A DNA stretch of 64,000 nucleotides, taken from positions 2,560,001-2,624,000 of the forward strand of contig NZ_CP011270.1 in assembly GCF_001610835.1 (NCBI RefSeq), in the 5' to 3' direction. Below, piece after piece: positions 1-64,000 of the stretch (position 1 is the stretch's first letter; each line of letters begins with the position of its first letter). Origin of the DNA: Planctomyces sp. SH-PL14. GTDB lineage: Bacteria > Planctomycetota > Planctomycetia > Planctomycetales > Planctomycetaceae. The notes beneath the pieces are model-generated. The model saw nothing but the letters and a program-made list of their open reading frames with translations, did not search any database and was not told the DNA's origin. The translations under genes were made by a program, and so were the position numbers.

Positions 1-810
1 GTCGGTCAGACGGTGCTGTGGTGGACCGCCGCGGCCTACTGGGGCTCGTTCGGAGGCTCGTTCATCGCCTACGGCTGCTGGCCGCACCAGCATCGGTCCT
101 ACATCCATGCCTCAGAGGCCAGCCCGACGATCGCCGAAGCGTTCCGGAAGGCACACGGCCAAGACGGCGACGTTGACGCGATGATCTTCTGGGCCCTTGG
201 CCAGCTGACGGACGAGCTCGCCTCGCAGCCGCTCTTCACGGAATCCGGCGTCGCCCACAACATGGCCAAGATCGGCATCGACTCTGGCTGGGAGACGGAA
301 ACGATCTACCGGTTCTGCCGCGCGAGCAAGCACAAGGCGATCCTGATCCCCACGAAGGGGATGCCGCTCTCGGTCAAAAAGAAGCCGATGGGGGCATGGG
401 ACAAGGTAGACGGCGAGACGCGCGGCTGGAACTCCCGGATCGTCCCGCCGAAGGGACGGCAGATCCGGATCGCCGAGTTCGATGCCAACGCATGGAAGAC
501 GCGGCTCCACGATCGGCTGTCGCTCCCGCTGGGCTCCGCCTCCGCCATCTCGTTCTTCGGCGAGGGGACGGACCTGGCCCTCGATCACAAGATGATCTCC
601 GCCCACCTCACGGCCGAAACGCGGCAGTTCGTGAAGGTCGGCGACCGCGACGGCTACGAATACGAGCCCAAGCCGGGGGAAGACAATCACCTTCTCGACA
701 CCGCGACGGGCACGCTGATGGTGGCCGGGTTCAACGGAATCTCGGTGGGTGAAGTGTCCCGGAAGCAGAAGACAAGCCGCGTCGCGGCGGCACGAAAGAG
801 GGGGCTATGA
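1..810 (+). CDS. Phage terminase large subunit, GpA type (C-terminal part; 5' end outside window)
   Basis: The frame is open from the first base, so the N-terminal ATPase domain lies upstream and about 269 residues are visible. Terminase large subunits cut concatemeric phage DNA and drive it into the prohead. The visible part looks like the nuclease half of the GpA (lambda-type) family: a beta-strand plus acidic residue in GIDSGWETETIYRFCR, then a Lys/Gly-rich stretch starting KGMPLSVKKKPMG. The position directly ahead of a portal and a protease-capsid gene is the usual place for this gene. The stop overlaps the next ATG by four bases (ATGA), which implies coupled translation. The family call rests on the motif plus gene order; the ATPase motifs cannot be seen. 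Confidence 0.8.
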   Translation, partial: VGQTVLWWTAAAYWGSFGGSFIAYGCWPHQHRSYIHASEASPTIAEAFRKAHGQDGDVDAMIFWALGQLTDELASQPLFTESGVAHNMAKIGIDSGWETETIYRFCRASKHKAILIPTKGMPLSVKKKPMGAWDKVDGETRGWNSRIVPPKGRQIRIAEFDANAWKTRLHDRLSLPLGSASAISFFGEGTDLALDHKMISAHLTAETRQFVKVGDRDGYEYEPKPGEDNHLLDTATGTLMVAGFNGISVGEVSRKQKTSRVAAARKRGL

Positions 811-1121
811 CAGCCGACAACGAACCCGATGGCGAAGTCTCCCGCGGCATCACCTGCCCTATCTGCACCTGCCGCGAAACGATTGTCGTGAATGTCTGGG
901 ACACAGTGGAAAAGTGCCGCAAACGCCGTCGCCGGTGTTGCGAATGCGGTGTCTTCATGACGACCGGCGAATCAGTCCTGGAGGTCCATCATGTCTCAGC
1001 GCGACATCAAAACGACGAAGACGGACGGCGTGGAAACGACGTTCCTGACACCCCAAGAGCAGGCGGAGAAAGACGCCCGCGAGGCCGAAACCGGCAACCT
1101 CAAGCCGACGAAGTCGCTTAA
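807..1121 (+). CDS. Small zinc-ribbon protein (NrdR-like N-terminal finger), phage
   Basis: A 104-residue product whose start overlaps the terminase stop (ATGA). Residues 17-52 hold two Cys pairs (CPIC and CCEC) around a basic stretch and end with FMTTGES. This arrangement closely resembles the zinc ribbon at the N-terminus of NrdR regulators, where CPxC, an RRRR-type run, CxxC and FTTxE occur in order. The NrdR ATP-cone is absent, so this is a stand-alone ribbon. The last 45 residues are Arg/Gly/Pro-rich and overlap another good reading frame by 131 bp, so the C-terminus may simply be read-on to the first stop. Role unknown; DNA binding is a guess from the ribbon. Confidence 0.6.
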   Translation: MTADNEPDGEVSRGITCPICTCRETIVVNVWDTVEKCRKRRRRCCECGVFMTTGESVLEVHHVSARHQNDEDGRRGNDVPDTPRAGGERRPRGRNRQPQADEVA

Positions 1122-1164
1122 GGGTTTCCTCCGTATTTTCCGCATGACCACACAGGATCGATGA
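991..1164 (+). CDS. Small phage protein between terminase and portal (57 aa)
   Basis: A 57-codon frame starting ATG TCT CAG with GGAGG at 980-984, six bases upstream. Its TGA overlaps the portal ATG (ATGA at 1161-1164). The start site and the coupled stop both support a real gene despite its size and the overlap with the zinc-ribbon frame. The product is charged and hydrophilic, with an acidic middle and a basic C-terminal segment (KSLKGFLRIFR). Lambda-type phages keep the small head-tail joining protein gpW here, but I see no convincing gpW sequence match, so the function is open. Confidence 0.55.
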   Translation: MSQRDIKTTKTDGVETTFLTPQEQAEKDAREAETGNLKPTKSLKGFLRIFRMTTQDR

Positions 1165-2660
1165 ACATGGGATTCGGACTGATTGACGCACTCCTGGCAC
1201 CGTTTCGGGGACGCCGGCCGAAGGCTGAAACGTCGCCTCCTCCGGTCCGGTCGCAGATCCGCCAGCTACCGCCGTCCGTGATGGCGGCGATCGAGGCGGC
1301 CCGCGCGCGGGATGATCTCTGGCAGCTGGCCGACTTCAAGGACGCGGACGCTACCCTCTCCCCAACGGTCCGCCGGGCCCTGCGGGCGATTGCACGCTAT
1401 GAGCTCCAGAACAACGACATGGTGTTCCGCGTCGTCGAGACCTATGCCGACGATCTGGTGGGGGAGGATGGCCCAACGCTGCAGCTGGACAGCGGTGACC
1501 CGACCGTTGACCGCATGATCGAGGCGGACTGGGCGGACTATTGGAGAGCGCAGAACCTCTCCGCCAAGCTGCGCACAGCTGTGGTCGCGGAGTCGGGTGG
1601 CGACGGCGAGGCCTGCGCGGAGATTCGGTTTACGGAGACGTGGCCAATCCCTGTCGCCCTGGAGTCGGACCGCCTGGCGTCGCCGCAGTGGGGGGCGTGG
1701 ATCAAGTCGGATTACATCGACGGGGTCCACATCGACACGCACACAAACGAGCCGGTCGCCTACGACGTCCTCCTGGCCCACCCGGGAACGCAGTACCTGG
1801 ACAAGATCGGGCTGCAGCTGAAGGCCGACACGATCCCCGCGCCGCTGTTCCTGCATGCGTTCCGCGAACGCCGAGCGGAGCAGCACCGCGGTTTCCCTCG
1901 CATCGCCTCCGCAGTCATCAACGCTGGCCACGGTCGCAAGTACTTCGAAGGAACATGCACCCGCGAGGCGAACCGCTCGTCGTTCTGGATCCTGCTGCAG
2001 TCGCAGGCCGGCGGCGGGGGCGACGAGGATCAGGGGAACGATGAGGACTGGTGGCAGGACATCAAGCTCCCGGGCAAGACTGGCCTGGGGATGATCCTCC
2101 CGGAGGGAATGGAACCGGTCTCGCTGAAGGACGACGCGTCGCCGTCTCAGCCCACCGAGATCCACAAGATTGTCGCCGGGAAGGTCGCGGGCTGCTTCAA
2201 GATGCCGCTCTCCCGGGCCCTGGGATACGACACCGGCGGGGGCTACTCCGGGGTTCGCGATCAGCTGACGCCGTATCACAACGGGATCCAGGCCGATAGG
2301 TCTCAGGTTTGGGCGCCGCTGTGGATGTCGAAGCTCTATGCGGTCTGGCTGCTCGTCTTCAAGGCCCGGCATCCGGAGATCGACTGGACGAAGGTTCGAC
2401 CGGACCGCCACGAATGGCTCTGGCCGGGTGAAAAGCTCGTCGTCGACCCGTCGCGCGAATCAGCCGCTCAAGAGACGCGGCTCGGGATCGGCGAAGAGAC
2501 CCGGGAATCCCTCACGGAATGCCCGGATCTGGACGCCCGTGACGCCCGCGCGGCGGCTCACTTCGGTGTCACCGTCGAGGAGTATCGGCGAGCGATCTTC
2601 AACCGGGTTTTCGGTCCGCAGCAGGCGAAAGTGCCCGCGAACGACACGTTGCCGGTGTGA
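1161..2660 (+). CDS. Phage portal protein, lambda gpB-like family
   Basis: A 499-residue protein of the usual length for lambda-family portals. Portals form the dodecameric channel at one prohead vertex through which DNA enters and leaves. The segment around residues 78-105 (YELQNNDMVFRVVETYADDL followed by VGEDGP) matches the family pattern in which an N-N pair precedes the long helix and a VGxG turn. A Gly/Asp-rich loop near residue 280 looks like an exposed insert. An AGGA at 1154-1157 is closer to ideal spacing for an alternative ATG at 1167, which would remove only two residues. The gene is followed by a convergent cargo gene, not by the capsid gene. Confidence 0.85.
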   Translation: MNMGFGLIDALLAPFRGRRPKAETSPPPVRSQIRQLPPSVMAAIEAARARDDLWQLADFKDADATLSPTVRRALRAIARYELQNNDMVFRVVETYADDLVGEDGPTLQLDSGDPTVDRMIEADWADYWRAQNLSAKLRTAVVAESGGDGEACAEIRFTETWPIPVALESDRLASPQWGAWIKSDYIDGVHIDTHTNEPVAYDVLLAHPGTQYLDKIGLQLKADTIPAPLFLHAFRERRAEQHRGFPRIASAVINAGHGRKYFEGTCTREANRSSFWILLQSQAGGGGDEDQGNDEDWWQDIKLPGKTGLGMILPEGMEPVSLKDDASPSQPTEIHKIVAGKVAGCFKMPLSRALGYDTGGGYSGVRDQLTPYHNGIQADRSQVWAPLWMSKLYAVWLLVFKARHPEIDWTKVRPDRHEWLWPGEKLVVDPSRESAAQETRLGIGEETRESLTECPDLDARDARAAAHFGVTVEEYRRAIFNRVFGPQQAKVPANDTLPV

Positions 2661-2680
2661 CCGACTACTCTGGTGAAGCC

Positions 2681-4546
2681 TCAGAGAATGTCGAAAAGCC
2701 CTTGCGTCGTGGGCCGATATCGCTGTGCGGGGTGATTCAGGATGTCCGGTATGGTTCTTTCGAGAAGACCAGACTCCACCATCGGCGTAATGTAACTCGC
2801 AACTAATCGCTTAACCGATGTCCGGTCGAGATACTTAGCTATCTCTGCTGGCATTAGAGGGCGCCAGGCGCACAATTCGAGGATTGCCCTCTGCATTCGA
2901 CTGGCGGATGCTCGCCCTCCGAGCTTACCGATTTTCTGCCAAACGACGTCCGGCACCTCGGAAAAGTCATCCTCTGTTACCCCATTTGAACTCCCCACTT
3001 TTGGGGCGAACTCCCCACTTTTGGGCGTGGAACTCCCCACTTTTCCGTCGGAACTCCCCACTTTCTCCTCAAGCACGTAGTATTTTCGGGTCTGGCCCTT
3101 GAGTCGCAGAATCCCGGCGTCGCGGAGGAGCCTCAATCGGCGGCTGGACTGCAGCGAGTCGAGACCGCTGATGGATCTGTAAGCCCCCATGTTGATCCCG
3201 CCCATCTCGCGCGCGAAAACAAGCGCCTGCTTATCATGTTCGGTTAGTGGGAAGCTAATGCCGAGACTCTTGATCCAACAGTCGCTCTCTGGAGAGTGAA
3301 CCCGATGGAAGACGAAGAAAGCGGAGAACATGTTGGAGGAACGATCAGAATCGAAGAATGGCGCGTACATCCCGATGCTGTTCATAGCCTGCGTCATGAT
3401 TCCCAATCCCATCCCCCGAGTTTCAGCCAGTCGTAGGTCGTGCAAAAGGGATGAGATCGCCGGGTTCCGCGGCATTGAGCCCGGCATCGAGAACTGGTCG
3501 TCGGATTTCAGAGAGAATCCGGGGTTCCTGATTTCCAGGCGGTTCGGATAGCGAATGACCTGAACCGGCCCGGGAGTCCGGTAGTCTCGATGCATGACAG
3601 CGTTTACTACAGCTTCGCGGACAACCCGCGACGGAATCGCTCGAGTCTCTGTTCGTTCCACAGCTCCATCTTCGAGAGAGTGCTGCACGGGAAGGTCGGC
3701 GAGGATTGCGGCGTGCACGCGCGAGATTACGTCCGGTAGGCGACTTGCAAAACTGGTGCACTCTGTGAGGGCATCGGGATTCTCCATCCATCGCGTCGAA
3801 GCCGTCCGGATGTAATCAACCCGAACCATCGGCATGCAACGGCGAATGGCGTCGCGCTTCCCGCAGACCATGAGGCCCGACAGCGTCGCTTGGGTCTTGG
3901 ACTCCACGACCTTCGCCGCTCCCATGGCCACCAGAAACTCCGGATCAGGAAGTGCGACACATTCCGCATCTGGTTCGTTCTTCTGGACGGCCTCTCGCAC
4001 TCGCTGGATGGCTTCGGGGTCTAGATCAGCTTCGACAGTCGCGTTAACGACCTGTTGATCGAATGTTTCCGGCTTTCTGGATTGGAAGAGGTTGCAGAAG
4101 TCGTCTTCGGTGCAGAGTTGGTCTGTTGGGCCGATTCGCCGGTACGCGCCTTTATGAAGTCCAAGTTTCTTGATGAAAACGGGCTTCTCGTTCGCGGACA
4201 CCTCTGGGACGTACGCGACGACGACTCTCTTGTTCCGAACAATCTCGACGGCGATCTGCGGGCGGATGGTGACGTTGAACTCAGTCCGGCACCGGGTTGC
4301 GAGAATTGACTGCGTTGCGTCTGGATCTTCGAGGTCACACACGTCGTAGGTTGGAAACAGCGTTGAGGGGGACTGGGCCACTCCCAACATAAGAAACCCA
4401 CCCTGCAAACCAGGCTCGTTCGAATACGCGCAGATCGTTTCCAGGACGGCGTCCCCAAGTTCCGTCAGCGAAGACTTCGCCTCTACCCGCCGATGCTCAT
4501 CTGTCTCATTGAGTTGATTCAACAAGTCTGCCGCTGAAGGTTTCAT
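2681..4546 (-). CDS. AlbA_2 (Schlafen-type) / HATPase_c_4 putative DNA-binding ATP-binding protein, prophage cargo
   Basis: A 621-residue protein on the strand opposite to the phage genes, set between portal and capsid. The N-terminal 140 residues (VEAKSSLTE, GGFLMLGV) fit the AlbA_2 fold found in Schlafen-related bacterial proteins. Around residue 310, VVREAVVNAVMHRDY is the typical helix of the HATPase_c_4 domain, followed by a Gly-rich ETRGMGLG segment. The C-terminal 130 residues contain winged-helix-like stretches. Between them lies a short tandem repeat with VGSS units. Such proteins are annotated as transcriptional regulators or RecG-like ATP-binding proteins, and some occur in defence loci. 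Position and orientation suggest a lysogenic cargo gene. Base composition is visibly less GC-rich than the flanking phage genes, which suggests separate acquisition. Confidence 0.75.
   Translation of the reverse strand: MKPSAADLLNQLNETDEHRRVEAKSSLTELGDAVLETICAYSNEPGLQGGFLMLGVAQSPSTLFPTYDVCDLEDPDATQSILATRCRTEFNVTIRPQIAVEIVRNKRVVVAYVPEVSANEKPVFIKKLGLHKGAYRRIGPTDQLCTEDDFCNLFQSRKPETFDQQVVNATVEADLDPEAIQRVREAVQKNEPDAECVALPDPEFLVAMGAAKVVESKTQATLSGLMVCGKRDAIRRCMPMVRVDYIRTASTRWMENPDALTECTSFASRLPDVISRVHAAILADLPVQHSLEDGAVERTETRAIPSRVVREAVVNAVMHRDYRTPGPVQVIRYPNRLEIRNPGFSLKSDDQFSMPGSMPRNPAISSLLHDLRLAETRGMGLGIMTQAMNSIGMYAPFFDSDRSSNMFSAFFVFHRVHSPESDCWIKSLGISFPLTEHDKQALVFAREMGGINMGAYRSISGLDSLQSSRRLRLLRDAGILRLKGQTRKYYVLEEKVGSSDGKVGSSTPKSGEFAPKVGSSNGVTEDDFSEVPDVVWQKIGKLGGRASASRMQRAILELCAWRPLMPAEIAKYLDRTSVKRLVASYITPMVESGLLERTIPDILNHPAQRYRPTTQGLFDIL
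2989..3064 (-). repeat. Four tandem copies of a 14-bp unit in the AlbA_2 gene
   Basis: The unit AACTCCCCACTTTT starts at 2989, 3009, 3031 and 3052 (last copy slightly degraded), spaced 20-22 bp. On the coding strand it encodes VGSS/SGEF-like units in a linker between the ATPase and winged-helix parts. A change of copy number would alter linker length, and an uneven change would shift the frame. Confidence 0.8.
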
Positions 4547-4728
4547 TGGTGGTGTGGCCGAAGAAGCAAAAGATGACAGGCTCCAGCGGCAGTATCACAC
4601 CCTCCCTCGACAGTTTCCAAGGCGTCGAGGCGCCGTCCGATTGCTACTAATAGCAAGTTGGCTGCAATCGCTCCGGAATTGCTCCTGCTCGTCTTCCCGT
4701 TCTGCAACGGCATGGCATTCTTTCGGCC

Positions 4729-6735
4729 ATGCACGAGCCCATTTCCATCCGCGCGGCACTGACCTTCGATGAGAAGGACCCGGACGTTTTTGCGATGGAC
4801 GCCTACGACGGCGGCCGGCTGCATGTCGACGGGTATGACGCTCCGGTCGTGATCGATCTGGTTGGCCTCCGCCAGCCGGATCAGGTCAAGGCGAAGCTCG
4901 AACACGGCGACACCGTCGGTCACCAGGAGCTGGTCGAGATCGCCGCCACGAACATTCGCACGCGGGGCCGATTGAGCGTTCCGGGGGGACCGAAGGACCG
5001 CATCAAGGCGGCCCAGGCCGGCGGGTTCAAGTGGGATGCTTCGATCTGCGTCGACCCGGACCAGGGTCGCATTCAGCCGGTTCCCCGCGGGAAGTCGGTG
5101 CAGGTCAACGGGCAAACGATTCACGGTCCCGTCCACGTTGTTCGGGCCGGTGTTCTGAAGGAAGTCTCCTTCGTCGGTGTCGGCGGTGGGAGAGGCACAA
5201 AGGCGGTCGTGCTGGCTGCCAGTCTTGCAACTGAAGGAAAGCAGATGACGACCGCAGTGGACACCCCCGTTCAGGACCAGGAGCTGGCGACGCAGCTGAA
5301 CGAACAGCAGACCGTTTCGGCCGCCCTGCAGAAGCGGCTCGACGCCCTGGAGGCGGAGAACACCCGCATGCGGGCGGACGCTCTCGGGCGCGAGGTCGAC
5401 GAGTACGCCAAGCAGTACAACGCGAACCCCGAAGTTGCGGCCAGCATTCGGACGAACGTCATGTCGGGCAAGATTTCGCTCGACTCGGGGAAGCTGGCCA
5501 TCGTCGAGGCCGCCCTGCCGAAGGGTGAGGGGCGGATGCCTTGGACGGGCCCGATCCACTCCAAGACGCCGGAGCTCGACCAGCCGACCGTCGAAGCGGC
5601 CCTCCTCAAGCAGCTGGGGTGGCCCGACGACAAGCTCGCCAAGCACTACGGCGAGAAGACGGTCAACGCGGCTCTTTCGAAGGAGAACCGCGGCTGGACG
5701 ATGATGAGCGTGGCGGACGAGATCATGTCGAGCCGTGGATCGCGGTTTCGCGGATCCCGCACCGGCGACGACTTCATCCGCGCCACGATGCGGTCGGAGC
5801 GGGAGGTGGTCGCCTCCCAAGGCTTCTCGACGATCAGCCTCACGGGCATCCTCGGCAACGTCGCCAACAAGGAGCTCATGAGCGGCTATGAGTCCGTGGA
5901 GACGACCTGGCAGAAGCTGGCGTTCATCCGGTCCGTGAACGACTTCAAGGTTCACACCGGCTACCGCCTCGACATGAACGGGTCCTACAAGAAGGTCGGA
6001 ACCGACGGCGAGCTGAAGCGGGCCGGGGTGTCGGAAGCCGGGTACTCGGTGAAAGCCGACACCTACGGAACGATCATCGCCCTGACTCGGCAGATGCAGG
6101 CCAATGACGACCTCGGCGCGTTCTCCATGCTGCCGAAGGCGATGGGACGTGCCGCGGCGATCCGCCTCGACGAGGGCTACTGGGTTCTGTTCCTCGCCTC
6201 CATCGGGACGCACTTCGCTGCGGGCAACAACAACTACTTCAGCGGTGGCTCGTCCAACCTGCAGATCAGCTCGCTGTCGACCGCCAAGCAGATGTTCATC
6301 GACTTCGTCGATCCCAACGGCAAGCCCGTTCTCGTGACGCCGACGCTCCTCGTGGTCGGCTCGACCAACAAGGACACGGCCGACGTCCTCGCGACGGAGC
6401 GAAACCTCGTCGGCGGCTCGTCCACGGTCGTCAGCAAGAACCCGCACGCCGGCACGGTGACGCCGATCTGCTCGCCGTACATCAACAACACGGCAATCAA
6501 GGACCAGGACGGGAACGCGATCGCCAATCAGACCTCCACCGGCTGGGGGCTGCTGGCGCCGTCGAGCGACCGGTCGCCGATCCACGTCGGTTTCTACCGC
6601 GGGAATCAGGTCCCGATCATCGAAACGGCTGACACCGTCTTCTCGACGCTCGGCATGGAGATGCGGGGCTACCACGACTTCGGGTTCGGTCTCGGCGAGA
6701 CGACCGGGGGCGTTTGGAGCAAGGGTGCGGCCTAA
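4729..6735 (+). CDS. Prohead protease / major capsid protein fusion
   Basis: A 668-residue protein. The first 165 residues look like a phage prohead protease: an early RAALTFDE segment, a His-containing LEHGDTVGHQEL region, and GPVHVVRAGVLKEVSFVGVG near the end of the domain. Residues 173-230 are a charged, Gln/Glu-rich coiled coil typical of a scaffold (delta) region. Residues 300-668 resemble the Mu gpT-type major capsid protein. Fusions of this kind are known in phages and are self-processed during prohead maturation. An in-frame ATG at 5245 has its own SD-like sequence and could give a separate scaffold-capsid product. The fold assignment is by pattern and gene order. Confidence 0.8.
   Translation: MHEPISIRAALTFDEKDPDVFAMDAYDGGRLHVDGYDAPVVIDLVGLRQPDQVKAKLEHGDTVGHQELVEIAATNIRTRGRLSVPGGPKDRIKAAQAGGFKWDASICVDPDQGRIQPVPRGKSVQVNGQTIHGPVHVVRAGVLKEVSFVGVGGGRGTKAVVLAASLATEGKQMTTAVDTPVQDQELATQLNEQQTVSAALQKRLDALEAENTRMRADALGREVDEYAKQYNANPEVAASIRTNVMSGKISLDSGKLAIVEAALPKGEGRMPWTGPIHSKTPELDQPTVEAALLKQLGWPDDKLAKHYGEKTVNAALSKENRGWTMMSVADEIMSSRGSRFRGSRTGDDFIRATMRSEREVVASQGFSTISLTGILGNVANKELMSGYESVETTWQKLAFIRSVNDFKVHTGYRLDMNGSYKKVGTDGELKRAGVSEAGYSVKADTYGTIIALTRQMQANDDLGAFSMLPKAMGRAAAIRLDEGYWVLFLASIGTHFAAGNNNYFSGGSSNLQISSLSTAKQMFIDFVDPNGKPVLVTPTLLVVGSTNKDTADVLATERNLVGGSSTVVSKNPHAGTVTPICSPYINNTAIKDQDGNAIANQTSTGWGLLAPSSDRSPIHVGFYRGNQVPIIETADTVFSTLGMEMRGYHDFGFGLGETTGGVWSKGAA
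5233..5247 (+). promoter_or_regulatory. Possible internal translation start in the protease-capsid gene
   Basis: GAAGGAAA at 5233-5240 sits four bases before an in-frame ATG (5245-5247, codon 173), exactly where the protease domain ends and the coiled-coil scaffold begins. Lambda uses a nested start of this kind to make scaffold Nu3 from the C gene. Use of this site is inferred only. Confidence 0.35.
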
Positions 6736-6805
6736 GCCTGAGGCCACGAGCCCGCCGGGTGTTCTGGCGGGCATTTCCTGACATTCGGAGTTTCAAGGAA
6801 CAGAC

Positions 6806-7486
6806 ATGCCTCAAGCATTCTTCCACCAGGGCACGCCGCTCATGGTCGACCACACTCCCGGCGGAGCGGTGGCGGCTGGCGACGTTGTCGTCACGGCGGA
6901 TTCGGTCCGCATCGCCCACCTCCCCATCGCCGCCGGTGACCTCGGGGCCCTGGCCGCGGGTGGCGGGGTCTACATGGTCGCCGGTGACGCGGCGATCGCG
7001 GCCGACAAGGTCGTTTATTGGAACGACTCCGCGAACAAGGTCACCGAGGATTCGAGCGCCGGCAAGGTGTTCGGGATCACGGTCACGGCCTGCTCCGGGG
7101 ACGCTGCTCTCTTTGCGGTCCGGCACATCCCGACCGCCGACAAGGGCATGTCCGGCCGCGTGGTCGCTCGTACCGCCGACTTCACCCTCACCGCGGCGGA
7201 CTCTGGCTCCATCCAGACGTCCGTCGGAGCGACGGGAACGATCACGGCCTCCCTGCCGCCGGCAACGGTCGGGCTGGAGTTCAAGTTCCGCGTCGGTGCC
7301 GCCCAGCAGTTCCGCCTCGACCCGAACGGCACGGAAGTCATCGCCCTGCCGTCCACGGGCGTTGCCGGAGCGGCCGGCAAATACCTCGTCGCCGACGCCG
7401 ATGGCGAGACGGTCTACCTCGTCTGCACGAAGGCTGGCCAGTGGTCGGTCTTCGGCTTCACGGGGACCTGGACCGCCGAAGCCTAA
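6806..7486 (+). CDS. Capsid decoration protein, DUF2190-like
   Basis: A 226-residue protein directly downstream of the capsid gene, start supported by AAGGAA. The first 105 residues carry the DUF2190 pattern of paired small-residue strands (GDVVVTADSVRIAHLPIAAG and then GVYMVAGD), seen in capsid-stabilising proteins encoded next to major capsid genes. The remaining residues form a second beta-rich part with ITASLPPATVGLEFKFRVG, a segment common to extra capsid or fibre domains that display loops. The product probably binds the outside of the head. No catalytic residues are seen. Confidence 0.65.
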   Translation: MPQAFFHQGTPLMVDHTPGGAVAAGDVVVTADSVRIAHLPIAAGDLGALAAGGGVYMVAGDAAIAADKVVYWNDSANKVTEDSSAGKVFGITVTACSGDAALFAVRHIPTADKGMSGRVVARTADFTLTAADSGSIQTSVGATGTITASLPPATVGLEFKFRVGAAQQFRLDPNGTEVIALPSTGVAGAAGKYLVADADGETVYLVCTKAGQWSVFGFTGTWTAEA

Positions 7487-7497
7487 GAGGGTGACGT

Positions 7498-8148
7498 GTG
7501 AGCATCGTTTCGGACGCTCAGGACGCTGGACTGGAAGCGCAGCGGGGGGTGATCGGATTGGATTCGATCATCTCCCGTGGCGCATCGACCGTTTCGCGGG
7601 TGATCGTTCCGGGATTGCTCAAGGAACACGAGCTCGGGTTCATGACCCGCGACTTTCTGGTCAAGCGGTCCGACTACTCGCTGGGCGACCCGCTCCCCCA
7701 GGACCTGATCGCCACGGAGGGCGAGACGTGGGAAGTGCTTCCGTTCGAGGGTGAGCGGGCGTGGTCTCGGTTTCAGGGGACGCCCAACTGGATCCGGGTT
7801 CACACGAAGGAAGTGGGCTGGTCCCGCGACACACTCACCTTCGATCAGCCGCGGCGAATTCTCACCGCTGGCGACCAGCGTCCGCAGTCCGACGCCTCGC
7901 AGCCCGTGAAAGGACTGGTCCGCTCCATCGGCGGTTCCGAGTCCTATCAAGGCGACATGCAGCAGATCGCGTTCACCGACTATCGGGCGATCGTTCCGAG
8001 TACCGCAGCAACCCGGGCGATCAAGCCCCAGGACAAGTTCAAGTTCACCGCCGAGGGGCGGTGCCGGACCCTCAACATCATGGCGGTCCGGGATCCGGGG
8101 ACGAACGGCTCCGTCCTGTACCTCGAATGCCGGGAGCAGATGAATTGA
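7498..8148 (+). CDS. Phage head-tail region structural protein (unknown family)
   Basis: A 216-residue protein with a GTG start preceded by AAGAGG at ideal spacing. Lies between decoration and head-completion genes in the same direction, so it is probably a structural or head-tail connector component. No family motif recognised. The C-terminal 60 residues (DKFKFTAEGRCRTLNIMAVR and on) look like a small beta-barrel, which would fit a head-tail adaptor. The next about 88 bp before the following gene carry no convincing separate gene. Confidence 0.55.
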   Translation: MSIVSDAQDAGLEAQRGVIGLDSIISRGASTVSRVIVPGLLKEHELGFMTRDFLVKRSDYSLGDPLPQDLIATEGETWEVLPFEGERAWSRFQGTPNWIRVHTKEVGWSRDTLTFDQPRRILTAGDQRPQSDASQPVKGLVRSIGGSESYQGDMQQIAFTDYRAIVPSTAATRAIKPQDKFKFTAEGRCRTLNIMAVRDPGTNGSVLYLECREQMN

Positions 8149-8235
8149 TCTGCCTCACCGTAGACACAGCGGCGTTGGCCGCGGCCCTCCAGAGAAATCT
8201 GGCGGCCTTGGAATCGCTGTCACGAAGGATTGAGC

Positions 8236-8652
8236 GTGAGTGTTCAAGCGGCGATCTGCGAAGTCCTGGCAGCAAACGCCGACGTCGTGGCGCTGGTCGA
8301 GCAGCGGATCCGGCCGAGCCGAATGGACCCCAACGACCCGCGTCCGTTTGTGGTCGTGAAGGCGACCGAAACACCCTGGAAGGGACTGTCCGGCGGCCGG
8401 GCGAAATCCGGCGAGGCAAAGCTGTTCATGACCGCCGTTTCCGAGAGCACGGAGGCGGAGGCCCATGCCATCGCCGAGGCGGTTCGGGCGGCGGTCTCCA
8501 AGTTCCGCGGCCTGAAGAGCGACCGAATCATCACCGCGGCGTGGGAAGACGACACGGAAGGCGATTGGGACCCCGTTCAAAACGGGGGCTGTGACGGCGA
8601 CTGGTGGCTGGAGACCGTCGGTTTCGTACTCAACTGGAAGAGGCCGGAATGA
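8236..8652 (+). CDS. Phage tail-completion-like protein
   Basis: A 138-residue product. The frame also has a TTG at 8230, but GAAGGA at 8224-8229 abuts that codon and lies six bases from the GTG at 8236, so GTG is the better start. Size, an N-terminal helix with VVALVEQRI, a strand PFVVVKATET and a conserved-looking middle helix (EAHAIAEAVRAAV) fit small tail-terminator or tail-completion proteins that follow the head-tail connector in siphoviruses. The stop overlaps the next ATG (ATGA). Confidence 0.55.
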   Translation: MSVQAAICEVLAANADVVALVEQRIRPSRMDPNDPRPFVVVKATETPWKGLSGGRAKSGEAKLFMTAVSESTEAEAHAIAEAVRAAVSKFRGLKSDRIITAAWEDDTEGDWDPVQNGGCDGDWWLETVGFVLNWKRPE

Positions 8653-9212
8653 CCTCGATCACCGTCGGCCGACTCGGCGTGACGCACGTCCTGGAGGACC
8701 TGCGGGTACGTCTGCCCAAGAAGGCCATCGCCGTGGCCCGACGCGGCCTGCGGGCGGCAGTCGAGGAGATACGGAAGGGAATCGCCGCAGCCGTCCCCAA
8801 GGCCCGTACGCGAGGCCACAGCGAAGTCAGCGTGCAGCAGGCGATCGGCGGCCGGGTCTGGTCCGACGCCCGATCCAAGATCAACGCGAAGGTCGGTGTC
8901 GGCGTCGGGAAGAAGCGAGGGACCTATCGGCCGAATGCCGTGTTCCTGGCGACCGGCACACAGGTCCGATGGACCGGTTCGAAAGGCATCCGGGAGAAGA
9001 TCACGGAGCGGGTCGGCCGGGGGAAGCAGTTCAAAACGCGATGGGTTCGCGGCCGGACAGAGCAGACCGGGAATGCCCGAAAGTACCGCGGTCGAGTGTT
9101 GAAGTCGGGGATGGTTCCCCGCGGAGTTGGAAACGCCCTGCCCCTGGCTCGGCGGAAGTTCGTCGAAACCTGTAATCGCGCCTTCAAGAGGGCGGGAAAG
9201 TTGAGTCCCTGA
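8649..9212 (+). CDS. HK97 gp10-like minor tail / tail completion protein
   Basis: A 187-residue, strongly basic protein. The start at ATG 8649 is chosen because it overlaps the preceding stop (ATGA) and AAGAGG lies five bases upstream. A long N-terminal helix (KKAIAVARRGLRAAVEEIRK) followed by Lys/Arg-rich loops with Gly-Thr turns is typical of the gp10 family, which closes the tail at the neck. Its place between two small completion proteins and the tail tube agrees. Assigned from pattern and context only. Confidence 0.5.
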   Translation: MTSITVGRLGVTHVLEDLRVRLPKKAIAVARRGLRAAVEEIRKGIAAAVPKARTRGHSEVSVQQAIGGRVWSDARSKINAKVGVGVGKKRGTYRPNAVFLATGTQVRWTGSKGIREKITERVGRGKQFKTRWVRGRTEQTGNARKYRGRVLKSGMVPRGVGNALPLARRKFVETCNRAFKRAGKLSP

Positions 9213-9700
9213 TGCTCTCCAACCTTCGGATTTCCGCTCAGATCGCCGCCACCCTTTCGGCATCCCGCGTTGACGGGTCGGCCCCCAAGGTCGACTACAA
9301 CGCCGGGCTGTTCAAGAAGGTCCCGAGCGACGCGAACCTGCTCTACACGAACGGTTTCGCCATCCCGACGGCGAACTCGCAAAGCCTCGACCTCTCCGGA
9401 AGCCTACTCGACGCCCTGGGGGTGTCGTGCGTCTTCGCGAAGGTCTACGCGGTCGAGATCGTGAACCTCTCGACGACGACCGGTCAGAACATTCAGATCG
9501 GCGGCGACACGAACCACGTCCCGCTCTTCGGTGCGCCAGCGGACTATCTGACGATCGGCCCGAATGGCGTGTTCCTCGCGGCCAACTGCCTCGACGGCTG
9601 GACGGTCACCGCCAGCACCGGCGACGTCATCAAGATCGCCAACTCGGCCGGCGGCCAGACCATCAACGTCGCCGTCGCGATCCTCGGCAAGACCGCCTGA
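9212..9700 (+). CDS. Phage virion-associated protein of unknown function
   Basis: A 162-residue protein whose ATG overlaps the previous stop by one base. The sequence is beta-rich and uncharged, with a lambda-like jelly-roll feel (LSTTTGQNIQIGG, FGAPADYLTIGPNGVFL). The pattern resembles small decoration or tail-accessory proteins but I recognise no family. Co-directional and tightly packed with tail genes. Confidence 0.5.
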   Translation: MLSNLRISAQIAATLSASRVDGSAPKVDYNAGLFKKVPSDANLLYTNGFAIPTANSQSLDLSGSLLDALGVSCVFAKVYAVEIVNLSTTTGQNIQIGGDTNHVPLFGAPADYLTIGPNGVFLAANCLDGWTVTASTGDVIKIANSAGGQTINVAVAILGKTA

Positions 9701-9757
9701 TAGCCCGAGGCCCGCCCCTTTCCTCCCTGACCTCGATCACCCGCAGGAGTTCGATTC

Positions 9758-10252
9758 ATGACCCTTCCATTCGGCGGCGCCGACCACAGCCAGAACATCT
9801 TCCTCCGCGTCTACCTGGGGTCGGACGGAAAGGTGTTCGAGGAGGCCGGCGAGGCGTCCTACATCGGCGTCACCCAGGTCCGCGAGCCGAATGCCAAACC
9901 GATCCGCGTTCCGGTCCCCCACACGGGCTCCACGTTCGTGGAAGCGATCAACATCCCCGTGGTCGATCAGGGGGACATGACGGCGGAATTCTTCTGCGAG
10001 AAGGCCGACGCGACGCATCTGGCCATGCGGCAACTGCTCGTGACCCGCCCCGCGCCGAAGCTCTGGTACGAAGTTGTCTATGTGCCCTTCGCGGATGGCA
10101 CCGACGACGAGCTCGACGAGGCGAACGAGGTCGTCCTGTCCCGGTTCAAGGCGACCTGTATGGACTTCCCGCGAACCGCCCAGGAGCGGCAGGCCCTCAA
10201 GGGGACCGTCCAACTCCAGCTCGACTCGATTCCCGAATACGACCCGGATTGA
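9758..10252 (+). CDS. Major tail (tube) protein, putative
   Basis: A 164-residue protein with AGGAG ahead of its ATG. It precedes the G/GT tail-chaperone pair and the tape measure, which is where siphoviruses encode the tail tube subunit. The acidic C-terminus and alternating beta-strands (DMTAEFFCEKADATHLAMRQ then APKLWYEVVYVPFAD) fit a tube protein. No direct family signature is seen, so the name comes from position. Confidence 0.55.
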   Translation: MTLPFGGADHSQNIFLRVYLGSDGKVFEEAGEASYIGVTQVREPNAKPIRVPVPHTGSTFVEAINIPVVDQGDMTAEFFCEKADATHLAMRQLLVTRPAPKLWYEVVYVPFADGTDDELDEANEVVLSRFKATCMDFPRTAQERQALKGTVQLQLDSIPEYDPD

Positions 10253-10300
10253 TCCCGCGTCCGGTCACGCTCTTCCCCCTCTCCCAGGAACACGGCCCCC

Positions 10301-10753
10301 ATGCTCTCTCGCGACGAGATTCTTCGGTCTGCCACCCGCCGCTACGCCACCGTCAAGGATGTCCCCGGCTGGGGCGATGTCTGCCTGCGGTCCCTGACCG
10401 ACTCGGAGCGGTGGGCATACTGGGCAGACCGGTTCGCCGATGACGGGAAGAACCTCACGCAGGTGACCCATGAGCGGGGCCCGCGGCTGCTCGTCCTGAT
10501 GATCGTGGACGCTGAGACTAAGGATCTCGTCTTCCAGAAGGACGATTGGCAGGCCCTCGACCACATTCCGAAAGAAACCCTCGACCCGCTCCTCGACGAG
10601 GCGTGGCCGCTCAGCGGATGCGAGACGAAAGCCACCAAGGACAAGGGCGAAGTCGCAGACGTGGACGAGCAAAAAAAAACAGGCTCTTCCACAAGCGACG
10701 AATCGCCTGGCAGCTCACCCGAGACTACCCCGGCTGGCCAATCGGACTGCTGA
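10301..10753 (+). CDS. Tail assembly chaperone, short (G-type) product
   Basis: A 150-residue product read without frameshifting. It begins MLSRDEILRSATRRYATVKD and has a compact alpha/beta part of about 115 residues, then a Ser/Glu/Thr-rich low-complexity tail after the A9 tract. Tail chaperones of this type bind the tape measure protein and recruit tube subunits. The unstructured tail after the slip site is what is expected when the real function of the downstream DNA lies in another frame. Confidence 0.75.
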   Translation: MLSRDEILRSATRRYATVKDVPGWGDVCLRSLTDSERWAYWADRFADDGKNLTQVTHERGPRLLVLMIVDAETKDLVFQKDDWQALDHIPKETLDPLLDEAWPLSGCETKATKDKGEVADVDEQKKTGSSTSDESPGSSPETTPAGQSDC

Positions 10754-11091
10754 CCGGGGTCTACCCCTGGGACGTCGACGCGATGCTGTCCCTGATGGGG
10801 GAGGAGCGATTTGAGCAGATCGTGGCGGCGTGGTCTGTGGAGCCCTGGGGCGAGCACCGTCAGGACTGGCGTTTCGCCGGCCTTCTCGCCGCCTTCGGCA
10901 AGGAGTCCGCCCCGGACATGTTCTACCCCACCGGCTTCAAGCCGCTACCGGCGGAGCCGACGAGACGACCGCAGACAGTCGAGGAGGTGCGTCGCACCCT
11001 CGGCCGCTACGGCAACCGTCCCTCCAGGCGACCGCCGACAGGTCCGACGTCGAAGAAACCGCCCCGCAACCGCAAACCCCTGAGGACATAG
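10301..11091 (+). CDS. Tail assembly chaperone, -1 frameshift (G-T type) fusion product
   Basis: About 263 residues made by reading 10301-10678, slipping back one base at A AAA AAA (10672-10678) and continuing from 10678 to the TAG at 11089-11091. The -1 frame after the slip reads NRLFHKRRIAWQLTRDYPGW and continues with well-formed helices (DAMLSLMGEERFEQIVAAW), while that frame has no good start of its own. This matches the G/GT arrangement of lambda-like tails, where a small fraction of fusion protein links tape measure and tube. The conserved frame change just ahead of the tape measure gene makes this one of the firmer calls in the window. Confidence 0.85.
10672..10678 (+). promoter_or_regulatory. 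Programmed -1 ribosomal frameshift slippery heptamer
   Basis: Nine consecutive A residues (10671-10679) give the heptamer A AAA AAA in the zero frame CAA AAA AAA ACA. Both tRNAs can re-pair fully after a -1 slip. GC-rich sequence follows within 10 bases and could add a stimulatory structure, although I did not find a perfect stem. Confidence 0.8.
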
Positions 11092-11092
11092 C

Positions 11093-12889
11093 ATGGCCGA
11101 CATCGTCTATGACCTCGCGGCGGACACAGCCAAGTTCGAAGCGGGGATGCTCAACGCGGCGGCCGGTCTCGAGAAGTTCTCCGCGGCGACGCGTGAGGAC
11201 CACACCTCCGGGCTGATCCGCAAGCTGCAGCAGCTTGAGGCCGAAACCAGCCAGCTCAAGGGGGAGTTCACTGCGGCGGAACTCGCCGTGGCCAAGTTCG
11301 CGAAGCAGGACGGCGTCTCTCCGGAAATGATCGCTCGGCTGCGGCAGGCCCACGTCGAACTGGAGGCCCAGAAGAAGCAGCTTGAGGCGAATGCCGCCGC
11401 AGAGAAGAAGGCCGCAAAGGACAAGGTCGACGCCGAGAAGGCCGCCCAGGACGCCATCGCCGCCAAGAGGCAGCAGGCGGACCAGATGGCGGAGGCCCGA
11501 CGGACCGCCCAGCAGCGAAAGGACGATGCGAACGTCGCGCGGCAACTGGAGATGCAGCGGCAGGCTCAGCAGGTCAAGGACAGCCTGCAGACCCGTGAAC
11601 AGCTCCTCGCCAAGGAACTCCTGCGGCTCCAGGAACTGCATAACCGCGGCTTGCTGACGGAGATCGAACTCAAGAAGGCGAGCGCGTCGGCCCGCGTGTC
11701 TGTCGGGGGCGGGTTCAACGGTGCCAAAGGAGGCTTCATCGCCCAGCAGGGGGCGATCGGTATGCAGGACGCGATGTCCGCCTACTCGGTCTCTGGAAGT
11801 GCTGGGATGGCGGTCTCCGCAATGGGGAACAACGCCATTCAGATGGCGAGCCTGTTCAACCCGATCGCGGGGACCATCGCGGCGATTACGGTCCTGGCCG
11901 TGCAGCTCGGAATCGCGTTCGGCAAGTCGAAGGACGAGGCGGCCAAGCTCAAGGCGGAAGTCGAAGGGATCGGCAAGGCGGTCGATCTGTGGAAAATGAG
12001 CGGCGACGACATCCTGAAGCAGCTCCCTAAGGAACAGGAGAGCCTCGCCAACAACAAGAAGGTCGACGATCGCATCGGCGGCGAGATCGCACGCCGACAA
12101 GCCGAGCGGGACAAGCTCGCCGCGGAGATCGAAAAGGACAAGAGGGCGTTCGTAGCGAAGTACGGCCCCGCCGCAATACCTCGCCACGATCGTCAAGGAG
12201 AGCTCGACCAACAGGACTCGTTCCTGGCTGGCCTCAAAGAGCATCAAGAGAAGCTGAAGGCCGAGATTACCGCGCAGCAAGTCGCGATTGATCTGGCACA
12301 GCCGGAGTTTCGGGCAGCCGGCGGCGTGGAGGGGACTCCCGAGTGGGAGGCCCGGACCGACAAAGAGCACGCCGCCGCGATGGGCGAGATGACGGCGTCG
12401 GGCGAGCTCCAGCGAATCGAAGAGGAGAAGCAGCTCAAAAAGAAGGCGGCCGACGAGGAGAAGAAGCAGAAAGAGGAACTCCTGGCCCTGATGAAGCAGG
12501 AGCAGGAGATTCAGAAGCGGCTCGCCGAGCAGGAGGCCGCCGCCGCGAAAGCCGTGAAGGACTCGCTGATGACCAATCAGCAGCGGGCCGACATGGAGGC
12601 CGATCGCCTGCTCAAGATGGAAGCCAAAGGGCTCCTCAGCCGCAACGACGTCGTCGGGGCGATGCAGAAGTACATCGGCGGCATGTCTGCCCCGCCGACG
12701 ATCGCTCAAGGCCTTGTCCGCGGGTCCGTCGAGGAAGTCCGGGCAAGCCGACTGGACGCAGCACGCTCCGAACAGCGGGAGATGATCGACAAGCAGGTTG
12801 AGACGACTCTGGCGATCCGTGAACAGACGGTCGAGATCCGGGCTCTCAAGAACAAATACGAGGCCCCTGAGACCGGGAGCGAAGCATGA
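11093..12889 (+). CDS. Tail tape measure protein
   Basis: A 598-residue protein starting two bases after the chaperone stop. Residues 40-200 are a long Lys/Glu/Gln/Ala coiled coil, residues 236-276 a Gly/Ala/Ile-rich hydrophobic segment, and residues 280-540 a second coiled coil. This layout is typical of tape measure proteins, which fix tail length and may act in DNA ejection. It is short for the class, which predicts a rather short flexible tail. It directly follows the G/GT pair, as in other siphoviruses. The stop overlaps the next ATG. Confidence 0.85.
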   Translation: MADIVYDLAADTAKFEAGMLNAAAGLEKFSAATREDHTSGLIRKLQQLEAETSQLKGEFTAAELAVAKFAKQDGVSPEMIARLRQAHVELEAQKKQLEANAAAEKKAAKDKVDAEKAAQDAIAAKRQQADQMAEARRTAQQRKDDANVARQLEMQRQAQQVKDSLQTREQLLAKELLRLQELHNRGLLTEIELKKASASARVSVGGGFNGAKGGFIAQQGAIGMQDAMSAYSVSGSAGMAVSAMGNNAIQMASLFNPIAGTIAAITVLAVQLGIAFGKSKDEAAKLKAEVEGIGKAVDLWKMSGDDILKQLPKEQESLANNKKVDDRIGGEIARRQAERDKLAAEIEKDKRAFVAKYGPAAIPRHDRQGELDQQDSFLAGLKEHQEKLKAEITAQQVAIDLAQPEFRAAGGVEGTPEWEARTDKEHAAAMGEMTASGELQRIEEEKQLKKKAADEEKKQKEELLALMKQEQEIQKRLAEQEAAAAKAVKDSLMTNQQRADMEADRLLKMEAKGLLSRNDVVGAMQKYIGGMSAPPTIAQGLVRGSVEEVRASRLDAARSEQREMIDKQVETTLAIREQTVEIRALKNKYEAPETGSEA

Positions 12890-13770
12890 CCTGCACCGTT
12901 CACGGCCAGAAACACACCGGCGGCCTGCAGCAGCAGAAAGGCGCGATCAGCGGCACAGAGTCCTGGATCGTGCGGAGCGACGATCCGTTCAACGACCGCG
13001 AGCCCCAGGTCCTGGCGGCACTCGGTGTCAGTGAAGGCGATCTCCACCCGGACGCGTTCTACGGCAACCGTGGCGTGACGTGCCGCGGCGTGATGCCGAA
13101 CCGGGACGGAGAGCGGCACCTCGGCCTCTGGGTCGTGAACCTCAACTGGGGCAACGGGGCGGAGTCGAAGCAGGAGAAAGAGCGTCGGCTCATTCCGAAC
13201 CCGCTGGAGCGCCCCCCGACGATCGAAGGCATCATCGTCCGGGAGACGAAGCCGGCCCTGAAGGACTCCGAGGACCGCGCTTACGAGAACACGGCCGGCG
13301 ACCCGCTGGAGATGACGGAAGAAGTGGAGCGGGACCAGATTCGCGTCCGGGCGAACCTGCCGATCGTCCCCGCCTGGTACGGCGCCCTTCGCCGGACCAA
13401 GAACAAAGACCCGATCTACATCTCCGATCCGATCCGCGCCGTGTTCCCCGAGGGAACGGTGCGGTTCATTCCGATGGGCTTCTCGAACCAGCGGACGGAG
13501 AACGACATCGAGTTCGTCGAAGTCAATTTTGTTCTCGACACCAACCTGGACGGCTGGGATCTGGAGATCGCGAACAAGGGCTTCAACATGCTCCGCACCG
13601 CGGACGACCGGTCGACGAAAGAGCCGATCACCGTCAAGGGGATGCCGATTCAGCAGGCCCATTGGCTCAACCCGTCGGGGCTCCTGACGACCACGCCGAC
13701 CTACATCGAGCGGAAGCCGTTCGCCGAGGCGGACTACGACCCCATCCAGGAAATCCTCGACCGAGCATGA
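12886..13770 (+). CDS. Phage tail-tip protein of unknown family
   Basis: A 294-residue protein, ATGA-coupled to both neighbours. In tail-gene order the slot after the tape measure is taken by distal tail or baseplate-like proteins. The sequence begins with a Cys/His pair (TCTVHGQKHTGG) and is otherwise beta-rich with many charged loops. I recognise no motif; the structural role is inferred from context. Confidence 0.55.
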   Translation: MTCTVHGQKHTGGLQQQKGAISGTESWIVRSDDPFNDREPQVLAALGVSEGDLHPDAFYGNRGVTCRGVMPNRDGERHLGLWVVNLNWGNGAESKQEKERRLIPNPLERPPTIEGIIVRETKPALKDSEDRAYENTAGDPLEMTEEVERDQIRVRANLPIVPAWYGALRRTKNKDPIYISDPIRAVFPEGTVRFIPMGFSNQRTENDIEFVEVNFVLDTNLDGWDLEIANKGFNMLRTADDRSTKEPITVKGMPIQQAHWLNPSGLLTTTPTYIERKPFAEADYDPIQEILDRA

Positions 13771-16100
13771 GCGACGGAGTTCTAGTCCCGAGGTCGGTCT
13801 ATGACGTCCTCCTGCAGATCGTGCGTGAGCGGACGATCCAGACGGGTGCGCAAGGGCAATCGCCAGCGGCGAATGTGCTTCCGCTGCATCACGCCTTCGC
13901 GACTCAGCAGATCAACTCCAAGACGTGCGGTGTCGTCCGTCTCGATTCGATGGACTCCTCGGAAACGGTCAACGCCTACAACCCGGGCGGCATGATCGCT
14001 CAGGACCGCCGCGTAACCGTGTTCTTCTCCCGGGGGATCGAGGTCAGCCGGTGCGAGGGAGCGGAACTCCCTGGCGTGGAGGGACAGTGGGAGATCATCC
14101 GCGGGCTGAACGAAGACGATGAGACGTTCGGCTACGACCTCCGCGGGGTGTCGTGCGACGACTGTTACGAAGGGACGGTGAGCGAGGACTGCGCGTCGGT
14201 CGGCTGCTGCCGGATCAATGAGATTCGGCAAGGCTTCTGGGGAATGTATCTGGCCCCCAGCGAGCCGGACGCACCGAACATCTACTGGGAGAATGCCTCC
14301 CTCGCCTCGCGGTTCTATCACGTCGGGAACTGCATATGGGAAACGAAGACGTTTTCCTGGTACGACCCGGACGCCTGTGACGCTCGGTACAAGTACGTCC
14401 TCAATCGTCCTCTGCGGAAGCTGACGATGGAGCTGGCGTCGGGGACGCCCTGCAAGGAGATCGTCGCGGAGTGGGAATTCGCCGACGAGGAGCGGTTCAT
14501 CGACTGCCTCTGCGCTTGGCGTCTGCGGCGAACGAAATGGTCCGAGGCCCTGAGTCCCATCCCGTGCGAGATCCTGATCTCGGCGAAGGTCTACCCGCCG
14601 GACGAGTTCTTTGGCTGCGACCGCTGCACGACGGAGCTCGCCGAGCAGACGATCAACTTCCCATCGGAGATTTACGCGGACCTGTCCCCGGCGCCGGACC
14701 GCTTCGGCTACCTGACGGGAACGCCGCCCCGGATCCCCATTGAGCAAACGCCGGCCGGGTGGCAGGGGAACTACACCCTGCGGGACGACATCCCGTTCAT
14801 GCTCTATCCGGCCTTCGCCAACTTCGATCCGGATCCGGAGAACGAAGGCTTCGACCTGTGCAATCGCCGCTGGGCGTACCATTACATCTCCGAGGCCTGC
14901 GAGTCGGAGGAGTACCGGCCGGAGGGAACGGGGACCGGCACGGGCACTGGAACCGGGACTGGAACGGGTGGCGGTTACAACCAGTGCGAAACGCTCGGCT
15001 ACCCCTTCGCGTGGTCGAACGGGCTGATCGTCTGGATCTATGACGACCTCTTGGCCGAGGAGCGGCGTTTCAAGCTCAAGGCAGAGATGGTTTCGCGGGA
15101 CTGGACCCTGGGAAGCCCGGGACCGTCGGAGTTCGCGAACTTCGAATCGGAGGTCTGGTATGACTGCGAACTGCTCAAGCGGATGATCGACAACGGGGAG
15201 ACATTCGCCCTCCCCTGCGTCTCTGTGGGCTCGCTCGACGACCGATTCACGGTCGAGGACTTCGGCGACCTCGCAATCACCTTCAAGCCGAAGAACCTGC
15301 TTGCGGCCGGTGACGGCAAGAACTGCGGGGAAGGCGGGACGGGCACCGGGACTGGAACCGGAACGGGGACTGGCACAGACACCGGAACGGGAGACGGAAC
15401 CGGCACTGACACTGGCGGGGGCGGCGGCACCGACACCGGCGGCGGAGGTGGGACGGGGACCGGAGGAGGTGGCACCGGGACTGGTGGGGGAACGGGAACC
15501 GGAGGCGGTGGCACAGGAACGGGCGGAGGAGGGACCGGCACGGGTGGCGGCGGAACTGGTACGGGGGGAACTGGAGGCGGGGGCACGGGCACCGGGGGCG
15601 GAACTGGGACCGACACGAGCTCCGAGGATCCGACCGGCGCCTGCTGCTTCGAAGGCTGGGGCAATGCGACGAACTGCCTTGATGGCGTGACGAATGCCCA
15701 GTGCCAGACCCTCGGCATCAGCAACCGCGTTTTCACGCCCGACGCAGCGTGCGGTGACATCGAATGCGGCTCGGGTGGGGGCGCCGACTGCGACGCCTGT
15801 CACGACGCCTCCCTCACGATGGAGTCTCTGTACGGCGGCGGAAACGCGATCGTCACGAACCCGATGGCGGGGCTCCGCCGGTGGGTCTGGGACTTCGTGG
15901 TGGAGGGGCGGACCTGGAGTCTGTTCCTCGACTGCACCGGGACCGGGGACTACGTCGCGGCCCTCTTCATCGCCGGGGGCCCGTGCCACGGCTACCAGAC
16001 CTTCAACAGCCTGTCGGTCCTCGACTGCGACCCGCTCTCGATCACCGTTTCCTTCACCGACTGCGAAGGCGGTTCGCACACGTTCTTCTGTTTTGACTGA
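13767..16100 (+). CDS. Large Cys-rich phage tail protein with Gly-Thr linkers
   Basis: The start at ATG 13767 overlaps the previous stop (ATGA) and gives 777 residues. Three globular parts are joined by two Gly-Thr linkers: a short one (about residues 386-403) and a long one (about residues 523-617) made of GTGTGT and GGGGTGT units. The first part is Cys-rich (CDDC, CC, CDRC). The C-terminal part starts with TGACCFEGW and has Cys spacing like planctomycete GACC repeats. No enzyme motif seen. Gly-Thr spacers would let domains swing, as in an adhesion or host-range protein. The repeat tract is prone to length change. Confidence 0.6.
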   Translation: MSDGVLVPRSVYDVLLQIVRERTIQTGAQGQSPAANVLPLHHAFATQQINSKTCGVVRLDSMDSSETVNAYNPGGMIAQDRRVTVFFSRGIEVSRCEGAELPGVEGQWEIIRGLNEDDETFGYDLRGVSCDDCYEGTVSEDCASVGCCRINEIRQGFWGMYLAPSEPDAPNIYWENASLASRFYHVGNCIWETKTFSWYDPDACDARYKYVLNRPLRKLTMELASGTPCKEIVAEWEFADEERFIDCLCAWRLRRTKWSEALSPIPCEILISAKVYPPDEFFGCDRCTTELAEQTINFPSEIYADLSPAPDRFGYLTGTPPRIPIEQTPAGWQGNYTLRDDIPFMLYPAFANFDPDPENEGFDLCNRRWAYHYISEACESEEYRPEGTGTGTGTGTGTGTGGGYNQCETLGYPFAWSNGLIVWIYDDLLAEERRFKLKAEMVSRDWTLGSPGPSEFANFESEVWYDCELLKRMIDNGETFALPCVSVGSLDDRFTVEDFGDLAITFKPKNLLAAGDGKNCGEGGTGTGTGTGTGTGTDTGTGDGTGTDTGGGGGTDTGGGGGTGTGGGGTGTGGGTGTGGGGTGTGGGGTGTGGGGTGTGGTGGGGTGTGGGTGTDTSSEDPTGACCFEGWGNATNCLDGVTNAQCQTLGISNRVFTPDAACGDIECGSGGGADCDACHDASLTMESLYGGGNAIVTNPMAGLRRWVWDFVVEGRTWSLFLDCTGTGDYVAALFIAGGPCHGYQTFNSLSVLDCDPLSITVSFTDCEGGSHTFFCFD
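14923..14975 (+). repeat. Short Gly-Thr codon repeat
   Basis: About eight GGN-ACN codon pairs (GGGACCGG, GGCACGGG and variants) encode a Gly-Thr linker in the tail protein. The same unit is expanded near 15334. Confidence 0.8.
15334..15615 (+). repeat. Long Gly-Thr / Gly4-Thr codon repeat
   Basis: About 280 bp of GGN/ACN codons with a few Asp codons (GAC) interspersed; the unit drifts from GT to GGGGTGT. Synonymous variation between copies shows that it is not a recent perfect expansion. It encodes a flexible linker of about 94 residues. Confidence 0.85.
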
Positions 16101-16103
16101 CGC

Positions 16104-17318
16104 ATGGGACAGCAACTCCTTCCACGAATGGCCGCCCGGTTGGCTGATAACTCTCAGCCGAAGGCGGAGCGGCTGCGCCTCGCGATGGGCTGGCATCGGC
16201 AGGGCTTCGACTGCGTCGAGGTGATCGCCTTCCTGAGCACGGGGAAGGAAGTCGACGTCGAGGCGATCCCGATTGCTTCGAAGCCCACCCGCCTCTCTCG
16301 TCCTGGCCAGTTCCGCCCGTCCTACGGCGTCGGCCGCCGGGTCAAAGAGGCGATCGGCCTCACGACGACCTGCCCGCTCTGCAACGCGACGCTTGAGGAG
16401 ATGAACAACCTCGGACCGCTCTCGCTCCGCGACCCTGGCCCTCTCCACGAGTACGGCCGCCGGATGCGGAAGAACGCCGAGGCACTGGCCCGGAACACCG
16501 AGCACGCGAACTGGCTGCAGCGGCAGGCCATCTCTATCGGCCTCGCTCTCAAAGGGGTGGCAGGTTCCGAGGAATCGGCCCGCCGGATGATCCTGGAGGC
16601 CTGCGACGCCGAGGACGCCTATCTGGCTAAGCCGGTCACATGGTTTGTTGGTATCCGGACCGCGCCCCGGCAGGAGCCGACGCTGCAGCGATGCGTCGCC
16701 TCGATTGTGGCTGCTGGATGGACGCCGACGATCTTCGCCGAACCGGGGACCGACCTCTCCGGGCTCGAGGAACTCCCGATCGTCCAGCGGCCCCAGCGGC
16801 TCGGCGTCTGGCACAACTGGTACGACCTCCTGAAGGGGGCGCTGACCGGCACGGCGGAGCAGATCCTTACTTTCGAGGACGACGCGATCATGGTTCCCGG
16901 CGCCCGGGAGTTCGTTGAACGCTCCGGGGTCCTCGCCGAACCGCGGCTGGGCTTCGCCTCTCTCTACACGTCGAAGGTCTACCACCAGGAGACGGCCGGC
17001 TGGCACCGGGTCGAGGCCGAGCGACTGTTCTGGGGAAGCGTGGCTCTCGCGATGCCCCGGAGCTCCGTCGAGAAGTTCGTGAAGCATCGAATCGCGATGG
17101 GCTGGAAGGGGATCAAGGGGAACCAGGTCGCGCCGGACATCTGGGGCGGAGACGTCTGCGTGGCGCGGGTCTGCCATGACCTCGGCCTGTCGAAGTGGGT
17201 CCATTCCCCCTCGCTGTGCCAACACGTCGGAGACACGTCCACGATCCCCGGGCATGTTCGGGCGATCGGCAATCGGCGGGCGAAGGCGCTGGCCGTTCTC
17301 ACCGGACCGGAGGAATGA
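16104..17318 (+). CDS. Putative glycosyltransferase encoded among phage tail genes
   Basis: A 404-residue protein. Residues 1-175 are of unknown type with a CPLC pair at 90-93. Residues 177-390 look like a GT-A fold glycosyltransferase: strand TWFVGIRTAPRQ, an acidic EDD triplet at 258-260 after the hydrophobic strand ILTF (metal and sugar-nucleotide binding in this class), AxxMPRSSVEKFV, and a C-terminal PSLCQHVGDTST segment resembling the HxG(x)S element of several transferase families. Gene order would make it a tail accessory. It could modify fibres or host surface sugars. No SD precedes the ATG. The GT assignment is by pattern only. Confidence 0.6.
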   Translation: MGQQLLPRMAARLADNSQPKAERLRLAMGWHRQGFDCVEVIAFLSTGKEVDVEAIPIASKPTRLSRPGQFRPSYGVGRRVKEAIGLTTTCPLCNATLEEMNNLGPLSLRDPGPLHEYGRRMRKNAEALARNTEHANWLQRQAISIGLALKGVAGSEESARRMILEACDAEDAYLAKPVTWFVGIRTAPRQEPTLQRCVASIVAAGWTPTIFAEPGTDLSGLEELPIVQRPQRLGVWHNWYDLLKGALTGTAEQILTFEDDAIMVPGAREFVERSGVLAEPRLGFASLYTSKVYHQETAGWHRVEAERLFWGSVALAMPRSSVEKFVKHRIAMGWKGIKGNQVAPDIWGGDVCVARVCHDLGLSKWVHSPSLCQHVGDTSTIPGHVRAIGNRRAKALAVLTGPEE

Positions 17319-17321
17319 ACA

Positions 17322-18110
17322 ATGGGAAGCCTGAGCAACTACGCCGAAAACGAACTGCTCGACCACGTCTTGAAGGTCGGGGCGTTCACGCAGCCGAGCA
17401 ATATCTACGTTGCCCTCTCGACGGCCGATCCGACGGAAGGAGGCGGGAGTATCGCCGAACCCTCCGGCGGGTCGTATGCCCGGGTCGCGTGCAACACCTG
17501 GAACGCTGCGGCGAGCCGATCGACCGCCAACACGAACGCGGTCCAGTTCCCCAGGGCGACCGGCAACTGGGGCACGATCACCCACTGGGCGCTCTTCGAC
17601 TCGCTCACCTCCGGGAACATGCTCGCCTATGCGGCACTGTCCAACCCGTCCTCGCTGGTCGTCTCGACCGGTCGCCGGCCACGGTTCATCGCCGGCAGTC
17701 TCGTCCTGACCTGGGTGGCCAACGGGGTCTCGGACTACTTGGGGAACAAGCTTCTTGACCATCTGCTGAAGGGGTCGGCGTACTCGGTTCCGACGAACCT
17801 CTACGTCGGCTTCTCGACGGCAAACCCTACCGACAACGCGTCCGGCCTCGCCGAGCCCAGCGGGAACAACTACAGCCGGACCGCCCTCAACTCCTGGAAC
17901 GCGGCCAGCGGCGGCGCGACGGCGAACGCCGCGGACTTCGAAGGGCCCGCGGCCTCGGGGTCCTGGGGGACGCTGACGCACGCCGCCGTCTTCGACGCCT
18001 CGACGTCGGGGAACATGCTCCTGCACGCCGCTGTCGGTGCGTCCCTCACGATCACGCAGGGACTCTTCCCGGAGTTCGAAGCCGGGGAACTCGACGTCAC
18101 ACTGAACTGA
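17322..18110 (+). CDS. Phage tail fibre protein with duplicated domain
   Basis: A 262-residue protein made of two homologous halves of about 130 residues. Each runs LLDH-LK..(A/S)(F/Y)..P.N(I/L)YV(A/G)(L/F)STA(D/N)PT, SYAR or NYSR, W-NAA, GTxTHxAxFD, TSGNML. The unit resembles a common phage tail-fibre or tail-tip module. The duplication is old, as the halves have diverged. It lies among fibre genes and probably contributes to the distal tail. Confidence 0.65.
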   Translation: MGSLSNYAENELLDHVLKVGAFTQPSNIYVALSTADPTEGGGSIAEPSGGSYARVACNTWNAAASRSTANTNAVQFPRATGNWGTITHWALFDSLTSGNMLAYAALSNPSSLVVSTGRRPRFIAGSLVLTWVANGVSDYLGNKLLDHLLKGSAYSVPTNLYVGFSTANPTDNASGLAEPSGNNYSRTALNSWNAASGGATANAADFEGPAASGSWGTLTHAAVFDASTSGNMLLHAAVGASLTITQGLFPEFEAGELDVTLN

Positions 18111-18117
18111 GGAACTG

Positions 18118-19071
18118 ATGGCCGACACGGTCCGCGCGATGTCTGCGTTTCTCGACCCGTCTACCGGCTACTTCCGGAACGGGGCGGGGATCTCCGCGCA
18201 GAACGAGCGGGACCTGATCGTTTCGCTGAACGACTTCGGCAAGACGGTCTGCGGCCGGCTCACGCTGGAGAGCGGGACGCCGAACAAGATCGGGGACGTG
18301 ACCGGGGCGTCGACAATCTACCTCGCCCCTTGGCGCGGCGACACGGTCACGATCTGGAACGGCTCGCTGTGGGTGCCGTACAAGTTTGCCCAGCTGTCGC
18401 GATCCCTCGCGTCGCTGACCAGCGGCAGGAACTACGACGTCTTCGCCTACCTCTCCTCGGGGGCGGTCGCAATCGACCTCGCGCCCGTCTGGACGAACGA
18501 CACGACTCGCGACAAGGCGGTCAGCCTCAAGGACGGAATCTGGGTCAACGACGTCAGTTTCACGGCCGTGCGGTCGGGGGACTCGGTCGGCCAGTACCAG
18601 GGGACGCTTCTGGGAACGATCCGGACCACGGGGACCAGCACAACGGAGGATTCGGCGGTCCGACGATTCGTCTCAAACCTCTGGCATCCGATCCGGAGGC
18701 ACTTCTACAGATTGGACACGACGTCGCACACCTACTCGGTGAACAGTCCTGTCCGTGGCTGGAACAACCAGAGCACGCACACGCTGGAGTGGGTGACGTG
18801 CATCGCTCAGCACTCGGTATTGCTCAATTTCCAGGGGGCTTTCACGTCCTCGGGGGCTGGAACGCAGGGGGCTCGGCTCGGGATGGGGACGTCGACGACG
18901 TCTCAGAGTCTCGTGATGGACTTCAACAGCACGGCAATCCTTGGCGACGGCTTCCCGATGTCGGTGTCGGCGACGGCCGGATACGCGATCTACTACGTCA
19001 CTGAGTTGGCGACCGGGTCTGGGAACTCGACGTACTACTACTACTCCCTCGGCGGTGAGGTGTGGAATTGA
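18118..19071 (+). CDS. Phage tail fibre / receptor-binding-like protein
   Basis: A 317-residue protein. The N-terminal part (SAFLDPSTGYFRNGAG) and the central motif LGTIRTTGTSTTEDS followed by RRFVSNLWH are shared by many phage and bacterial virion-associated proteins of unknown function. The C-terminal half is beta-rich with repeated Ser/Thr/Gly strands, suited to a trimeric fibre head. It ends overlapping the next small gene. A receptor-binding role is inferred from position. Confidence 0.55.
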   Translation: MADTVRAMSAFLDPSTGYFRNGAGISAQNERDLIVSLNDFGKTVCGRLTLESGTPNKIGDVTGASTIYLAPWRGDTVTIWNGSLWVPYKFAQLSRSLASLTSGRNYDVFAYLSSGAVAIDLAPVWTNDTTRDKAVSLKDGIWVNDVSFTAVRSGDSVGQYQGTLLGTIRTTGTSTTEDSAVRRFVSNLWHPIRRHFYRLDTTSHTYSVNSPVRGWNNQSTHTLEWVTCIAQHSVLLNFQGAFTSSGAGTQGARLGMGTSTTSQSLVMDFNSTAILGDGFPMSVSATAGYAIYYVTELATGSGNSTYYYYSLGGEVWN

Positions 19072-19517
19072 TCCCGACCCTTGCACAGATGCAGCAGTTC
19101 CGCGGACGGTCGGAGGACCTGTCCCGCCGACTGGTCAAAGCGGGTGTCCCGTTCGTCGGGCTCGCCCGGGACCGGATCGACTTCGCCGAGGGTACCACGC
19201 AGGAGGCGCAGGACCTGGGGAACAGCATCCTGACGGGGTGGGACTGGGAGGCTCCGTACTGCCCGGAGTCGGTCTACATGTTCCAGCTCCGGAAGGCGAT
19301 GCGGGAGACGCTGATCGTCCCCGGCGCCCCGCAGTACGGCGACACGCTGTCGGCCCTGGAGGCATACATCGAGGCCGCAGAGGACGCCGACCTGGCTGAC
19401 GAGTTCTCCGCCGCAGAGGTCCGCCGGGATCACCAGACCGTGGACGGTCTCGCCCTGATGTTCAACTGGACGGACGACAACGTGGACGACCTGTTCCGCC
19501 TCGCCGCCACGAAGTAG
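19068..19517 (+). CDS. Small acidic phage protein, tail region
   Basis: About 149 residues. The TTG at 19068 overlaps the preceding TGA and lies seven bases after GGTGAGG, whereas a GTG at 19062 is too close to that SD, so TTG is preferred. The product is acidic and helical (LEAYIEAAEDADLADEFSAA). No family recognised. Confidence 0.5.
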   Translation: MIPTLAQMQQFRGRSEDLSRRLVKAGVPFVGLARDRIDFAEGTTQEAQDLGNSILTGWDWEAPYCPESVYMFQLRKAMRETLIVPGAPQYGDTLSALEAYIEAAEDADLADEFSAAEVRRDHQTVDGLALMFNWTDDNVDDLFRLAATK

Positions 19518-19522
19518 GACCG

Positions 19523-20884
19523 ATGCCCGCCGACTTCTCCTCGATCGACTACACCGTCCCGGACTACCGCATCGACCGGAAGTTCTCGGCGACGATCGCC
19601 TGCGCGGTCTCGACGTCGGGCACCCTGCAGGCCGGAGCCCCGACCTCAGCCACGGCGGCCGGAGCGACGTCCGCGACCGGTTCCGCCCTGCTGGGCGCGG
19701 CCCTCTCGGCCACAATCGCCGCGGAGTCCGCTGCCGATGCGACGCTTGAGGCCTCCGCCCCGATGTCCGCCTCGTTCGATGCCCAGGTCTCGGCGACCGG
19801 CGGAGCCTCCTGCGGCATTCCTGGGGCGTGCGTGATCGATGGAAGCTGCTCCGCATCCGGTGGGCTGTCGGTCGGCGTCCCGACTTCGGCGACCATCGAG
19901 GGGGAAACGACCGCCTCCGGATCCGCTCAGGCCGGTCTCACCGCCTCCGCGACGGTTCAGGGGGAAGTCTCGACCAGCGGGACCGCGATCACCGGGGTGC
20001 CGGCCTCGGCCACGATCAGCGGGGATCTCTCCGCTGCGGGAAGCCCCTCCGCCGGTTCCCCCCTGTCGGCGACCATCGCCGGAGAGACAGACGCATCCGG
20101 AAGCCTGCAGGCGGGACAGCCGACGACGGCGACGTTCAGCGGAGCGACAGCGGTCGACGGAACACTGGGGGCGGGAGAAGCCCTCACGGCTACGATCGCG
20201 GCCGAGCTCAGCACCTCCGGCCAGATGGGGGCAGGACTCGCCGCCGAGGCCTCGATCGAGTGCGAGGTCTCCACCGCCGGGACAATGGGGCTGTCCGCCT
20301 CCCTCGAATGCACGATCGCCGCCAGCGTGACGGCATCCGGCCAGATGACGGCAGGAGCCGCAGCGACCGCGACCATAGCGGCTGAAGTGTCGGCGACCGG
20401 TTCCCCCCTCTGCGGCGCCGGGACCTCGGCCACGATCGCCGGGGAGATGCAGGCGTCGGGATCCGCTCAGACGTCCGTCCCCCTCCAGGCCACCGCCGTC
20501 GGCATCTGCGAGGCGACAGCCTCCCCCCAGTGCTCCGTTCCGACTCAGGCCACGTTCGTCATCGAGTCGTCCGCCGTGGGTCGCCTGGTGGCGTCTCTAC
20601 TCGCCTCCGCCCGGATCGAGGTTGAACTGTCGGCGACCGCCGAGGGGATCTACTTCGACGTGGAAGCGGAGGGGAAGTATTCCGCCGCCCAGGACCGGCC
20701 GCGCTTGTACCGGGCTGCCGGTGCCACCCGAACCGGTCGCGCTCGCCCCCGTCCGAGGCTCACGACCGCCGCCGGTCGGACGCGCCTCGCTCTCGCCCGG
20801 GAACGATTTAGAACCTACCGCCACCGCGGGCAGCTCCGAGTCGGAGGCCATCCGCGACCAACCGGGAGCCCCCCATCGTGCTAG
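19523..20884 (+). CDS. Fibre-like protein built of about seventeen 20-residue repeats
   Basis: A 453-residue protein. From residue 17 to about 360 it consists of an uninterrupted 20-residue repeat (consensus SATIAGEVSASGSLQAGxPT) with no insertion or deletion between copies, so the DNA has a strict 60-bp period. Such strict length conservation is typical of a solenoid or beta-roll fibre where each turn packs on the next. The last 75 residues are unlike the rest, being Arg/Pro-rich and basic. Gene position after tail fibre genes suggests a virion fibre or a surface-binding extension. No match to a named repeat family is known to me. Confidence 0.65.
   Translation: MPADFSSIDYTVPDYRIDRKFSATIACAVSTSGTLQAGAPTSATAAGATSATGSALLGAALSATIAAESAADATLEASAPMSASFDAQVSATGGASCGIPGACVIDGSCSASGGLSVGVPTSATIEGETTASGSAQAGLTASATVQGEVSTSGTAITGVPASATISGDLSAAGSPSAGSPLSATIAGETDASGSLQAGQPTTATFSGATAVDGTLGAGEALTATIAAELSTSGQMGAGLAAEASIECEVSTAGTMGLSASLECTIAASVTASGQMTAGAAATATIAAEVSATGSPLCGAGTSATIAGEMQASGSAQTSVPLQATAVGICEATASPQCSVPTQATFVIESSAVGRLVASLLASARIEVELSATAEGIYFDVEAEGKYSAAQDRPRLYRAAGATRTGRARPRPRLTTAAGRTRLALARERFRTYRHRGQLRVGGHPRPTGSPPSC
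19602..20640 (+). repeat. 60-bp tandem coding repeat, about 17 copies
   Basis: Copies begin near each SATI-type codon block and keep a 60-bp spacing across more than 1 kb. Copies vary at many synonymous and non-synonymous sites, so the array is old or diversified. It encodes the 20-residue repeats of the fibre-like protein. Confidence 0.85.
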
Positions 20885-21258
20885 AGACCTGCACCCGCAA
20901 GCCGATCCACGTCTCCGTCGGCGAGGATGACAGCTACTTCGCGGACTTCGACCCGGACGACATGGACCCGAACTCCCGGCCACTCGATGGCGGAAATGGA
21001 GAACTCCGCCTGATCGTCTCGGCCACGGCCGAGGTCATGGAGGGTGGAACGGTCACGATCCCCCCGGAGTCGATCGAGGTCGTCGCAGAGAACACCGTCA
21101 TCAACGGTGAGACTATCCAGGCCGGAACGGGAGTGAGGTTCCGCGGCCACAGCTGGCAGGTCCGCCCCGATCAGCAGGAGACGGTCGTGAAGATCCTGGC
21201 CGTTCTCGATGACGACTCAGTCAAACCGCTGGGCGTGCGGTTCAAGGTCGAGGCGTGA
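20878..21258 (+). CDS. Phage protein of unknown function, last gene of the tail run
   Basis: A 126-residue product; the GTG start overlaps the previous stop. It opens with ETCTRKPIHVSVGEDDSYFADF and is a predicted beta-sandwich with acidic N-terminus. No motif recognised. A stem-loop follows at once, so this is likely the end of the structural transcript. Confidence 0.5.
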   Translation: MLETCTRKPIHVSVGEDDSYFADFDPDDMDPNSRPLDGGNGELRLIVSATAEVMEGGTVTIPPESIEVVAENTVINGETIQAGTGVRFRGHSWQVRPDQQETVVKILAVLDDDSVKPLGVRFKVEA

Positions 21259-21287
21259 CCACACGCCTGACTAGGCTAGGCTTGTGG
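21259..21287 (+). terminator. Stem-loop at the end of the tail-gene run
   Basis: CCACA-C-GCCT pairs with AGGC-T-TGTGG around a nine-base loop, starting at the last tail gene's stop. There is no T-tract, so termination by this hairpin alone is uncertain. Confidence 0.4.
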
Positions 21288-21394
21288 TTGACAGCACCTC
21301 CAAAACACCGCACCCTCCATCCACCGCTGGTCAACTGCGGTTATTGAAGCGAACAATTCGATGGCCAGCAAAGACGGACATGGAGTTATTTTGA

Positions 21395-22393
21395 ATGCAG
21401 GCTTCACGCGATGTGTTCGTCATCATGCCTTTTTCCGCAACGGCGTCATGCTCGGAGGCCGACTGGTCAGACACGTACAAGAACGTGTTCAAACCCGCGG
21501 TCACACGTTTAGGCTACGAATGCGAACGCGCCACCCCGACAACTGGCAGCCTTATAGGGAGCATCTTAGAACGCCTCCGAAATGCGCGAATTGTCTTGGC
21601 CGATGTGACTGATCGCAACGCTAACGTGTTTTACGAGCTTGGTGTGCGACACTCCCTTAGCCGAAGGACAATCGTAGTTGCGAGGGGGATGAATCATATT
21701 CCTTCCGACCTCAGCGGATACTGGACGACGATCTATGGAACGAAGCCAGGCGAAGTGGTCGATTTCTGCGAGAATGTGAAACACATCATTGAACGCATAG
21801 AGCGCGAACCGGACCGGAGTGACAGTCCAGTCTCAGACTTCCTGGATCGTGAGTGGCTAAACGCGGAGAGAGCCTCCGGCGTGCAGAATGTGAAGAAAGT
21901 CAATGCCTTGTGCACCGAACTTTCAGGCACAATCGCCGCGATCGAGGCATTTGACAAAGGACAGAGGGCGGCGAGTCGTACCATTTCTCTTGAATGCCTA
22001 AACTTATTGCTGACCACGCTCTATTTGGATCTTGGACCTGACCTGCTCCGCGAGGCATACGAACTTCGCAATTACCTGTTAATTTTTGGAACTGATGACC
22101 ACAATCCAGGCACGTTGTTGCGATGCAAGCTTTTTTTAAGCAATATGGATTTGGTACGCCGCAAGATGATGGAAGGCTCGTATACCGAACCTTCCACGCT
22201 GTCAACGATGCGTTGGGAGCCAGCCAAATCTAATTTCATGTCGTCACGATGCGCCCTACAAACGCAGCTGTCGTCAATTATGCTCCACTTCGCCGAATGT
22301 TCAGATCGGCCCGACTTGGGCAATCATCATGAGGAGCCCGGCAGTAAGAAGCAAAAGTCCGCCAAGCGTAGGGGCAAGAGCAACCCATCGTGA
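21395..22393 (+). CDS. TIR-like / nucleotide-binding domain protein, candidate defence effector
   Basis: A 332-residue protein. The N-terminal 135 residues follow the pattern of a predicted nucleotide-binding fold related to TIR and nucleoside deoxyribosyltransferase domains: VFVIMPFS strand and turn, IGSILERLRNARIVLADVT, a NANVFYELGVRHSL segment with the likely catalytic Glu, and a late strand IPSDLSGYWTTIY. Residues 150-332 are helical and of unknown type, ending in a Lys-rich tail. Proteins with this N-terminal fold occur in bacterial immune systems as NAD or nucleotide hydrolases. The gene is clearly lower in GC than its neighbours and follows the phage structural run, which fits an acquired cargo gene. 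The enzyme activity is not proven by sequence. Confidence 0.6.
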   Translation: MQASRDVFVIMPFSATASCSEADWSDTYKNVFKPAVTRLGYECERATPTTGSLIGSILERLRNARIVLADVTDRNANVFYELGVRHSLSRRTIVVARGMNHIPSDLSGYWTTIYGTKPGEVVDFCENVKHIIERIEREPDRSDSPVSDFLDREWLNAERASGVQNVKKVNALCTELSGTIAAIEAFDKGQRAASRTISLECLNLLLTTLYLDLGPDLLREAYELRNYLLIFGTDDHNPGTLLRCKLFLSNMDLVRRKMMEGSYTEPSTLSTMRWEPAKSNFMSSRCALQTQLSSIMLHFAECSDRPDLGNHHEEPGSKKQKSAKRRGKSNPS

Positions 22394-22394
22394 A

Positions 22395-23084
22395 CTACAG
22401 GTCCTTCGCGTTCGTCTTCGCCTTAGATTGATCCGCGGCCAAGGTCGCAGCCTTCTCGCGTTGATCCAGCTCGGCAGAGAGCGTGTCGTCGCTGTACACG
22501 ACCTCAATGCCGGGGCCCGAATTGCGAAGGTAGACGTTTCCATCGGCACCGTCCCAGGTTCCTGACGGCGTCGGCTTGCCATACTTCTCAGTGAGTGCGG
22601 CCTTGACGTCATCGTGGCTGTCCCCGGCCAAGGTCAGGCGTATCCGTGCGAGCACCCCGTCAACGAAGGTGTAGCTCGCCTCGTTGACTCGCTTATTGGC
22701 GATCGTCAGCTGGTCCTCAAGGATGATGGCGTCCACGACCCCGGGAACCGAAACGCCCATAAGCGAGTGGGGAGTCTCGACGAGCGGCTTGCGTGACGTC
22801 CGAAAGTCGCGAATAGACAACACGCCGGGTGTGTCGCCTTTGAAGTCGGGTCGCCATGTCGCCGGCCCCTTGGACGTCCGAAAGGCGGCCAACGGGTCGT
22901 TCGGATCCACCGGAGGTTCTTCAACTACGGGCTCCGCCGGAATGGGCGTAGTGGTGGCTATGGGCTTGCGCGGCTCTTGCGAAGACGGTTGCGTGGCTGG
23001 CGTCGCTTGCGCAGCAGGCTCGGTCGTTTTGGAGCAGCCGGCAGCGGTAGCGGCTAGCACGCAGAAGACGATCAGGTATCGCAT
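22395..23084 (-). CDS. Lipoprotein of unknown function
   Basis: A 229-residue protein starting MRYLIVFCVLAATAAGCS, a signal peptide with lipobox AAGC. A Pro/Glu/Thr-rich linker (residues 20-65) precedes a globular domain of about 150 residues with IILEDQLTIANKRVNEASYT, LKA-type strands and a C-terminal coiled coil. The middle resembles small proteins that compare predicted and stored values in planctomycete genomes, but I recognise no family. It converges on the TIR-like gene with one base between stops. Confidence 0.65.
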   Translation of the reverse strand: MRYLIVFCVLAATAAGCSKTTEPAAQATPATQPSSQEPRKPIATTTPIPAEPVVEEPPVDPNDPLAAFRTSKGPATWRPDFKGDTPGVLSIRDFRTSRKPLVETPHSLMGVSVPGVVDAIILEDQLTIANKRVNEASYTFVDGVLARIRLTLAGDSHDDVKAALTEKYGKPTPSGTWDGADGNVYLRNSGPGIEVVYSDDTLSAELDQREKAATLAADQSKAKTNAKDL

Positions 23085-23096
23085 CGTTCGGCCCTC

Positions 23097-23378
23097 TCAT
23101 TTCCCTTTCAGGAGTTTCGCCATCCGTTCCTGTTCCTCCGGCGGGAAGTCGTCGAGGAACTGCAACCGGCCCCGCTTGTCACGGAACGCCCGGCCTGTCT
23201 TGATCCATTCGTTCTGCTTGGCCGCGCGGTCCTGCAGGGTCTCACGAACCCACTCGGGAAACGAGATCCCAATCTGCGCAGCGAGCTCTCGGTAAACCTG
23301 CTCGTTCTCAGGGTCGAGGCGAAGGCTGGTCGGTGATGCCTGCTTTTTTGCCATAAGAGGCTCGGACTGTGGCACCAT
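23097..23378 (-). CDS. Ribbon-helix-helix-like small DNA-binding protein
   Basis: A 93-residue product. Two ATGs are in frame; the upstream one (complement of 23376-23378) has GGAGGGAGA five bases away on the coding strand and is chosen over the ATG at 23352-23354, which lacks an SD. Residues 16-45 (SLRLDPENEQVYRELAAQIG then ISFPEWVRETL) read as a strand and two helices of the RHH fold. The remainder is charged. Upstream of the lipoprotein on the same strand, 12 bp apart; possibly one transcript. It could act as an antitoxin-type or plasmid-partition-type repressor. Confidence 0.55.
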   Translation of the reverse strand: MVPQSEPLMAKKQASPTSLRLDPENEQVYRELAAQIGISFPEWVRETLQDRAAKQNEWIKTGRAFRDKRGRLQFLDDFPPEEQERMAKLLKGK

Positions 23379-23439
23379 TCTCCCTCCAGAATCAAGACCG
23401 ACGACGCCACGAATACTGGCGACTACTTGCGTAATTCGC

Positions 23440-23469
23440 TTGACGACTGGAGTAGGCATCGCGCATAGT
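23440..23469 (+). promoter_or_regulatory. Candidate sigma-70 promoter
   Basis: TTGACG (23440-23445), 18 bases, then CATAGT (23464-23469). Transcription would run into the terminator at 23548-23596 and make an RNA of about 120 bases. The predicted start cuts into the GTCCCGT stem at 23472, so the promoter and that stem do not fit together perfectly. Confidence 0.3.
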
Positions 23470-23547
23470 GCGTCCCGTCGAACCTGATGGCCCGGGTGAG
23501 ACGCAACAACCTGAACAACTCGGCGTCCCACGGGACCCGGTTTTTTT

Positions 23548-23596
23548 GAAACCACGCCAAGCGGAGGCCATGCCGCTGAAGCGTGGTTTCTTTTTT
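23548..23596 (+). terminator. Strong rho-independent terminator
   Basis: GAAACCACGC (23548-23557) pairs perfectly with GCGTGGTTTC (23581-23590); an inner AGCGG/CCGCT stem lies within, and six T residues follow. It also has a T7 run on its 5' side. Confidence 0.75.
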
Positions 23597-23800
23597 CCCC
23601 GCACTGCGTAATCCGGCATCGCAACCGGACGGGGATCTGCGGGTGCAACGCCCGCCCCAGAGCATTCGAGATGCTCGCCGCGCTCAGGATGACCGGCTGA
23701 CCCGTACCGCATGAAGCAGCCCTCTTAGGCAACGATGGATCTGCCCCGACAAGCACTCGCCCGACCGCGGGCTAAGCGGTCCGCGCATCTCTCCGCGCGT

Positions 23801-23835
23801 AAAAAAAGCCTCCGGCGATGTGGAGTCGCCAGAGG
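23801..23835 (-). terminator. Leftward rho-independent terminator
   Basis: On the minus strand CCTCTGGCGA pairs with TCGCCGGAGG (one mismatch) and is followed by GC and seven T residues. No minus-strand gene is seen directly to its right, so its transcript is unidentified. Confidence 0.65.
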
Positions 23836-23880
23836 CCTGGAGTTCCCGATGCCCTTCCCGTTACTGAAAGACCCAAGAAC

Positions 23881-24444
23881 ATGATTGAGGTTATCGCTCA
23901 GCCTACGCGCGGTCAAGAACGTCTCGTTCGGATCGTCTCCCAGCCTACCGCTTTTAACAGGGAATTCGAGGCGACCCCACCGTCAACGGTGCCGCTGGTC
24001 GTTCGGATCACCGATCCCCACTTCAAGCCCACGAGTTGCCGGGCGCTCCCCGGCGCCCACTCGTTCGGGATGCCCAAGGGGGACGCCGCTCTCCTCGCCG
24101 CGATCCAGAACGTCCGGGCAATGCGGCACGCGGCGACCCTCCACCCGAACCAGCAGGAGATCCGCTGGGCGGTCGTGGCGATCCACGCGGACGGCTTCGT
24201 GGTGGTCAAGGTGAACGTCCAGGGGTGGAAACCCAAGGACGCATTCGACCTGCCGCCCGATGCGTGGCCGCTCCCGGTGCCGAACGTCGTCGGCCGGTGC
24301 GCTGCTCAGGAGTTCAACCGAAAGCAGATGGGACACTCCGCGAACCCGGCGATGTGGTGCCTCCCGGTCAAGCAGATCCGGCTCGACGACCTGACGACCG
24401 CCGAGGAAGTCTTGGCCCTGGCGATGAAAGGGGGTGTCGCTTGA
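23881..24444 (+). CDS. Unknown protein, first gene of a small co-translated trio
   Basis: 187 residues from ATG 23881 (an in-frame ATG at 23818 lies inside the terminator hairpin and is rejected). The product starts MIEVIAQPTRGQERLVRIV and contains a regular alpha/beta middle (NQQEIRWAVVAIHADGFVVV). No motif recognised. The stop overlaps a TTG start of the next gene. Codon use is like the phage genes, so it may belong to the same element. Confidence 0.55.
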   Translation: MIEVIAQPTRGQERLVRIVSQPTAFNREFEATPPSTVPLVVRITDPHFKPTSCRALPGAHSFGMPKGDAALLAAIQNVRAMRHAATLHPNQQEIRWAVVAIHADGFVVVKVNVQGWKPKDAFDLPPDAWPLPVPNVVGRCAAQEFNRKQMGHSANPAMWCLPVKQIRLDDLTTAEEVLALAMKGGVA

Positions 24445-24638
24445 TCGACAAGAACCGCCCCCCTCGCAAGAGGCCTCGCCGCCCGTCCGCCGCTGTCGCC
24501 AAACGGAAGGCACAGGAGGCGATCTGGAACATCCGCTGGACTCTCGCCGGGCTCAACCAGCCCGCGGCCGACTTCGTCCGGACGCCGACCACGGCGCCGT
24601 CCCCGACCTCTCTCCCGTTCCTTGGAGACGTGAAGTAA
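24441..24638 (+). CDS. Small basic protein (65 aa)
   Basis: TTG start overlapping the previous TGA (TTGA), stop TAA overlapping the next ATG (TAATG). The product begins MIDKNRPPRKRPRRPSAAVA and is rich in Lys, Arg and Pro, then has one amphipathic helix (AQEAIWNIRWTLAGL). The double overlap is the main evidence. A nucleic-acid-binding role is a guess from charge. Confidence 0.45.
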   Translation: MIDKNRPPRKRPRRPSAAVAKRKAQEAIWNIRWTLAGLNQPAADFVRTPTTAPSPTSLPFLGDVK

Positions 24639-24937
24639 TGAAGATCACACCTCACCCGACGACCTTTGATGCCCCGCTCGACTTCGGCGTCTTCACACGT
24701 GCCGGTGCCCCCCTCGACCGGCGGCAGGTTCAGCAGTCCATTGAGCGTATGTGGCTGACCGCCGCCGCACGGGGGATGTCTCCCTTCCTGACCGCAGCCA
24801 TCGGGCTCGCGGAGCGACAGTCGCAGCTCCGGCGAATTGCCGGGGCGGTGAAACCGATCTCGCACGCCAGTGCAAAAGATGGCGGCAAGACGGGGGGGCA
24901 GGCTTTTCGCTGTCGTGGTGGCTACTGGATTCACTGA
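24638..24937 (+). CDS. Small unknown protein (99 aa)
   Basis: ATG overlaps the preceding TAA. The product begins MKITPHPTTFDAPLDFGVFT and has a helical middle (RRQVQQSIERMWLTAAARG); the last 25 residues are Gly/Lys-rich. No family recognised. It is the last gene before the hairpin array, which starts 17 bases after its stop, so array and genes could share a transcript. Confidence 0.45.
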   Translation: MKITPHPTTFDAPLDFGVFTRAGAPLDRRQVQQSIERMWLTAAARGMSPFLTAAIGLAERQSQLRRIAGAVKPISHASAKDGGKTGGQAFRCRGGYWIH

Positions 24938-24954
24938 CCAATAGATTGCGTCTC

Positions 24955-25014
24955 GCCCGGGGATGGTGAGCGGAGCTGTGGCTGGCCCTACACGCCCTGT
25001 TCCTGTCCCCGGGC
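24955..25014 (+). ncRNA. Hairpin element 1 (60 nt)
   Basis: Outer stem GCCCGGGGA/UCCCCGGGC is nine perfect pairs. GAGC pairs with GUUC and an apical UGUGG/CUACA stem closes a six-base loop. A T-rich run (GTTGTTCTTTTCTT) follows. Confidence 0.5.
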
Positions 25015-25060
25015 GTTGTTCTTTTCTTGCGGATTCGGCCCGTCGGCGGATACTGAAGAA

Positions 25061-25115
25061 GCCCGAGAGCGGTCGAGCGTGGCTTCCTAGCCGAGCCCAA
25101 GTTCCTGCCTCGGGC
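25061..25115 (+). ncRNA. Hairpin element 2 (55 nt)
   Basis: Outer stem GCCCGAG/CUCGGGC (seven pairs, with G-A changed together with C-U relative to element 1). GAGC/GUUC inside and GGCU/AGCC at the top. ACTTTTCTTG follows. Confidence 0.5.
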
Positions 25116-25129
25116 ACTTTTCTTGTTCC

Positions 25130-25191
25130 GCCCGGGGACGGTAGAGCAGTCTCGAAATCGGATTGCATCGCGACCGTTCCTGTCCCCGGGT
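25130..25191 (+). ncRNA. Hairpin element 3 (62 nt)
   Basis: Outer stem GCCCGGGGAC/GUCCCCGGGU with one G-U. GGUAGAGC is identical to the commonest tRNA D-loop end. GAGC/GUUC pairs; the centre is unlike the other units. TTTCCTTTTCC follows. Confidence 0.5.
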
Positions 25192-25204
25192 TTCCTTTTC
25201 CGGC

Positions 25205-25271
25205 GATCCTGACTTTGCCGGCAATTCGGTTGAACGGGTGCGGGCGTCCATCAGGAAATTCCCCAGGGATC
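25205..25271 (+). ncRNA. Degenerate hairpin element between units 3 and 4
   Basis: GATCCTG (25205-25211) pairs with CAGGGATC (25264-25271, one bulge). Inside are CGGTTGAACGG at 25227-25237 and AATTCCCC near the 3' end, matching the conserved blocks in order. Probably a decayed or diverged copy. Confidence 0.3.
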
Positions 25272-25290
25272 GCTCGCCGATAGTTCTGTC

Positions 25291-25355
25291 GCCCCGGGGC
25301 GGTTGAGCGGTGGGTGCAGTGCTGGCCCGCCTCACTCCCGTTCCCGCCCCTGGGT
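25291..25355 (+). ncRNA. Hairpin element 4 (65 nt)
   Basis: GGGGCGG/CCGCCCC is seven perfect pairs, with CCC/GGG beyond a C-U mismatch. GAGC/GUUC and then GG(U)GGGUG/CACUCCC extend the stem to over twenty pairs. Confidence 0.5.
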
Positions 25356-25414
25356 GATCTCACTGCGAAAAACACGCATCGCGTCCAGAGGATCGCATGT
25401 CGATACAGATCATC

Positions 25415-25477
25415 GCCCGGAGGTTGGTGAGAGAGTGAGTGCAGGGGCCCGCTTCGCTCTTGATCCAGTCCCCGGGC
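25415..25477 (+). ncRNA. Hairpin element 5 (63 nt)
   Basis: Outer stem GCCCGG/CCGGGC. The second stem is shifted to AGAGUG/CGCUCU. The conserved 3' arm is weaker here (GATCCAGTCCCC). Confidence 0.45.
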
Positions 25478-25491
25478 GCCATCCAACGAAG

Positions 25492-25518
25492 TCGGCTGCC
25501 CAGGATGTCAGTAGCCGA
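25492..25518. other. Spacer hairpin between elements 5 and 6
   Basis: TCGGCT (25492-25497) pairs perfectly with AGCCGA (25513-25518). It lacks the conserved arms of the array units. Confidence 0.4.
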
Positions 25519-25521
25519 AAA

Positions 25522-25573
25522 GCCCATGGACGGTTGAGCGGCCGCTAGCCCGAGGCCAGCTCCCGTCCTGGGC
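25522..25573 (+). ncRNA. Hairpin element 6 (52 nt)
   Basis: GCCCA(U)GGACGG pairs with CCGUCC-UGGGC (eleven pairs, one bulge), then GAGC/GCUC and GGCC/GGCC around a ten-base loop. GTTTCTCTT follows. Confidence 0.5.
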
Positions 25574-25669
25574 GTTTCTCTTAAACCGTTCGCATCGTGT
25601 TCGAAGAATCCGCCACGCCCGGTGCACGGCCGACTTTAGGCAGGTCGGCAAACCGCTGGTTCGGTCGTG

Positions 25670-25888
25670 TTACCGGGCGCCATTCTTCAACGCATCCCGC
25701 AGGGCTCGCAGGATCACCCACTCCGGCGTCCCCCAGATGCGGGCGTGACCGACGTAGTCCTGAACGAACCGGGCAGCAGTGCCGGGATGCAGCACGAGCT
25801 CGTCGAACGGCAGTTGCCCCCGGAACGTGCCGGCGAAGAACGTGACCAGTTCCGACGTCTGCTCCGGCGAAAGCGACTTGAGGTACAT
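25670..25888 (-). CDS. Small unknown protein (72 aa)
   Basis: The frame is open further upstream, but the ATG at the complement of 25886-25888 has TGGAG six bases upstream on the coding strand, and the product from there (MYLKSLSPEQTSELVTFFAG) is regular and compositionally normal, unlike the Arg/Pro-rich upstream extension. Two helices and a short C-terminal helix (WVILRALRDALKNGAR). No family recognised. Divergent from the toxin gene. Confidence 0.5.
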   Translation of the reverse strand: MYLKSLSPEQTSELVTFFAGTFRGQLPFDELVLHPGTAARFVQDYVGHARIWGTPEWVILRALRDALKNGAR

Positions 25889-26087
25889 GGCTGGCTCCAG
25901 GGAGTGACGGCGATGGCGATTGTGCCACGGTGCGTCCGGGGGCGCAAGAGGGCTCACTGTCCGCCGCCAAGGAAGTCGGCAGGACGATCGAAGCAATGGG
26001 GGCACCACACGGCCATGGCAAATGCGACGCATCGGCCGTGTCGCACCGTCGGCCATTTGTGCCGATGGACAATCGCCTGACCCACGG

Positions 26088-26118
26088 ATATGCAACGACT
26101 GGAGAAAATATGCAACGA
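26088..26118 (+). promoter_or_regulatory. Direct repeat, candidate operator of the toxin-antitoxin operon
   Basis: ATATGCAACGA occurs at 26088-26098 and 26108-26118, 20 bp apart (two helical turns on one face), just upstream of the promoter. Autoregulation by the XRE antitoxin is the usual control of HigBA pairs. Confidence 0.45.
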
Positions 26119-26124
26119 TGGCGG

Positions 26125-26152
26125 TTGACTATGCGACTGTGCGTTGTATATT
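26125..26152 (+). promoter_or_regulatory. Sigma-70-like promoter of the toxin-antitoxin operon
   Basis: TTGACT (26125-26130), 16 bases, TATATT (26147-26152), about 44 bases ahead of the toxin ATG. Confidence 0.55.
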
Positions 26153-26195
26153 TCATGGCACAAGAGGTGCCGAACGGTCGATACGGAGTTGTGTC

Positions 26196-26615
26196 ATGGA
26201 GCCGAAGCAGTTGAAAACGGGGGTCGTGGAGGGTTCTTCCGACCCGCCCTATCAGTGGACTGTCGGCATCCTGCAACTCGCGTTCGATGAGGCGATGGAG
26301 ATCCTCACCGATGGCCAATATCGGCATGTCGCCTTGCAATTTCAGGAGTTAGCCAGACAGGACTCGATGGTCCGGAGCGAAACGATTTCGATCGACAAGG
26401 TTGAGGATTGTTACGAACTCCGCGAGAAGGGGGGCATTCTGGGGAACATCAACTTACGAGTGTTTTTCGGAATCGACGACCATCGGAAGTGCGGCATTGT
26501 TCTTGGCGTGTTTCACAAGAAGAACGATGGTGCGACGCCCGTCCCTGTGAAGAACAGGATGCGGCTTCGCTGGAACCGCTACATCAACGGTGCGTTTGGT
26601 TTCCTGAAGGAGTGA
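26196..26615 (+). CDS. HigB/RelE-type toxin (Gp49-like)
   Basis: A 139-residue product from ATG 26196, with GGAG seven bases upstream; upstream open frame is ignored. The core ERE-type strand and turn (DCYELREKGGILGNINLRVF) followed by a strand GIVLGVFHKKND and basic C-terminal helix fit the RelE/HigB fold, whose members cut mRNA on the ribosome. The partner is an XRE-domain gene 75-114 bp downstream, the toxin-first order typical of higBA. The N-terminal 55 residues are an extension beyond the minimal toxin. Family call by pattern and context. Confidence 0.65.
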   Translation: MEPKQLKTGVVEGSSDPPYQWTVGILQLAFDEAMEILTDGQYRHVALQFQELARQDSMVRSETISIDKVEDCYELREKGGILGNINLRVFFGIDDHRKCGIVLGVFHKKNDGATPVPVKNRMRLRWNRYINGAFGFLKE

Positions 26616-26729
26616 GGTGGTGGGCGAGAAAATCCGGGGTCACTTTGTTTGGGGTAGAGTCCAGGACTGACATTGAAGCAGGAGGCAACGATGACTTTCC
26701 CAAGCGCTCCACACAAAGGAGGAAGCAAA

Positions 26730-27185
26730 ATGTTGGAGTTAGAAGAAGTTCCCACGATTGAAATGATGGCCGTGAGGGTCATCGAAAGGCGGCTGCGAGA
26801 GCTTCCGAAGGAGGAGCGTGAGTTGTTTTGGGAGACGGTCAAGTATGCGTCTTCTGATGACAGCGAGGAGCGCGAGGAAGCGATCAAGACCTGCCTGGAG
26901 ATCCTGAATCCCGTGCCAGCTTCGAAGGCGAAAGTCTCGAGGCTGGCGGTCGATGACAACGAAGCGAGTTTAGGGAAATGGACAGGATTTGTTTGTGAAC
27001 GGGTGAAGCAGGCACGGGTCAATGCAGGCCTGACTCAGGAGCAGCTGGCGGAGAAGGCCGGACTGCCGCAGTCACATGTGAGTCGCATCGAACGGGGCAA
27101 ACATAGCCCCACGCAGATGACGCTCCAAAAGATTGCGGATGCATTGGGAGTGCCTCTCGCCCAGTTTGATCCATCTGCCCCGTAA
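26730..27185 (+). CDS. XRE-family antitoxin (HigA-like)
   Basis: A 151-residue product. The last 65 residues are a classic helix-turn-helix: VKQARVNAGLTQEQLAEKAG, then LPQSHVSRIERGKHSP and MTLQKIADALGV. The N-terminal 75 residues are acidic and probably neutralise the toxin. The start at ATG 26730 has AGGAGG seven bases away; a second in-frame ATG at 26691 also has AGGAGG (five bases away) and would add 13 residues, so two products are possible. Follows the toxin gene on the same strand. Confidence 0.75.
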   Translation: MLELEEVPTIEMMAVRVIERRLRELPKEERELFWETVKYASSDDSEEREEAIKTCLEILNPVPASKAKVSRLAVDDNEASLGKWTGFVCERVKQARVNAGLTQEQLAEKAGLPQSHVSRIERGKHSPTQMTLQKIADALGVPLAQFDPSAP

Positions 27186-27199
27186 CTGCTGTTTTTCGA

Positions 27200-27226
27200 T
27201 CGTGTCTTCCGGCTTGTCCGGAGACA
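27200..27226 (+). terminator. Hairpin after the antitoxin gene
   Basis: GTGTCT(T)CCGG pairs with CCGGAGACAC around CTTGT. No T-tract follows, so a weak or rho-assisted terminator at most. Confidence 0.35.
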
Positions 27227-27307
27227 CAGGTCCGCGAGACGACCGCCTCCACGCGGTGCGGGCTGGGAACGCCACTTAGGTGGCGGCCGAGAGTCGTCGC
27301 CAAGCTG

Positions 27308-27754
27308 ATGCCCCTCCTGACCCCCGACAACCTGCTCTACCTCGCCCGCGGCGCCCGGCGGTGGCTCGACGGAGAGCTCCGGACCGAGGCCCCCACGACT
27401 CAGGAGGAATGGCTGGGGATGATCTCTGACCGTACCGGCCGGGTCGCCTGGCTGTTCGTCTTCGGCCCCGGCTCGCACGGTCACCTGCAGGGGGATGAAT
27501 ACCGCCTGCTCTACAGCGTCGGCGTTGGGGACCATTGGAGCGCGGGCGGGGGGAACGGGCGGCCAGCCCACGCCAGCACGATTGAGGATCACTTCCGGAG
27601 CGAGCTGGAGAAGAACCCGCCGGGGATCTGCGACGTCGTTCTGGTTCTGCTCCCGCGGAACCGGCCGACGATCGAGGGGGTGATCCTGGCGGCGGCAGGG
27701 AGGGATCCGGATTTCAGGCGATGCCGCGAGCGGGCAGAGCGACTCGCAAAATGA
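27308..27754 (+). CDS. Unknown protein (148 aa)
   Basis: Starts MPLLTPDNLLYLARGARRWL; alpha/beta composition with strand VAWLFVFGPGSHG and VVLVLLPRNRPTIEG. No signal peptide and no known motif. Isolated on the + strand, 52 bp before the next gene. Confidence 0.5.
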   Translation: MPLLTPDNLLYLARGARRWLDGELRTEAPTTQEEWLGMISDRTGRVAWLFVFGPGSHGHLQGDEYRLLYSVGVGDHWSAGGGNGRPAHASTIEDHFRSELEKNPPGICDVVLVLLPRNRPTIEGVILAAAGRDPDFRRCRERAERLAK

Positions 27755-27806
27755 TCCCGGCCGTGGCAGTATCCCCGAACCTTCCAGGCGTCACCGAGGA
27801 AACCCA

Positions 27807-28277
27807 ATGTTCGGTCCCGATGACCTGTACTTTCTCGATAAGCGCCTCGTCCCAGGACTCACGACCAAGGAAGAGGTCCGCGCTGTTCTCGGCGATGCCG
27901 CGGCACGGATCAGAAGGTATCCGGACAAGATGGAGTTCGCGACGTGGTTCGTCATGGACCCCGGGCTGATGCTGCTGGGGGCGCCGTGCGAGCGCGGCAT
28001 GTTCTACTTTGCCCGACAGACCCTGGCGGGAGTGGATTGCAGGTTTGCCGCAAAGTTCGAGTCCGTCATTCGCCAGCTCTGTCACGATTCGTTTGGACCC
28101 AACTCTGAGACCCTCCACAAAGGGACGGCCGCAGAGAGAACGCAATGGAAAAACAAGGTGTCGAAAGCAACGCTGAAGGTCGAGCCGCCCGAAGTGTTCT
28201 ATGTCGACGTGACCCACCCGAAGACAATGAGGGAACACTCAAAGCACTTCGGGAAGCCACCGAAAGGACTGGAATGA
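27807..28277 (+). CDS. Unknown protein (156 aa)
   Basis: Starts MFGPDDLYFLDKRLVPGLTT. The EEVRAVLGDAAARIRRYPD helix resembles small SmpA/OmlA-like hinge sequences but there is no signal peptide, so I do not assign it. TGA overlaps the next ATG (ATGA), so it is co-translated with the 70-residue protein. Confidence 0.5.
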   Translation: MFGPDDLYFLDKRLVPGLTTKEEVRAVLGDAAARIRRYPDKMEFATWFVMDPGLMLLGAPCERGMFYFARQTLAGVDCRFAAKFESVIRQLCHDSFGPNSETLHKGTAAERTQWKNKVSKATLKVEPPEVFYVDVTHPKTMREHSKHFGKPPKGLE

Positions 28278-28486
28278 TCATCGCAGCAAAGACGACATCC
28301 GAAGAAGAACTGACCCTGCTGACCGAGCAGATGGACGGCTGGAACGTCGAGGACGAGCTGCAGGTCGAGTCGACCGCTGACGGCTTCGTGTGCCGGTTCG
28401 AGTTCCCCGGCGGCGACCCGCGGGCGGACAAGGTGATGGCGTACCTGCAGGTGAATGCCGCAGCGTGGGAGCCGGTAAAGGCTTGA
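28274..28486 (+). CDS. Small acidic protein (70 aa)
   Basis: ATG overlaps the preceding stop. Starts MIIAAKTTSEEELTLLTEQM, acidic, with two strands (GFVCRFEFPGG). Function unknown; coupling to the upstream gene is the main evidence for reality. Confidence 0.45.
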   Translation: MIIAAKTTSEEELTLLTEQMDGWNVEDELQVESTADGFVCRFEFPGGDPRADKVMAYLQVNAAAWEPVKA

Positions 28487-28584
28487 TCCGGACCGGGCGT
28501 CAATGACGCCTGTTGCGCAAATCCCCGCCAGTTTTCCCAATGTTTCGAAGCGGTTCGCAATGCACGGCTTTCTAGCCCTCGCCG

Positions 28585-29187
28585 TCACTCGTCTCCTGCA
28601 AATTCCCTAGCGAACTCCCTCTTTGCAGCGTGGCGTGTATTCGCCTCGATATCCACGATGACGTGGAAGAACTCGATCCCCGCCATAGTGATGACGTAAA
28701 CGATGCAGGCGGCAATCGCCATGCAGAACGCGGAGAGTGTCCCGATCAGGACCTCGAAGAGAGCCACCCGGACTGGCAGATCCCGCTGCACGGCATCCAC
28801 AATGGACCAGATCAGCACGATGACCGCGCCGATGAGCGCCAGGGCCAGTTCGATTCGCGCGAACGCCGCGGCCCACGCGAGGTAGAGTTCCAGATTCGGA
28901 TAGTTCCGGTTAGCCAGGGCCTTGTTAACTCGCGACGCTTTGGGCTTTCGCTCCACGACGGGGGCCGCGAGCGGTTCTTCCTCCGGCGCGTCCCATTGCG
29001 GTTCCGGAAAGGCTGGTCGGAAGAGATCGGCGTCTCGCACGGGGGCGCTCGCGGCGACCGGCTCGGCGTGCTCTATGGCGACGAAGACGTTCTGGCAGGC
29101 GGGGTCCTTGCAGCGGACCTTCTTGCCGACGATGGAGTCCGGGACGCGGGTCTCGTTGCCGCAGACGGGGCAGCGGGTGTTGATCAT
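28585..29187 (-). CDS. Zinc-ribbon membrane protein
   Basis: 200 residues from the ATG at the complement of 29185-29187, with GAGGAG five bases upstream. The N-terminus (CPVCG, then CKDPAC 20 residues later) is a zinc ribbon of the MJ0042-like type frequent in planctomycetes. A Pro/Glu-rich linker follows, then two long hydrophobic segments near residues 115-140 and 150-180. Such proteins are typical membrane proteins of unknown role in this phylum. No gene lies in the 413 bp upstream (29188-29600). Confidence 0.6.
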   Translation of the reverse strand: MINTRCPVCGNETRVPDSIVGKKVRCKDPACQNVFVAIEHAEPVAASAPVRDADLFRPAFPEPQWDAPEEEPLAAPVVERKPKASRVNKALANRNYPNLELYLAWAAAFARIELALALIGAVIVLIWSIVDAVQRDLPVRVALFEVLIGTLSAFCMAIAACIVYVITMAGIEFFHVIVDIEANTRHAAKREFAREFAGDE

Positions 29188-29600
29188 CGGGACTCCTCGG
29201 TGGCTCGGCCACGCTGTCCTGACGGGCGGTCCCGCGAAGACCGCACGCATGGTGGCGTACGGGCCCGGGGCGTTCTTCCCTGTCAGAGCAGGTGGGACAC
29301 TCGACTTGGCGGGGACGGACTGGCCGCCGTCACAACGGGGATGAAGGTGGGAGAGAGCGGTGGCGGCTCTCTGCGGGGTGTCCTGGCCGAGTCTCCGGGA
29401 ACGGACCGTCATGGCCAGAGCGGAGCCCTGGCCCCCAAACTGCCCGGAAGAGATGGCCAACTGTTCAGCAGTTTATCAGCGATCGGACGGCGCTCAAGCG
29501 CCGAATCGGGCGGGGCGGACTGGAATCTGATGAGGATGGCCCTTTGTTCGCGTTGGTGAGTCGCGTCCTTGCCGGCGCAGCTCCCATAGCTCAAACCCAT
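29188..29600. other. Intergenic, no gene seen
   Basis: Open frames here have Arg/Pro-rich translations without plausible starts. No recognised regulatory element. The repeat copy at 29601 follows. Confidence 0.5.
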
Positions 29601-29836
29601 TGTGCGACGGCAGCCGGGGTCAAGGGGGTCACCCCTTGCCGCCGGAGGCGCTTCCATGAGGAACCGTGGGACACAACGGATGTCCGCTTTGTGGAACCGG
29701 GGGTGAGGGGGGCATCCGGCACGGTGTCCGCGTTTGGATACTTACTCCTTCAGGCATCTCTCGACGGCCAGGCCTCCGGCGGGCAAAGGGGATTCTCCCC
29801 TCTGCACTCCCTGACCAGGGTGCCCCTGGACCCGGT
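29601..29836 (+). repeat. MITE-like palindromic repeat, copy 1
   Basis: Begins TGTGCGACGGCAGCCGGGGT, carries CCCCTTGCCGCCGGAGGCGC on the left and CCTCCGGCGGGCAAAGGGG on the right, and ends GTGCCCCTGGACCC. The two ends are imperfect inverted repeats of each other. This copy is the shortest, lacking part of the centre. Confidence 0.8.
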
Positions 29837-29858
29837 GGGTTCTGGCTCTGCGACGACA

Positions 29859-30653
29859 TCAGACTGTCGGAATCGTGCCGCCATCAATGACGAACTCGCT
29901 CCCCGTAATCGCCGCCGCGCGGTCCGAAACAAGAAACGCAATCAGCTCCGCAACCTCCTCCGGCCGCGCCGGACGTCCAAGCGGAATCCCGCCCAGCGAC
30001 GCCATCAACCCCGCCTGAGCGGTCGCGGCATCGGTCCCCTGCTGATCCGCCAGCCGCTCGACGAGCGCGACCGCCGACTCGGTCTCGGTGTATCCCGGAG
30101 CAACAGAGACCACGCGGATCCCGCGGGGACTCATCTCCTTCGACAACCCCTTGCTGTAGTTGCTGACCGCCGCCTTCGCAGCCGCATAGGCCAGCGTCGC
30201 CTCGAACAGCGGGAGCGTCCGCTGGATCGACGACACGTGCAGGATGACCCCGCGCCCCTGCTCCAGCATCAAGGGGAGAAACGCCCGGTCCAGCCGGACG
30301 GCGGAGAGAAGGTTCAGGTCGAACGCCTCCCGCCAGTCGTCGTCCGAGAGCGCGAGCGCCCCGCCCCCGGGGGCCGCCGAACCGCCGACCGAGTTGATCA
30401 GGATGTCGACTCCCCCGAGTCGTTCGAGCACGCCCCGCGCGACCCGGTCGCACCCTTCCCTCGTGCTGACATCCGCCTCGATGACCCGCTCGGTGGTGGC
30501 GTCAGCGGGAAGCGTGCGGGCGGTGGTGACGACCCGCGCCCCGCCGGCCGCGAGCCGGTTCACGACCGCGCGACCGATCCCCCGGGTCCCTCCGGTGACA
30601 AGGATCCGCTTTCCAGCAAACTCACGATGGGATTCAGGCAGTGGGGCGATCAT
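29859..30653 (-). CDS. SDR-family NAD(P)-dependent oxidoreductase
   Basis: A 264-residue classical short-chain dehydrogenase. TGGTRGIG near residue 20 is the Rossmann Gly-rich loop, NSVGG near residue 88 the adenine-side motif, S at VSS near residue 143, and YAAAK the catalytic Tyr/Lys pair. The C-terminus ([18 protein letters not shown]) is typical of FabG-like enzymes. An Arg after the Gly loop and TTART favour NADP. Substrate unknown. On the same strand as the TIGR03067 gene, 39 bp downstream, and divergent from an HxlR regulator that may control it. Confidence 0.9.
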
Positions 30654-30692
30654 GGAGTTCTCCGGTCTTTGGAGTCGGAATCACGAGGCAGG

Positions 30693-31211
30693 TCAGGGAG
30701 CGGGCGTGGCGGAGGGGGCGGGCTGCGGCTTCACGCGGCGGAGTTCGAGGAGGACGTCCGCCCCTTCCAGCCGGAGCGCTTTCGGGCGGGGCTTTCCCTG
30801 CCACTCCCGCTCCTTCCAGGTCCCGACGACGCAGCAGACCTTGAGTTCGTCGCCGTTGAGTTCATAGATGCCGAGGACATCCCCGCCGGTCTTCGCGAAG
30901 TCTGGCGTCCGGTGGTCCCAGATCTTGGGGGTGGCGGTCGGATCGAGGTCGAACGTTCCTGCCCAGAGCTGCTTCCCGGCGGCGTCGAAGGCGGCGTACG
31001 TTCCGTCCTTGTTGAACTGGAGCTGCCGGGCCTCCTTCGTCACGCCGTCGGGCTTGGCCACGACGATCTCCCAGCGGCCGGCGAACTCAGACAGTCCCTG
31101 TTCGACGGCCTGGCGGCGGGCTTCCGAGGCGGCTTCGACCCCCTTCGGCTCGGCTCCCCAGAGGCCGGGGACGACCCCCAGAAACAGAACGAGTGTCAAC
31201 GATCTCAGCAT
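30693..31211 (-). CDS. TIGR03067-type secreted protein
   Basis: 172 residues from the ATG at 31209-31211 (AGGGA upstream). The N-terminus MLRSLTLVLFLGVVPGLWGA is a signal peptide. The body has the lipocalin-like pattern of this planctomycete family: GRWEIV, LQFNKDGTY, G..DLDPTATPKIWD, GIYELNGDELKVC and a late RP segment. Members are exported, of unknown function, and often many per planctomycete genome. Likely cotranscribed with the SDR gene downstream. Confidence 0.7.
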   Translation of the reverse strand: MLRSLTLVLFLGVVPGLWGAEPKGVEAASEARRQAVEQGLSEFAGRWEIVVAKPDGVTKEARQLQFNKDGTYAAFDAAGKQLWAGTFDLDPTATPKIWDHRTPDFAKTGGDVLGIYELNGDELKVCCVVGTWKEREWQGKPRPKALRLEGADVLLELRRVKPQPAPSATPAP

Positions 31212-31279
31212 GGCGATTCCCTGGAAAAAGACTGGCCGTCGTGGTCCGGTTTCCCGATCGGGGCTGGCGGAACGCGAGA

Positions 31280-31310
31280 ACTTTACGACCAATGGTTTCC
31301 TTCGTAAAGT
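31280..31310. promoter_or_regulatory. Perfect inverted repeat, candidate HxlR operator
   Basis: ACTTTACGA (31280-31288) and TCGTAAAGT (31302-31310) are perfect inverted copies separated by 13 bp, in the divergent gap between the HxlR gene and the TIGR03067/SDR genes. HxlR-type regulators are dimers that bind such palindromes next to their own gene. Confidence 0.6.
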
Positions 31311-31347
31311 AGGTTCCTTTTGCAAAGCGACTTCACGGGAGGGAAGC

Positions 31348-31689
31348 ATGGCGCGGCGTGAGCAACTGGCCGACAACACGCATGAGCCGCTGGCGAAGCT
31401 GCTGCGGATTCTTTCCAGTCCGTGGACGATGCTCCTGCTGCACCGGCTGCATGTGGAGGGGCCGAAGCGGTTCGGGGAGCTGAAGCGGCGGCTGGGGGCG
31501 ATCTCGACGAAGACGTTGACGGAGCGGTTGCGGATGCTGGAGGGGGAGGGGTGGTTGACGCGGCACTACGAGCCGACGGTGCCGCCGCAGGTGACGTATG
31601 CCATCACCGAGCGGGTGCTGGAGCTGGATGGCGTGATGCAGGAGCTCGACCGGATTGCCGAACGGTGGTACGGCCAGGACAGGAAGTGA
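31348..31689 (+). CDS. HxlR-family transcriptional regulator
   Basis: 113 residues, ATG preceded by GGGAGGGA. A winged-helix protein with the family signature: ILSSPWTMLLLHRLHVEGPK, RFGELKRRLGAISTKTLTER and LRMLEGEGWLTRHYE followed by PPQVTYAITERVLEL. Members often respond to reactive electrophiles or quinones and govern a nearby oxidoreductase. Here the divergent SDR is the natural target. No Cys is present, so direct thiol sensing is unlikely. Confidence 0.9.
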   Translation: MARREQLADNTHEPLAKLLRILSSPWTMLLLHRLHVEGPKRFGELKRRLGAISTKTLTERLRMLEGEGWLTRHYEPTVPPQVTYAITERVLELDGVMQELDRIAERWYGQDRK

Positions 31690-31722
31690 GAGCGTCCCTG
31701 CCGGCACGGCGATGCGACGTCA

Positions 31723-32016
31723 GACCCAACGTGCGACGGCAGCCGGGGTCAAGGGGCCAAGAAACAACACAGACCCCCTTGCCGCCGGAGGCGCTTCCAT
31801 GAGGAACCGGGGGACACAACGGACGTCCGCTTTGTGGAACCGGCGATGAGAACTCGCCGGTCGCTGTGGGATCCCAGCAAGTTAGTGAGGGGGCATCCGG
31901 CACGCTGTCCGCGCTTGGACACGCCCTCATTCAGACATCTCTCGACGGCCAGGCCTCCGGCGGGCAAGGAGGGCGTTGCCCCCTTGCATCCCCCACCAGG
32001 GTGCCCCTGGACCCAG
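31723..32016 (+). repeat. MITE-like palindromic repeat, copy 2
   Basis: Full-length copy ending GTGCCCCTGGACCCAGTG. A 17-bp CCAAGAAACAACACAGA is inserted between CAAGGGG and CCCCTTG of the left arm. The same insert is found in the right arm in copies 4 and 5. Confidence 0.8.
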
Positions 32017-32044
32017 TGAGATAGTGACATCGGCCACGCGTCGC

Positions 32045-35000
32045 TTACGGCATGATCGCCTTGAGGTCGAAGCGGACCCCCTTGTGAAAGCCGACCCCCG
32101 CCGGAGCCCCGAACGAACCCGTGAGATCCGCGGTCTTCGTCACGCGGTCCGTCGTTTGAATCAGCCCCACGCTCCCTTCGCGCGTCGTAAACAGGAACGC
32201 GCCGTCCGCATTCGGTACGAGACGTTTCGCACTCTCGTCGTAGTGCATCAGCAGCTCCTCGACAGGACGCCCCTTCGGCAGAGCACCGGCCGCGACGGAC
32301 CGTTCCAGGTTCCGGGCGTCGCGCGACGTGATCTCCTGCACCGTCATCCCCAGCCCCCGCAGCACGAACGTCTCCGTCCCATCCGCGGCGCGGTGCGTGA
32401 CGCACATCAGGTCGATCCCGTTCTCCGCCGCCCAGTCCGCCAACTGACGGGAATCCAGGGCCGCCTCCGCCGCGGGAAACTCCGCCGGCCATCTCCGGTG
32501 GTAGCCGGTGTCGAGATCATAGAAGTGCCACGCATAGTTCCCCGTCTCGATCGCCGGGGACGCGACATACCCGCTCCCTTCGCCGACGACGCGGGCCGTC
32601 TTTCCGAGCGCAGCCGGATCGAGCGGCGGAGGGAGAACCGTATCCTCCATCTCCACGCGGCACGACCGGTAGGCCTCGTCCTCCGTGAAGGTCCGCCAGT
32701 TCGCTTCCCACCACGTCTGCCAGCGGGTCGCCTGCCGCTGGAACAGCCGCCGCTGCAGCGCCTGCCGCCGCGGGTCTTCGCTGCGGTGGATGCCGGAGAC
32801 CTCGAGATCGTCGAAGTCCTGCTTCGTGAGCGCGTGGAGCGTGCCGAACACCTCCCGTACCGGCCTGCCGAAATTGAAGTGGTGTCCCCGGCTCCCCTTA
32901 TCCAGGTCGTGCTTCTGCATGAACTCGGTGAGCTCGTTGTCGGCGACGAGGAGACCGTAGTCGCTGCTGGGGGGGAGGAGTGTCCGAGGGATGGCCCGGA
33001 TCAGCGCGGGGACTGCCCGAGGATCGCCAATGGCCCGCAGGGCGAATGCCAGCCGCCGTATCGCACGGTCCTCCTGGGGCTGATCCAGTTCGTCACAGAT
33101 CCAGGGCACCGCCTTCGGGCCGATCGCCACCAGCTCACGCATCAGGAGGCACCACAGCTCGCACTCGTCGACCGTGTGCCGCAGCTTGCGGAACTCCACG
33201 AAGATCCGCGCCGCACGCTCGGCCGGCGTTTTGGGAAGCGCGTCGACGATCTTCTGCGCCTCCTTGAGCTTTTCCTCCTCGGGGACCGGCGGCGTGACGA
33301 GCATGTCGTACGAGGTTGTCTCCCCCGCCTTCACGACGATTGCCGGCTGTTTCTGGGTGTCCCAGGCCATCCGGTCACCGCGGGTGTTGACCAGATAAGG
33401 GAAGTTCTCACCGGGCGCGGCGCGGAGGGTGAAACGGCCCGCCTCGTCGACGAGCGCCAGCCGCGCCGGGTGGATCGCCCGTCCATCCGGCTGGGACGGC
33501 CCCATCAGCCCCAGAGCAATCGCGTCGCCGCGGTCAGTCTTTGTGACCGGTGCCCCGGTCGCCGTGTTGAGGACCCGTCCGGAGATGAAGCCCCCCTCGA
33601 TGAGCGTCAGCGGCACTTCGATCGTCTGCCCCGCCTGGCACTCGCGTTCGGTGAGTGCGATCGATACTCGATCCTTCGCCTGGGTGTAGATGTTGTATCG
33701 CCCCTCCGCAACCGGCAGACGGTAGCGGCCCGCGTTGTCCGTTGATGCGGTCTCGAGTCCCCAGGCATCGAGCCGCCGCATCGTCACCAGCGCCCCCGCC
33801 GCGGGCTTGCCGGTCACCTCGTCGATCACGGTTCCTGTGGCGAGGCAGGCGGTCGGCAGCGTGACGACGAGTTCCGCCGGTAGCCCCTTCACTGTGACGG
33901 TCGTCGGAGGATGGTCGGGGTGGAGCACGAGCAGCGACTGAGACCAGGGTGAGCCGTCCTGAGCCTTGTAGACGGGGATGTCGTCAAAGTGGAATCGCCC
34001 CGCGAGCTCCCCTTTGTCAAATGTGGTCCGGATGGGCAATCCGGGGATGGGCCGTCCATCCAGGGAGTAGGGTATGACCTGCGCACCGGCGATCGGCCGC
34101 CCTTCGGCATCGACCACTTTCCCGCCAATCGTCGACTTCTCGCGCGCCATCCAGACCTCGACGAGCTCCTCGTTTCGCAGGATGTGGCGGAAGCTCCGCC
34201 CGATCGGCCGGTCGTCCGAGAAGCCCATCACGACATAGTCGAGATAGTCGAAGTGATCCTCCCGACGGCGGGGGGCCAAGCCCGTGAACTTATACCGCCC
34301 CTGAGCGTCTGTGACCGTACTGGCGACCTCCTCGATCGGCGAACCGCGCCCGCTCGCGCGATAGAGCCTCATCGTGATCCCCGCGAGCGAAGTTCTGTCG
34401 ACTTGATCGACACAGCGGCCTGCTTCCGTGTGCGTTCCGGCTTCGGTCAGTGTGTTGCTTTTTGCCGGCGCGTCGGGCTCAGCGGGAGTCGACGAGGCGT
34501 CGGCCGATGAGGCCGCCGGTTTGGGCTGTTGGGCGCGGGCTGCCGGCATGGCGTCGGTCAGTCCCAGCAGGGCGATACCGAGGAGCAGCCCGGCCGCGAT
34601 CGGTCCGCCGACCGGCGTCACCGACGGGGACCGGACCAGCCGCACGACGCGGGCTTTGAGCCTGGCATTCGAAGAGAACAGACCGATCAGGCCCGGCGCG
34701 AGGACCGAGGGGGTCAGGCTCGCCGCCAGCTCGACGATCGTGGCTGCATAGGCCGATCGATCGGTTTCCTCGAGCGCCGTGAACGCCAGTTCGTCGCAGG
34801 CCGCCTCCCGCTCGGACTGCATCTCCCGGACCACCCACCACGCCGCCGGGTTGAACCAGTGCACGGTCCGGGCGGCGAGGAGCAGCCAGTTCGTCCACAG
34901 GTCGCCGCGGACGAGGTGCGCCAGCTCATGCGCCAGGACATGCCGAAGCCGCGCGTTCGAGGCTTCGGTGATGAGCGACTCGGGAAGAACGATTCTCGGG

Positions 35001-35692
35001 TTCCACGTGCCGACGATGTAGGGGCTGATCTCGACGGGAGTGACCAGCAGTGGAGGAAGACGGCGAACCCCGAGCCGTCTTCCGCACGCTTCCAGAAGAC
35101 CCAGAAGCCGCGCGTCCGTGACGGGCCGGCAAGCCGAAAGCCGCCGTCGCAGCAGGACCGCCGCCGCGAGGAGTTTTCCGGAGAGGACCACGCAGCCTGC
35201 CAGCCAGACGAGCGACAGAACTCTTGTGAGGGAGAGGGGGGTGGTCCAACTCATGGGGGACCACATCGAGATCCCCGAGCGGCCGACGTAAGGAGTGGAG
35301 GTCGCACTCTGACTCACCACAGGAGCGTCTGCCCGCAGCGTCGTGGGGATGTCAACGTCCCCTGCGGGCAATTCTGTCGGCCGCAGGGGACGTTCGGTCG
35401 AGACAGGAGAGCCGGGCGGGAGCAGAATCGATGGAGCCCTGTTCGTCTGGAGCTCGAGATGGGAACCCGTCGCCGCCGTCGTCCCGACGAGGTTGAACGG
35501 GCTCCAGGGACTCCCCGGTGTCACCACGCAGACCAGCCGCAGGAGAACGACTCCCCACAGCAGAAACCGCCATCGCGGCGCCAGCCGGTCGCCTGCTCCC
35601 CAGAGCAGCAGTCCCACGAGGAGCGCCAGTGCCGCCCCCTGCCAGGAGGCCCGTCCGATCGCCGGTCCCAACGTTTCGAAGAGCACGGTCAT
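32045..35692 (-). CDS. BlaR1-like M56 metallopeptidase sensor with large regulatory-like C-terminus
   Basis: 1215 residues. Four hydrophobic segments lie in the first 350 residues; HELAH at 255-259 is the zinc site and the downstream EREAACD at 294-300 supplies the third ligand. In BlaR1/MecR1 this domain cleaves the BlaI repressor after sensing. The sensor part is unlike penicillin-binding domains: it has several carboxypeptidase-regulatory-like beta units (GRYKFTGLAP, GRYRLPVAEG, GRFTLRAAPG), a HEAT-like helical region (AIGPKAVPWICDELDQP) and a C-terminal unknown domain. The start overlaps the BlaI stop (ATGA), so the two proteins are co-translated. Confidence 0.8.
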   Translation of the reverse strand: MTVLFETLGPAIGRASWQGAALALLVGLLLWGAGDRLAPRWRFLLWGVVLLRLVCVVTPGSPWSPFNLVGTTAATGSHLELQTNRAPSILLPPGSPVSTERPLRPTELPAGDVDIPTTLRADAPVVSQSATSTPYVGRSGISMWSPMSWTTPLSLTRVLSLVWLAGCVVLSGKLLAAAVLLRRRLSACRPVTDARLLGLLEACGRRLGVRRLPPLLVTPVEISPYIVGTWNPRIVLPESLITEASNARLRHVLAHELAHLVRGDLWTNWLLLAARTVHWFNPAAWWVVREMQSEREAACDELAFTALEETDRSAYAATIVELAASLTPSVLAPGLIGLFSSNARLKARVVRLVRSPSVTPVGGPIAAGLLLGIALLGLTDAMPAARAQQPKPAASSADASSTPAEPDAPAKSNTLTEAGTHTEAGRCVDQVDRTSLAGITMRLYRASGRGSPIEEVASTVTDAQGRYKFTGLAPRRREDHFDYLDYVVMGFSDDRPIGRSFRHILRNEELVEVWMAREKSTIGGKVVDAEGRPIAGAQVIPYSLDGRPIPGLPIRTTFDKGELAGRFHFDDIPVYKAQDGSPWSQSLLVLHPDHPPTTVTVKGLPAELVVTLPTACLATGTVIDEVTGKPAAGALVTMRRLDAWGLETASTDNAGRYRLPVAEGRYNIYTQAKDRVSIALTERECQAGQTIEVPLTLIEGGFISGRVLNTATGAPVTKTDRGDAIALGLMGPSQPDGRAIHPARLALVDEAGRFTLRAAPGENFPYLVNTRGDRMAWDTQKQPAIVVKAGETTSYDMLVTPPVPEEEKLKEAQKIVDALPKTPAERAARIFVEFRKLRHTVDECELWCLLMRELVAIGPKAVPWICDELDQPQEDRAIRRLAFALRAIGDPRAVPALIRAIPRTLLPPSSDYGLLVADNELTEFMQKHDLDKGSRGHHFNFGRPVREVFGTLHALTKQDFDDLEVSGIHRSEDPRRQALQRRLFQRQATRWQTWWEANWRTFTEDEAYRSCRVEMEDTVLPPPLDPAALGKTARVVGEGSGYVASPAIETGNYAWHFYDLDTGYHRRWPAEFPAAEAALDSRQLADWAAENGIDLMCVTHRAADGTETFVLRGLGMTVQEITSRDARNLERSVAAGALPKGRPVEELLMHYDESAKRLVPNADGAFLFTTREGSVGLIQTTDRVTKTADLTGSFGAPAGVGFHKGVRFDLKAIMP

Positions 35693-36081
35693 GGCCGTTT
35701 CCCCCGGGGAGTCCTTTTCTGCGCGAGCAGCTGACGGAGCTGTTCGACCTGGTCGCGGTCGAGCGACGCATCTTCGACGAAGTGGGCCAGGAGCGCCGCG
35801 ACGTCGCCGCCGAACGCCTTCTCCAGGAACGAACGTCCTTCGCGGCGGACGCAGTCCGCGCGGGAGACCGCGGCCCGGTAGATGTATCGGGCCCCGTCGA
35901 CGTCGTAAGCCAGAGCCCCCTTTTCGACGAGCCGCGCCAGGAGCGTGCGGATCGTGCTGTGGTTCCAGTCGTGCGTCTCACGGAGCGACTTGATGACGTC
36001 CCCCGCCGCGCACGGGCCGTCGGCCCAGACGCGCTCCATGACGTCCCACTCCGCATCCGAGATCTGCAGGCCGCGGGACAT
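35689..36081 (-). CDS. BlaI/MecI/CopY-family repressor
   Basis: 130 residues. The winged helix reads LQISDAEWDVMERVWADGPC, then GDVIKSLRETHDWNHSTIRT and LLARLVEKGALAYDVDG, which is the family signature. The C-terminal helices (DVAALLAHFVED, LRQLLAQ) form the dimer. Partner of the M56 protease encoded next, which probably cleaves it. The palindromic operator 28 bp upstream supports autoregulation. Confidence 0.92.
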   Translation of the reverse strand: MSRGLQISDAEWDVMERVWADGPCAAGDVIKSLRETHDWNHSTIRTLLARLVEKGALAYDVDGARYIYRAAVSRADCVRREGRSFLEKAFGGDVAALLAHFVEDASLDRDQVEQLRQLLAQKRTPRGKRP

Positions 36082-36109
36082 CGCGAGGTTTCCTGGTCAG
36101 AATGGAGAT

Positions 36110-36147
36110 GGCCACAACTGTAGCGACAGTTGACTACAGATGTGGCC
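36110..36147. promoter_or_regulatory. BlaI-type operator (long inverted repeat)
   Basis: GGCCACAACTGTAG (36110-36123) and CTACAGATGTGGCC (36134-36147) are inverted copies with 13 of 14 matches. Each half contains ACA...TGT elements like those bound by BlaI/MecI. Confidence 0.75.
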
Positions 36148-36255
36148 AATCGTCAAGGGCGTTTCGGAAACTTGGCTGCGGGCGCTGGAACGCTGTTGTC
36201 GAACTCCGTCTTTGAAGAACGTGTAAACATGGGCCTTATGCTTTAGTGATGTTGT

Positions 36256-36270
36256 TGCACACGGTGTGCA
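36256..36270. promoter_or_regulatory. Perfect 15-bp palindrome ahead of the DUF58 gene
   Basis: TGCACACGGTGTGCA is a perfect seven-base inverted repeat around a G, 58 bp upstream of the chosen start. Binding protein unknown. Confidence 0.35.
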
Positions 36271-36328
36271 CGTGGTGTATCGTGGCAAAAGCGGAACACG
36301 TCGTTCCGATTCGCCGGAGACGGAAGCG

Positions 36329-37606
36329 ATGGCTTCGCTCGGACGCCTGCTCAGCCGGGTCCACCACGCCCTGCACACGGACTTCTGTCCCGATGCGAAC
36401 CGGTGGGTCCATTGGATGAAGCATCCGCTCGCCTGCCTCGGCGTCGCGGCGGTCATCGCTCTGGCCTGCGGTCTCCTGGTGAATTCCAGGGCCTTCGCGG
36501 TCTTCGGACTCCTGGCCACGGTTGGCCTCCTCGGAGCGATCTGGCCCCGGATCGCGGTGGCGGGACTTCGCTGCGAAGTCGAATTCGGGCGGAACCGGGC
36601 CCGTCCAGGGGAAGTCGTGCCGGTCCTCCTCCGGATCGAGAACCGTCGCCCCTGGCCGGTGTGGGGATTGTCGCTCCGGCGGGGATTCGTCGACGGCACG
36701 GCGGCGACGCAGGGGATCGCGCTCGCCCGGGTCGGCGGCTGGTCCCGGGCGGAGTACCAGTGGGACTTCCGGCCGGAGCGGCGCGGGACATTCCCGTTCG
36801 AGGCTCCCCAGGTCGACACCGGGTTTCCGTTTGGCCTGCTGCACTGCTTCGCGCCGGTGAACGTTCGAGGAGAGTTGCTCGTGTGGCCCGCCAGCGTCCG
36901 GCTCGACGGCATGCCCGACGCCGCCGAGATCCAGACCCGCGAAGAGCGGTTCGCCGACCGGCGGATCGGCGACGCCGGGGACATCCTGGGAACCCGGCCG
37001 TTCCGGGAAGGAGACGCGCTGCGGCGGGTCCACTGGCGGCAGACGGCGCGATACGGACGACTGATCGTAACCGAGCGGCAGGCCCCCGCGGCCTGCGCTA
37101 TGCGGCTGATCGTCGACGCCTCGGCTCCCTCTCACACAGGAAACACGGGCCGCGCCACTTTGGAATCCCTCCTGTCGACAGCGGCCAGCATCCTGGAGGG
37201 GCTGCATCGCCAGCACGCCCTGGTCGAGGTGGTCGTCGGAAGCGAGACGTTCCTCGTCGGGGCGGCGGCGAATGATCTCCGCCGTGCCCTCGACGCCCTC
37301 GCCCGCGTGCCGGTCTCCGGGATCGCGGATCACTTGCCGCACGGTGCGCCGTGCGCCCTCGACCGCCGCACGCGGCTCGTGACGAGCATGACGATCACGA
37401 CCGACTGCGCCTTCGCCCGGCATCTCGCCCATCGCCACGGCGGATCGCAGGAGCGGTACGTCCTGGTTCATGGGGGCGACTGCCGCCACCAGCACGGCCA
37501 CCCGGTCGCCGGGTGCGACTGCCATTCGTGGCTGGACCTTTCGGCCAACGAACCGCTTGACGAGGTGCTTCCGGGCCGATGGCGGAGGTCGTGCCATGTC
37601 GCCTGA
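36329..37606 (+). CDS. DUF58-domain protein
   Basis: 425 residues from ATG 36329 (an upstream GTG at 36266 lies in a palindrome and lacks an SD). Two hydrophobic segments at residues 30-70, then a beta-domain, then the DUF58 signature: GDILGTRPFREGDALRRVHW with following RQTARYGRLIV. These proteins are membrane-anchored, have a vWA-like fold and work with MoxR-type ATPases and transglutaminases. The C-terminal 100 residues are His/Cys-rich (HGGDCRHQHGHP, CDCHSW), which is unusual and may bind metal. The stop overlaps the next gene by 11 bp. Confidence 0.8.
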   Translation: MASLGRLLSRVHHALHTDFCPDANRWVHWMKHPLACLGVAAVIALACGLLVNSRAFAVFGLLATVGLLGAIWPRIAVAGLRCEVEFGRNRARPGEVVPVLLRIENRRPWPVWGLSLRRGFVDGTAATQGIALARVGGWSRAEYQWDFRPERRGTFPFEAPQVDTGFPFGLLHCFAPVNVRGELLVWPASVRLDGMPDAAEIQTREERFADRRIGDAGDILGTRPFREGDALRRVHWRQTARYGRLIVTERQAPAACAMRLIVDASAPSHTGNTGRATLESLLSTAASILEGLHRQHALVEVVVGSETFLVGAAANDLRRALDALARVPVSGIADHLPHGAPCALDRRTRLVTSMTITTDCAFARHLAHRHGGSQERYVLVHGGDCRHQHGHPVAGCDCHSWLDLSANEPLDEVLPGRWRRSCHVA

Positions 37607-40058
37607 TTCACCTCGTCTGCCTGTCGCCCCTCTCCCGGTCGTGGCGGTGCGGCACCCTTCCGTCCGCGTGACGAAGCCTTCCAGGTCCGAAGACGACGAC
37701 CGGGCCTCGCTTCCGCTGCAGGTCCTCGTCGCGCTGCTGGCAGCGGTTGCGATCACGACCTTCGCCATCGTCGAAGCGGATGGATTATTTCAGGGGCGAC
37801 ACGCCGCGATCCTGGCGGGGCAGGGGATCGCGATCGCCTTGGGGGGCTGGGCGTTGCGGCGGCGGTCCCGCCGCTGGGCTGTGCCGCCGATGGCCTCTCC
37901 GCTGCTGGTGCTCCTCGGTCTGCTGCCGCTCGCCTGGGAGCCGATCCGCCGCCAGTTCCTGGGAGGCGGACTTCCGTTCGAGCTCCTGACGATGCGCGTT
38001 CTCCGGAACGTCATCCTGGGTTTGGCGCTGCTCAGTCCGTGGCGGCGGTTCCATTCGCTGACGATCTCGCTGTCGCTCTTTCTCGTCCTGTTCAGCGCGC
38101 TCCACGGCTCGGATATTGCGCTCCGCTTTCTCGTGGGGCTCTTCGCCCTCGGCGCGGTCGCCTGGCTCGTGGCGTCCCACTGGACCGACGTCGAGCAGCG
38201 GCTGCGAACACAGCAGACGCGGACACGGCCGCGGTGGGGAGTCGTGGCGGCGGTCGGTTTCGCGGTGCTGGGGATCCTGCTGCTCTCCGGTGGGTCATCT
38301 CCGGTCCGGTCTTCGTTGGCGGGATTCCTCTCCAGTTCGGGCGGGACCGGCCGGCACGATCGTTTCAGCCGTGATGGCGTCGGGGATGGAGATCAACTCG
38401 TCGCCGGGAGCGAGCGGATCCAGAGCTTTGCCCCGATCGACGACGCCCCGTTCGTCTCCGATCACGAGCCGAGCCTGTACGACGTCTTCGACGACACCTA
38501 CGAGGAAGAGGTCAAACGGCCCCGCGAACAGGACCGGGCAGTCGGTCTCCCGCCGGAACTGGCCGCCAAACTGAAGTCACATCTCCAGTCGCGGGTCGAG
38601 AAGGCGAACCGCGAGTTCTCGACGCAGCGTCGCCCGGCCTCAACGGAGCAGGCCGCCGCGACCGCCCGCAGCATTGCCAGCGACGCCCTGTTTCACGTCG
38701 CCGGACGGGTTCCGCTTCACCTGCGGCTCCAGCCCTACGACCTGTTCGACGGTGTCACGTGGTATCCGCAGGAGGAGGCCAGAACCAGTCCGCCGCTGCA
38801 GATCACGACGCTCTCCGGCGAGCCCTGGCTCGCCCTCGCCGATCGCTCGGAGGTTCGAACTTACCTTGGTCCCGCCGAGAGCCATGCGATCAAGGTGGTC
38901 CGCCTCGATGCGAACGTCATCCCGGCCCCGCTCCACACGCACGGCATCCACATCGGCCAGGTCGACCGGGCCGACATGTACTGCCCGGGACCGGACGGAC
39001 TGATCCGTCTCGACCGCAAGAAGCTTCCATCGCTCGTCCCGATCCATCTCGCGTCGCGGACCGTGGCGGCCGACCGGATCGGCAGCGAGCTCTCCTGCTA
39101 TTCGGTGGTCGGCCCCGTCTTTCGCAATATCCCCGCCGCGGCGGAGCCCGAGGCGATCGCGGCACTGGCCGAGGCCTGGACCAAGGGGATCCCGCGGGGC
39201 TGGTCGCAGGTCGCACGGATCCAGGACCGATTGAAGACGGAGTACCGGCTCGATCCCGCGGCGCGGCCCTCCGAAGACGCCCTCAGCCCCGTCCACGACT
39301 TCCTGTTCCACAGCCGTTGCGGGCCGGACTATCAGTTCGCGACCGCCGCCGCGTTGCTCCTTCGCTCGCTCGGCTACTCAACGCGTCTCGTCAGCGGTTT
39401 CTACGCCAATCCGGCCCACTACGACGCCGATGCCCGCCACACCCCCGTGCTGGCGGAGGACGCCCATGTCTGGGCGGAGGTCAACGTCGCCGGCGGCGAC
39501 TGGCTGACCGTGGAGGCCGCCCCCGGCTATGAAGTTCTCGCCCCGCCGCCGTCGCTCTGGCAACAGGCCCAGGCGGCCGCGAGCCGTGTCGCGGGAGTGG
39601 CCGTTCGCAACGCGGTTCCTCTGGCGGCCGTTGCGCTGCTGCTCGTTGGAGCCTTCTGGAACCGACAGGGACTCGCGGACCGGCTCGATACGCTCCGGTG
39701 GCGACTCGCGCCCCGACGTGACGCAGCAGCACACCTGCTGGCGACGCTTCATTTGATCGAGCGCCGCGGCGCTCGGACTGGTTTTGCCCGTCCGACCGGT
39801 GCGACCGCGAGCCGATGGCTGATCGAAAATCTGTCGCGACGGGCTCCGGAGATCTCGGCCGAGCTGCGGCTCCTCCAGCGGGGAATCGACGAAGCGGTCT
39901 ATTGCCGCGGGGGGCTCGGTCCGGTTTCGGACGAGCTCCGGGAAGCGAGCGGACGGGTCGCCCGCACTCTTTCCCAGAGCTGGTTTCGCGGGCAGTCCGG
40001 TCCGCGTCCCCGACCAACGAGCCCGACCGGCCCCCATCGAACCACGGAAGTCTTGTGA
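37596..40058 (+). CDS. Transglutaminase-like membrane protein (TgpA/DUF3488 family)
   Basis: 820 residues from ATG 37596, with GGAGG eight bases upstream. About six hydrophobic segments in residues 40-240, then a soluble part with the transglutaminase core: Cys in RCGPDYQFATAAALLLRSLG, His in AEDAHVWAEVNV, and an acidic residue in WLTVEAAPGYE. One more hydrophobic segment (AVRNAVPLAAVALLLVGAFW) and a DUF4129-like C-terminal helix bundle follow. TgpA-type proteins are periplasmic proteases or crosslinking enzymes, often essential. Between DUF58 and MoxR genes, the usual partners. Confidence 0.85.
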   Translation: MSPDSPRLPVAPLPVVAVRHPSVRVTKPSRSEDDDRASLPLQVLVALLAAVAITTFAIVEADGLFQGRHAAILAGQGIAIALGGWALRRRSRRWAVPPMASPLLVLLGLLPLAWEPIRRQFLGGGLPFELLTMRVLRNVILGLALLSPWRRFHSLTISLSLFLVLFSALHGSDIALRFLVGLFALGAVAWLVASHWTDVEQRLRTQQTRTRPRWGVVAAVGFAVLGILLLSGGSSPVRSSLAGFLSSSGGTGRHDRFSRDGVGDGDQLVAGSERIQSFAPIDDAPFVSDHEPSLYDVFDDTYEEEVKRPREQDRAVGLPPELAAKLKSHLQSRVEKANREFSTQRRPASTEQAAATARSIASDALFHVAGRVPLHLRLQPYDLFDGVTWYPQEEARTSPPLQITTLSGEPWLALADRSEVRTYLGPAESHAIKVVRLDANVIPAPLHTHGIHIGQVDRADMYCPGPDGLIRLDRKKLPSLVPIHLASRTVAADRIGSELSCYSVVGPVFRNIPAAAEPEAIAALAEAWTKGIPRGWSQVARIQDRLKTEYRLDPAARPSEDALSPVHDFLFHSRCGPDYQFATAAALLLRSLGYSTRLVSGFYANPAHYDADARHTPVLAEDAHVWAEVNVAGGDWLTVEAAPGYEVLAPPPSLWQQAQAAASRVAGVAVRNAVPLAAVALLLVGAFWNRQGLADRLDTLRWRLAPRRDAAAHLLATLHLIERRGARTGFARPTGATASRWLIENLSRRAPEISAELRLLQRGIDEAVYCRGGLGPVSDELREASGRVARTLSQSWFRGQSGPRPRPTSPTGPHRTTEVL

Positions 40059-40071
40059 GAGGTTTTAGACG

Positions 40072-41073
40072 GTGACAGCCACACAACTCCCCCGCCGCCC
40101 CGACACGCGGGACCGTCCCGCCGCGACCTCCTTGGCGCAGGAGTCCGTCCGCGCCCTGCGAGCGCGGCTGAACCGGATTCTCCGCGGCAAGAGCGACGTC
40201 ATCGAACAGGTTCTGGCCTGTCTCCTGGCACGCGGGCACGTCCTGCTCGAAGACAAGCCGGGCCTCGGCAAGACGACGCTCGCCAAAGGGCTCGCGGCGG
40301 CGATCGGCGGCCGGTTTGCGCGGATCCAGTGCACGCCGGACCTTCTGCCGGGGGACGTGACCGGATTCAGTCTCTTCAACCAGCAGTCGCAGCAGTTCGA
40401 GTTCCGTCCGGGGCCGGTCTTCTCCGACGTCCTGCTGACCGACGAAATCAACCGCGCCACGCCGCGGACGCAGAGTGCCCTCCTTGAGGCGATGGCCGAA
40501 CGGCAGGTGACGATCGACACCGTCCGGCATCGGCTCTCGGCGGAGTTCTTCGTCATCGCCACGCAGAACCCGATCGATCAGCACGGAACCTATCCGCTTC
40601 CAGAGGCGCAGCTCGACCGCTTCGCCATGAAGCTCAGCATCGGTTACCCCGATCCGCAGGACGAGCTCGGGATGCTGCAGCAGGCCCTTGTCGCCGGGGC
40701 GGACGAGACCGACGACGAAGACCCGCTCTTCGGCGAGAACGTGCTTCGCGGGCTCCATCGCGAAGTGGCCGGTCTCTATGTCGATCCGCGGGTCCAGGAG
40801 TACCTGCTCGCGATCGGCCAGGCCTCGCGGCGGCATCCGCAGGTGACGCTCGGGGTCAGTCCGCGGGGGCTGCTCGTCTGGCAACGGGTCGCCCAGGCCC
40901 GCGCGTTCCTGAACGACCGCTCCTTTGTCACGCCGGACGATCTCCAGGAGACCGCGCTGCCGGTCCTGGGAGTCCGCCTCGGAGTCGAGCACAGCCATCC
41001 CGAGACGACGATTCGCGAGATCCTCGACTCGATCCCAGTCCCCGATGCTCAGACTCCGCGAGGGCGGACATGA
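40072..41073 (+). CDS. MoxR-family AAA ATPase
   Basis: 333 residues, GTG start. Walker A is EDKPGLGKTTLAKGLA, Walker B VLLTDEINRATPRTQSALLE, sensor 1 FFVIATQNPIDQHGTYPLPE, and the C-terminal lid follows. MoxR proteins are chaperone-like ATPases acting on vWA/DUF58 partners; the partner is encoded two genes upstream. Its ATGA overlap with the next gene shows a single operon. Confidence 0.93.
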   Translation: MTATQLPRRPDTRDRPAATSLAQESVRALRARLNRILRGKSDVIEQVLACLLARGHVLLEDKPGLGKTTLAKGLAAAIGGRFARIQCTPDLLPGDVTGFSLFNQQSQQFEFRPGPVFSDVLLTDEINRATPRTQSALLEAMAERQVTIDTVRHRLSAEFFVIATQNPIDQHGTYPLPEAQLDRFAMKLSIGYPDPQDELGMLQQALVAGADETDDEDPLFGENVLRGLHREVAGLYVDPRVQEYLLAIGQASRRHPQVTLGVSPRGLLVWQRVAQARAFLNDRSFVTPDDLQETALPVLGVRLGVEHSHPETTIREILDSIPVPDAQTPRGRT

Positions 41074-41558
41074 CGACGAATACCAGATACGAACCGGAAC
41101 GCGCGAAGCGGCCGATCGTCCCGATCGTTCTGCTGTCGGCACTCTGTCTCGGTCTGCTTTCCGGCTGCTCATCGACTGCGGCGGAAGAGGATCACGCCGC
41201 GCATCACATCCCGGAGCACCGGCCCCCGGACCTGCCCTCGACGGCGGCCGAGATCCGGTCCCGCTGGTCCGCTGTCCGGACCGTTTCGCCTTCGGAACAG
41301 CCGACCCGGTGGACTGAGCTGGGGGACATCCTGCGGTGGCTTCCCGAGATCGCCGGAGAATCGAACCTCAACCGCCCGGAATGGGAGGAGGTCCAGCGGA
41401 TCTCGACGGAACTCGAAGCGATCCATGATCGGGAACGACCGGCCACCGCCGCGCGGCCCGAGGAAAACTCACGACGACAAACGCTTCTCGATCAACTCGA
41501 CCGCGTCGCCTCCCTGGCGACAGAAACGATCTACGGTCGGCGGACCTCATCGGAGTGA
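41070..41558 (+). CDS. Small lipoprotein of the DUF58/MoxR operon
   Basis: 162 residues; start overlaps the MoxR stop (ATGA). The N-terminus has a signal peptide with lipobox LLSGC around residue 33. The mature part is charged and helical with no known domain. Position suggests an envelope accessory to the transglutaminase/DUF58 system. Confidence 0.6.
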   Translation: MTTNTRYEPERAKRPIVPIVLLSALCLGLLSGCSSTAAEEDHAAHHIPEHRPPDLPSTAAEIRSRWSAVRTVSPSEQPTRWTELGDILRWLPEIAGESNLNRPEWEEVQRISTELEAIHDRERPATAARPEENSRRQTLLDQLDRVASLATETIYGRRTSSE

Positions 41559-41690
41559 GGCGGTAAGCCTCGCTCTCTGATCCGTGTTCCTCTGTGTCCA
41601 TCTGTGGCTCCTCCTCGTCCCAGCCCGGCGAACGCTGAGATTGCGGAACCAGGGTGTTCGCCACTCCCCTCGTCCCGAACGGAAACTCCC

Positions 41691-43259
41691 ATGGACCGTC
41701 TCTTCTGGGGCGTCGTGCTCAGGACCACGCAGTCCGCGCTCCAGGCGGCCCCTTTCATCCTGACCGGCCTCATCATCACCGGCGTCCTCCACCGCCTGAT
41801 GGGGCACGCCGCCACGCGGCGGATGTTCGGGTCGAATACCTTGACCTCGCTCGCGCAGTCGTGGGTGATCGGCATGCTCCTGCCGGGCTGCTCGCTCGGC
41901 GTGATTCCGATCGTCAAGCAGATGCGGCTGAGTGGGATCGCGGTCGGGACGATCTTCGCCTTCGCGCTGTCGTCGCCGCTGTTCGACCCGATGTCGCTCC
42001 TCTATGGTCTGACGCTGTCGAAGCCCGAGACGATCCTCGCCTTCGCCCTCTGCTCGCTCGTCGTCGTCATGGTCTGCGGCGGTCTCTTTGACCGGTGGTT
42101 CCCGAACACCGAAGTCCAAGCCGAGGAACCGCGGGCCACGCCGCACGGCATCCGCCGCGTGGCGGCCGTCCTGCTGGTGATGATGCGGGAGTCCGTCGGG
42201 ATCTCGGCCGTGCTGATCGGGGTCGGGCTTCTGGGGGCGGGCCTGCTCAGCCTCTTCCTTCCGGCGGGCAGCCTGCAGCGGACGATGGCCCACGACAACC
42301 CCTGGTCCCCGCTCCTCATGACGGTCATCGCCCTCCCGGCCTACGCCACGCCGATGATGGCGATGGGACAACTCGGCTCGATGTTCCAGCACGGCAACTC
42401 GATCGGCGCCGCCTTCATCCTGCTCACGTTCGGAGCGGGGATGAACCTCGGCCTCGTTGCCTGGATGGGCTGGAACTACGGCTGGAAGAAGACGGCGATC
42501 TGGTTCGGTTTGATGCTGGGGTTCGTGATCGCCTTCTCGTACGGGATCGAACGGCCGCTCTACCCGCGGGAGATCGAACCGGCGGATCACACCCATGCCT
42601 TCGACACCTATTGCCAGCCGTTCCTCCCCGGCTTTCCGCCGCCGAACGGCTACCCCGCCGAGATCGCCTTGAAGCTGCGTCGCGAGACCCAGCCGCACGA
42701 GATCATCGGCGCCGCGGCGCTCCTCGTTCTGGCGATCGGCGGCGCCGCGCTGCGGATCTTCGACCCCTCCCAGCGGGTCGAAGCCTGGCTGGCCCGGCCT
42801 CGCGACGAAGCGACATTGCCGGCGGGCCGATGGGACATCGTGCTTCCCGGTCCCGTCCTGGCGGTCGCGTCGCTGGCGGTCATCGTCGCCTTCAGCGTCA
42901 TGGGCTGCTTCGCTTACTACCCCTCGGCTTCCGAGTCGATCGAGGAGCTACGGCTCGCCAACTCCGAGGCGATGGACGGCGCCATGACGCGGCACGCCGC
43001 GCATGCGGAGCACTGGATCCCGCTCTGTCAGAGCTGGAACCGCCGGCTCCTTGTCGGGATGTATCTCCGCAGCGGCACGGTCAGTGACTATGTGCGGATG
43101 AAGAGCAAGATCTACCGCGACCAGCTCGAACTCCTTGAACACATGGTCGAGGACGAGGATCCGCCGGAGGAGCTGCGTCGACAGGCGCTCACTTCGACGC
43201 GTGCTTACCTGGCGCTCTCGCGGGCGATTCGAGAGACGGAGGCGAAATCTTCGCTGTAG
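41691..43259 (+). CDS. Predicted permease, ArsP-like (DUF318) family
   Basis: 522 residues from ATG 41691. Eight or more hydrophobic segments. The signature MLLPGCSLGVIPIVKQMRLS followed by FAFALSSPLFDPMS is characteristic of this permease family, some members of which export organoarsenicals. A second related half has ALPAYATPMMAMGQLG. The last 115 residues form a soluble helical extension after a final membrane segment (VIVAFSVMGCFAYYP), not seen in the short ArsP proteins. No regulator or ars gene lies nearby, so the substrate is open. Confidence 0.7.
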   Translation: MDRLFWGVVLRTTQSALQAAPFILTGLIITGVLHRLMGHAATRRMFGSNTLTSLAQSWVIGMLLPGCSLGVIPIVKQMRLSGIAVGTIFAFALSSPLFDPMSLLYGLTLSKPETILAFALCSLVVVMVCGGLFDRWFPNTEVQAEEPRATPHGIRRVAAVLLVMMRESVGISAVLIGVGLLGAGLLSLFLPAGSLQRTMAHDNPWSPLLMTVIALPAYATPMMAMGQLGSMFQHGNSIGAAFILLTFGAGMNLGLVAWMGWNYGWKKTAIWFGLMLGFVIAFSYGIERPLYPREIEPADHTHAFDTYCQPFLPGFPPPNGYPAEIALKLRRETQPHEIIGAAALLVLAIGGAALRIFDPSQRVEAWLARPRDEATLPAGRWDIVLPGPVLAVASLAVIVAFSVMGCFAYYPSASESIEELRLANSEAMDGAMTRHAAHAEHWIPLCQSWNRRLLVGMYLRSGTVSDYVRMKSKIYRDQLELLEHMVEDEDPPEELRRQALTSTRAYLALSRAIRETEAKSSL

Positions 43260-43315
43260 GCTGCGGGGCATGTGAAGCCCTGGGGGCATCGGTGCAAACC
43301 CAGAGTCGCCTCCGA

Positions 43316-43598
43316 CCGGGTCCAGGGGCACCCTGGTGGGGGATGCAAGGGGGCAACGCCCCTTTGCCCGCCGGAGGCCGTCTCGTCGAGAGATGTCTGA
43401 AGGAGAGCGTGTCCAAGCGCGGACGCCGCGTCGGAGGCCCCCTCACCAACCCGCGGGGAATGCGAAGCGAGCGTGGAGTCCTCAACGCCGGTCCCACAAA
43501 ACGGACGTCCGGTGTTTGCCACGGTTCCTCATTGAAGCGCCTCCGGCGGCAAGGGGTTGCCCCCTTGACCCCGGCTGCCGTCGCACGTTGGGTTTGAC
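43316..43598 (-). repeat. MITE-like palindromic repeat, copy 3 (inverted)
   Basis: Full-length, opposite orientation. The left boundary GGGTCCAGGGGCACCC and the right boundary GACCCCGGCTGCCGTCGCAC are the reverse complements of the ends of copies 1 and 2. Confidence 0.8.
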
Positions 43599-43630
43599 GT
43601 GGCAACGCTGTGTCGGCCAGAACGTGGTTC

Positions 43631-44488
43631 TTACGGGCGCTCTGTCTGCGTTCGCTGCCGCTCGATCACGTTGATGTCCTGCTTCTTGATCTCGTCCGGC
43701 CGGAATGCGTCAAAACCCTTCGACCGCGGGATCTGAATCAGCACCGACTCACACTCGTCATACCGGGCCAGCCCGTCCCGGAACTCGCACCCCAGCACGT
43801 GGCCGCCGAACTTGCGGTCCTCGCTCAGGAAGTGCCAGTGATACCCCGACACGTTCAGCGTCCCGACCCAGGTCGGACACCGGAACCCGATCAACGTCCC
43901 GCGGACATTGTTCCGCTTCCACGTGGACTGCTGCTTCACGACCTCCACGAGCGGCGGGAACGGCGGCACCTGCGCCGGGACGCTCCGTAGCGTCAGCTCC
44001 CGCAGATCGGCGTCGATCCGGATCGCATACGGTGAGTTCGCCCGCGGCAACTGCCGGTCGAGCTGCGCGTCGAGGTCTTCGAGCGTTGCCGCCGTCAGGT
44101 TCTCGATCCGCCCGTCCTCGTTGAAGAACGTGACTGCCGCAAACGGCGTCGATCCGCCCAGATCGGCCGACCGGACCGCGCCATCCGCCAGCGCCTGATA
44201 GATCTTCCCCTCGAGGACGATCAGCTCACCGTCGAGACGGTCGAACGTCCCGATCCCGAAGTCTCCACCGGCCAGCACCTGAGACAGCGGCGCCCCGTCC
44301 GAGTAGTCCCCCGAAGCGAGCGCCGAGATCAGCGAAAACTGAACGAGCGCATCGTCAACCGCCAGCCCCTTTGGCTGGGCAACGGACGCCGTCGGCGCGG
44401 CCGGGGCCGGCTCCTCGGGGCGCGAGCAGCCGACAACCGCCGCCAGGACTCCCATCCCGAGACATCGCCATCCGAATCCGTTCGACAT
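43631..44488 (-). CDS. Alpha-acetolactate decarboxylase with lipoprotein signal
   Basis: 285 residues from the ATG at 44486-44488 (GGAG/AAGG upstream). After a signal peptide with lipobox VVGC the body matches acetolactate decarboxylases: GDFGIGTFDRLDGELIVLEG, the metal-binding GYHWHFLSEDRKFGGHVLGC with three His residues, and a C-terminal CESVLIQIP strand. The enzyme turns acetolactate into acetoin using zinc. The normal enzyme is cytoplasmic or has a short leader, so an apparent lipoprotein form is odd. No acetolactate synthase gene lies nearby. Confidence 0.82.
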   Translation of the reverse strand: MSNGFGWRCLGMGVLAAVVGCSRPEEPAPAAPTASVAQPKGLAVDDALVQFSLISALASGDYSDGAPLSQVLAGGDFGIGTFDRLDGELIVLEGKIYQALADGAVRSADLGGSTPFAAVTFFNEDGRIENLTAATLEDLDAQLDRQLPRANSPYAIRIDADLRELTLRSVPAQVPPFPPLVEVVKQQSTWKRNNVRGTLIGFRCPTWVGTLNVSGYHWHFLSEDRKFGGHVLGCEFRDGLARYDECESVLIQIPRSKGFDAFRPDEIKKQDINVIERQRTQTERP

Positions 44489-44635
44489 GCCTTCTCCATC
44501 CCGATACTTCAGGGCCCCGATCGGCGACCAGTTGTAGCGGGAAAATTCCCGCGGGCAATCGCCGCCCGCGAGGAGGGGCACGTGGCACGGGCCGCGCGCC
44601 GCAGGCGACGGGGCCGCTCATCCGAGAGGAGCTCA

Positions 44636-45085
44636 TCAGTCGTCCGCCCGATCCGAAAGGACCTGTCCCGTCCGCACGTCGATGAGCAGGTCCCGTTCGG
44701 AGCCTCCCTTCCAGCACTCCACCTCCCAGCCCGCCGGTTCCAGTTCCAGCTTGGAGACCTGCGTGTATCCGGCGGCCTCGAGCTTCTTGAGGATCTCGGG
44801 GAGCGAGAGGGCCTCCTTGGGGAGAGCGGGGTGCGGCTCATCGGCGTGGACGCTGCGGATCTCGCCGGTCGCGGGGACGATCCGCAGGCCGACCGGCTGA
44901 CCGTCGCGAAGGGCTTCCACTTCCCACTCGCCATCGTCGACGGAGACTTCCGTCACGTCCCGGTATCCTCCCTTCTCGACGTTCGCCAGGATCGTCGTCA
45001 GGGGCTGTCCGGTCGGAACGGTGTCGGCCAGCAGAGCGGTTCCGGAAAGGGCCAGCGCGGCTGTCCAGGTGAGGAAAGGTTTCAT
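44636..45085 (-). CDS. PepSY-like periplasmic protein with two repeats
   Basis: 149 residues. Signal peptide MKPFLTWTAALALSGTALLA. Two related units of about 60 residues follow: ANVEKGGYRDVTEVSVDDGE..EV and KKLEAAGYTQVSKLELEPAG..EV, each with a helix then a two-stranded hairpin and VxxATGEI/VRTGQV ends, like PepSY domains. These are thought to inhibit proteases or act in redox modules. Possible partner unknown. 45086-45345 downstream in sequence holds nothing I recognise. Confidence 0.6.
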   Translation of the reverse strand: MKPFLTWTAALALSGTALLADTVPTGQPLTTILANVEKGGYRDVTEVSVDDGEWEVEALRDGQPVGLRIVPATGEIRSVHADEPHPALPKEALSLPEILKKLEAAGYTQVSKLELEPAGWEVECWKGGSERDLLIDVRTGQVLSDRADD

Positions 45086-45345
45086 GATCGAATCTCCCGT
45101 GTTGGTCCGCCGCCGCGGATCGCGGCGCGGAGGAGGACGCGGTCGAGAGAGCCCGGTGCTCTGTCGTTCCGCGTCCGATACGGGAGAAGGATCGACGAAG
45201 GTCCTGAGCTGGCCGTGATTGCGAGATAAACTCGACTTTATCTTCGGGCCGCTCGCCCCGGCGCCATCGCTGATGGCCCGCGAAGCCTACGAGAAGCGGG
45301 CCTTGGCGAACTGGAGGTCGTGAACCAGCTCACCGCGCATCCGCT

Positions 45346-45621
45346 GTCGGGGTCAAGGGTCTCACCCCCTTGCCGCCGGAGGCGCTTCCATGAGGAACCG
45401 TGGCGAACAACGGACGTCCCCTTTGTGAAACCGGCGTCGACGGCTCACCGCTCGGTCCGGAATCCCCGCGGGTTGATGTGGGGGCATACGGCACGGCGCC
45501 CGCGTTTGGATACGCCCTCCTTCAGACATCTCTCGACGGCCAGGCCTCCGGGGGCAAAGGGCCAAAGAAACAACACAGGCCCCTCTGCACTCCCCACCAG
45601 GGGTGACCCCCTGGACCCCGG
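45346..45621 (+). repeat. MITE-like palindromic repeat, copy 4
   Basis: Full-length. The right arm carries the insert CCAAAGAAACAACACAGG between AAAGGG and CCCCTC. The left end is slightly divergent (GCTGTCGGGGTCAAGGG). Confidence 0.8.
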
Positions 45622-45687
45622 ATGGGCCTGTGATTTCGGGGGGCGATCGTCATTGCTAACGGGCGAGCGCCATGGTCACGCACCTCA

Positions 45688-46182
45688 CTACGCGGATTCG
45701 ATCCCGACCTGCGGCACCACACGAAACAAAATCGTCCGGCTGATCGCGTTCCCTTCCCGCGTGAAGCCCGCCAGAAACAGCCGCGCCGATCCAAAACGGT
45801 TCCCCGTCACCAGGACGGCGTAGCGGCCGCACTCCTCCTGGACGATCCGGGCCGAGATGACATTCCGGTCCGTCAGCACAAACAGCCCGCTCAAGACTTC
45901 GGCAAAGCCGGGCTCGTCCTCGGACGAGAGCCGCAGCGTGGCTCCGCACGCGATCCAGTACAGCGAACGGAGTCCGGACGGTCCTTCCGGAGTCGTCGGT
46001 TGAATCCACATCTCATTGCCCTTCGAAGCCCCCTGGCGGCCAACGACGAGCATGACACGGGACGTTCCGCCCAAAAACCGGTTCGGGATGGTCCAGTCCC
46101 CGGAAAATCTCCGGGGGCTGGGCTCCGAGAGACCGCCGGGCTCGGCGCGGGCCGCCGGATCACGGCTGGGCGTAATCGGCAA
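45688..46182 (-). CDS. Unknown protein (up to 164 aa, start uncertain)
   Basis: The longest frame starts within the end of the kinase gene. Later ATGs (for example the one preceding WIQPTTPEGPSG, with AAGG upstream) are equally plausible. The C-terminal 110 residues are a regular beta-rich sequence (YWIACGATLRLSSEDEP, FVLTDRNVISARIV, AVLVTGNRFGSARLFLAGFT), so a real product is likely. No family recognised. Confidence 0.45.
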   Translation of the reverse strand: MPITPSRDPAARAEPGGLSEPSPRRFSGDWTIPNRFLGGTSRVMLVVGRQGASKGNEMWIQPTTPEGPSGLRSLYWIACGATLRLSSEDEPGFAEVLSGLFVLTDRNVISARIVQEECGRYAVLVTGNRFGSARLFLAGFTREGNAISRTILFRVVPQVGIESA

Positions 46183-49100
46183 TGATCCGGATCAGGCGTT
46201 CCCCGTCCACCGGCTTTGAAACGTGCTGCTGGAAGCCGGAGACGAGCGCCTGGAGCTGGTCGTCCTCCCGCGCGAACGCCGTGAGGGCGATGGCCGAGAC
46301 CGGGGGCCGCTGGTTCGTCTCCTCGAACTCGCGGACACGCCGCATCATCGCGAAGCCGTCCTCCTCCGGTAGTCCCACATCGCTCAGGATGAGCTGCGGG
46401 TTGAACCGCTGCAGCTCGTCGAGGACCTGGGCCGGCGACGCGAGGGTCGAAACCTCGGCCCCGGCCCGTTCCAGCAGACGGACAATGGCGATCCGCGTCT
46501 GCTCATCGTCTTCCACGAGCAGAATCCGGAAGCCCGGCGGGATCGTGGCGGGACCGTCGGCCGGGGCCGCGCCGCCCGCCGGCGACTCCGATGGCCGCGT
46601 GTAGGGGAGCCGCACCTGGAACCTCGAACCCTGGCCGATGCCGGGGCTCGAGGCCCGGATCGATCCGCCGTGCAGCTGCACGAGCTGACGGGAGATCGCC
46701 AGTCCCAGCCCCAGTCCGCCCAGGCTCCGCGTCGCTTCCCGCTCCTGCTGGGTGAACGGCTCGAAAATCTCGGGCAGGAACTCCGGCGCGATCCCCTGGC
46801 CCGTGTCCGAGACCTGGAGATGGATCTCCTGCGGCGTCGTCCGCAGCCGGACCGAGACCGAGCCCCCCGCCGAGTTGAACTTGATGGCGTTCGTCAGCAG
46901 GTTCGTCAGCACCTGGCGGATCCGGTCCGGGTCGAGCAGGCTCACCAGCCGGGAGGGCTGGAGATCCGTTTCCACCGCGATCCCCGCCGTCTGGGCGGAG
47001 GGCTGCATCATCTCGACCGTCGTCGAAATCAGTTCCCCCACGTCCGTGGGCCGGGGCTGGAGCTGGATCTTTCCGGAGGCGATCCGCGACGTATCGAGCA
47101 GTTCATCGAGGAGCTGCTTCTGGGACTCCGCGCTGATCTGCAGCGCCGCCAGCCCCTGCTGCCGCTGCTCTTCGCTCAGGTTCTTGTCGCTCAGGATCTG
47201 CGACCAGAGCAGGATCGACGAGAGCGGAGTCCGCAGCTCATGGGAGAGGACCGCCAGGAACCGATCCCGCATTCCGGTCGCCCATTCAGCGTCCCGCCGG
47301 GCGCGGCGCTCGGCCCGGATCGTCTTCCCCTGCGCGTCCTCCTGCTCCTTCCGGACGCTGTCGTCCCGGAGGATCTTGACGAACCCGGAGATGTTTCCGT
47401 TGAGGTCGTAGAGCGCGTGGAGGACTCCACTCCCCCAGAACTCGCTTCCGTCCCGCCGGGTGTGCTGGCGGTCCTCGGCGGACTTCCCGGTCTTCCGCGC
47501 CTCCTCCAGCTCTTCCCGCCACTCCTCTTCCCGCCGCTCGGGGGGCAGAAGGATCTCCCCGCTCTGCCCGATCGCCTGCCGCTCCGTGTATCCCAGGAGC
47601 CGCTCCGCGCCCGGGTTCCAGCTCGTGATCCGGCCGTCGGCATCCAGGAGGATCATGGCGAATTCGTTCGCCCCCTCGACGAGGAGCCGCATCTGCTCTT
47701 CGCTGGCGCGGAGGAGAATCTCGGCCTTCTTGCGATGAGTCACGTCGATGAACGTCAGGACGACCCCCGTGATCCGGTCGTCGGTCGTCCGGTAGGGATG
47801 GACGCGGCGCATGTAGTGCCGGCCGCTCTCGCTGCTGACCTCGATCTCCCGGGGAATGAGCCGCTCCAGGACCTCGGCGCAGTCGGCCATGAGGCCCGGA
47901 TCGTGGAACTTTTTGGCCAGGTCGTTGAGCGGACGGCCGATGTCGGAGGGAATCAGCTCGATCAGGTCGCGGATCGCGGGGGTGAACTGCCGGATCCGGA
48001 ACCGGGTATCGAGGAACACGACCGCGATGTCGGTGCTCGCCAGGAGGCTGCTCAGGTCGTTCGTGGTCGACTCCAGCTCCTCCATCTTGGCCTGGAGCTG
48101 GGCGTTGACCGTCACCAGCTCCTCGTTCAGGGACTGCAGCTCCTCCTTGCTGGTCTCGAGCTCTTCGTTGCTGCTCTGGAGCTCCTCGTTGATCGACATC
48201 GTCTCTTCGTTGGCGGCCCGCAACTCCTCGTTACTCGACTGCAGTTCCTCGACCGTGCTCTGCAGCTCGTCGCGGACCCGCTGGAGCTCTTCCTGGAGCG
48301 ACGCGTTCTGGCCGTTCCCCTCCAGAAGCAGGGTGTGAACCGGTTCCGGGTCGCGGACCTTCTGGAAGCTGACGAGCAGGAACCCGGGAGCGACCCGCTC
48401 GTCGAGCAGCTCCGCCGTCACGACCACGCGGAAGGGCCCGTCCAGGGTCTCGATGAGGCCGTCCTTGACGCTCTGCGGCTGTCCCTCCGTCATCGCCTTC
48501 TGTGTCGCCACCCGCACGGCGCCGCGGATCGACTCGCGGACCAGGGAGAGCAGGTCCCGCGTCGGCTCCCCGCCGGGGAGGCTCAGGAACTCGTCGGTCT
48601 GGCCGTGGAAGTACATGATCCGCAGCTGCCGGTCGGTCGTCACCGCGGCGGGGGTATGCCGCTCCAGGAGGATCCGGTTCGTGAGCTGCGCAAGCGAGAT
48701 CTTGGGGAGCGGCCGCCCCGGGGCGCGCTCGAACTCCGTGGACTGGATTCCCGCCAGCCGCGAGAACTCGATCTGGCCGTGCCGCGTCGGACCGAGGCGG
48801 CGGTAGATCCGGAACCGCTTGTCGATCGCCTCGAAGTAGCCGTCCGCGGCGGAGGCGGTCTCGCTGGACCCCAGGAACAGGACGCCGCCGTCCATCAGGC
48901 CGAAGTGGAGCAGGGCCAGGACCCACGCCTGGAGGTCCGGCTCCAGGTAGATCAGGAGGTTGCGGCAGGTCACGACGTCGAGCCGCGAGAAAGGCGGATC
49001 CTGCGTGACGTTCTGCGGCGCGAAGACGACGCACTCGCGGATCTCCCGCTTGATCCGGTACAGGCTGTCTTCCCGGTCGAAGTACCGCTCGAGCCGCTCC

Positions 49101-50305
49101 GGACTGATCTCCGTCTCGATTCCGCCGGGATAGAGGCCGGAGCGGGCGTGGGAGAGGGTCCGCTCCGCCATGTCGGTGGCGAAGATTTTGATGTCGACCG
49201 TCTTCCGCTCCATCGCGGCGACTTCGTTGAGCAGGATCGCGAGGGTGTAGGCTTCCTCGCCGGAGGAGCAGGCCGAGACCCAGCAGCGGATCGCCCCGTT
49301 CGTCTCCTTCTCCCGGACCAGAGGGAGGAGGACGTGTTCCCGCAGCGCTTCCCAGGCCTCGGGATCGCGGAAGAAGCCGGTCACGTGAATCAGGAGATCG
49401 TCGACAAGGGCCTGGATCTCCCCGGGGGTCTGCCGCAGGAGGGCGGCGTAGTCGATGAGGTTCTCGATCTGGCACAGACCCATCCGCCGCTGGATCCGCC
49501 GCAGGATGGTTGCCTTCTTGTACCCGGTGAAATCGTGCCGGGCCCGCGTCCGGAGGATCGTCAGGATGTCCGAGAGCGCCTGTTCCGTCCGGGGGCTTCC
49601 GGCGGAGGGGCCGCCGTGGCCGCTGGCGTAGGAGTGCTGCGCGTACTTGAGCAGGGCCGCCGGCATCTCGGACGGCTTGAGGATCAGGTCCGCCAGGTGC
49701 GAATCGACGAGGTGCCGCGGCATCGACGGGAACTTGGCGGACTCCGGGTCCTGCGCGATCGCCAGGCCGCCGACCGCCTTGACCTCTTCCGTCCCGGCCG
49801 TCCCGTTGCTCCCCATCCCGGACATGACGATGCAGATCGCCCGTTCCCGCTGCTCTTCGGCCACGGAGCGGAACAGGTCGTCGACCGGGCGTCCGTGCCG
49901 GGGAGTCGTCAGCGGCTCCGAGAGATGGAGCCGCCCGTCCTTGAGCGTGAGCGTGCGGCCCGGGCGGATGACGTAGACATGGTCCGGCTGGACCACCATC
50001 CCGTCCTCGATCTGGTCGACCGGCATCGGGGTGTGCCGGCGGAGGATCTCGGAGATCATGCTCTCCCGGTCGGGCGGGAGATGCTGGACCAGGACGAAGG
50101 CCATCCCCGGCTTGGGGGGCATGTTCTGAAAGAACTCCATGAACGCTTCCAGCCCGCCGGCGGACGCGCCGATCGCCACGACCGGAAAGGGGAGCCGGGG
50201 CGGGTTCTCGTCATCGACCTGGGCCGCCGACCGCGGCACCTGGATGAGATCGCCGTTGCCCCCTTGCTCGTCCCCTTCTGAAACGACCTCCGGTTCGATG
50301 GACAT
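46160..50305 (-). CDS. CheB-CheR-PAS hybrid histidine kinase with receiver domain
   Basis: 1381 residues from the ATG at 50303-50305. In order: CheB-type methylesterase (VVAIGASAGGLEAF, then GMGSNGTAGTEE and MPRHL), CheR methyltransferase (ILRRIQRRMG, RCWVSACSSGEEAYTLAILL, DPPFSRLDVVTCRNLLIYL), a roughly 110-residue Gln/Glu/Ser coiled coil (EELQSSNEELRAANEE and so on), two PAS-like domains, HisKA (FLAVLSHELRTPLSSILL), an HATPase (LTNLLTNAIKFNSAGG) and a receiver (LLVEDDEQ, LILSDVGLPEEDGF, phospho-Asp in SDVG). This architecture occurs in many bacteria outside true chemotaxis. It is divergent from a NarL-type regulator, its likely partner. Confidence 0.9.
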   Translation of the reverse strand: MSIEPEVVSEGDEQGGNGDLIQVPRSAAQVDDENPPRLPFPVVAIGASAGGLEAFMEFFQNMPPKPGMAFVLVQHLPPDRESMISEILRRHTPMPVDQIEDGMVVQPDHVYVIRPGRTLTLKDGRLHLSEPLTTPRHGRPVDDLFRSVAEEQRERAICIVMSGMGSNGTAGTEEVKAVGGLAIAQDPESAKFPSMPRHLVDSHLADLILKPSEMPAALLKYAQHSYASGHGGPSAGSPRTEQALSDILTILRTRARHDFTGYKKATILRRIQRRMGLCQIENLIDYAALLRQTPGEIQALVDDLLIHVTGFFRDPEAWEALREHVLLPLVREKETNGAIRCWVSACSSGEEAYTLAILLNEVAAMERKTVDIKIFATDMAERTLSHARSGLYPGGIETEISPERLERYFDREDSLYRIKREIRECVVFAPQNVTQDPPFSRLDVVTCRNLLIYLEPDLQAWVLALLHFGLMDGGVLFLGSSETASAADGYFEAIDKRFRIYRRLGPTRHGQIEFSRLAGIQSTEFERAPGRPLPKISLAQLTNRILLERHTPAAVTTDRQLRIMYFHGQTDEFLSLPGGEPTRDLLSLVRESIRGAVRVATQKAMTEGQPQSVKDGLIETLDGPFRVVVTAELLDERVAPGFLLVSFQKVRDPEPVHTLLLEGNGQNASLQEELQRVRDELQSTVEELQSSNEELRAANEETMSINEELQSSNEELETSKEELQSLNEELVTVNAQLQAKMEELESTTNDLSSLLASTDIAVVFLDTRFRIRQFTPAIRDLIELIPSDIGRPLNDLAKKFHDPGLMADCAEVLERLIPREIEVSSESGRHYMRRVHPYRTTDDRITGVVLTFIDVTHRKKAEILLRASEEQMRLLVEGANEFAMILLDADGRITSWNPGAERLLGYTERQAIGQSGEILLPPERREEEWREELEEARKTGKSAEDRQHTRRDGSEFWGSGVLHALYDLNGNISGFVKILRDDSVRKEQEDAQGKTIRAERRARRDAEWATGMRDRFLAVLSHELRTPLSSILLWSQILSDKNLSEEQRQQGLAALQISAESQKQLLDELLDTSRIASGKIQLQPRPTDVGELISTTVEMMQPSAQTAGIAVETDLQPSRLVSLLDPDRIRQVLTNLLTNAIKFNSAGGSVSVRLRTTPQEIHLQVSDTGQGIAPEFLPEIFEPFTQQEREATRSLGGLGLGLAISRQLVQLHGGSIRASSPGIGQGSRFQVRLPYTRPSESPAGGAAPADGPATIPPGFRILLVEDDEQTRIAIVRLLERAGAEVSTLASPAQVLDELQRFNPQLILSDVGLPEEDGFAMMRRVREFEETNQRPPVSAIALTAFAREDDQLQALVSGFQQHVSKPVDGERLIRIIADYAQP

Positions 50306-50636
50306 GGAAACACCTGATCTCCGGCACGGATCGAGGCGAAGTGGATCGGCGCCGTGCCGGCCATGACACGGACGCAAAGGCCGTCCTGACACGGCACTCC
50401 GCCCCATCCAGCCAATGTACCGAGTCATGCCGCTTTCAACACGGACGCTGGAAGGAAAAACGAGCCCGCGCCGCGGCCGTCTTGTGGTCTTCCGGCGACA
50501 CCCCCGGGAACCAGGAAAAACCCGGTATCCTGCTTGTGGGCCGGGTGGGGGAAGAGGGAGTAAAATCGCGGTCCTGCGGTCCGCTGCGAATCGATGCTGT
50601 CGACCCACCCCTCGATTCCCCAAGGCCGATCCTCCC
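50306..50636. other. Divergent intergenic region of kinase and response regulator
   Basis: 331 bp between the two starts. Upstream extensions of either frame have abnormal composition. I find no clear promoter or palindrome. Confidence 0.5.
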
Positions 50637-51332
50637 ATGAGTCAGGACACCGGTTCTCAGTCCGATGGTCGTCCCCGCCGGATCGTCATTGTCGACGATC
50701 ACGAACTGCTGCGGCTGGGGATCGCGCACCTGATCCGGAGCCGGGCCGGATGGGAGCTGTGCGGCGAGGCGGCCGAGAGCCTCGAGGCGCTTCAGATGGT
50801 CCGCGACGTCGTTCCGGACCTGGCGATCATCGACCTCCGGCTGGCCCGCGGCGACGGTCTGGAGCTGATCAAACGGATCCGCGACGCCGTTCCCGCGTGC
50901 CGGATGCTCGTGCTGTCGATGCAGGAGGAGGACCTGTTCGCCGAGCGGGCCCTGCGGGCGGGGGCACACGGGTTTGTGAGCAAGCAGGAGCCGGTGCCGG
51001 TGCTGCTGGAGGCGATCGAGAGGGTCCTGGAGGGGCGGATCTCCCTGAGTCCCCGCATGACCGACCGCATCCTGGCGGCCCGCTCCGGCGGTCCCGTCGC
51101 CGCGAAGTCGCCGCTGGAACTCCTCTCCGACCGGGAGATGGAGGTCTTCGAACGCCTCGGCCGGGGGATGACCGCCAAGGAGATCGCGCGGGAACTGCAC
51201 CTGAGCATCAAGACGATCGAGTACCATCGTCAGAACATCAAGGAGAAGCTGCAGCTCTCCGGCAGCAGCGCCGTCGTGCGGCAGGCCACCGCCCACGTGC
51301 TCGGGCAGTCCGACGTCGCGGAATCGCGGTGA
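50637..51332 (+). CDS. NarL/FixJ-type response regulator
   Basis: 231 residues from ATG 50637. Receiver: IVIVDDHELLRLGIAHLIRS with the DD pair, the phospho-acceptor Asp in AIIDLRLARGDGLEL, and Lys in GFVSKQ. LuxR-type HTH: LSDREMEVFERLGRGMTAKE and IARELHLSIKTIEYHRQNIK. The PredHX11EAL-like spacing is normal. Divergent from the giant hybrid kinase, which suggests they form a pair. 51333-51666 downstream holds nothing I recognise. Confidence 0.92.
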   Translation: MSQDTGSQSDGRPRRIVIVDDHELLRLGIAHLIRSRAGWELCGEAAESLEALQMVRDVVPDLAIIDLRLARGDGLELIKRIRDAVPACRMLVLSMQEEDLFAERALRAGAHGFVSKQEPVPVLLEAIERVLEGRISLSPRMTDRILAARSGGPVAAKSPLELLSDREMEVFERLGRGMTAKEIARELHLSIKTIEYHRQNIKEKLQLSGSSAVVRQATAHVLGQSDVAESR

Positions 51333-51666
51333 TCCGGCAGGGCCCGGCGTCTGTTGCGCGGTCCCTCCCCGCTGCGATGGCCGTTCAGGCGTCTCTCCAC
51401 AGTGCTGCTCTCGTCTGGCGGAAAACGGATCACTGACGACTGAAAACCGCCTCCGCCGGCAGCCCGCTTCGCATTTCCCGAATCGCTTCATGGGAGCTTC
51501 GCGAAAACCGTCCAAGGGTTTGTCCGGTTTCGCCCGATTCGCCCGCGACACGGTCGGACGCCCGTTGTCTTTTGGGCAATCCGCCCGACAGTGGACGACA
51601 GCACGAACGCTTTTGCCTGCCGGCCAGATCTCTCGTCCGCTTCGTCGCTCAACTCTTCAGGCAACT
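51333..51666. other. Intergenic, nothing recognised
   Basis: No gene, repeat or clear terminator seen. Open frames through it are Arg/Ser-rich read-throughs without SD. Confidence 0.5.
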
Positions 51667-52173
51667 ATGAATTCATTGACCGCATCGGCCCCCTTCCCGG
51701 GAGCCGGAAAAGAGCGGGACCCGGGCGCTCCGTCCCCGTGGGTCTTCCCTCCGGAACGCGAGCCGCGGGCCGCGCGAACGCCCGCCGCCGCGGCGGGGCC
51801 GGCGCAGTCGCATCTTCCCTTTGCCCTCCTTTGCGAGGAGGATCCCGAGACCCGCGCCCTGTGCGAGGAAGCGTGCCTCAAGGCGGGCTTCCGCGTTCTC
51901 TCCGCCCGGAACGCGCGGGACGTGATCGGCCATCTCAGCGCCAGTCGGCCGCGCGTCCTGATCGTGGCGCACGACCTCTCGTACCTGTCGTTCGCCTCCG
52001 TGGCGGCGATCGCCAACGAGTGGCTCTCCCCCTCCGCGTTCCTGATCGCGACAGGCAACGTTCTCCCCTGCCATCTCTCCCGCGCCACGGGCCTCCCCGA
52101 ACTCCGCTGCCTCCAGCGCCCGGTCCGCCGGTGCGATCTCCTCAACGCTCTCGCGTGGATCGTGACGCAGTGA
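51667..52173 (+). CDS. Degenerate receiver-like protein
   Basis: 168 residues; ATG with AGG six bases away. After a disordered 45-residue Pro/Ala-rich start, residues 52-168 follow a receiver-like pattern: FALLCEEDPETRALCEEACL, strand RVLIVAHDLSYLSF at the phospho-Asp strand, then a late LQRPVRRCDLLNALAWI where receivers have KPxxxxxL. The acceptor Asp appears as HDLS and the conserved Lys is replaced by Arg, so it may not be phosphorylated normally. Next to a kinase/regulator pair. Confidence 0.5.
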   Translation: MNSLTASAPFPGAGKERDPGAPSPWVFPPEREPRAARTPAAAAGPAQSHLPFALLCEEDPETRALCEEACLKAGFRVLSARNARDVIGHLSASRPRVLIVAHDLSYLSFASVAAIANEWLSPSAFLIATGNVLPCHLSRATGLPELRCLQRPVRRCDLLNALAWIVTQ

Positions 52174-52344
52174 CGTCGCGTGATCCGCTGACCTCGCGCG
52201 CCGGCGAGGTTCGCCATTCTCTCACCGCTCGCGGCGGCAGTCGCGAGAACCTGTTGACCGGCAGCCGGCCGTGAGGGAGAGTGGAGTGAGACGTTCCTGA
52301 CGATCGCCCGCCCCTGGCGGCCAAGCTCATCGCGGATCCGGTCC

Positions 52345-52767
52345 ATGCAACGCGCGGCCGTGACATTCCTCGGCGTTGTCGCCCTCGGGGTGCTGGCGGC
52401 TCAGCTGCTCCCGGTCCAGGTCTGGGACGGCCACTTTCCGGTCACCGTTCACTGGATCTCGGACAGGCCGCCCGACTCGATCCTTTGCATTCCTCTCCCG
52501 AACGAGCAGTACGCCGAACGGGCGGCCGTCGAAACGCATCCGGAGGGGGCCTTCTCCGTCGTGATACGGCCTGAGAGAAACGCTCCCTTTGTCGTCCGAA
52601 TTCCCGTCAGCGGTCGGCGGGGCTGCCTGGGACTGATCAATTCCCGAACGCCGTTCCGGTTTCTCTTCGTCGAGGCCCGATTCGAAAATGGACCAGCCCG
52701 CCGGCGGGTCCTTCCCGTTCACGACTCCCCGCATCCCTCGGACCGCGGGCTGTCTGTCGAGTTCTAG
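52345..52767 (+). CDS. Unknown small membrane-anchored or secreted protein
   Basis: 140 residues. N-terminal hydrophobic segment AAVTFLGVVALGVLAAQLL acts as signal or anchor. The rest is beta-rich (FSVVIRPERNAPFVVRIPVS). No family recognised. No SD seen. Confidence 0.45.
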   Translation: MQRAAVTFLGVVALGVLAAQLLPVQVWDGHFPVTVHWISDRPPDSILCIPLPNEQYAERAAVETHPEGAFSVVIRPERNAPFVVRIPVSGRRGCLGLINSRTPFRFLFVEARFENGPARRRVLPVHDSPHPSDRGLSVEF

Positions 52768-52826
52768 ACAGGACCAGACGTCAGCCGAAACGCATCGTCT
52801 GGTGGCAGCCTGCAAACGCTCCAATC

Positions 52827-52959
52827 TACCCCGAAGGGGTTGCGTCAAAACAGCGGCGGTCTGGCGGAACCCCGTTGGGATTCAACGATCTCATGCTCAA
52901 AACCCAGGGTAGCCGCTCCGCGGCAACCCCGGGCTGTCGGGCGTAACCCCTTCGGGGTA
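52827..52959. repeat. Inverted-repeat element of 133 bp
   Basis: TACCCCGAAGGGGTTGCG (52827-52844) is matched in inverse by CGTAACCCCTTCGGGGTA (52942-52959), 17 of 18 bases. Each arm is itself a small palindrome (CCCCGAAGGGG, CCCCTTCGGGG). Between them a GC-rich stem CAGGGTAGCCGCTCCGCGGC occurs. Similar intergenic palindromes are frequent in planctomycete genomes. It lies in the gap 52768-53053 between convergent genes. Confidence 0.7.
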
Positions 52960-53053
52960 GGCGTCTCTCGCCTCATTACGCTCGGGGGCCGCGCTTTGCC
53001 TTCGCGCTGGTCCTATCGAGTCGAGCCGCCCCAATCGCCTTTCCGGCGTCCGC

Positions 53054-53896
53054 TCAGGGCGCAACCACCGCCTCGAACGGATACGGCATCAACCGCACGT
53101 ACTGATGCCGGTACGTCTCGCCATCACGCGTCACCTTGATCTGCGGCACGTCGAGCACTTTCCGCCCGTCGATCCGGCCCCGGATTGCATACGCCGACAG
53201 CCGCGCCGGGGCCGCCTGCCACGCCACCTTCCCCTCGCTCCGGACCGCCTCGATCACCACGATCGCCTCCGGATTCGTCCCCTGGGCGTAGCCGAAGACC
53301 GCCCCGTCGACCACGTCATAATCGGGACTCGTGTACCGCATCAGGGGGGTCGGCAGGAGCCGGAGCTCCCACTGGCTTTGATTCTCTTCCCCCCAGTCGC
53401 TCTCCATCTGGTATCGCCGCGCGATGGCCCGCATCTGAACGAGCCTCGCATTCTCCGTGGCCGCCGGAGCCGCTGCTTCGGCGACGGTCTCCGGCACAAC
53501 ACCCGCCTCCAGGGCTTTCCAGAACGTCGCCCCCTCCCGCTCCGCCTCGATCGGCTCGCGGGCGATCGACACGGACGAGGCGATGTATCCCCGGGTCTTG
53601 TCGTTGACGTGGGTCTTGCAGAGGAGCACCGGCCGGCCGCCGCTCGTCCAGACGAAGATCGCCCCGTCGGCGCCGCTGATCGGGTTCTGCCACCGGAAGA
53701 GGGGGGCTTCCTGAAAGCGGTAGGCGGCCTCGGGCTTCCCCGCGGGATGGACCTTCACCGCTTTCCACTTCTGCGTCAGGAACTCCAGTTTGGCGGCCCG
53801 GGCGGCTTCCTCTGGGGAGTCCTCCGCGACCGCCGGGCTTCCGAGCGCTGCGGAGAGAAGAGCGACTACGATCCAGCGCCAATGACCCGCTTCCAT
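53054..53896 (-). CDS. Exported protein of unknown function
   Basis: 280 residues. Signal peptide (IVVALLSAALGSPAVAE). The mature part has WQNPISGADGAIFVWTSGGRP and AIARRYQMESDWGEENQSQWELRLLPTPLMRY in segments separated by loops, a pattern I recall from uncharacterised planctomycete exported proteins. No enzyme motif. The upstream palindrome at 53932-53952 may control it. Confidence 0.6.
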   Translation of the reverse strand: MEAGHWRWIVVALLSAALGSPAVAEDSPEEAARAAKLEFLTQKWKAVKVHPAGKPEAAYRFQEAPLFRWQNPISGADGAIFVWTSGGRPVLLCKTHVNDKTRGYIASSVSIAREPIEAEREGATFWKALEAGVVPETVAEAAAPAATENARLVQMRAIARRYQMESDWGEENQSQWELRLLPTPLMRYTSPDYDVVDGAVFGYAQGTNPEAIVVIEAVRSEGKVAWQAAPARLSAYAIRGRIDGRKVLDVPQIKVTRDGETYRHQYVRLMPYPFEAVVAP

Positions 53897-53931
53897 GACT
53901 CCTCCCGCCGCCTGATCTTGAGTATAGACAT

Positions 53932-53952
53932 GGTGACTATACAGCAGGGCGG
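53932..53952. promoter_or_regulatory. Inverted repeat ahead of the exported-protein gene
   Basis: GTATAG (53932-53937) and CTATAC (53947-53952) are perfect inverted copies separated by nine bases; on the minus strand TATACT could also be a -10 box. An operator role is inferred. Confidence 0.4.
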
Positions 53953-54108
53953 GACCGCGTCCTAGCCGGCGCGGCGTGGATTGCTCAAACTCAACGTGCG
54001 AAAGCCACTGGGGGGCGGGCGTCGAAGCGGGACTCAGTGCGGCGAAGAAGAATCAAGGACCCTTCAGGACGACATCAGTCGTGGCCGAGTTTTCGGGGAG
54101 TCAACCTG

Positions 54109-54399
54109 ATGTCCATCACAGAAGCCGTAGCCATTGAGATTGCAAAGGAGTTTCTCAAGAAGAAAGAGGGCACGAGAAAGAAGAGAAGACGCGGGTATAC
54201 GCTTTTGCGAGCTGAATTTAGAGAGGAGTTTACTGGTGACGGTGATGTTCCGTTTCGGAGTCCGCGACCCGCGCAATGGCTGGTTCGGTTTATGAGAGAC
54301 AGTCGTGCCGTCGGGGTGGTAATAGACGGTGGAGAACAGATTGTCTGTGTTGTGATAGACGTTGAGAGCGGCAAGGCGAAGGTGAAGAGGGGATGGTAA
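54109..54399 (+). CDS. Small unknown basic protein (96 aa), low GC
   Basis: ATG 54109 is preferred over the in-frame 54037 start because the extra residues are Arg-rich and GGGGAG lies upstream of 54109. The product begins MSITEAVAIEIAKEFLKKKE and ends with a beta-hairpin (AVGVVIDGGEQIVCVVIDVE). A+T content is visibly higher than around it. It ends five bases before MITE-like copy 5, so it may be a recent arrival. No family recognised. Confidence 0.45.
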   Translation: MSITEAVAIEIAKEFLKKKEGTRKKRRRGYTLLRAEFREEFTGDGDVPFRSPRPAQWLVRFMRDSRAVGVVIDGGEQIVCVVIDVESGKAKVKRGW

Positions 54400-54404
54400 T
54401 GGAC

Positions 54405-54674
54405 CAATTCCCCGGCCGCCGGTGGCGCTTCCCTGCTGAGCCGTGGTACACAACGGACGTCCATTGTGTGGTGCCAGCATTGAGGACTCCCTCAATCCTC
54501 AACGCTCGCTTTGCAATCCTCGCGGGTTGGTGAGGGGGCATCCGGCACGTCGCCCGCGCTTGGACACGGGCTCCTTCAGACATCTCTCGACGGCCAGGCC
54601 TCCGGCGGGCAAAGGGCCAAAAGAACAACACAGGCCCCTCTGCACTCCCCACCAGGGTGCCCCTGGACCCGGAT
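54405..54674 (+). repeat. MITE-like palindromic repeat, copy 5
   Basis: The left arm is shortened (GGCCGCCGGTGGCGCTT) and the right arm full-length with the insert CCAAAAGAACAACACAGG and the end GTGCCCCTGGACCCGGAT. Closest to copy 4 in the right half. Confidence 0.78.
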
Positions 54675-54700
54675 CAGGGTGAGGCGGGGTGATGGTCCTC

Positions 54701-57181
54701 TTACGCGAGACACGGCTCCGCACTCCAGATGTCCGCCGCATACTCCGCAATCGCCCGATCACTCGAAAACAGACCCGACCGCGCTACATTCAAAATCGCA
54801 CGACGCGTCCACTCCCGCGGATCCGCATACACCTCCCCAATCCGCCGATGAGCCTCCGCATAAGCCGTCAAATCCGCTAGGTGCATGAAGTAATCCCCAT
54901 GCGTCAGTAGAGCCTCCCGGATCGGCTCGTAAATCCCCGGCTCCGCCGGACTGAAATGATTCCCAAACACCAGGTCCAGCGCCCGCCGCGTCTCGGGCTC
55001 GTTCTCATAATGCCACCGCGGGTCATACCACCCCCGGCTCTCCGCCACCTGCTGCGCCGTCAGCCCGAACAGAAACAGGTTTTCCTCACCCGCCTGCTCC
55101 GCCATCTCGATCGTCGCCCCGTCCCGCGTCCCGATCGTCAGCGCCCCGTTCATCATGAACTTCATGTTCCCCGTCCCGCTCGCCTCGTACCCCGCGGTCG
55201 AGATCTGCTCGGAGACATCCGCCGCCGGAATCAGCCGCTCGGCCAGCGTCACGTTGTAGTTTGGCAGGAACACCACCCGGATCCGGTCCCGCGTCCGCGG
55301 ATCGGCATCGACCGCGCGGGCCACGTCGTTGATCAGCTTGATGATCAGCTTCGCCAGCCGATACGCCGGCGCCGCCTTGCCGGCAAAGAAGAACGTCCGC
55401 CGCGGCATCGCCAGGTCCGGGTTGTCCCGCAACTGCGAGTACAGCACCACGATATGCAGCACATTCAGCAGCTGCCGCTTGTACTCGTGGATCCGCTTGA
55501 TCTGGCAGTCGAACAGCGTCGTCGGATCGACCTCCTGCCCCGTCGTCGTCCGGACCCACTCGGCAAACCGCTCCTTGGCCCCCCGCTTCGCCGCGCGGAA
55601 CTCCTCCTGGAACTTCGGGTCGTCCGCCCGGGCCGCCAGCCCCTGCAGCTGACTGAGATCCGTCAGCCACGTATCCCCGATCGTCGCGTTCAGAAGCCGC
55701 GCCAGCTCCGGGTTCGCCTGCTGGATCCACCGGCGGGGAGTGACGCCGTTCGTCTTGTTGTTGAACCGATCGGGATACATCTCGGCAAAGTCCGAGACGA
55801 CCCGCGTCCGCAGCAGCTCCGAATGGATGCGGGCCACGCCGTTCACGCTGTGCGAGCCGACGATCGCCAGATGCGCCATCCGGATGAGCCGCCCGTGCCC
55901 CTCCTCCACGAGGCTCATCCGCTCGATCCGCCCTTCGTCCCCCGGATAGCGGGCCCGGACGTCGTCGAGGAAGCGGCGGTTGATCTCGTAGATCAGCTCC
56001 AGGTGCCGCGGGCAGACCCGCTCGAAGAACCGGACCGGCCACTTCTCGAGCGCCTCCGGCAGGAGCGTATGGTTCGTATAGGCCAGCGTCCGGACCGTGA
56101 GGTCCCACGCCGTCTCCCAGGAGAGATGGGCTTCGTCGAGGAGCAGCCGCATCAGCTCCGCCACCGCGATCGCGGGGTGCGTGTCGTTGAGCTGGATCGC
56201 CACCTTCTCGGGGAGCTGCTGCCAGTCCTTGTTCTGCTTCCGGAACCGGGCGACGATGTCCCCGAGCGAGCAGCACACGAGGAAATACTCCTGGACGAAG
56301 CGGAGCGCCTGCCCGGCATTCGTCGAATCGTCCGGATAGAGAACGCGGGTCACCGACTCGGCGACGATCTGGTCCACGACCGCCCCCACGAAGTCCCCGC
56401 CGCTGAACTCGCGGAAGTCGAACTCATCGGGAGCGGACGCCTTCCACAGCCGCAGCGTGTTGACCGTCTCGCCGCCGTATCCCACGACCGGGCGGTCATA
56501 GGGCGTTCCCATCAGCCGCGACGACCCTCCCGACACGGCCCGGAGCACGCCGTGCTCCAGCTCGAAACTGCAGGCGATCGGCACGGAGACCGACTCCCCG
56601 CAGCGGACCACTTCCCACGGATCGGAGTGGGCCAGCCACGGATCGGGATGCTCGACCTGCTGACCGTTCTCGATCCCCTGCCGGAAGATGCCGTAGTCGT
56701 ACCGCAGGCCGTAGCCCATCGCCGGGATGTGCAGCGTCGCCAGGGAGTCGATGTAGCACGCCGCGAGCCGTCCCAGCCCGCCGTTGCCGAGCCCCGCGTC
56801 CGGCTCCTGCTCGATGAGCTCCCGCCACGTCGTCTCGGGAGCGGGGGCGAGCGCCTCCTGCGCGAGGGATTCCGCCCGCATGTTGATGATGTTGTTCACC
56901 AGTGTCCGGCCGATGAGAAACTCCATCGACAGGTAGTACACCCGCTTCGGGTTGGCCGAGTCCTGCAGTGCCCGGGTCTTCAGCCAGTTCGGCGCGATCG
57001 CGTCCCGCAGCGTCCGGGCGAGCGCCTCGAACCGCTCCCGCGGCGTCGCCGCCTCGGCCGGGACCACCTGGTCCAGGGCCAGATGGTCCCGATAGGGAGA
57101 GGCGTGCTCCGCCGCCGTGCCCGCCGTCGTCGGGGTGCGGTTCGTCGAGGCCGGGGCGCTCTTGGAAGTGCGTGGTGCCAT
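54701..57181 (-). CDS. glgP: Glycogen / alpha-glucan phosphorylase
   Basis: 826 residues from the ATG at 57179-57181 with AAAGGAG five bases upstream. Releases glucose 1-phosphate from alpha-1,4-glucan ends using pyridoxal phosphate. The PLP segment EASGTGNMKFMMNGALTIGT has the cofactor Lys at about residue 674; the variant MM in place of AL after KF is minor. YYLSMEFLIGRTLVNNIINM, ADAGLGNGGLGRLAACYIDS and QLNDTHPAIAVAELMR are classic blocks. The N-terminal 50 residues are a Thr/Ala-rich extension. It leads a same-strand group with GlgX and phosphoketolase. Confidence 0.95.
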   Translation of the reverse strand: MAPRTSKSAPASTNRTPTTAGTAAEHASPYRDHLALDQVVPAEAATPRERFEALARTLRDAIAPNWLKTRALQDSANPKRVYYLSMEFLIGRTLVNNIINMRAESLAQEALAPAPETTWRELIEQEPDAGLGNGGLGRLAACYIDSLATLHIPAMGYGLRYDYGIFRQGIENGQQVEHPDPWLAHSDPWEVVRCGESVSVPIACSFELEHGVLRAVSGGSSRLMGTPYDRPVVGYGGETVNTLRLWKASAPDEFDFREFSGGDFVGAVVDQIVAESVTRVLYPDDSTNAGQALRFVQEYFLVCCSLGDIVARFRKQNKDWQQLPEKVAIQLNDTHPAIAVAELMRLLLDEAHLSWETAWDLTVRTLAYTNHTLLPEALEKWPVRFFERVCPRHLELIYEINRRFLDDVRARYPGDEGRIERMSLVEEGHGRLIRMAHLAIVGSHSVNGVARIHSELLRTRVVSDFAEMYPDRFNNKTNGVTPRRWIQQANPELARLLNATIGDTWLTDLSQLQGLAARADDPKFQEEFRAAKRGAKERFAEWVRTTTGQEVDPTTLFDCQIKRIHEYKRQLLNVLHIVVLYSQLRDNPDLAMPRRTFFFAGKAAPAYRLAKLIIKLINDVARAVDADPRTRDRIRVVFLPNYNVTLAERLIPAADVSEQISTAGYEASGTGNMKFMMNGALTIGTRDGATIEMAEQAGEENLFLFGLTAQQVAESRGWYDPRWHYENEPETRRALDLVFGNHFSPAEPGIYEPIREALLTHGDYFMHLADLTAYAEAHRRIGEVYADPREWTRRAILNVARSGLFSSDRAIAEYAADIWSAEPCLA

Positions 57182-57312
57182 GGGAACTCCTTTTGGGGCC
57201 GAGGCCGCTACGGGGATCGAAAGGGCGTGGGGGATCGAGACGACAGGGACTTGCCTTCCGGAGCCGCTTCCGTCGTCGGTCGACGAGGGAGGCCGCCCCG
57301 GAGCCGCACAGT

Positions 57313-58077
57313 TCACGATTGAATGCTCCGCAGCAGTCGCTGCAGGGGTTCCTGGCTGACCCGGATCCAACCGCTCTGCGGCTGGTTCAGATCGAGCGCC
57401 ACCCCCACCGTGAGACTGACGAGGAAGGTAAAACCGATCGGTCCGCCGAGCCGCCAGTCTCCGGTGAGCCCCTGGCGGTATCCGGTCATCGCCATCGACA
57501 GGCCGGCGGCGATGAGCAGCGTCAGGACGACGCTGCCGGGGAGCCGGTCTCGAAACGCGGCGAGCCGGGCGGCATGGCTGCTGGTCACTTCGTTGAGGGT
57601 CATGACGAGCGGCATGGCGATGGGCGTCCCGCTCCGGATCGCGGTGCCGACCTGCGCCAGCATCTCCGACTGCATCGCTTCGAGCGCCGTCAGCCGCCGC
57701 TCGAACTCGTCCGGCGGAGGACTCGCCGCGACGAGCGCGAGGCGGGCCTCCACGTACTTCCGCAGCACCGCTTCCAGCGGCGCCCGGTGCGAATCCTCGA
57801 GCAGTTGCACGCAGGTCAGGAAGTCGCCGATCGCGTTGCTGTCGGTCACCATCATCTGCCGCCGCTGGTCATGCTTCCCCAGCGACATCGAAACCGTGAA
57901 GGCCAGCAGCAGCCCCAGGAGGGCCAGGATTGCTTCGTTGAGCCGGCCGCCGTCCCCCGCCGCCAGTTCCCGCCGCCACGCCCCCCACTTCCATCCCACA
58001 CCCCAGGCGATCAGCATCGCCGCGGCAAACAGCGTGGCCTCGACGGACGGCGACATGTCGTGCAGGAAAGTGCCCAA
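57313..58077 (-). CDS. Bestrophin-like / DUF4239 membrane protein
   Basis: 254 residues. Hydrophobic segments at about 12-30, 48-65, 180-200 and 210-228. The arrangement of two membrane segments, a cytoplasmic helical domain (LRKYVEARLALVAASPPPDE) and two more segments fits the DUF4239 group. It is 15 bp after the LOG gene on the same strand. No function known; perhaps osmotic or anion balance during storage metabolism, which is speculation. Confidence 0.6.
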   Translation of the reverse strand: MGTFLHDMSPSVEATLFAAAMLIAWGVGWKWGAWRRELAAGDGGRLNEAILALLGLLLAFTVSMSLGKHDQRRQMMVTDSNAIGDFLTCVQLLEDSHRAPLEAVLRKYVEARLALVAASPPPDEFERRLTALEAMQSEMLAQVGTAIRSGTPIAMPLVMTLNEVTSSHAARLAAFRDRLPGSVVLTLLIAAGLSMAMTGYRQGLTGDWRLGGPIGFTFLVSLTVGVALDLNQPQSGWIRVSQEPLQRLLRSIQS

Positions 58078-58092
58078 GGAGAGTGCGTTTCT

Positions 58093-58872
58093 TCAGGAGT
58101 GCGAGGAAGGGGCCGGGGACGGGGAGGGAGACGACGGATTCGCGGCGGCCCAGCGGGCGTGGTACTCGCGGAGGACCGCCACCGCTTCGTCCGCGGAGTC
58201 GACGCAGATCGGGATCGCCAGGTCCTCCGGGTTGACGAGCGGATGGTCCGCCTGCAGGAACGCCGTGCGGGCCCACTCCACGAGCCCCTGCCACATCTTC
58301 CCGACGAGAATCAGCGGGGCGTTCTCGACGTGCTTCACCTGAAGGAGCTGCCAGACCAGCATCAGCTCGAGGACGGTGCCGATCCCCCCGGGGACCACGA
58401 CGTAGGCGTCCGACATCAGGACGAACTGGTGCAGCCGGGTGAAGAAGGTCCGGTGCGTGAAGGCGTCCTTCACGAACGGATTGACCTCCTGCTCGAACGG
58501 AAGGTCGATCCGGATCCCGACCGAGTGCCCGCTCGTCCCCGCGGCCCCCTCCTTCGGCGCGGCCCCTTCGTTGGCGGCCCGCATCAGGCCCGGTCCGCCG
58601 CCGGTGATGATGTCGCAGCCCATCTCGGAGAGCGCGGAGGCGATCCGCCGGACCTCGCCGTAGGCGAACGAGCTTTCGGTCGCCCGGGCGGAGCCGAAGA
58701 TCGTGACGCGGTATCGCTCGTGCCGCGTGGGGCGGAGCCGAGTCAGGTTGTTCACGACGTCCCACAGATTCATGACGGAATCGACGAGGACGCGGCGGAC
58801 CGATTCCTCATCGGCCAGACTGACGGGACCCAGGGACGACGCGGGCTCTTTCATCGAATCGGTTCTCTGCAT
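58093..58872 (-). CDS. LOG-family (TIGR00730-type) protein
   Basis: 259 residues. ITGGGPGLMRAANEGA and a PGGIGTVLELM motif are the phosphoribohydrolase signature of the LOG family (nucleotide 5'-monophosphate nucleosidase). The N-terminal 55 residues and C-terminal Ser/Pro tail are extensions. It lies between the GlgX gene and the DUF4239 gene and may be cotranscribed with both. Substrate cannot be inferred. Confidence 0.85.
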   Translation of the reverse strand: MQRTDSMKEPASSLGPVSLADEESVRRVLVDSVMNLWDVVNNLTRLRPTRHERYRVTIFGSARATESSFAYGEVRRIASALSEMGCDIITGGGPGLMRAANEGAAPKEGAAGTSGHSVGIRIDLPFEQEVNPFVKDAFTHRTFFTRLHQFVLMSDAYVVVPGGIGTVLELMLVWQLLQVKHVENAPLILVGKMWQGLVEWARTAFLQADHPLVNPEDLAIPICVDSADEAVAVLREYHARWAAANPSSPSPSPAPSSHS

Positions 58873-58924
58873 CTCTTAAGGAAGGGGAGGGGCCAGGAAA
58901 GGAACGGGCCGGGGATGTCGCTGC

Positions 58925-61135
58925 TCAGGAGGAGCCGGCCGGACTCGGGGGAGCCGAAACCAGCAGCACCGCCGAACGGCCTTCGGCGCGATACGTGGCC
59001 CCCGCCACGGCGGGCAGGGGAGCGTGCGGGTCGACGATGTCGTCCGGCGCGGGGCGGCCGGTGTCGATCCAGCGGAGCCACTCCCCGGCCTCGAGCGGCG
59101 GCAGCTCGAAGTCGAGAGGCTCCCAGTAGGCGTTCAGGACCAGGAGGATGCGGAAGTTCTGGGCCTTGAGCCGCGCCTCCAAAACGAGCGTCCGCGAGGC
59201 GTCGCCCCAGTCGGGCTCATGGAGTCGGACCCCATGCCACGAGGCATCGGCCCGGTCGAGCATGTCCGTCAGGCTGACGCGGTGCTCTTCGTGAACCGTG
59301 CTCCGGAGTCCCCGCCGCGCGTTGAGCAGCCGCACGAACCGCAGCAGATCCGCGTTCGTTTCGACGAGCGACCAGTCGAACCAGCTCGTCTCGTTGTCCT
59401 GGCAGTAGGCGTTGTTGTTTCCCCCCTGCGTCCGGCGGACCTCGTCCCCCATCGTGAACATCGGCATGCCGAGCGAGAGCATCGTGATCGCGAGGAGGTT
59501 CTTCGCCTGCCGGTCGCGGAGCCGCTCGATCGCCGAATCGTCGCTGGGGCCCTCCACGCCGCAGTTCCAGCTCCGGTTGTCGTCCGACCCGTCCCGGTTC
59601 TCTTCTCCGTTGGCGGCGTTGTCTTTGGCGTTGTAGGAGACGAGGTCGTTCAGCGTGAACCCGTCGTGGCAGGTGACGAAGTTGACGCTCTGCTCCGCCT
59701 CCCGCTGCTCGTGCCGGAAGATCTCCGGGCTGCCGATGAGCCGGTCCGCCACCCGCCGCGCCGCCCCGCCGACCCCCCGGACGAAGTCTCGCACGTCGTC
59801 GCGGAAGCGGCCGTTCCACTCCCGCCAGGCGTCCCCCACGAAGCTCCCGACCTGGTACAGACCGGCGGCGTCCCACGCTTCCGCCAGCAGGACCGTCCCG
59901 GCGAGGACCGGATCGGACTCGATGTCCCACAGGACCGGCGGGTTCGGGATCGGGCGGCCGCTCTCGTCCCGCGAAAGGATCGAGGCCAGGTCGAACCGGA
60001 ACCCGTCGACATGCATCACCTCGACCCAGTAGCGGAGGGCATCGACGATCAGCCGCCGCACGACGGGGTGGTTCGCGTTCAGCGTGTTGCCGCAGCCGGA
60101 GTAGTTGGCGTACCGCCGTCTGCCCCCGTCGCCATCCTCAAGGACGTAGTAGGTCGGATTGTCGATCCCGCGGAACCCGAGCGCGGGGCCACCCTCGTTC
60201 CCTTCCGCCGTGTGGTTGAAGACGACGTCGAGGATCACCTCGATCCCGGCCCGGTGCAGGGCCTTCACCATGTCCCGGAATTCGTCGATCGCTCCGTGGG
60301 GACGCGGATCCGACGCGTAGGCCGCGTGCGGCGCGAAGAAGCCGATCGGCGCGTAGCCCCAGTAGTTGATCCGTCCCGGCGGGGAGTCCTGCGGATCGAA
60401 GGCGAAGACCGGCAGCAGCTCGACCGCCGTGATGCCGAGCTCCTTGAGATAGGGGATTTTTTCGATCAGCCCCGCATAAGTCCCGCGCTGCTCCTCCGCG
60501 ACGCCCGAGTTCGGATGCCGGGTGAAGCCCCGGACATGCATCTCGTAAATGATCCGCCGGGCGGAGGGATTCCGGAGCGGCTGGTCCCCCTCCCAGTCAT
60601 AGCCCGCGACATCGACGACCGCGTTCTTCATCGCGGGGCCGGCCGGCCCCGACGGCCGGGTGAGAGCCCGGCGGTCATACTGGGACGAGATCGCGACCGC
60701 CCGGCCGTACGGGTCGAGCAGGGACCTGGTCGCATCGAAGCGGAGGCCGCGATCCGGATCGTTTGGCCCGTGGACCCGGTAGCCGTAGAGCTGCCCCGGC
60801 TGGAGATCGGGAACGAAGAGGTGCCAGTAGTAATACGTCCGGTTGCGGACCGGATCGAGCGGCAGGACCCGCGACGGCTCGGCGTCGTCGACGTTGTCGA
60901 ACAGCAGCAGGTCGACGCCGGTGGCGTGCCGGGAGTAGAGGCTGAAGTTGACTCCCCCCTCGACGGGCGTGGCGCCGAGCGGCGTCGAGGAGCCCTCGGT
61001 CCGGCTCCGTTCGCCGCGGGCCGCGGCCGGCCGTGGCCGCGACGGTGCGGTCGCCGCCGAGGGCAGGGGAGCCGTCGGCGGCGCGGCGGAACGCGTCTGG
61101 TCCTCAGCAGGAGCCGGCAGGCCGCTGTGGATCAT
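58925..61135 (-). CDS. glgX: Glycogen debranching enzyme GlgX
   Basis: 736 residues. A CBM48-like domain (TPLGATPVEGGVNFSLYSRH) is followed by a GH13 barrel: EVILDVVFNHTAEGNEGGP, nucleophile Asp in DGFRFDLASIL, acid Glu in VLLAEAWDAAGLY and transition-state Asp in VNFVTCHDGFTLNDL. A C-terminal beta-sandwich ends the protein. Removes alpha-1,6 branches from phosphorylase limit dextrin. The first 50 residues are a Pro/Ser-rich, probably unstructured extension. Follows phosphoketolase on the same strand by about 150 bp. Confidence 0.95.
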   Translation of the reverse strand: MIHSGLPAPAEDQTRSAAPPTAPLPSAATAPSRPRPAAARGERSRTEGSSTPLGATPVEGGVNFSLYSRHATGVDLLLFDNVDDAEPSRVLPLDPVRNRTYYYWHLFVPDLQPGQLYGYRVHGPNDPDRGLRFDATRSLLDPYGRAVAISSQYDRRALTRPSGPAGPAMKNAVVDVAGYDWEGDQPLRNPSARRIIYEMHVRGFTRHPNSGVAEEQRGTYAGLIEKIPYLKELGITAVELLPVFAFDPQDSPPGRINYWGYAPIGFFAPHAAYASDPRPHGAIDEFRDMVKALHRAGIEVILDVVFNHTAEGNEGGPALGFRGIDNPTYYVLEDGDGGRRRYANYSGCGNTLNANHPVVRRLIVDALRYWVEVMHVDGFRFDLASILSRDESGRPIPNPPVLWDIESDPVLAGTVLLAEAWDAAGLYQVGSFVGDAWREWNGRFRDDVRDFVRGVGGAARRVADRLIGSPEIFRHEQREAEQSVNFVTCHDGFTLNDLVSYNAKDNAANGEENRDGSDDNRSWNCGVEGPSDDSAIERLRDRQAKNLLAITMLSLGMPMFTMGDEVRRTQGGNNNAYCQDNETSWFDWSLVETNADLLRFVRLLNARRGLRSTVHEEHRVSLTDMLDRADASWHGVRLHEPDWGDASRTLVLEARLKAQNFRILLVLNAYWEPLDFELPPLEAGEWLRWIDTGRPAPDDIVDPHAPLPAVAGATYRAEGRSAVLLVSAPPSPAGSS

Positions 61136-61285
61136 GGGAGGTCTCGGCGGAGTGGACCGGCGCGACGGCCGGTCGGGAAGGGCCTCAGTTATCCGTTCGA
61201 AGTCCTTTGCCGTCAGTCTTCTTCTCAGGCGGCTTCAACGGCTGGCCTGACTGACAACTGATCGCTGACGGCTGGAAACTTCCCG

Positions 61286-63775
61286 CTACACGTTGTCCCC
61301 TTCGGTCGACGTCCCCCGCTGGCCGTCGCCCGCGCCACCCTTGGCGTAGTCTCCCCACTTCCAGCCGCTGACGGCGGGCATGTCGTCGCCGTGCTCGGCG
61401 ATGTAGTGCTTGTGCTCGATCAGCTTCTCCTGGATCGCCTGCTTGAAGTAGGCGGCCCGGGCTCCGAGCTGCGGGAGCCGGTCGATGACATCGCCGACGA
61501 GGTGGAACCGGTCGATCTGGTTCAGGACGCACATGTCGAAGGGGGTCGTGGTCGTCCCCTCCTCCTTGTAGCCGCGGACGTGGATGTTCCGATGGTTGGT
61601 GCGGCGGTAGGTCAGCCGGTGGATCAGCCACGGATAGCCGTGGAAGGCGAAGATCACCGGCTTGTCCTTGGTGAAGATCGCGTCGAAGTCTCCGTCCGAC
61701 AGGCCGTGCGGATGCTCCCCGGCATGCTGGAGCTTCATCAGGTTCACGACGTTGACGACCCGCACCTTGAGGTCCGGAAGGTGCCGCCGCAGGAGGTCGA
61801 CCGCCGCCAGGGTCTCGAGCGTCGGGACGTCGCCGCAGCAGGCCATGACGACATCCGGCTCGCACCCCTTGTCGCTGCTGGCGAACTCCCAGATCCCCAG
61901 GCCCAGCGTGCAGTGCTTCACCGCCTGGTCCATCGTCAGCCACTGCGGCGCGGGCTGCTTCCCCGCGACGACGACGTTGATGTAGTTCCGGCTCCGCAGG
62001 CAGTGGTCCGTGACGGAGAGGAGCGTGTTGGCATCGGGCGGGAGATAGACGCGGACGACTTCGGCCTTCTTGTTGATGACGTGGTCGATGAACCCGGGGT
62101 CCTGGTGCGAGAACCCGTTGTGGTCCTGCCGCCAGACGTGGCTCGACAGCAGGTAGTTCAGCGAGGCGATCGGCCGCCGCCACGGGATGTGGTTGCACAC
62201 CTTGAGCCACTTGGCGTGCTGGTTGAACATCGAGTCGATGATGTGGATGAAGGCCTCATAGCACGAGAAGAACCCGTGCCGGCCGGTCAGGAGGTAGCCT
62301 TCCAGCCACCCCTGGCACTGGTGCTCGCTGAGGACTTCCATGACACGCCCGTCCGGGCTGAGCTTGTCGTCCTCGGGATAGATCTCCGCCATGTAGCAGC
62401 GGGTCGTGACGTCGAGGACGTCCTGCCAGCGGTTCGAGTTGCTCTCGTCCGGGCTGAACAGGCGGAAGTTTTCGCTCGGCAGGTTCCGTTGCATGACGTC
62501 TTTGAGGAACTTGCCCATGACCCGCGTCGACTCGGCGTTCGTCGCGCCGGGCGAAGCCACCTCGACCGCGTAGTCGTGGAAGTCGGGCATCTTGAGGTCG
62601 CGGAGCAGGAGCCCGCCGTTGGCGTGCGGGTTGTCGCTCATCCGCCGCTCTCCCTCGGGGGCGAGCGAGGCGAACTCCTCGCGGAACTTTCCGGACTCGT
62701 CGAACAGCTCCTCGGGTCGGTAGCTCTTCATCCATTCTTCGAGGATCCGGATGTGCTCCGGCTTGTCCATCTCTCCCATCGGGACCTGGTGACTCCGCCA
62801 GTAGTCCTCGCACTTCTTGCCGTCGATCGTCGCCGGGCAGGTCCACCCCTTGGGGGTCCGGAAGACGATCATCGGCCAGGCGGGGCGGGAGAGGTCGCCA
62901 TCGGTCCGGGCCCGCTTCCAGATCGCCCGGATCTCGCGGGTCGCGGCATCGAGCGCCGCGGCGAGCTGCTGATGGACCGACTCGTGCTCATGTCCCTCGA
63001 CGAAGTAGGGCTTGTAGCCCATCCCCTCGAACAGCTTCTGCAGCTCCTCCTTGGGGATGCGGGCCAGGAAGCAGGGGTTGGCGATCTTGTACCCGTTGAG
63101 GTGCAGGATCGGCAGGACGGCGCCGTCCCGCGCCGGATTGAGGAACTTGTTGCCGTGCCACGCGGTCGCGAGTGGTCCCGTCTCCGCTTCACCGTCGCCG
63201 ACGATGCAGGAGACGATCAGATCCTTGTTGTCGAACGCGGCCCCGTAGGCGTGGCTCAGGGCGTAACCGAGCTCGCCCCCTTCGTGGATGCTGCCGGGGG
63301 TCTCGGGGGCGACGTGGCTCGGGATCCCGCCGGGGAAGCTGAACTGCTTGAACAGCCGCTTCATCCCGTCCGCGTCCTGGCCGATGTTCGGATAGAACTC
63401 GCTGTAGGTCCCTTCCAGGTAGGCGTGCGCCACGAGCGACGGCCCGCCGTGCCCCGGGCCGATGATGTAGATCATGTTCAGGTCATCCCGTTTGATGACC
63501 CGGTTGAGGTGGACGTAAAGCATGTTGAGCCCGGGGGAGGTCCCCCAGTGGCCCAGCAGGCGGGGCTTGATGTGCTCGCGCTTCAGCGGCTCGCGGAGGA
63601 GCGGGTTCCCCAGCAGATAGATCTGTCCGACCGAGAGATAGTTCGAGGCGCGCCAGTAGGCGTCGAGCCGCCGGAGGTCTTCCGCCGCGAGCGGGGCGTG
63701 CGACAGAGGAGCTCCGTCATGATCCGGGGGAGAGACTGCCGCGTCGCGGCGTGGAAGCGTTCCGGTCGTGGCCAT
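61286..63775 (-). CDS. xfp: Phosphoketolase
   Basis: 829 residues, normal for the family. Splits xylulose 5-phosphate and/or fructose 6-phosphate with phosphate into acetyl phosphate plus a shorter sugar phosphate, using thiamine diphosphate. Markers: [57 protein letters not shown] motif [20 protein letters not shown] and [18 protein letters not shown]. It can feed acetyl phosphate to ATP or acetyl-CoA. Dual specificity cannot be told from sequence. With GlgP and GlgX it would make a glycogen-to-acetyl phosphate route. Confidence 0.96.
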
Positions 63776-64000
63776 GATGATCCGTCAAGTGCGAGGGGGA
63801 GACGTGCCGAATCGCCCATCCATGCGGGAGGACGGCTCGCCTGCCGTGGCGTGCCGATCGAGATCAGTGAGTGGATGCCGGAGAGAGGAACGTTCGAGGT
63901 GTGGAAGAACTCTTCGAACCAGGATTGCGACGCACATCATACCTTCGCCGCGAGCGATTCAAGAGTGGACCGGGCAAATGTCGCGTTCGAACTCCGTCGG
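63776..64000. other. Upstream region of phosphoketolase
   Basis: 225 bp to the window edge, no gene seen. No clear sigma-70 promoter or palindrome was found. Confidence 0.4.

Follow-up and report, generated by a model that had tools for sequence, protein, structure and literature searches.

Genomic context of the glycosyltransferase-like gene

A gene resembling a glycosyltransferase lies among the tail genes of a prophage of Planctomyces sp. SH-PL14, which raises the question of what such an enzyme would do there and which molecule it would modify. The DNA analyzed (below, the window) is a stretch of 64,000 nucleotides corresponding to bases 2,560,001–2,624,000 of the complete 8.44 Mb genome. 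A provirus entry in IMG/VR (L002) covers the same stretch with 100% identity. In the 5' part of the module, genes encoding portal, head maturation protease/major head protein, and head decoration proteins were identified, and weak PHROGs matches to head closure and tail terminator proteins were noted upstream of the enzyme gene. A tail assembly chaperone gene is located at position 10301 (phrog_344, 1.5e-11). The genes surrounding the enzyme, and the tracts of the preceding tail protein, are as follows.

11093–12889, + strand: 598-aa protein in the tape-measure position, without a tail family match of its own, homologous to genes of two sibling prophages (E 2e-63 and 3e-56)
12886–13770, + strand: 294-aa tail protein after the tape-measure-position gene, homologous to the 352- and 362-aa proteins of the siblings (E 1.8e-35 and 9e-28)
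13767–16100, + strand: 777-aa tail protein with (Gly-Thr) tracts, the proposed acceptor, ending 3 bp before the enzyme gene
14925–14975, + strand: (Gly-Thr) tract 1 within the 777-aa tail protein, 17 aa, 7 Thr
15333–15623, + strand: Gly/Thr tract 2 within the 777-aa tail protein, 97 aa, 32 Thr and 58 Gly, with mixed Gly and Thr codons
16104–17318, + strand: predicted GT-A glycosyltransferase gene, 404 aa (open reading frame, fold model and conservation)
17322–18110, + strand: Gp80-type fibre/head protein directly 3' of the enzyme (Pfam PF23140, 3e-77; phrog_240 "head protein", 1e-43)
18118–19071, + strand: fibre-position protein common to both sibling prophages (57–66% identity)

The enzyme ORF is intact and starts with ATG; its GC3 is 0.84, and that of the neighbours is similar. 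The gaps on either side of it are 3 bp, and the ATG of the 777-aa tail protein gene overlaps the end of the preceding gene. The gene thus sits in the structural/tail module of a prophage, as the original prediction had proposed from the flanking genes; the chaperone gene, the Gp80-type gene directly 3' and the provirus entry all agree with this placement.

Further downstream, at 19523–20884, a 453-aa Ala/Ser/Thr-rich repeat protein (SATIAGE..ASGS type) occupies a fibre position and may be another possible glycan acceptor. Searches of Pfam and PHROGs gave no match for it at E ≤ 1.

Predicted fold and conserved residues of the enzyme

The structure of the window protein was predicted using an alignment of this protein with 22 viral relatives (A3). 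For residues 181–380, the mean pLDDT values of 10-residue segments were 76–97, with 17 of 20 segments at 85 or higher, and 131 residues of the model had pLDDT of at least 90. The pLDDT values were low before residue 170 and after residue 380. Comparison of the predicted model with PDB gave 137 matches at E ≤ 0.001. The most significant similarity was noted with POMGnT1 (5ggi; Z 17.8, 2.9 Å, 207 aligned residues), followed by GnT-I (1foa; Z 17.5, 3.0 Å, 202 aligned residues). Every match listed was a glycosyltransferase or contained a glycosyltransferase domain; hyaluronan synthase, WrtF, GalNAc-T2, LH3, and TarP were among them. The top viral structural match was Gp87 of the Mycobacterium phage Ardmore (E 1.2e-8). 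GT13 enzymes (GnT-I, POMGnT1) are the nearest solved folds, but the identity in the structural alignments is 12–17%. GT13 enzymes carry an EDD motif, and the motif of the window protein is of the EDD type too.

Conservation was assessed in 67 related domains of at least 170 residues each (20 viral and 47 genomic), and the following elements of the enzyme were distinguished.

16635–17294, + strand: putative GT-A catalytic domain, residues about 178–397 (profile match from relatives)
16875–16883, + strand: E258-D259-D260, motif of the metal-binding type ([Q/E]DD) at the end of strand 253–258, each D present in 67/67
17151–17153, + strand: D350, Asp in 62/67, candidate catalytic base where helix 349–359 begins
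17223–17225, + strand: H374, invariant (67/67), candidate metal/nucleotide-sugar ligand

Both segments named in the original prediction are present, EDD at residues 258–260 and QHVGDTS at residues 373–379 (from nucleotide 17220). The acidic triplet had been expected to be conserved, which holds for its two aspartates and fails for the first position, where Q is found in 65 of the 67 domains and E in two. The DD pair and H374 would be ligands of the metal and nucleotide, and D350 would be a candidate base. As judged from the model, a GT-A fold with a DxD-type metal motif at the usual strand end is well supported, which upholds the earlier assignment of GT-A-like strands, and the product of this gene very probably attaches sugars.

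Sequence searches gave far fewer matches. The window protein had no match at E ≤ 1 in Pfam and PHROGs, and PDB sequences searched with a profile yielded none. When Pfam was searched with 23 family members, 11 families were matched by any member, with weak or single matches only. The GT13 model of Pfam was matched by neither the window protein nor any of the 23 members; GT25 (PF01755) was matched by one of the 23 members, at E 0.1, and not by the window protein. PHROG 854, "glucosyltransferase", was matched by five of the 23 members at E ≤ 1 (best 2.3e-7) and again not by the window protein. TBLASTN of the window protein and its relative from L060 against 50,697 phage records found no match. 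No membrane segment was detected in the enzyme, the highest 19-residue Kyte-Doolittle mean being 1.08.

Ser/Thr tracts beside the enzyme in viral relatives

The IMG/VR database was scanned with an alignment of six sequences (the window protein and five relatives), and 26 further viral contigs were found. After removal of the near-duplicates L045, L053, L056, and L062 (of L044, L052, L055, and L061, respectively), 22 viral loci were left; the window's own prophage, L002, was excluded from the counts. Under a loose rule, which accepts a low-complexity Ser/Thr(-Gly) tract if it lies in an open frame of the same strand no more than 4.5 kb away, such a tract was found upstream of the enzyme in 19 of 22 loci and downstream in none (Fisher test, 2e-9). 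Under a strict rule (within 3.5 kb), the numbers were 13 of 22 upstream, 0 of 22 downstream, and 0 of 22 upstream on the opposite strand. Since the loose rule also matched somewhere on the opposite strand in 11 of the 22 loci, it is not very specific. Three loci had no tract by the loose rule: L044 has one 3.1 kb upstream in a form missed by the rule, L046 has a short one only, and L065 has none. The Thr-rich tail protein to which the original prediction drew attention is thus an example of a neighbour that recurs beside the relatives of the enzyme.

The tract is often written CC..P-(S)n, as in CCCLQPSSSS, CCSIPSSSS, CGCCVTPSSSS, and CKCCKDDPSSSS. One locus, L042, carries (Gly-Thr)n of the same kind as the window. 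The long tract of the window is mostly Gly and is weaker than the poly-Ser cases, in which the Ser runs reach 54 (L108), 55 (L043), 60 (L059), and 159 (L061) residues. All six Ser codons are used in these runs, and the Gly and Thr codons of the window tract are mixed, indicating that it is the amino acid and not the DNA that has been kept. DNA slippage as the origin of the tracts was rejected on account of these mixed codons.

In L061, the region 2345–9382 encodes a 2345-aa protein whose 159-Ser run is unbroken and written with six codons, and this gene stands directly before a window-type enzyme gene.

Sampling of viral contigs by the DNA pattern CC..P-Ser6 was also tried. It returned 10 stretches, of which only L070 resembled a tract protein, this being a 2.2-kb piece without a glycosyltransferase match, and the approach was dropped.

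Sibling prophages of the same genome

Two further syntenic prophages were found in the host genome, L231 (G000:C1:5462500-5476500) and L232 (G000:C1:427000-441000). Their homology to the window prophage extends to the large tail protein (E 3.6e-11, residues 4–293 of the 777-aa tail protein against a 693-aa protein) and the fibre (1e-121). In both, the slot of the enzyme is occupied by a fusion of a Cys-motif core with a GT2 glycosyltransferase (584 and 600 aa; Pfam GT2, 3e-27 and 1e-26), the second part of which looks glycosyltransferase-like by eye. Outside the core, no similarity was found between the slot protein of the siblings and the window enzyme. The large tail protein of the siblings contains 10–11% Ser+Thr and has no tract. 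A GT2 enzyme in the same slot beside a tract-free protein indicates that different glycosyltransferases can replace one another in this slot and that the tract is not obligatory.

Cys-rich domain and exchangeable enzyme sets

The profile of the enzyme family also matched proteins of about 200 aa without the glycosyltransferase part. A Cys-rich domain was recognized with the core G.G.EL..C.C..M[ND].WG...C, in which G, three Cys, M, W, G, and I are invariant among 28 sequences. The domain is fused N-terminally in at least eight viral window-type enzymes; elsewhere, it is encoded between the tract gene and the enzyme, and the GT2, GT25, or GT1-group enzymes, sulfotransferases, and methyltransferases of related modules often follow it. 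Pfam gave single weak matches only and no family, and TBLASTN with the L148 domain as the query found no match among 50,697 phage records. The predicted model of the domain is mostly helical (pLDDT 82.8, pTM 0.48). It had no PDB match at E ≤ 0.001 (best 2.1), and a second comparison gave a best Z of 4.2, values that do not by themselves prove a new fold.

The 175-residue N-terminal part of the window enzyme had been left unassigned in the original prediction. One element of it resembles the core of the Cys-rich domain.

16317–16430, + strand: possible divergent Cys motif core, residues 72–109 (GVGRRVKEAIG..CPLC..MNNLG), weak

In this element, L replaces W and the third Cys is missing. Residues 1–176 alone scored 7.0 bits for the domain, the full protein scored 4.6–5.3 bits, and the best of 200 shuffled sequences scored 5.1, so that the statistics are weak. 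BLASTP against the sibling prophages gave E 8e-4 in a database consisting of the siblings' own proteins only. The N-terminal part of the enzyme may contain a divergent copy of the domain.

Where the domain is encoded by a separate gene (L140–L147), a poly-Ser protein is located 161–706 bp upstream in seven of the eight loci (all except L143), and short tract matches are present on the opposite strand in five of the eight. Downstream, L140, L141, and L147 encode GT25, sulfotransferase, GT2, or methyltransferase domains. In named planctomycete genomes, 30 loci of the Cys-rich domain were collected, among others from Rhodopirellula rubra, Rubripirellula obstinata, Stieleria tagensis, Aporhodopirellula aestuarii, and Roseiconus nitratireducens. 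An upstream tract of 169–514 residues was found in 18 of the 19 best loci; in 17 of these 19, a homologue of the tape-measure protein lies upstream, and in 18, a GT25-type enzyme is encoded downstream. For all 30 loci, the tract was upstream in 21, downstream in two, and on the other strand in two, and four of the remaining loci start no more than 1.1 kb from a contig end. These GT25 (PF01755) enzymes of planctomycete prophages, which follow the tract protein and the Cys-rich domain in tail modules, belong to a family separate from that of the window enzyme. The named-genome loci and those with G handles overlap (for example, L145/L234 and L276/L242), so the two sets are not independent.

For viral contigs, the best 80 of 262 stretches with the Cys-rich domain were grouped into 44 clusters. 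By the loose rule, the tract was upstream in 25 clusters, downstream in seven, and on the other strand in five. After a post hoc split into 22 clusters with the full-length domain and 22 with the core only, a tract was found in 18 versus 7, and three of the core-only clusters have long tracts.

The pair of a poly-Ser protein and the Cys-rich domain was also observed in L258/L202, a contig filed as a Porticoccaceae MAG. Porticoccaceae is a gammaproteobacterial name, and this occurrence means that the pair may not be limited to Planctomycetes.

Tape-measure loci as a sample chosen by neither enzyme nor tract

A sample chosen neither by glycosyltransferase nor by tract was obtained from matches to PF10145 in 248 genomes of the class. 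These matches gave 42 places, of which 37 were examined; the loci L280, L289, and L299 (too short), the second G004 copy, and G260:1042073 (identical with the tract-bearing locus L146) were excluded. Six of the 37 loci bear a tract, and in all six a glycosyltransferase follows it, five being found with fixed BLAST queries and the sixth, L269, by Pfam (GT1 group, GT2).

The number of tract-free loci with a glycosyltransferase depended on the search: it was 2 of 31 with the fixed BLAST queries and at least 6 of 31 with phmmer (L264, L267, L270, L278, L283, and L296). The Pfam family totals for 138 proteins (four GT1-group, four GT2, and the GT8 of L270) correspond to about 9 of 31, a figure which is no bound because it refers to the best 25 of 77 Pfam families, with single-member ones, such as the GT8 of L270, outside. 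L275, L281, and L287 contributed no scanned downstream protein. The Fisher test of the difference from 6/6 gave 0.002 at 9/31 and 0.008 at 12/31; when four similar loci were counted once, the values were 0.037 at 9 and 0.076 at 12. The association of tract and glycosyltransferase in this small sample points in the expected direction. The presence of a glycosyltransferase in at least six of 31 tract-free modules indicates that the tract is not needed for the presence of the enzyme.

In three of the planctomycete tape-measure loci without a tract (L264, L267, and L270), GT2, GT1-group, or GT8 + methyltransferase enzymes are encoded downstream.

Copies of the enzyme family in bacterial genomes

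Matches to the window protein were found in 17 of 99 genomes, that is, in 16 of 98 besides the host. In one of the 16 (G079), the match covers residues 6–48 only, and the glycosyltransferase part is present in 15 of 98. These 15 genomes, the 26 further viral contigs, and the predicted GT-A fold indicate that the similarity is more than a chance motif. By the strict rule, a tract lies upstream of 5 of 59 genomic copies (the window, two in L025, L030, and L108) and downstream of none. By the loose rule, it was upstream in 10, downstream in 11, and on the opposite strand in 15 of 52 loci, which is no excess. Several genomic loci show no phage genes in gene lists read by eye, and most genomic copies appear to be chromosomal. 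As far as seen, the tract accompanies copies in a phage context.

Outside the phage context, copies of the family are paired in L026, L028, and L029. Such copies lie near genes of about 1480–1520 codons in L028, L029, and L036; the large gene of L028 combines kinase, nSTAND1 NTPase, and FGE-sulfatase domains, and a GT1-group part is fused to one member of the L028 pair. The paired copies together with the large gene look like a host conflict or regulated system.

Proposed function

Modification of a virion protein best accounts for the slot in the tail operon, for the tract-bearing neighbours, for the exchange of one enzyme family for another, and for the sulfo- and methyltransferases that accompany them. 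Sulfo- and methyltransferases in general decorate glycans. The best reading of the locus is a cassette for O-glycosylation of a virion protein with exchangeable enzymes. We consider it probable, with some reserve, that a virion protein is the substrate of the window enzyme, the likeliest single choice of acceptor being the Thr residues within the (Gly-Thr) tracts of the preceding tail protein. The enzyme would be a soluble, metal-dependent GT-A glycosyltransferase, made together with the tail proteins and active in the cytoplasm of the producing cell. With a nucleotide sugar as the donor, it would glycosylate hydroxyls of the virion protein, presumably those of Thr in the adjoining 5' tail protein. 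The resulting glycan-coated flexible stalk could serve for protection or receptor contact. Judging by the relatives, the Cys-rich domain might dock the enzyme on the acceptor or assist the tract protein.

A wider generalization seems to us about evenly balanced between right and wrong. It states that phages of Planctomycetes, and perhaps of other bacteria, carry in the tail operon a modular "sugar-stalk" cassette. The tail protein of the cassette would bear a Ser or (Gly-Thr) tract that can reach several hundred residues, a new Cys-rich domain would serve for docking, and an exchangeable set of glycosyl-, sulfo-, and methyltransferases would coat the tail tip with mucin-like glycans. Swapping of these sets at the same slot between the prophages of one host would allow fast variation of the sugar coat. 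If this is true, virion glycosylation could be predicted from sequence in a large uncultured group, and O-glycosylated Ser/Thr stalks, together with the enzymes and a docking domain that act on them, would be available from a compact bacterial source; one would then also have to ask why the tails of planctomycete phages are coated. In such a cassette, a very unusual candidate acceptor, with poly-Ser of up to 159 residues in a row written in all six codons, would be paired with its own enzymes.

Alternative explanations

The enzyme may act on another virion protein, namely the Gp80-type protein (17322–18110), the fibre (18118–19071), or the repeat protein (19523–20884), with the tract being a flexible linker. 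The sibling prophages, which have the homologous fibre and no tract, also carry a glycosyltransferase in the slot, and the 453-aa repeat protein equals the tract protein in the best 40-residue window of Ser/Thr content (38% each). This explanation is nevertheless rather unlikely: in the viral loci, the same-strand tract recurs upstream in 19 of 22 cases and downstream in none, and the tract sequences differ greatly yet are kept at the amino acid level.

Phage glycosyltransferases are often of the lysogenic conversion kind, and the window enzyme could likewise alter a surface glycan of the host and block superinfection. In this direction point phrog_854, the nearest PHROG of some relatives, which is classed as moron/auxiliary/host takeover, and the occurrence of relatives in host chromosomes. 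The tight position in the tail operon with 3-bp gaps, the lack of a membrane segment, and the absence of a flippase-type match among 15 neighbouring proteins (seven compared with Pfam and PHROGs, eight with PHROGs only) make conversion decidedly unlikely.

The position of the gene between tail and fibre genes would also suit a catalytically dead glycosyltransferase-like fold with a structural or carbohydrate-binding role in the tail tip. We regard this as very improbable, given the conservation of D259, D260, and H374 in 67/67 and of D350 in 62/67 domains; moreover, the slot of other tail modules holds other glycosyltransferase families, accompanied by methyl- and sulfotransferases, which fits enzymes and not structure. 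Glycosylation of modified phage DNA bases, suggested by a structural match of rank 31 to a TET-associated glycosyltransferase domain protein of phage phiRSL1, is hardly credible in view of the tail-module position, the recurring Ser/Thr-tract neighbour, and the absence of a base-modifying partner among the 15 neighbours (Pfam/PHROGs).

Comparison with known systems

To our knowledge, glycosylated phage particles have been described in few cases, those met here being mycobacteriophages. Virion glycosylation in mycobacteriophages reportedly involves Che8 gp110 and Corndog gp38 (Freeman et al. 2023, as cited in PMC12363180 and PMC11256854), and capsid and tail-tube proteins are reported to be glycosylated (PMC12363180). 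In the related F1 phage Maravista, the genes are described as lying close to the 3' genome end (PMC11256854). Mycobacteriophages are a precedent for phage-made virion glycans. They share with the window prophage a phage-encoded glycosyltransferase; unlike in Maravista, the window enzyme is encoded inside the tail operon, beside a Thr-tract protein.

In the serine-rich repeat systems of Gram-positive bacteria, the first enzymes, GtfA and GtfB, are GT-B enzymes that carry an additional acceptor domain and whose genes belong to the same cluster, unlike the window enzyme with its predicted GT-A fold. A Ser/Thr-rich surface protein is reported to be O-glycosylated in these systems by dedicated glycosyltransferases (PMC6973325, PMC5207161, and others). 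The likeness to our loci lies in the neighbourhood, a Ser/Thr-rich protein being encoded beside glycosyltransferases, and this protein is the presumed acceptor. Serine-rich repeat proteins are cell adhesins exported by an accessory Sec system, whereas the proteins considered here are phage tail proteins accompanied by another small domain. Serine-rich repeat adhesins may serve as a working analogy. No description of a tail cassette combining a Ser tract and a glycosyltransferase was found in the literature covered (titles and the beginnings of abstracts, with preprints and most subscription papers outside the scope).

Other features of the region

At the end of the structural module, a gene with low GC3 (21395–22393) encodes a 332-aa protein. 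By eye, the start of this protein resembles a TIR-like/nucleotide-binding fold, and the gene may be defence cargo. In addition, a PF10145 tape-measure match was found at G000:C1:2521845-2522447 (L302), about 38 kb before the start of the window, which may indicate yet another prophage of this genome nearby.
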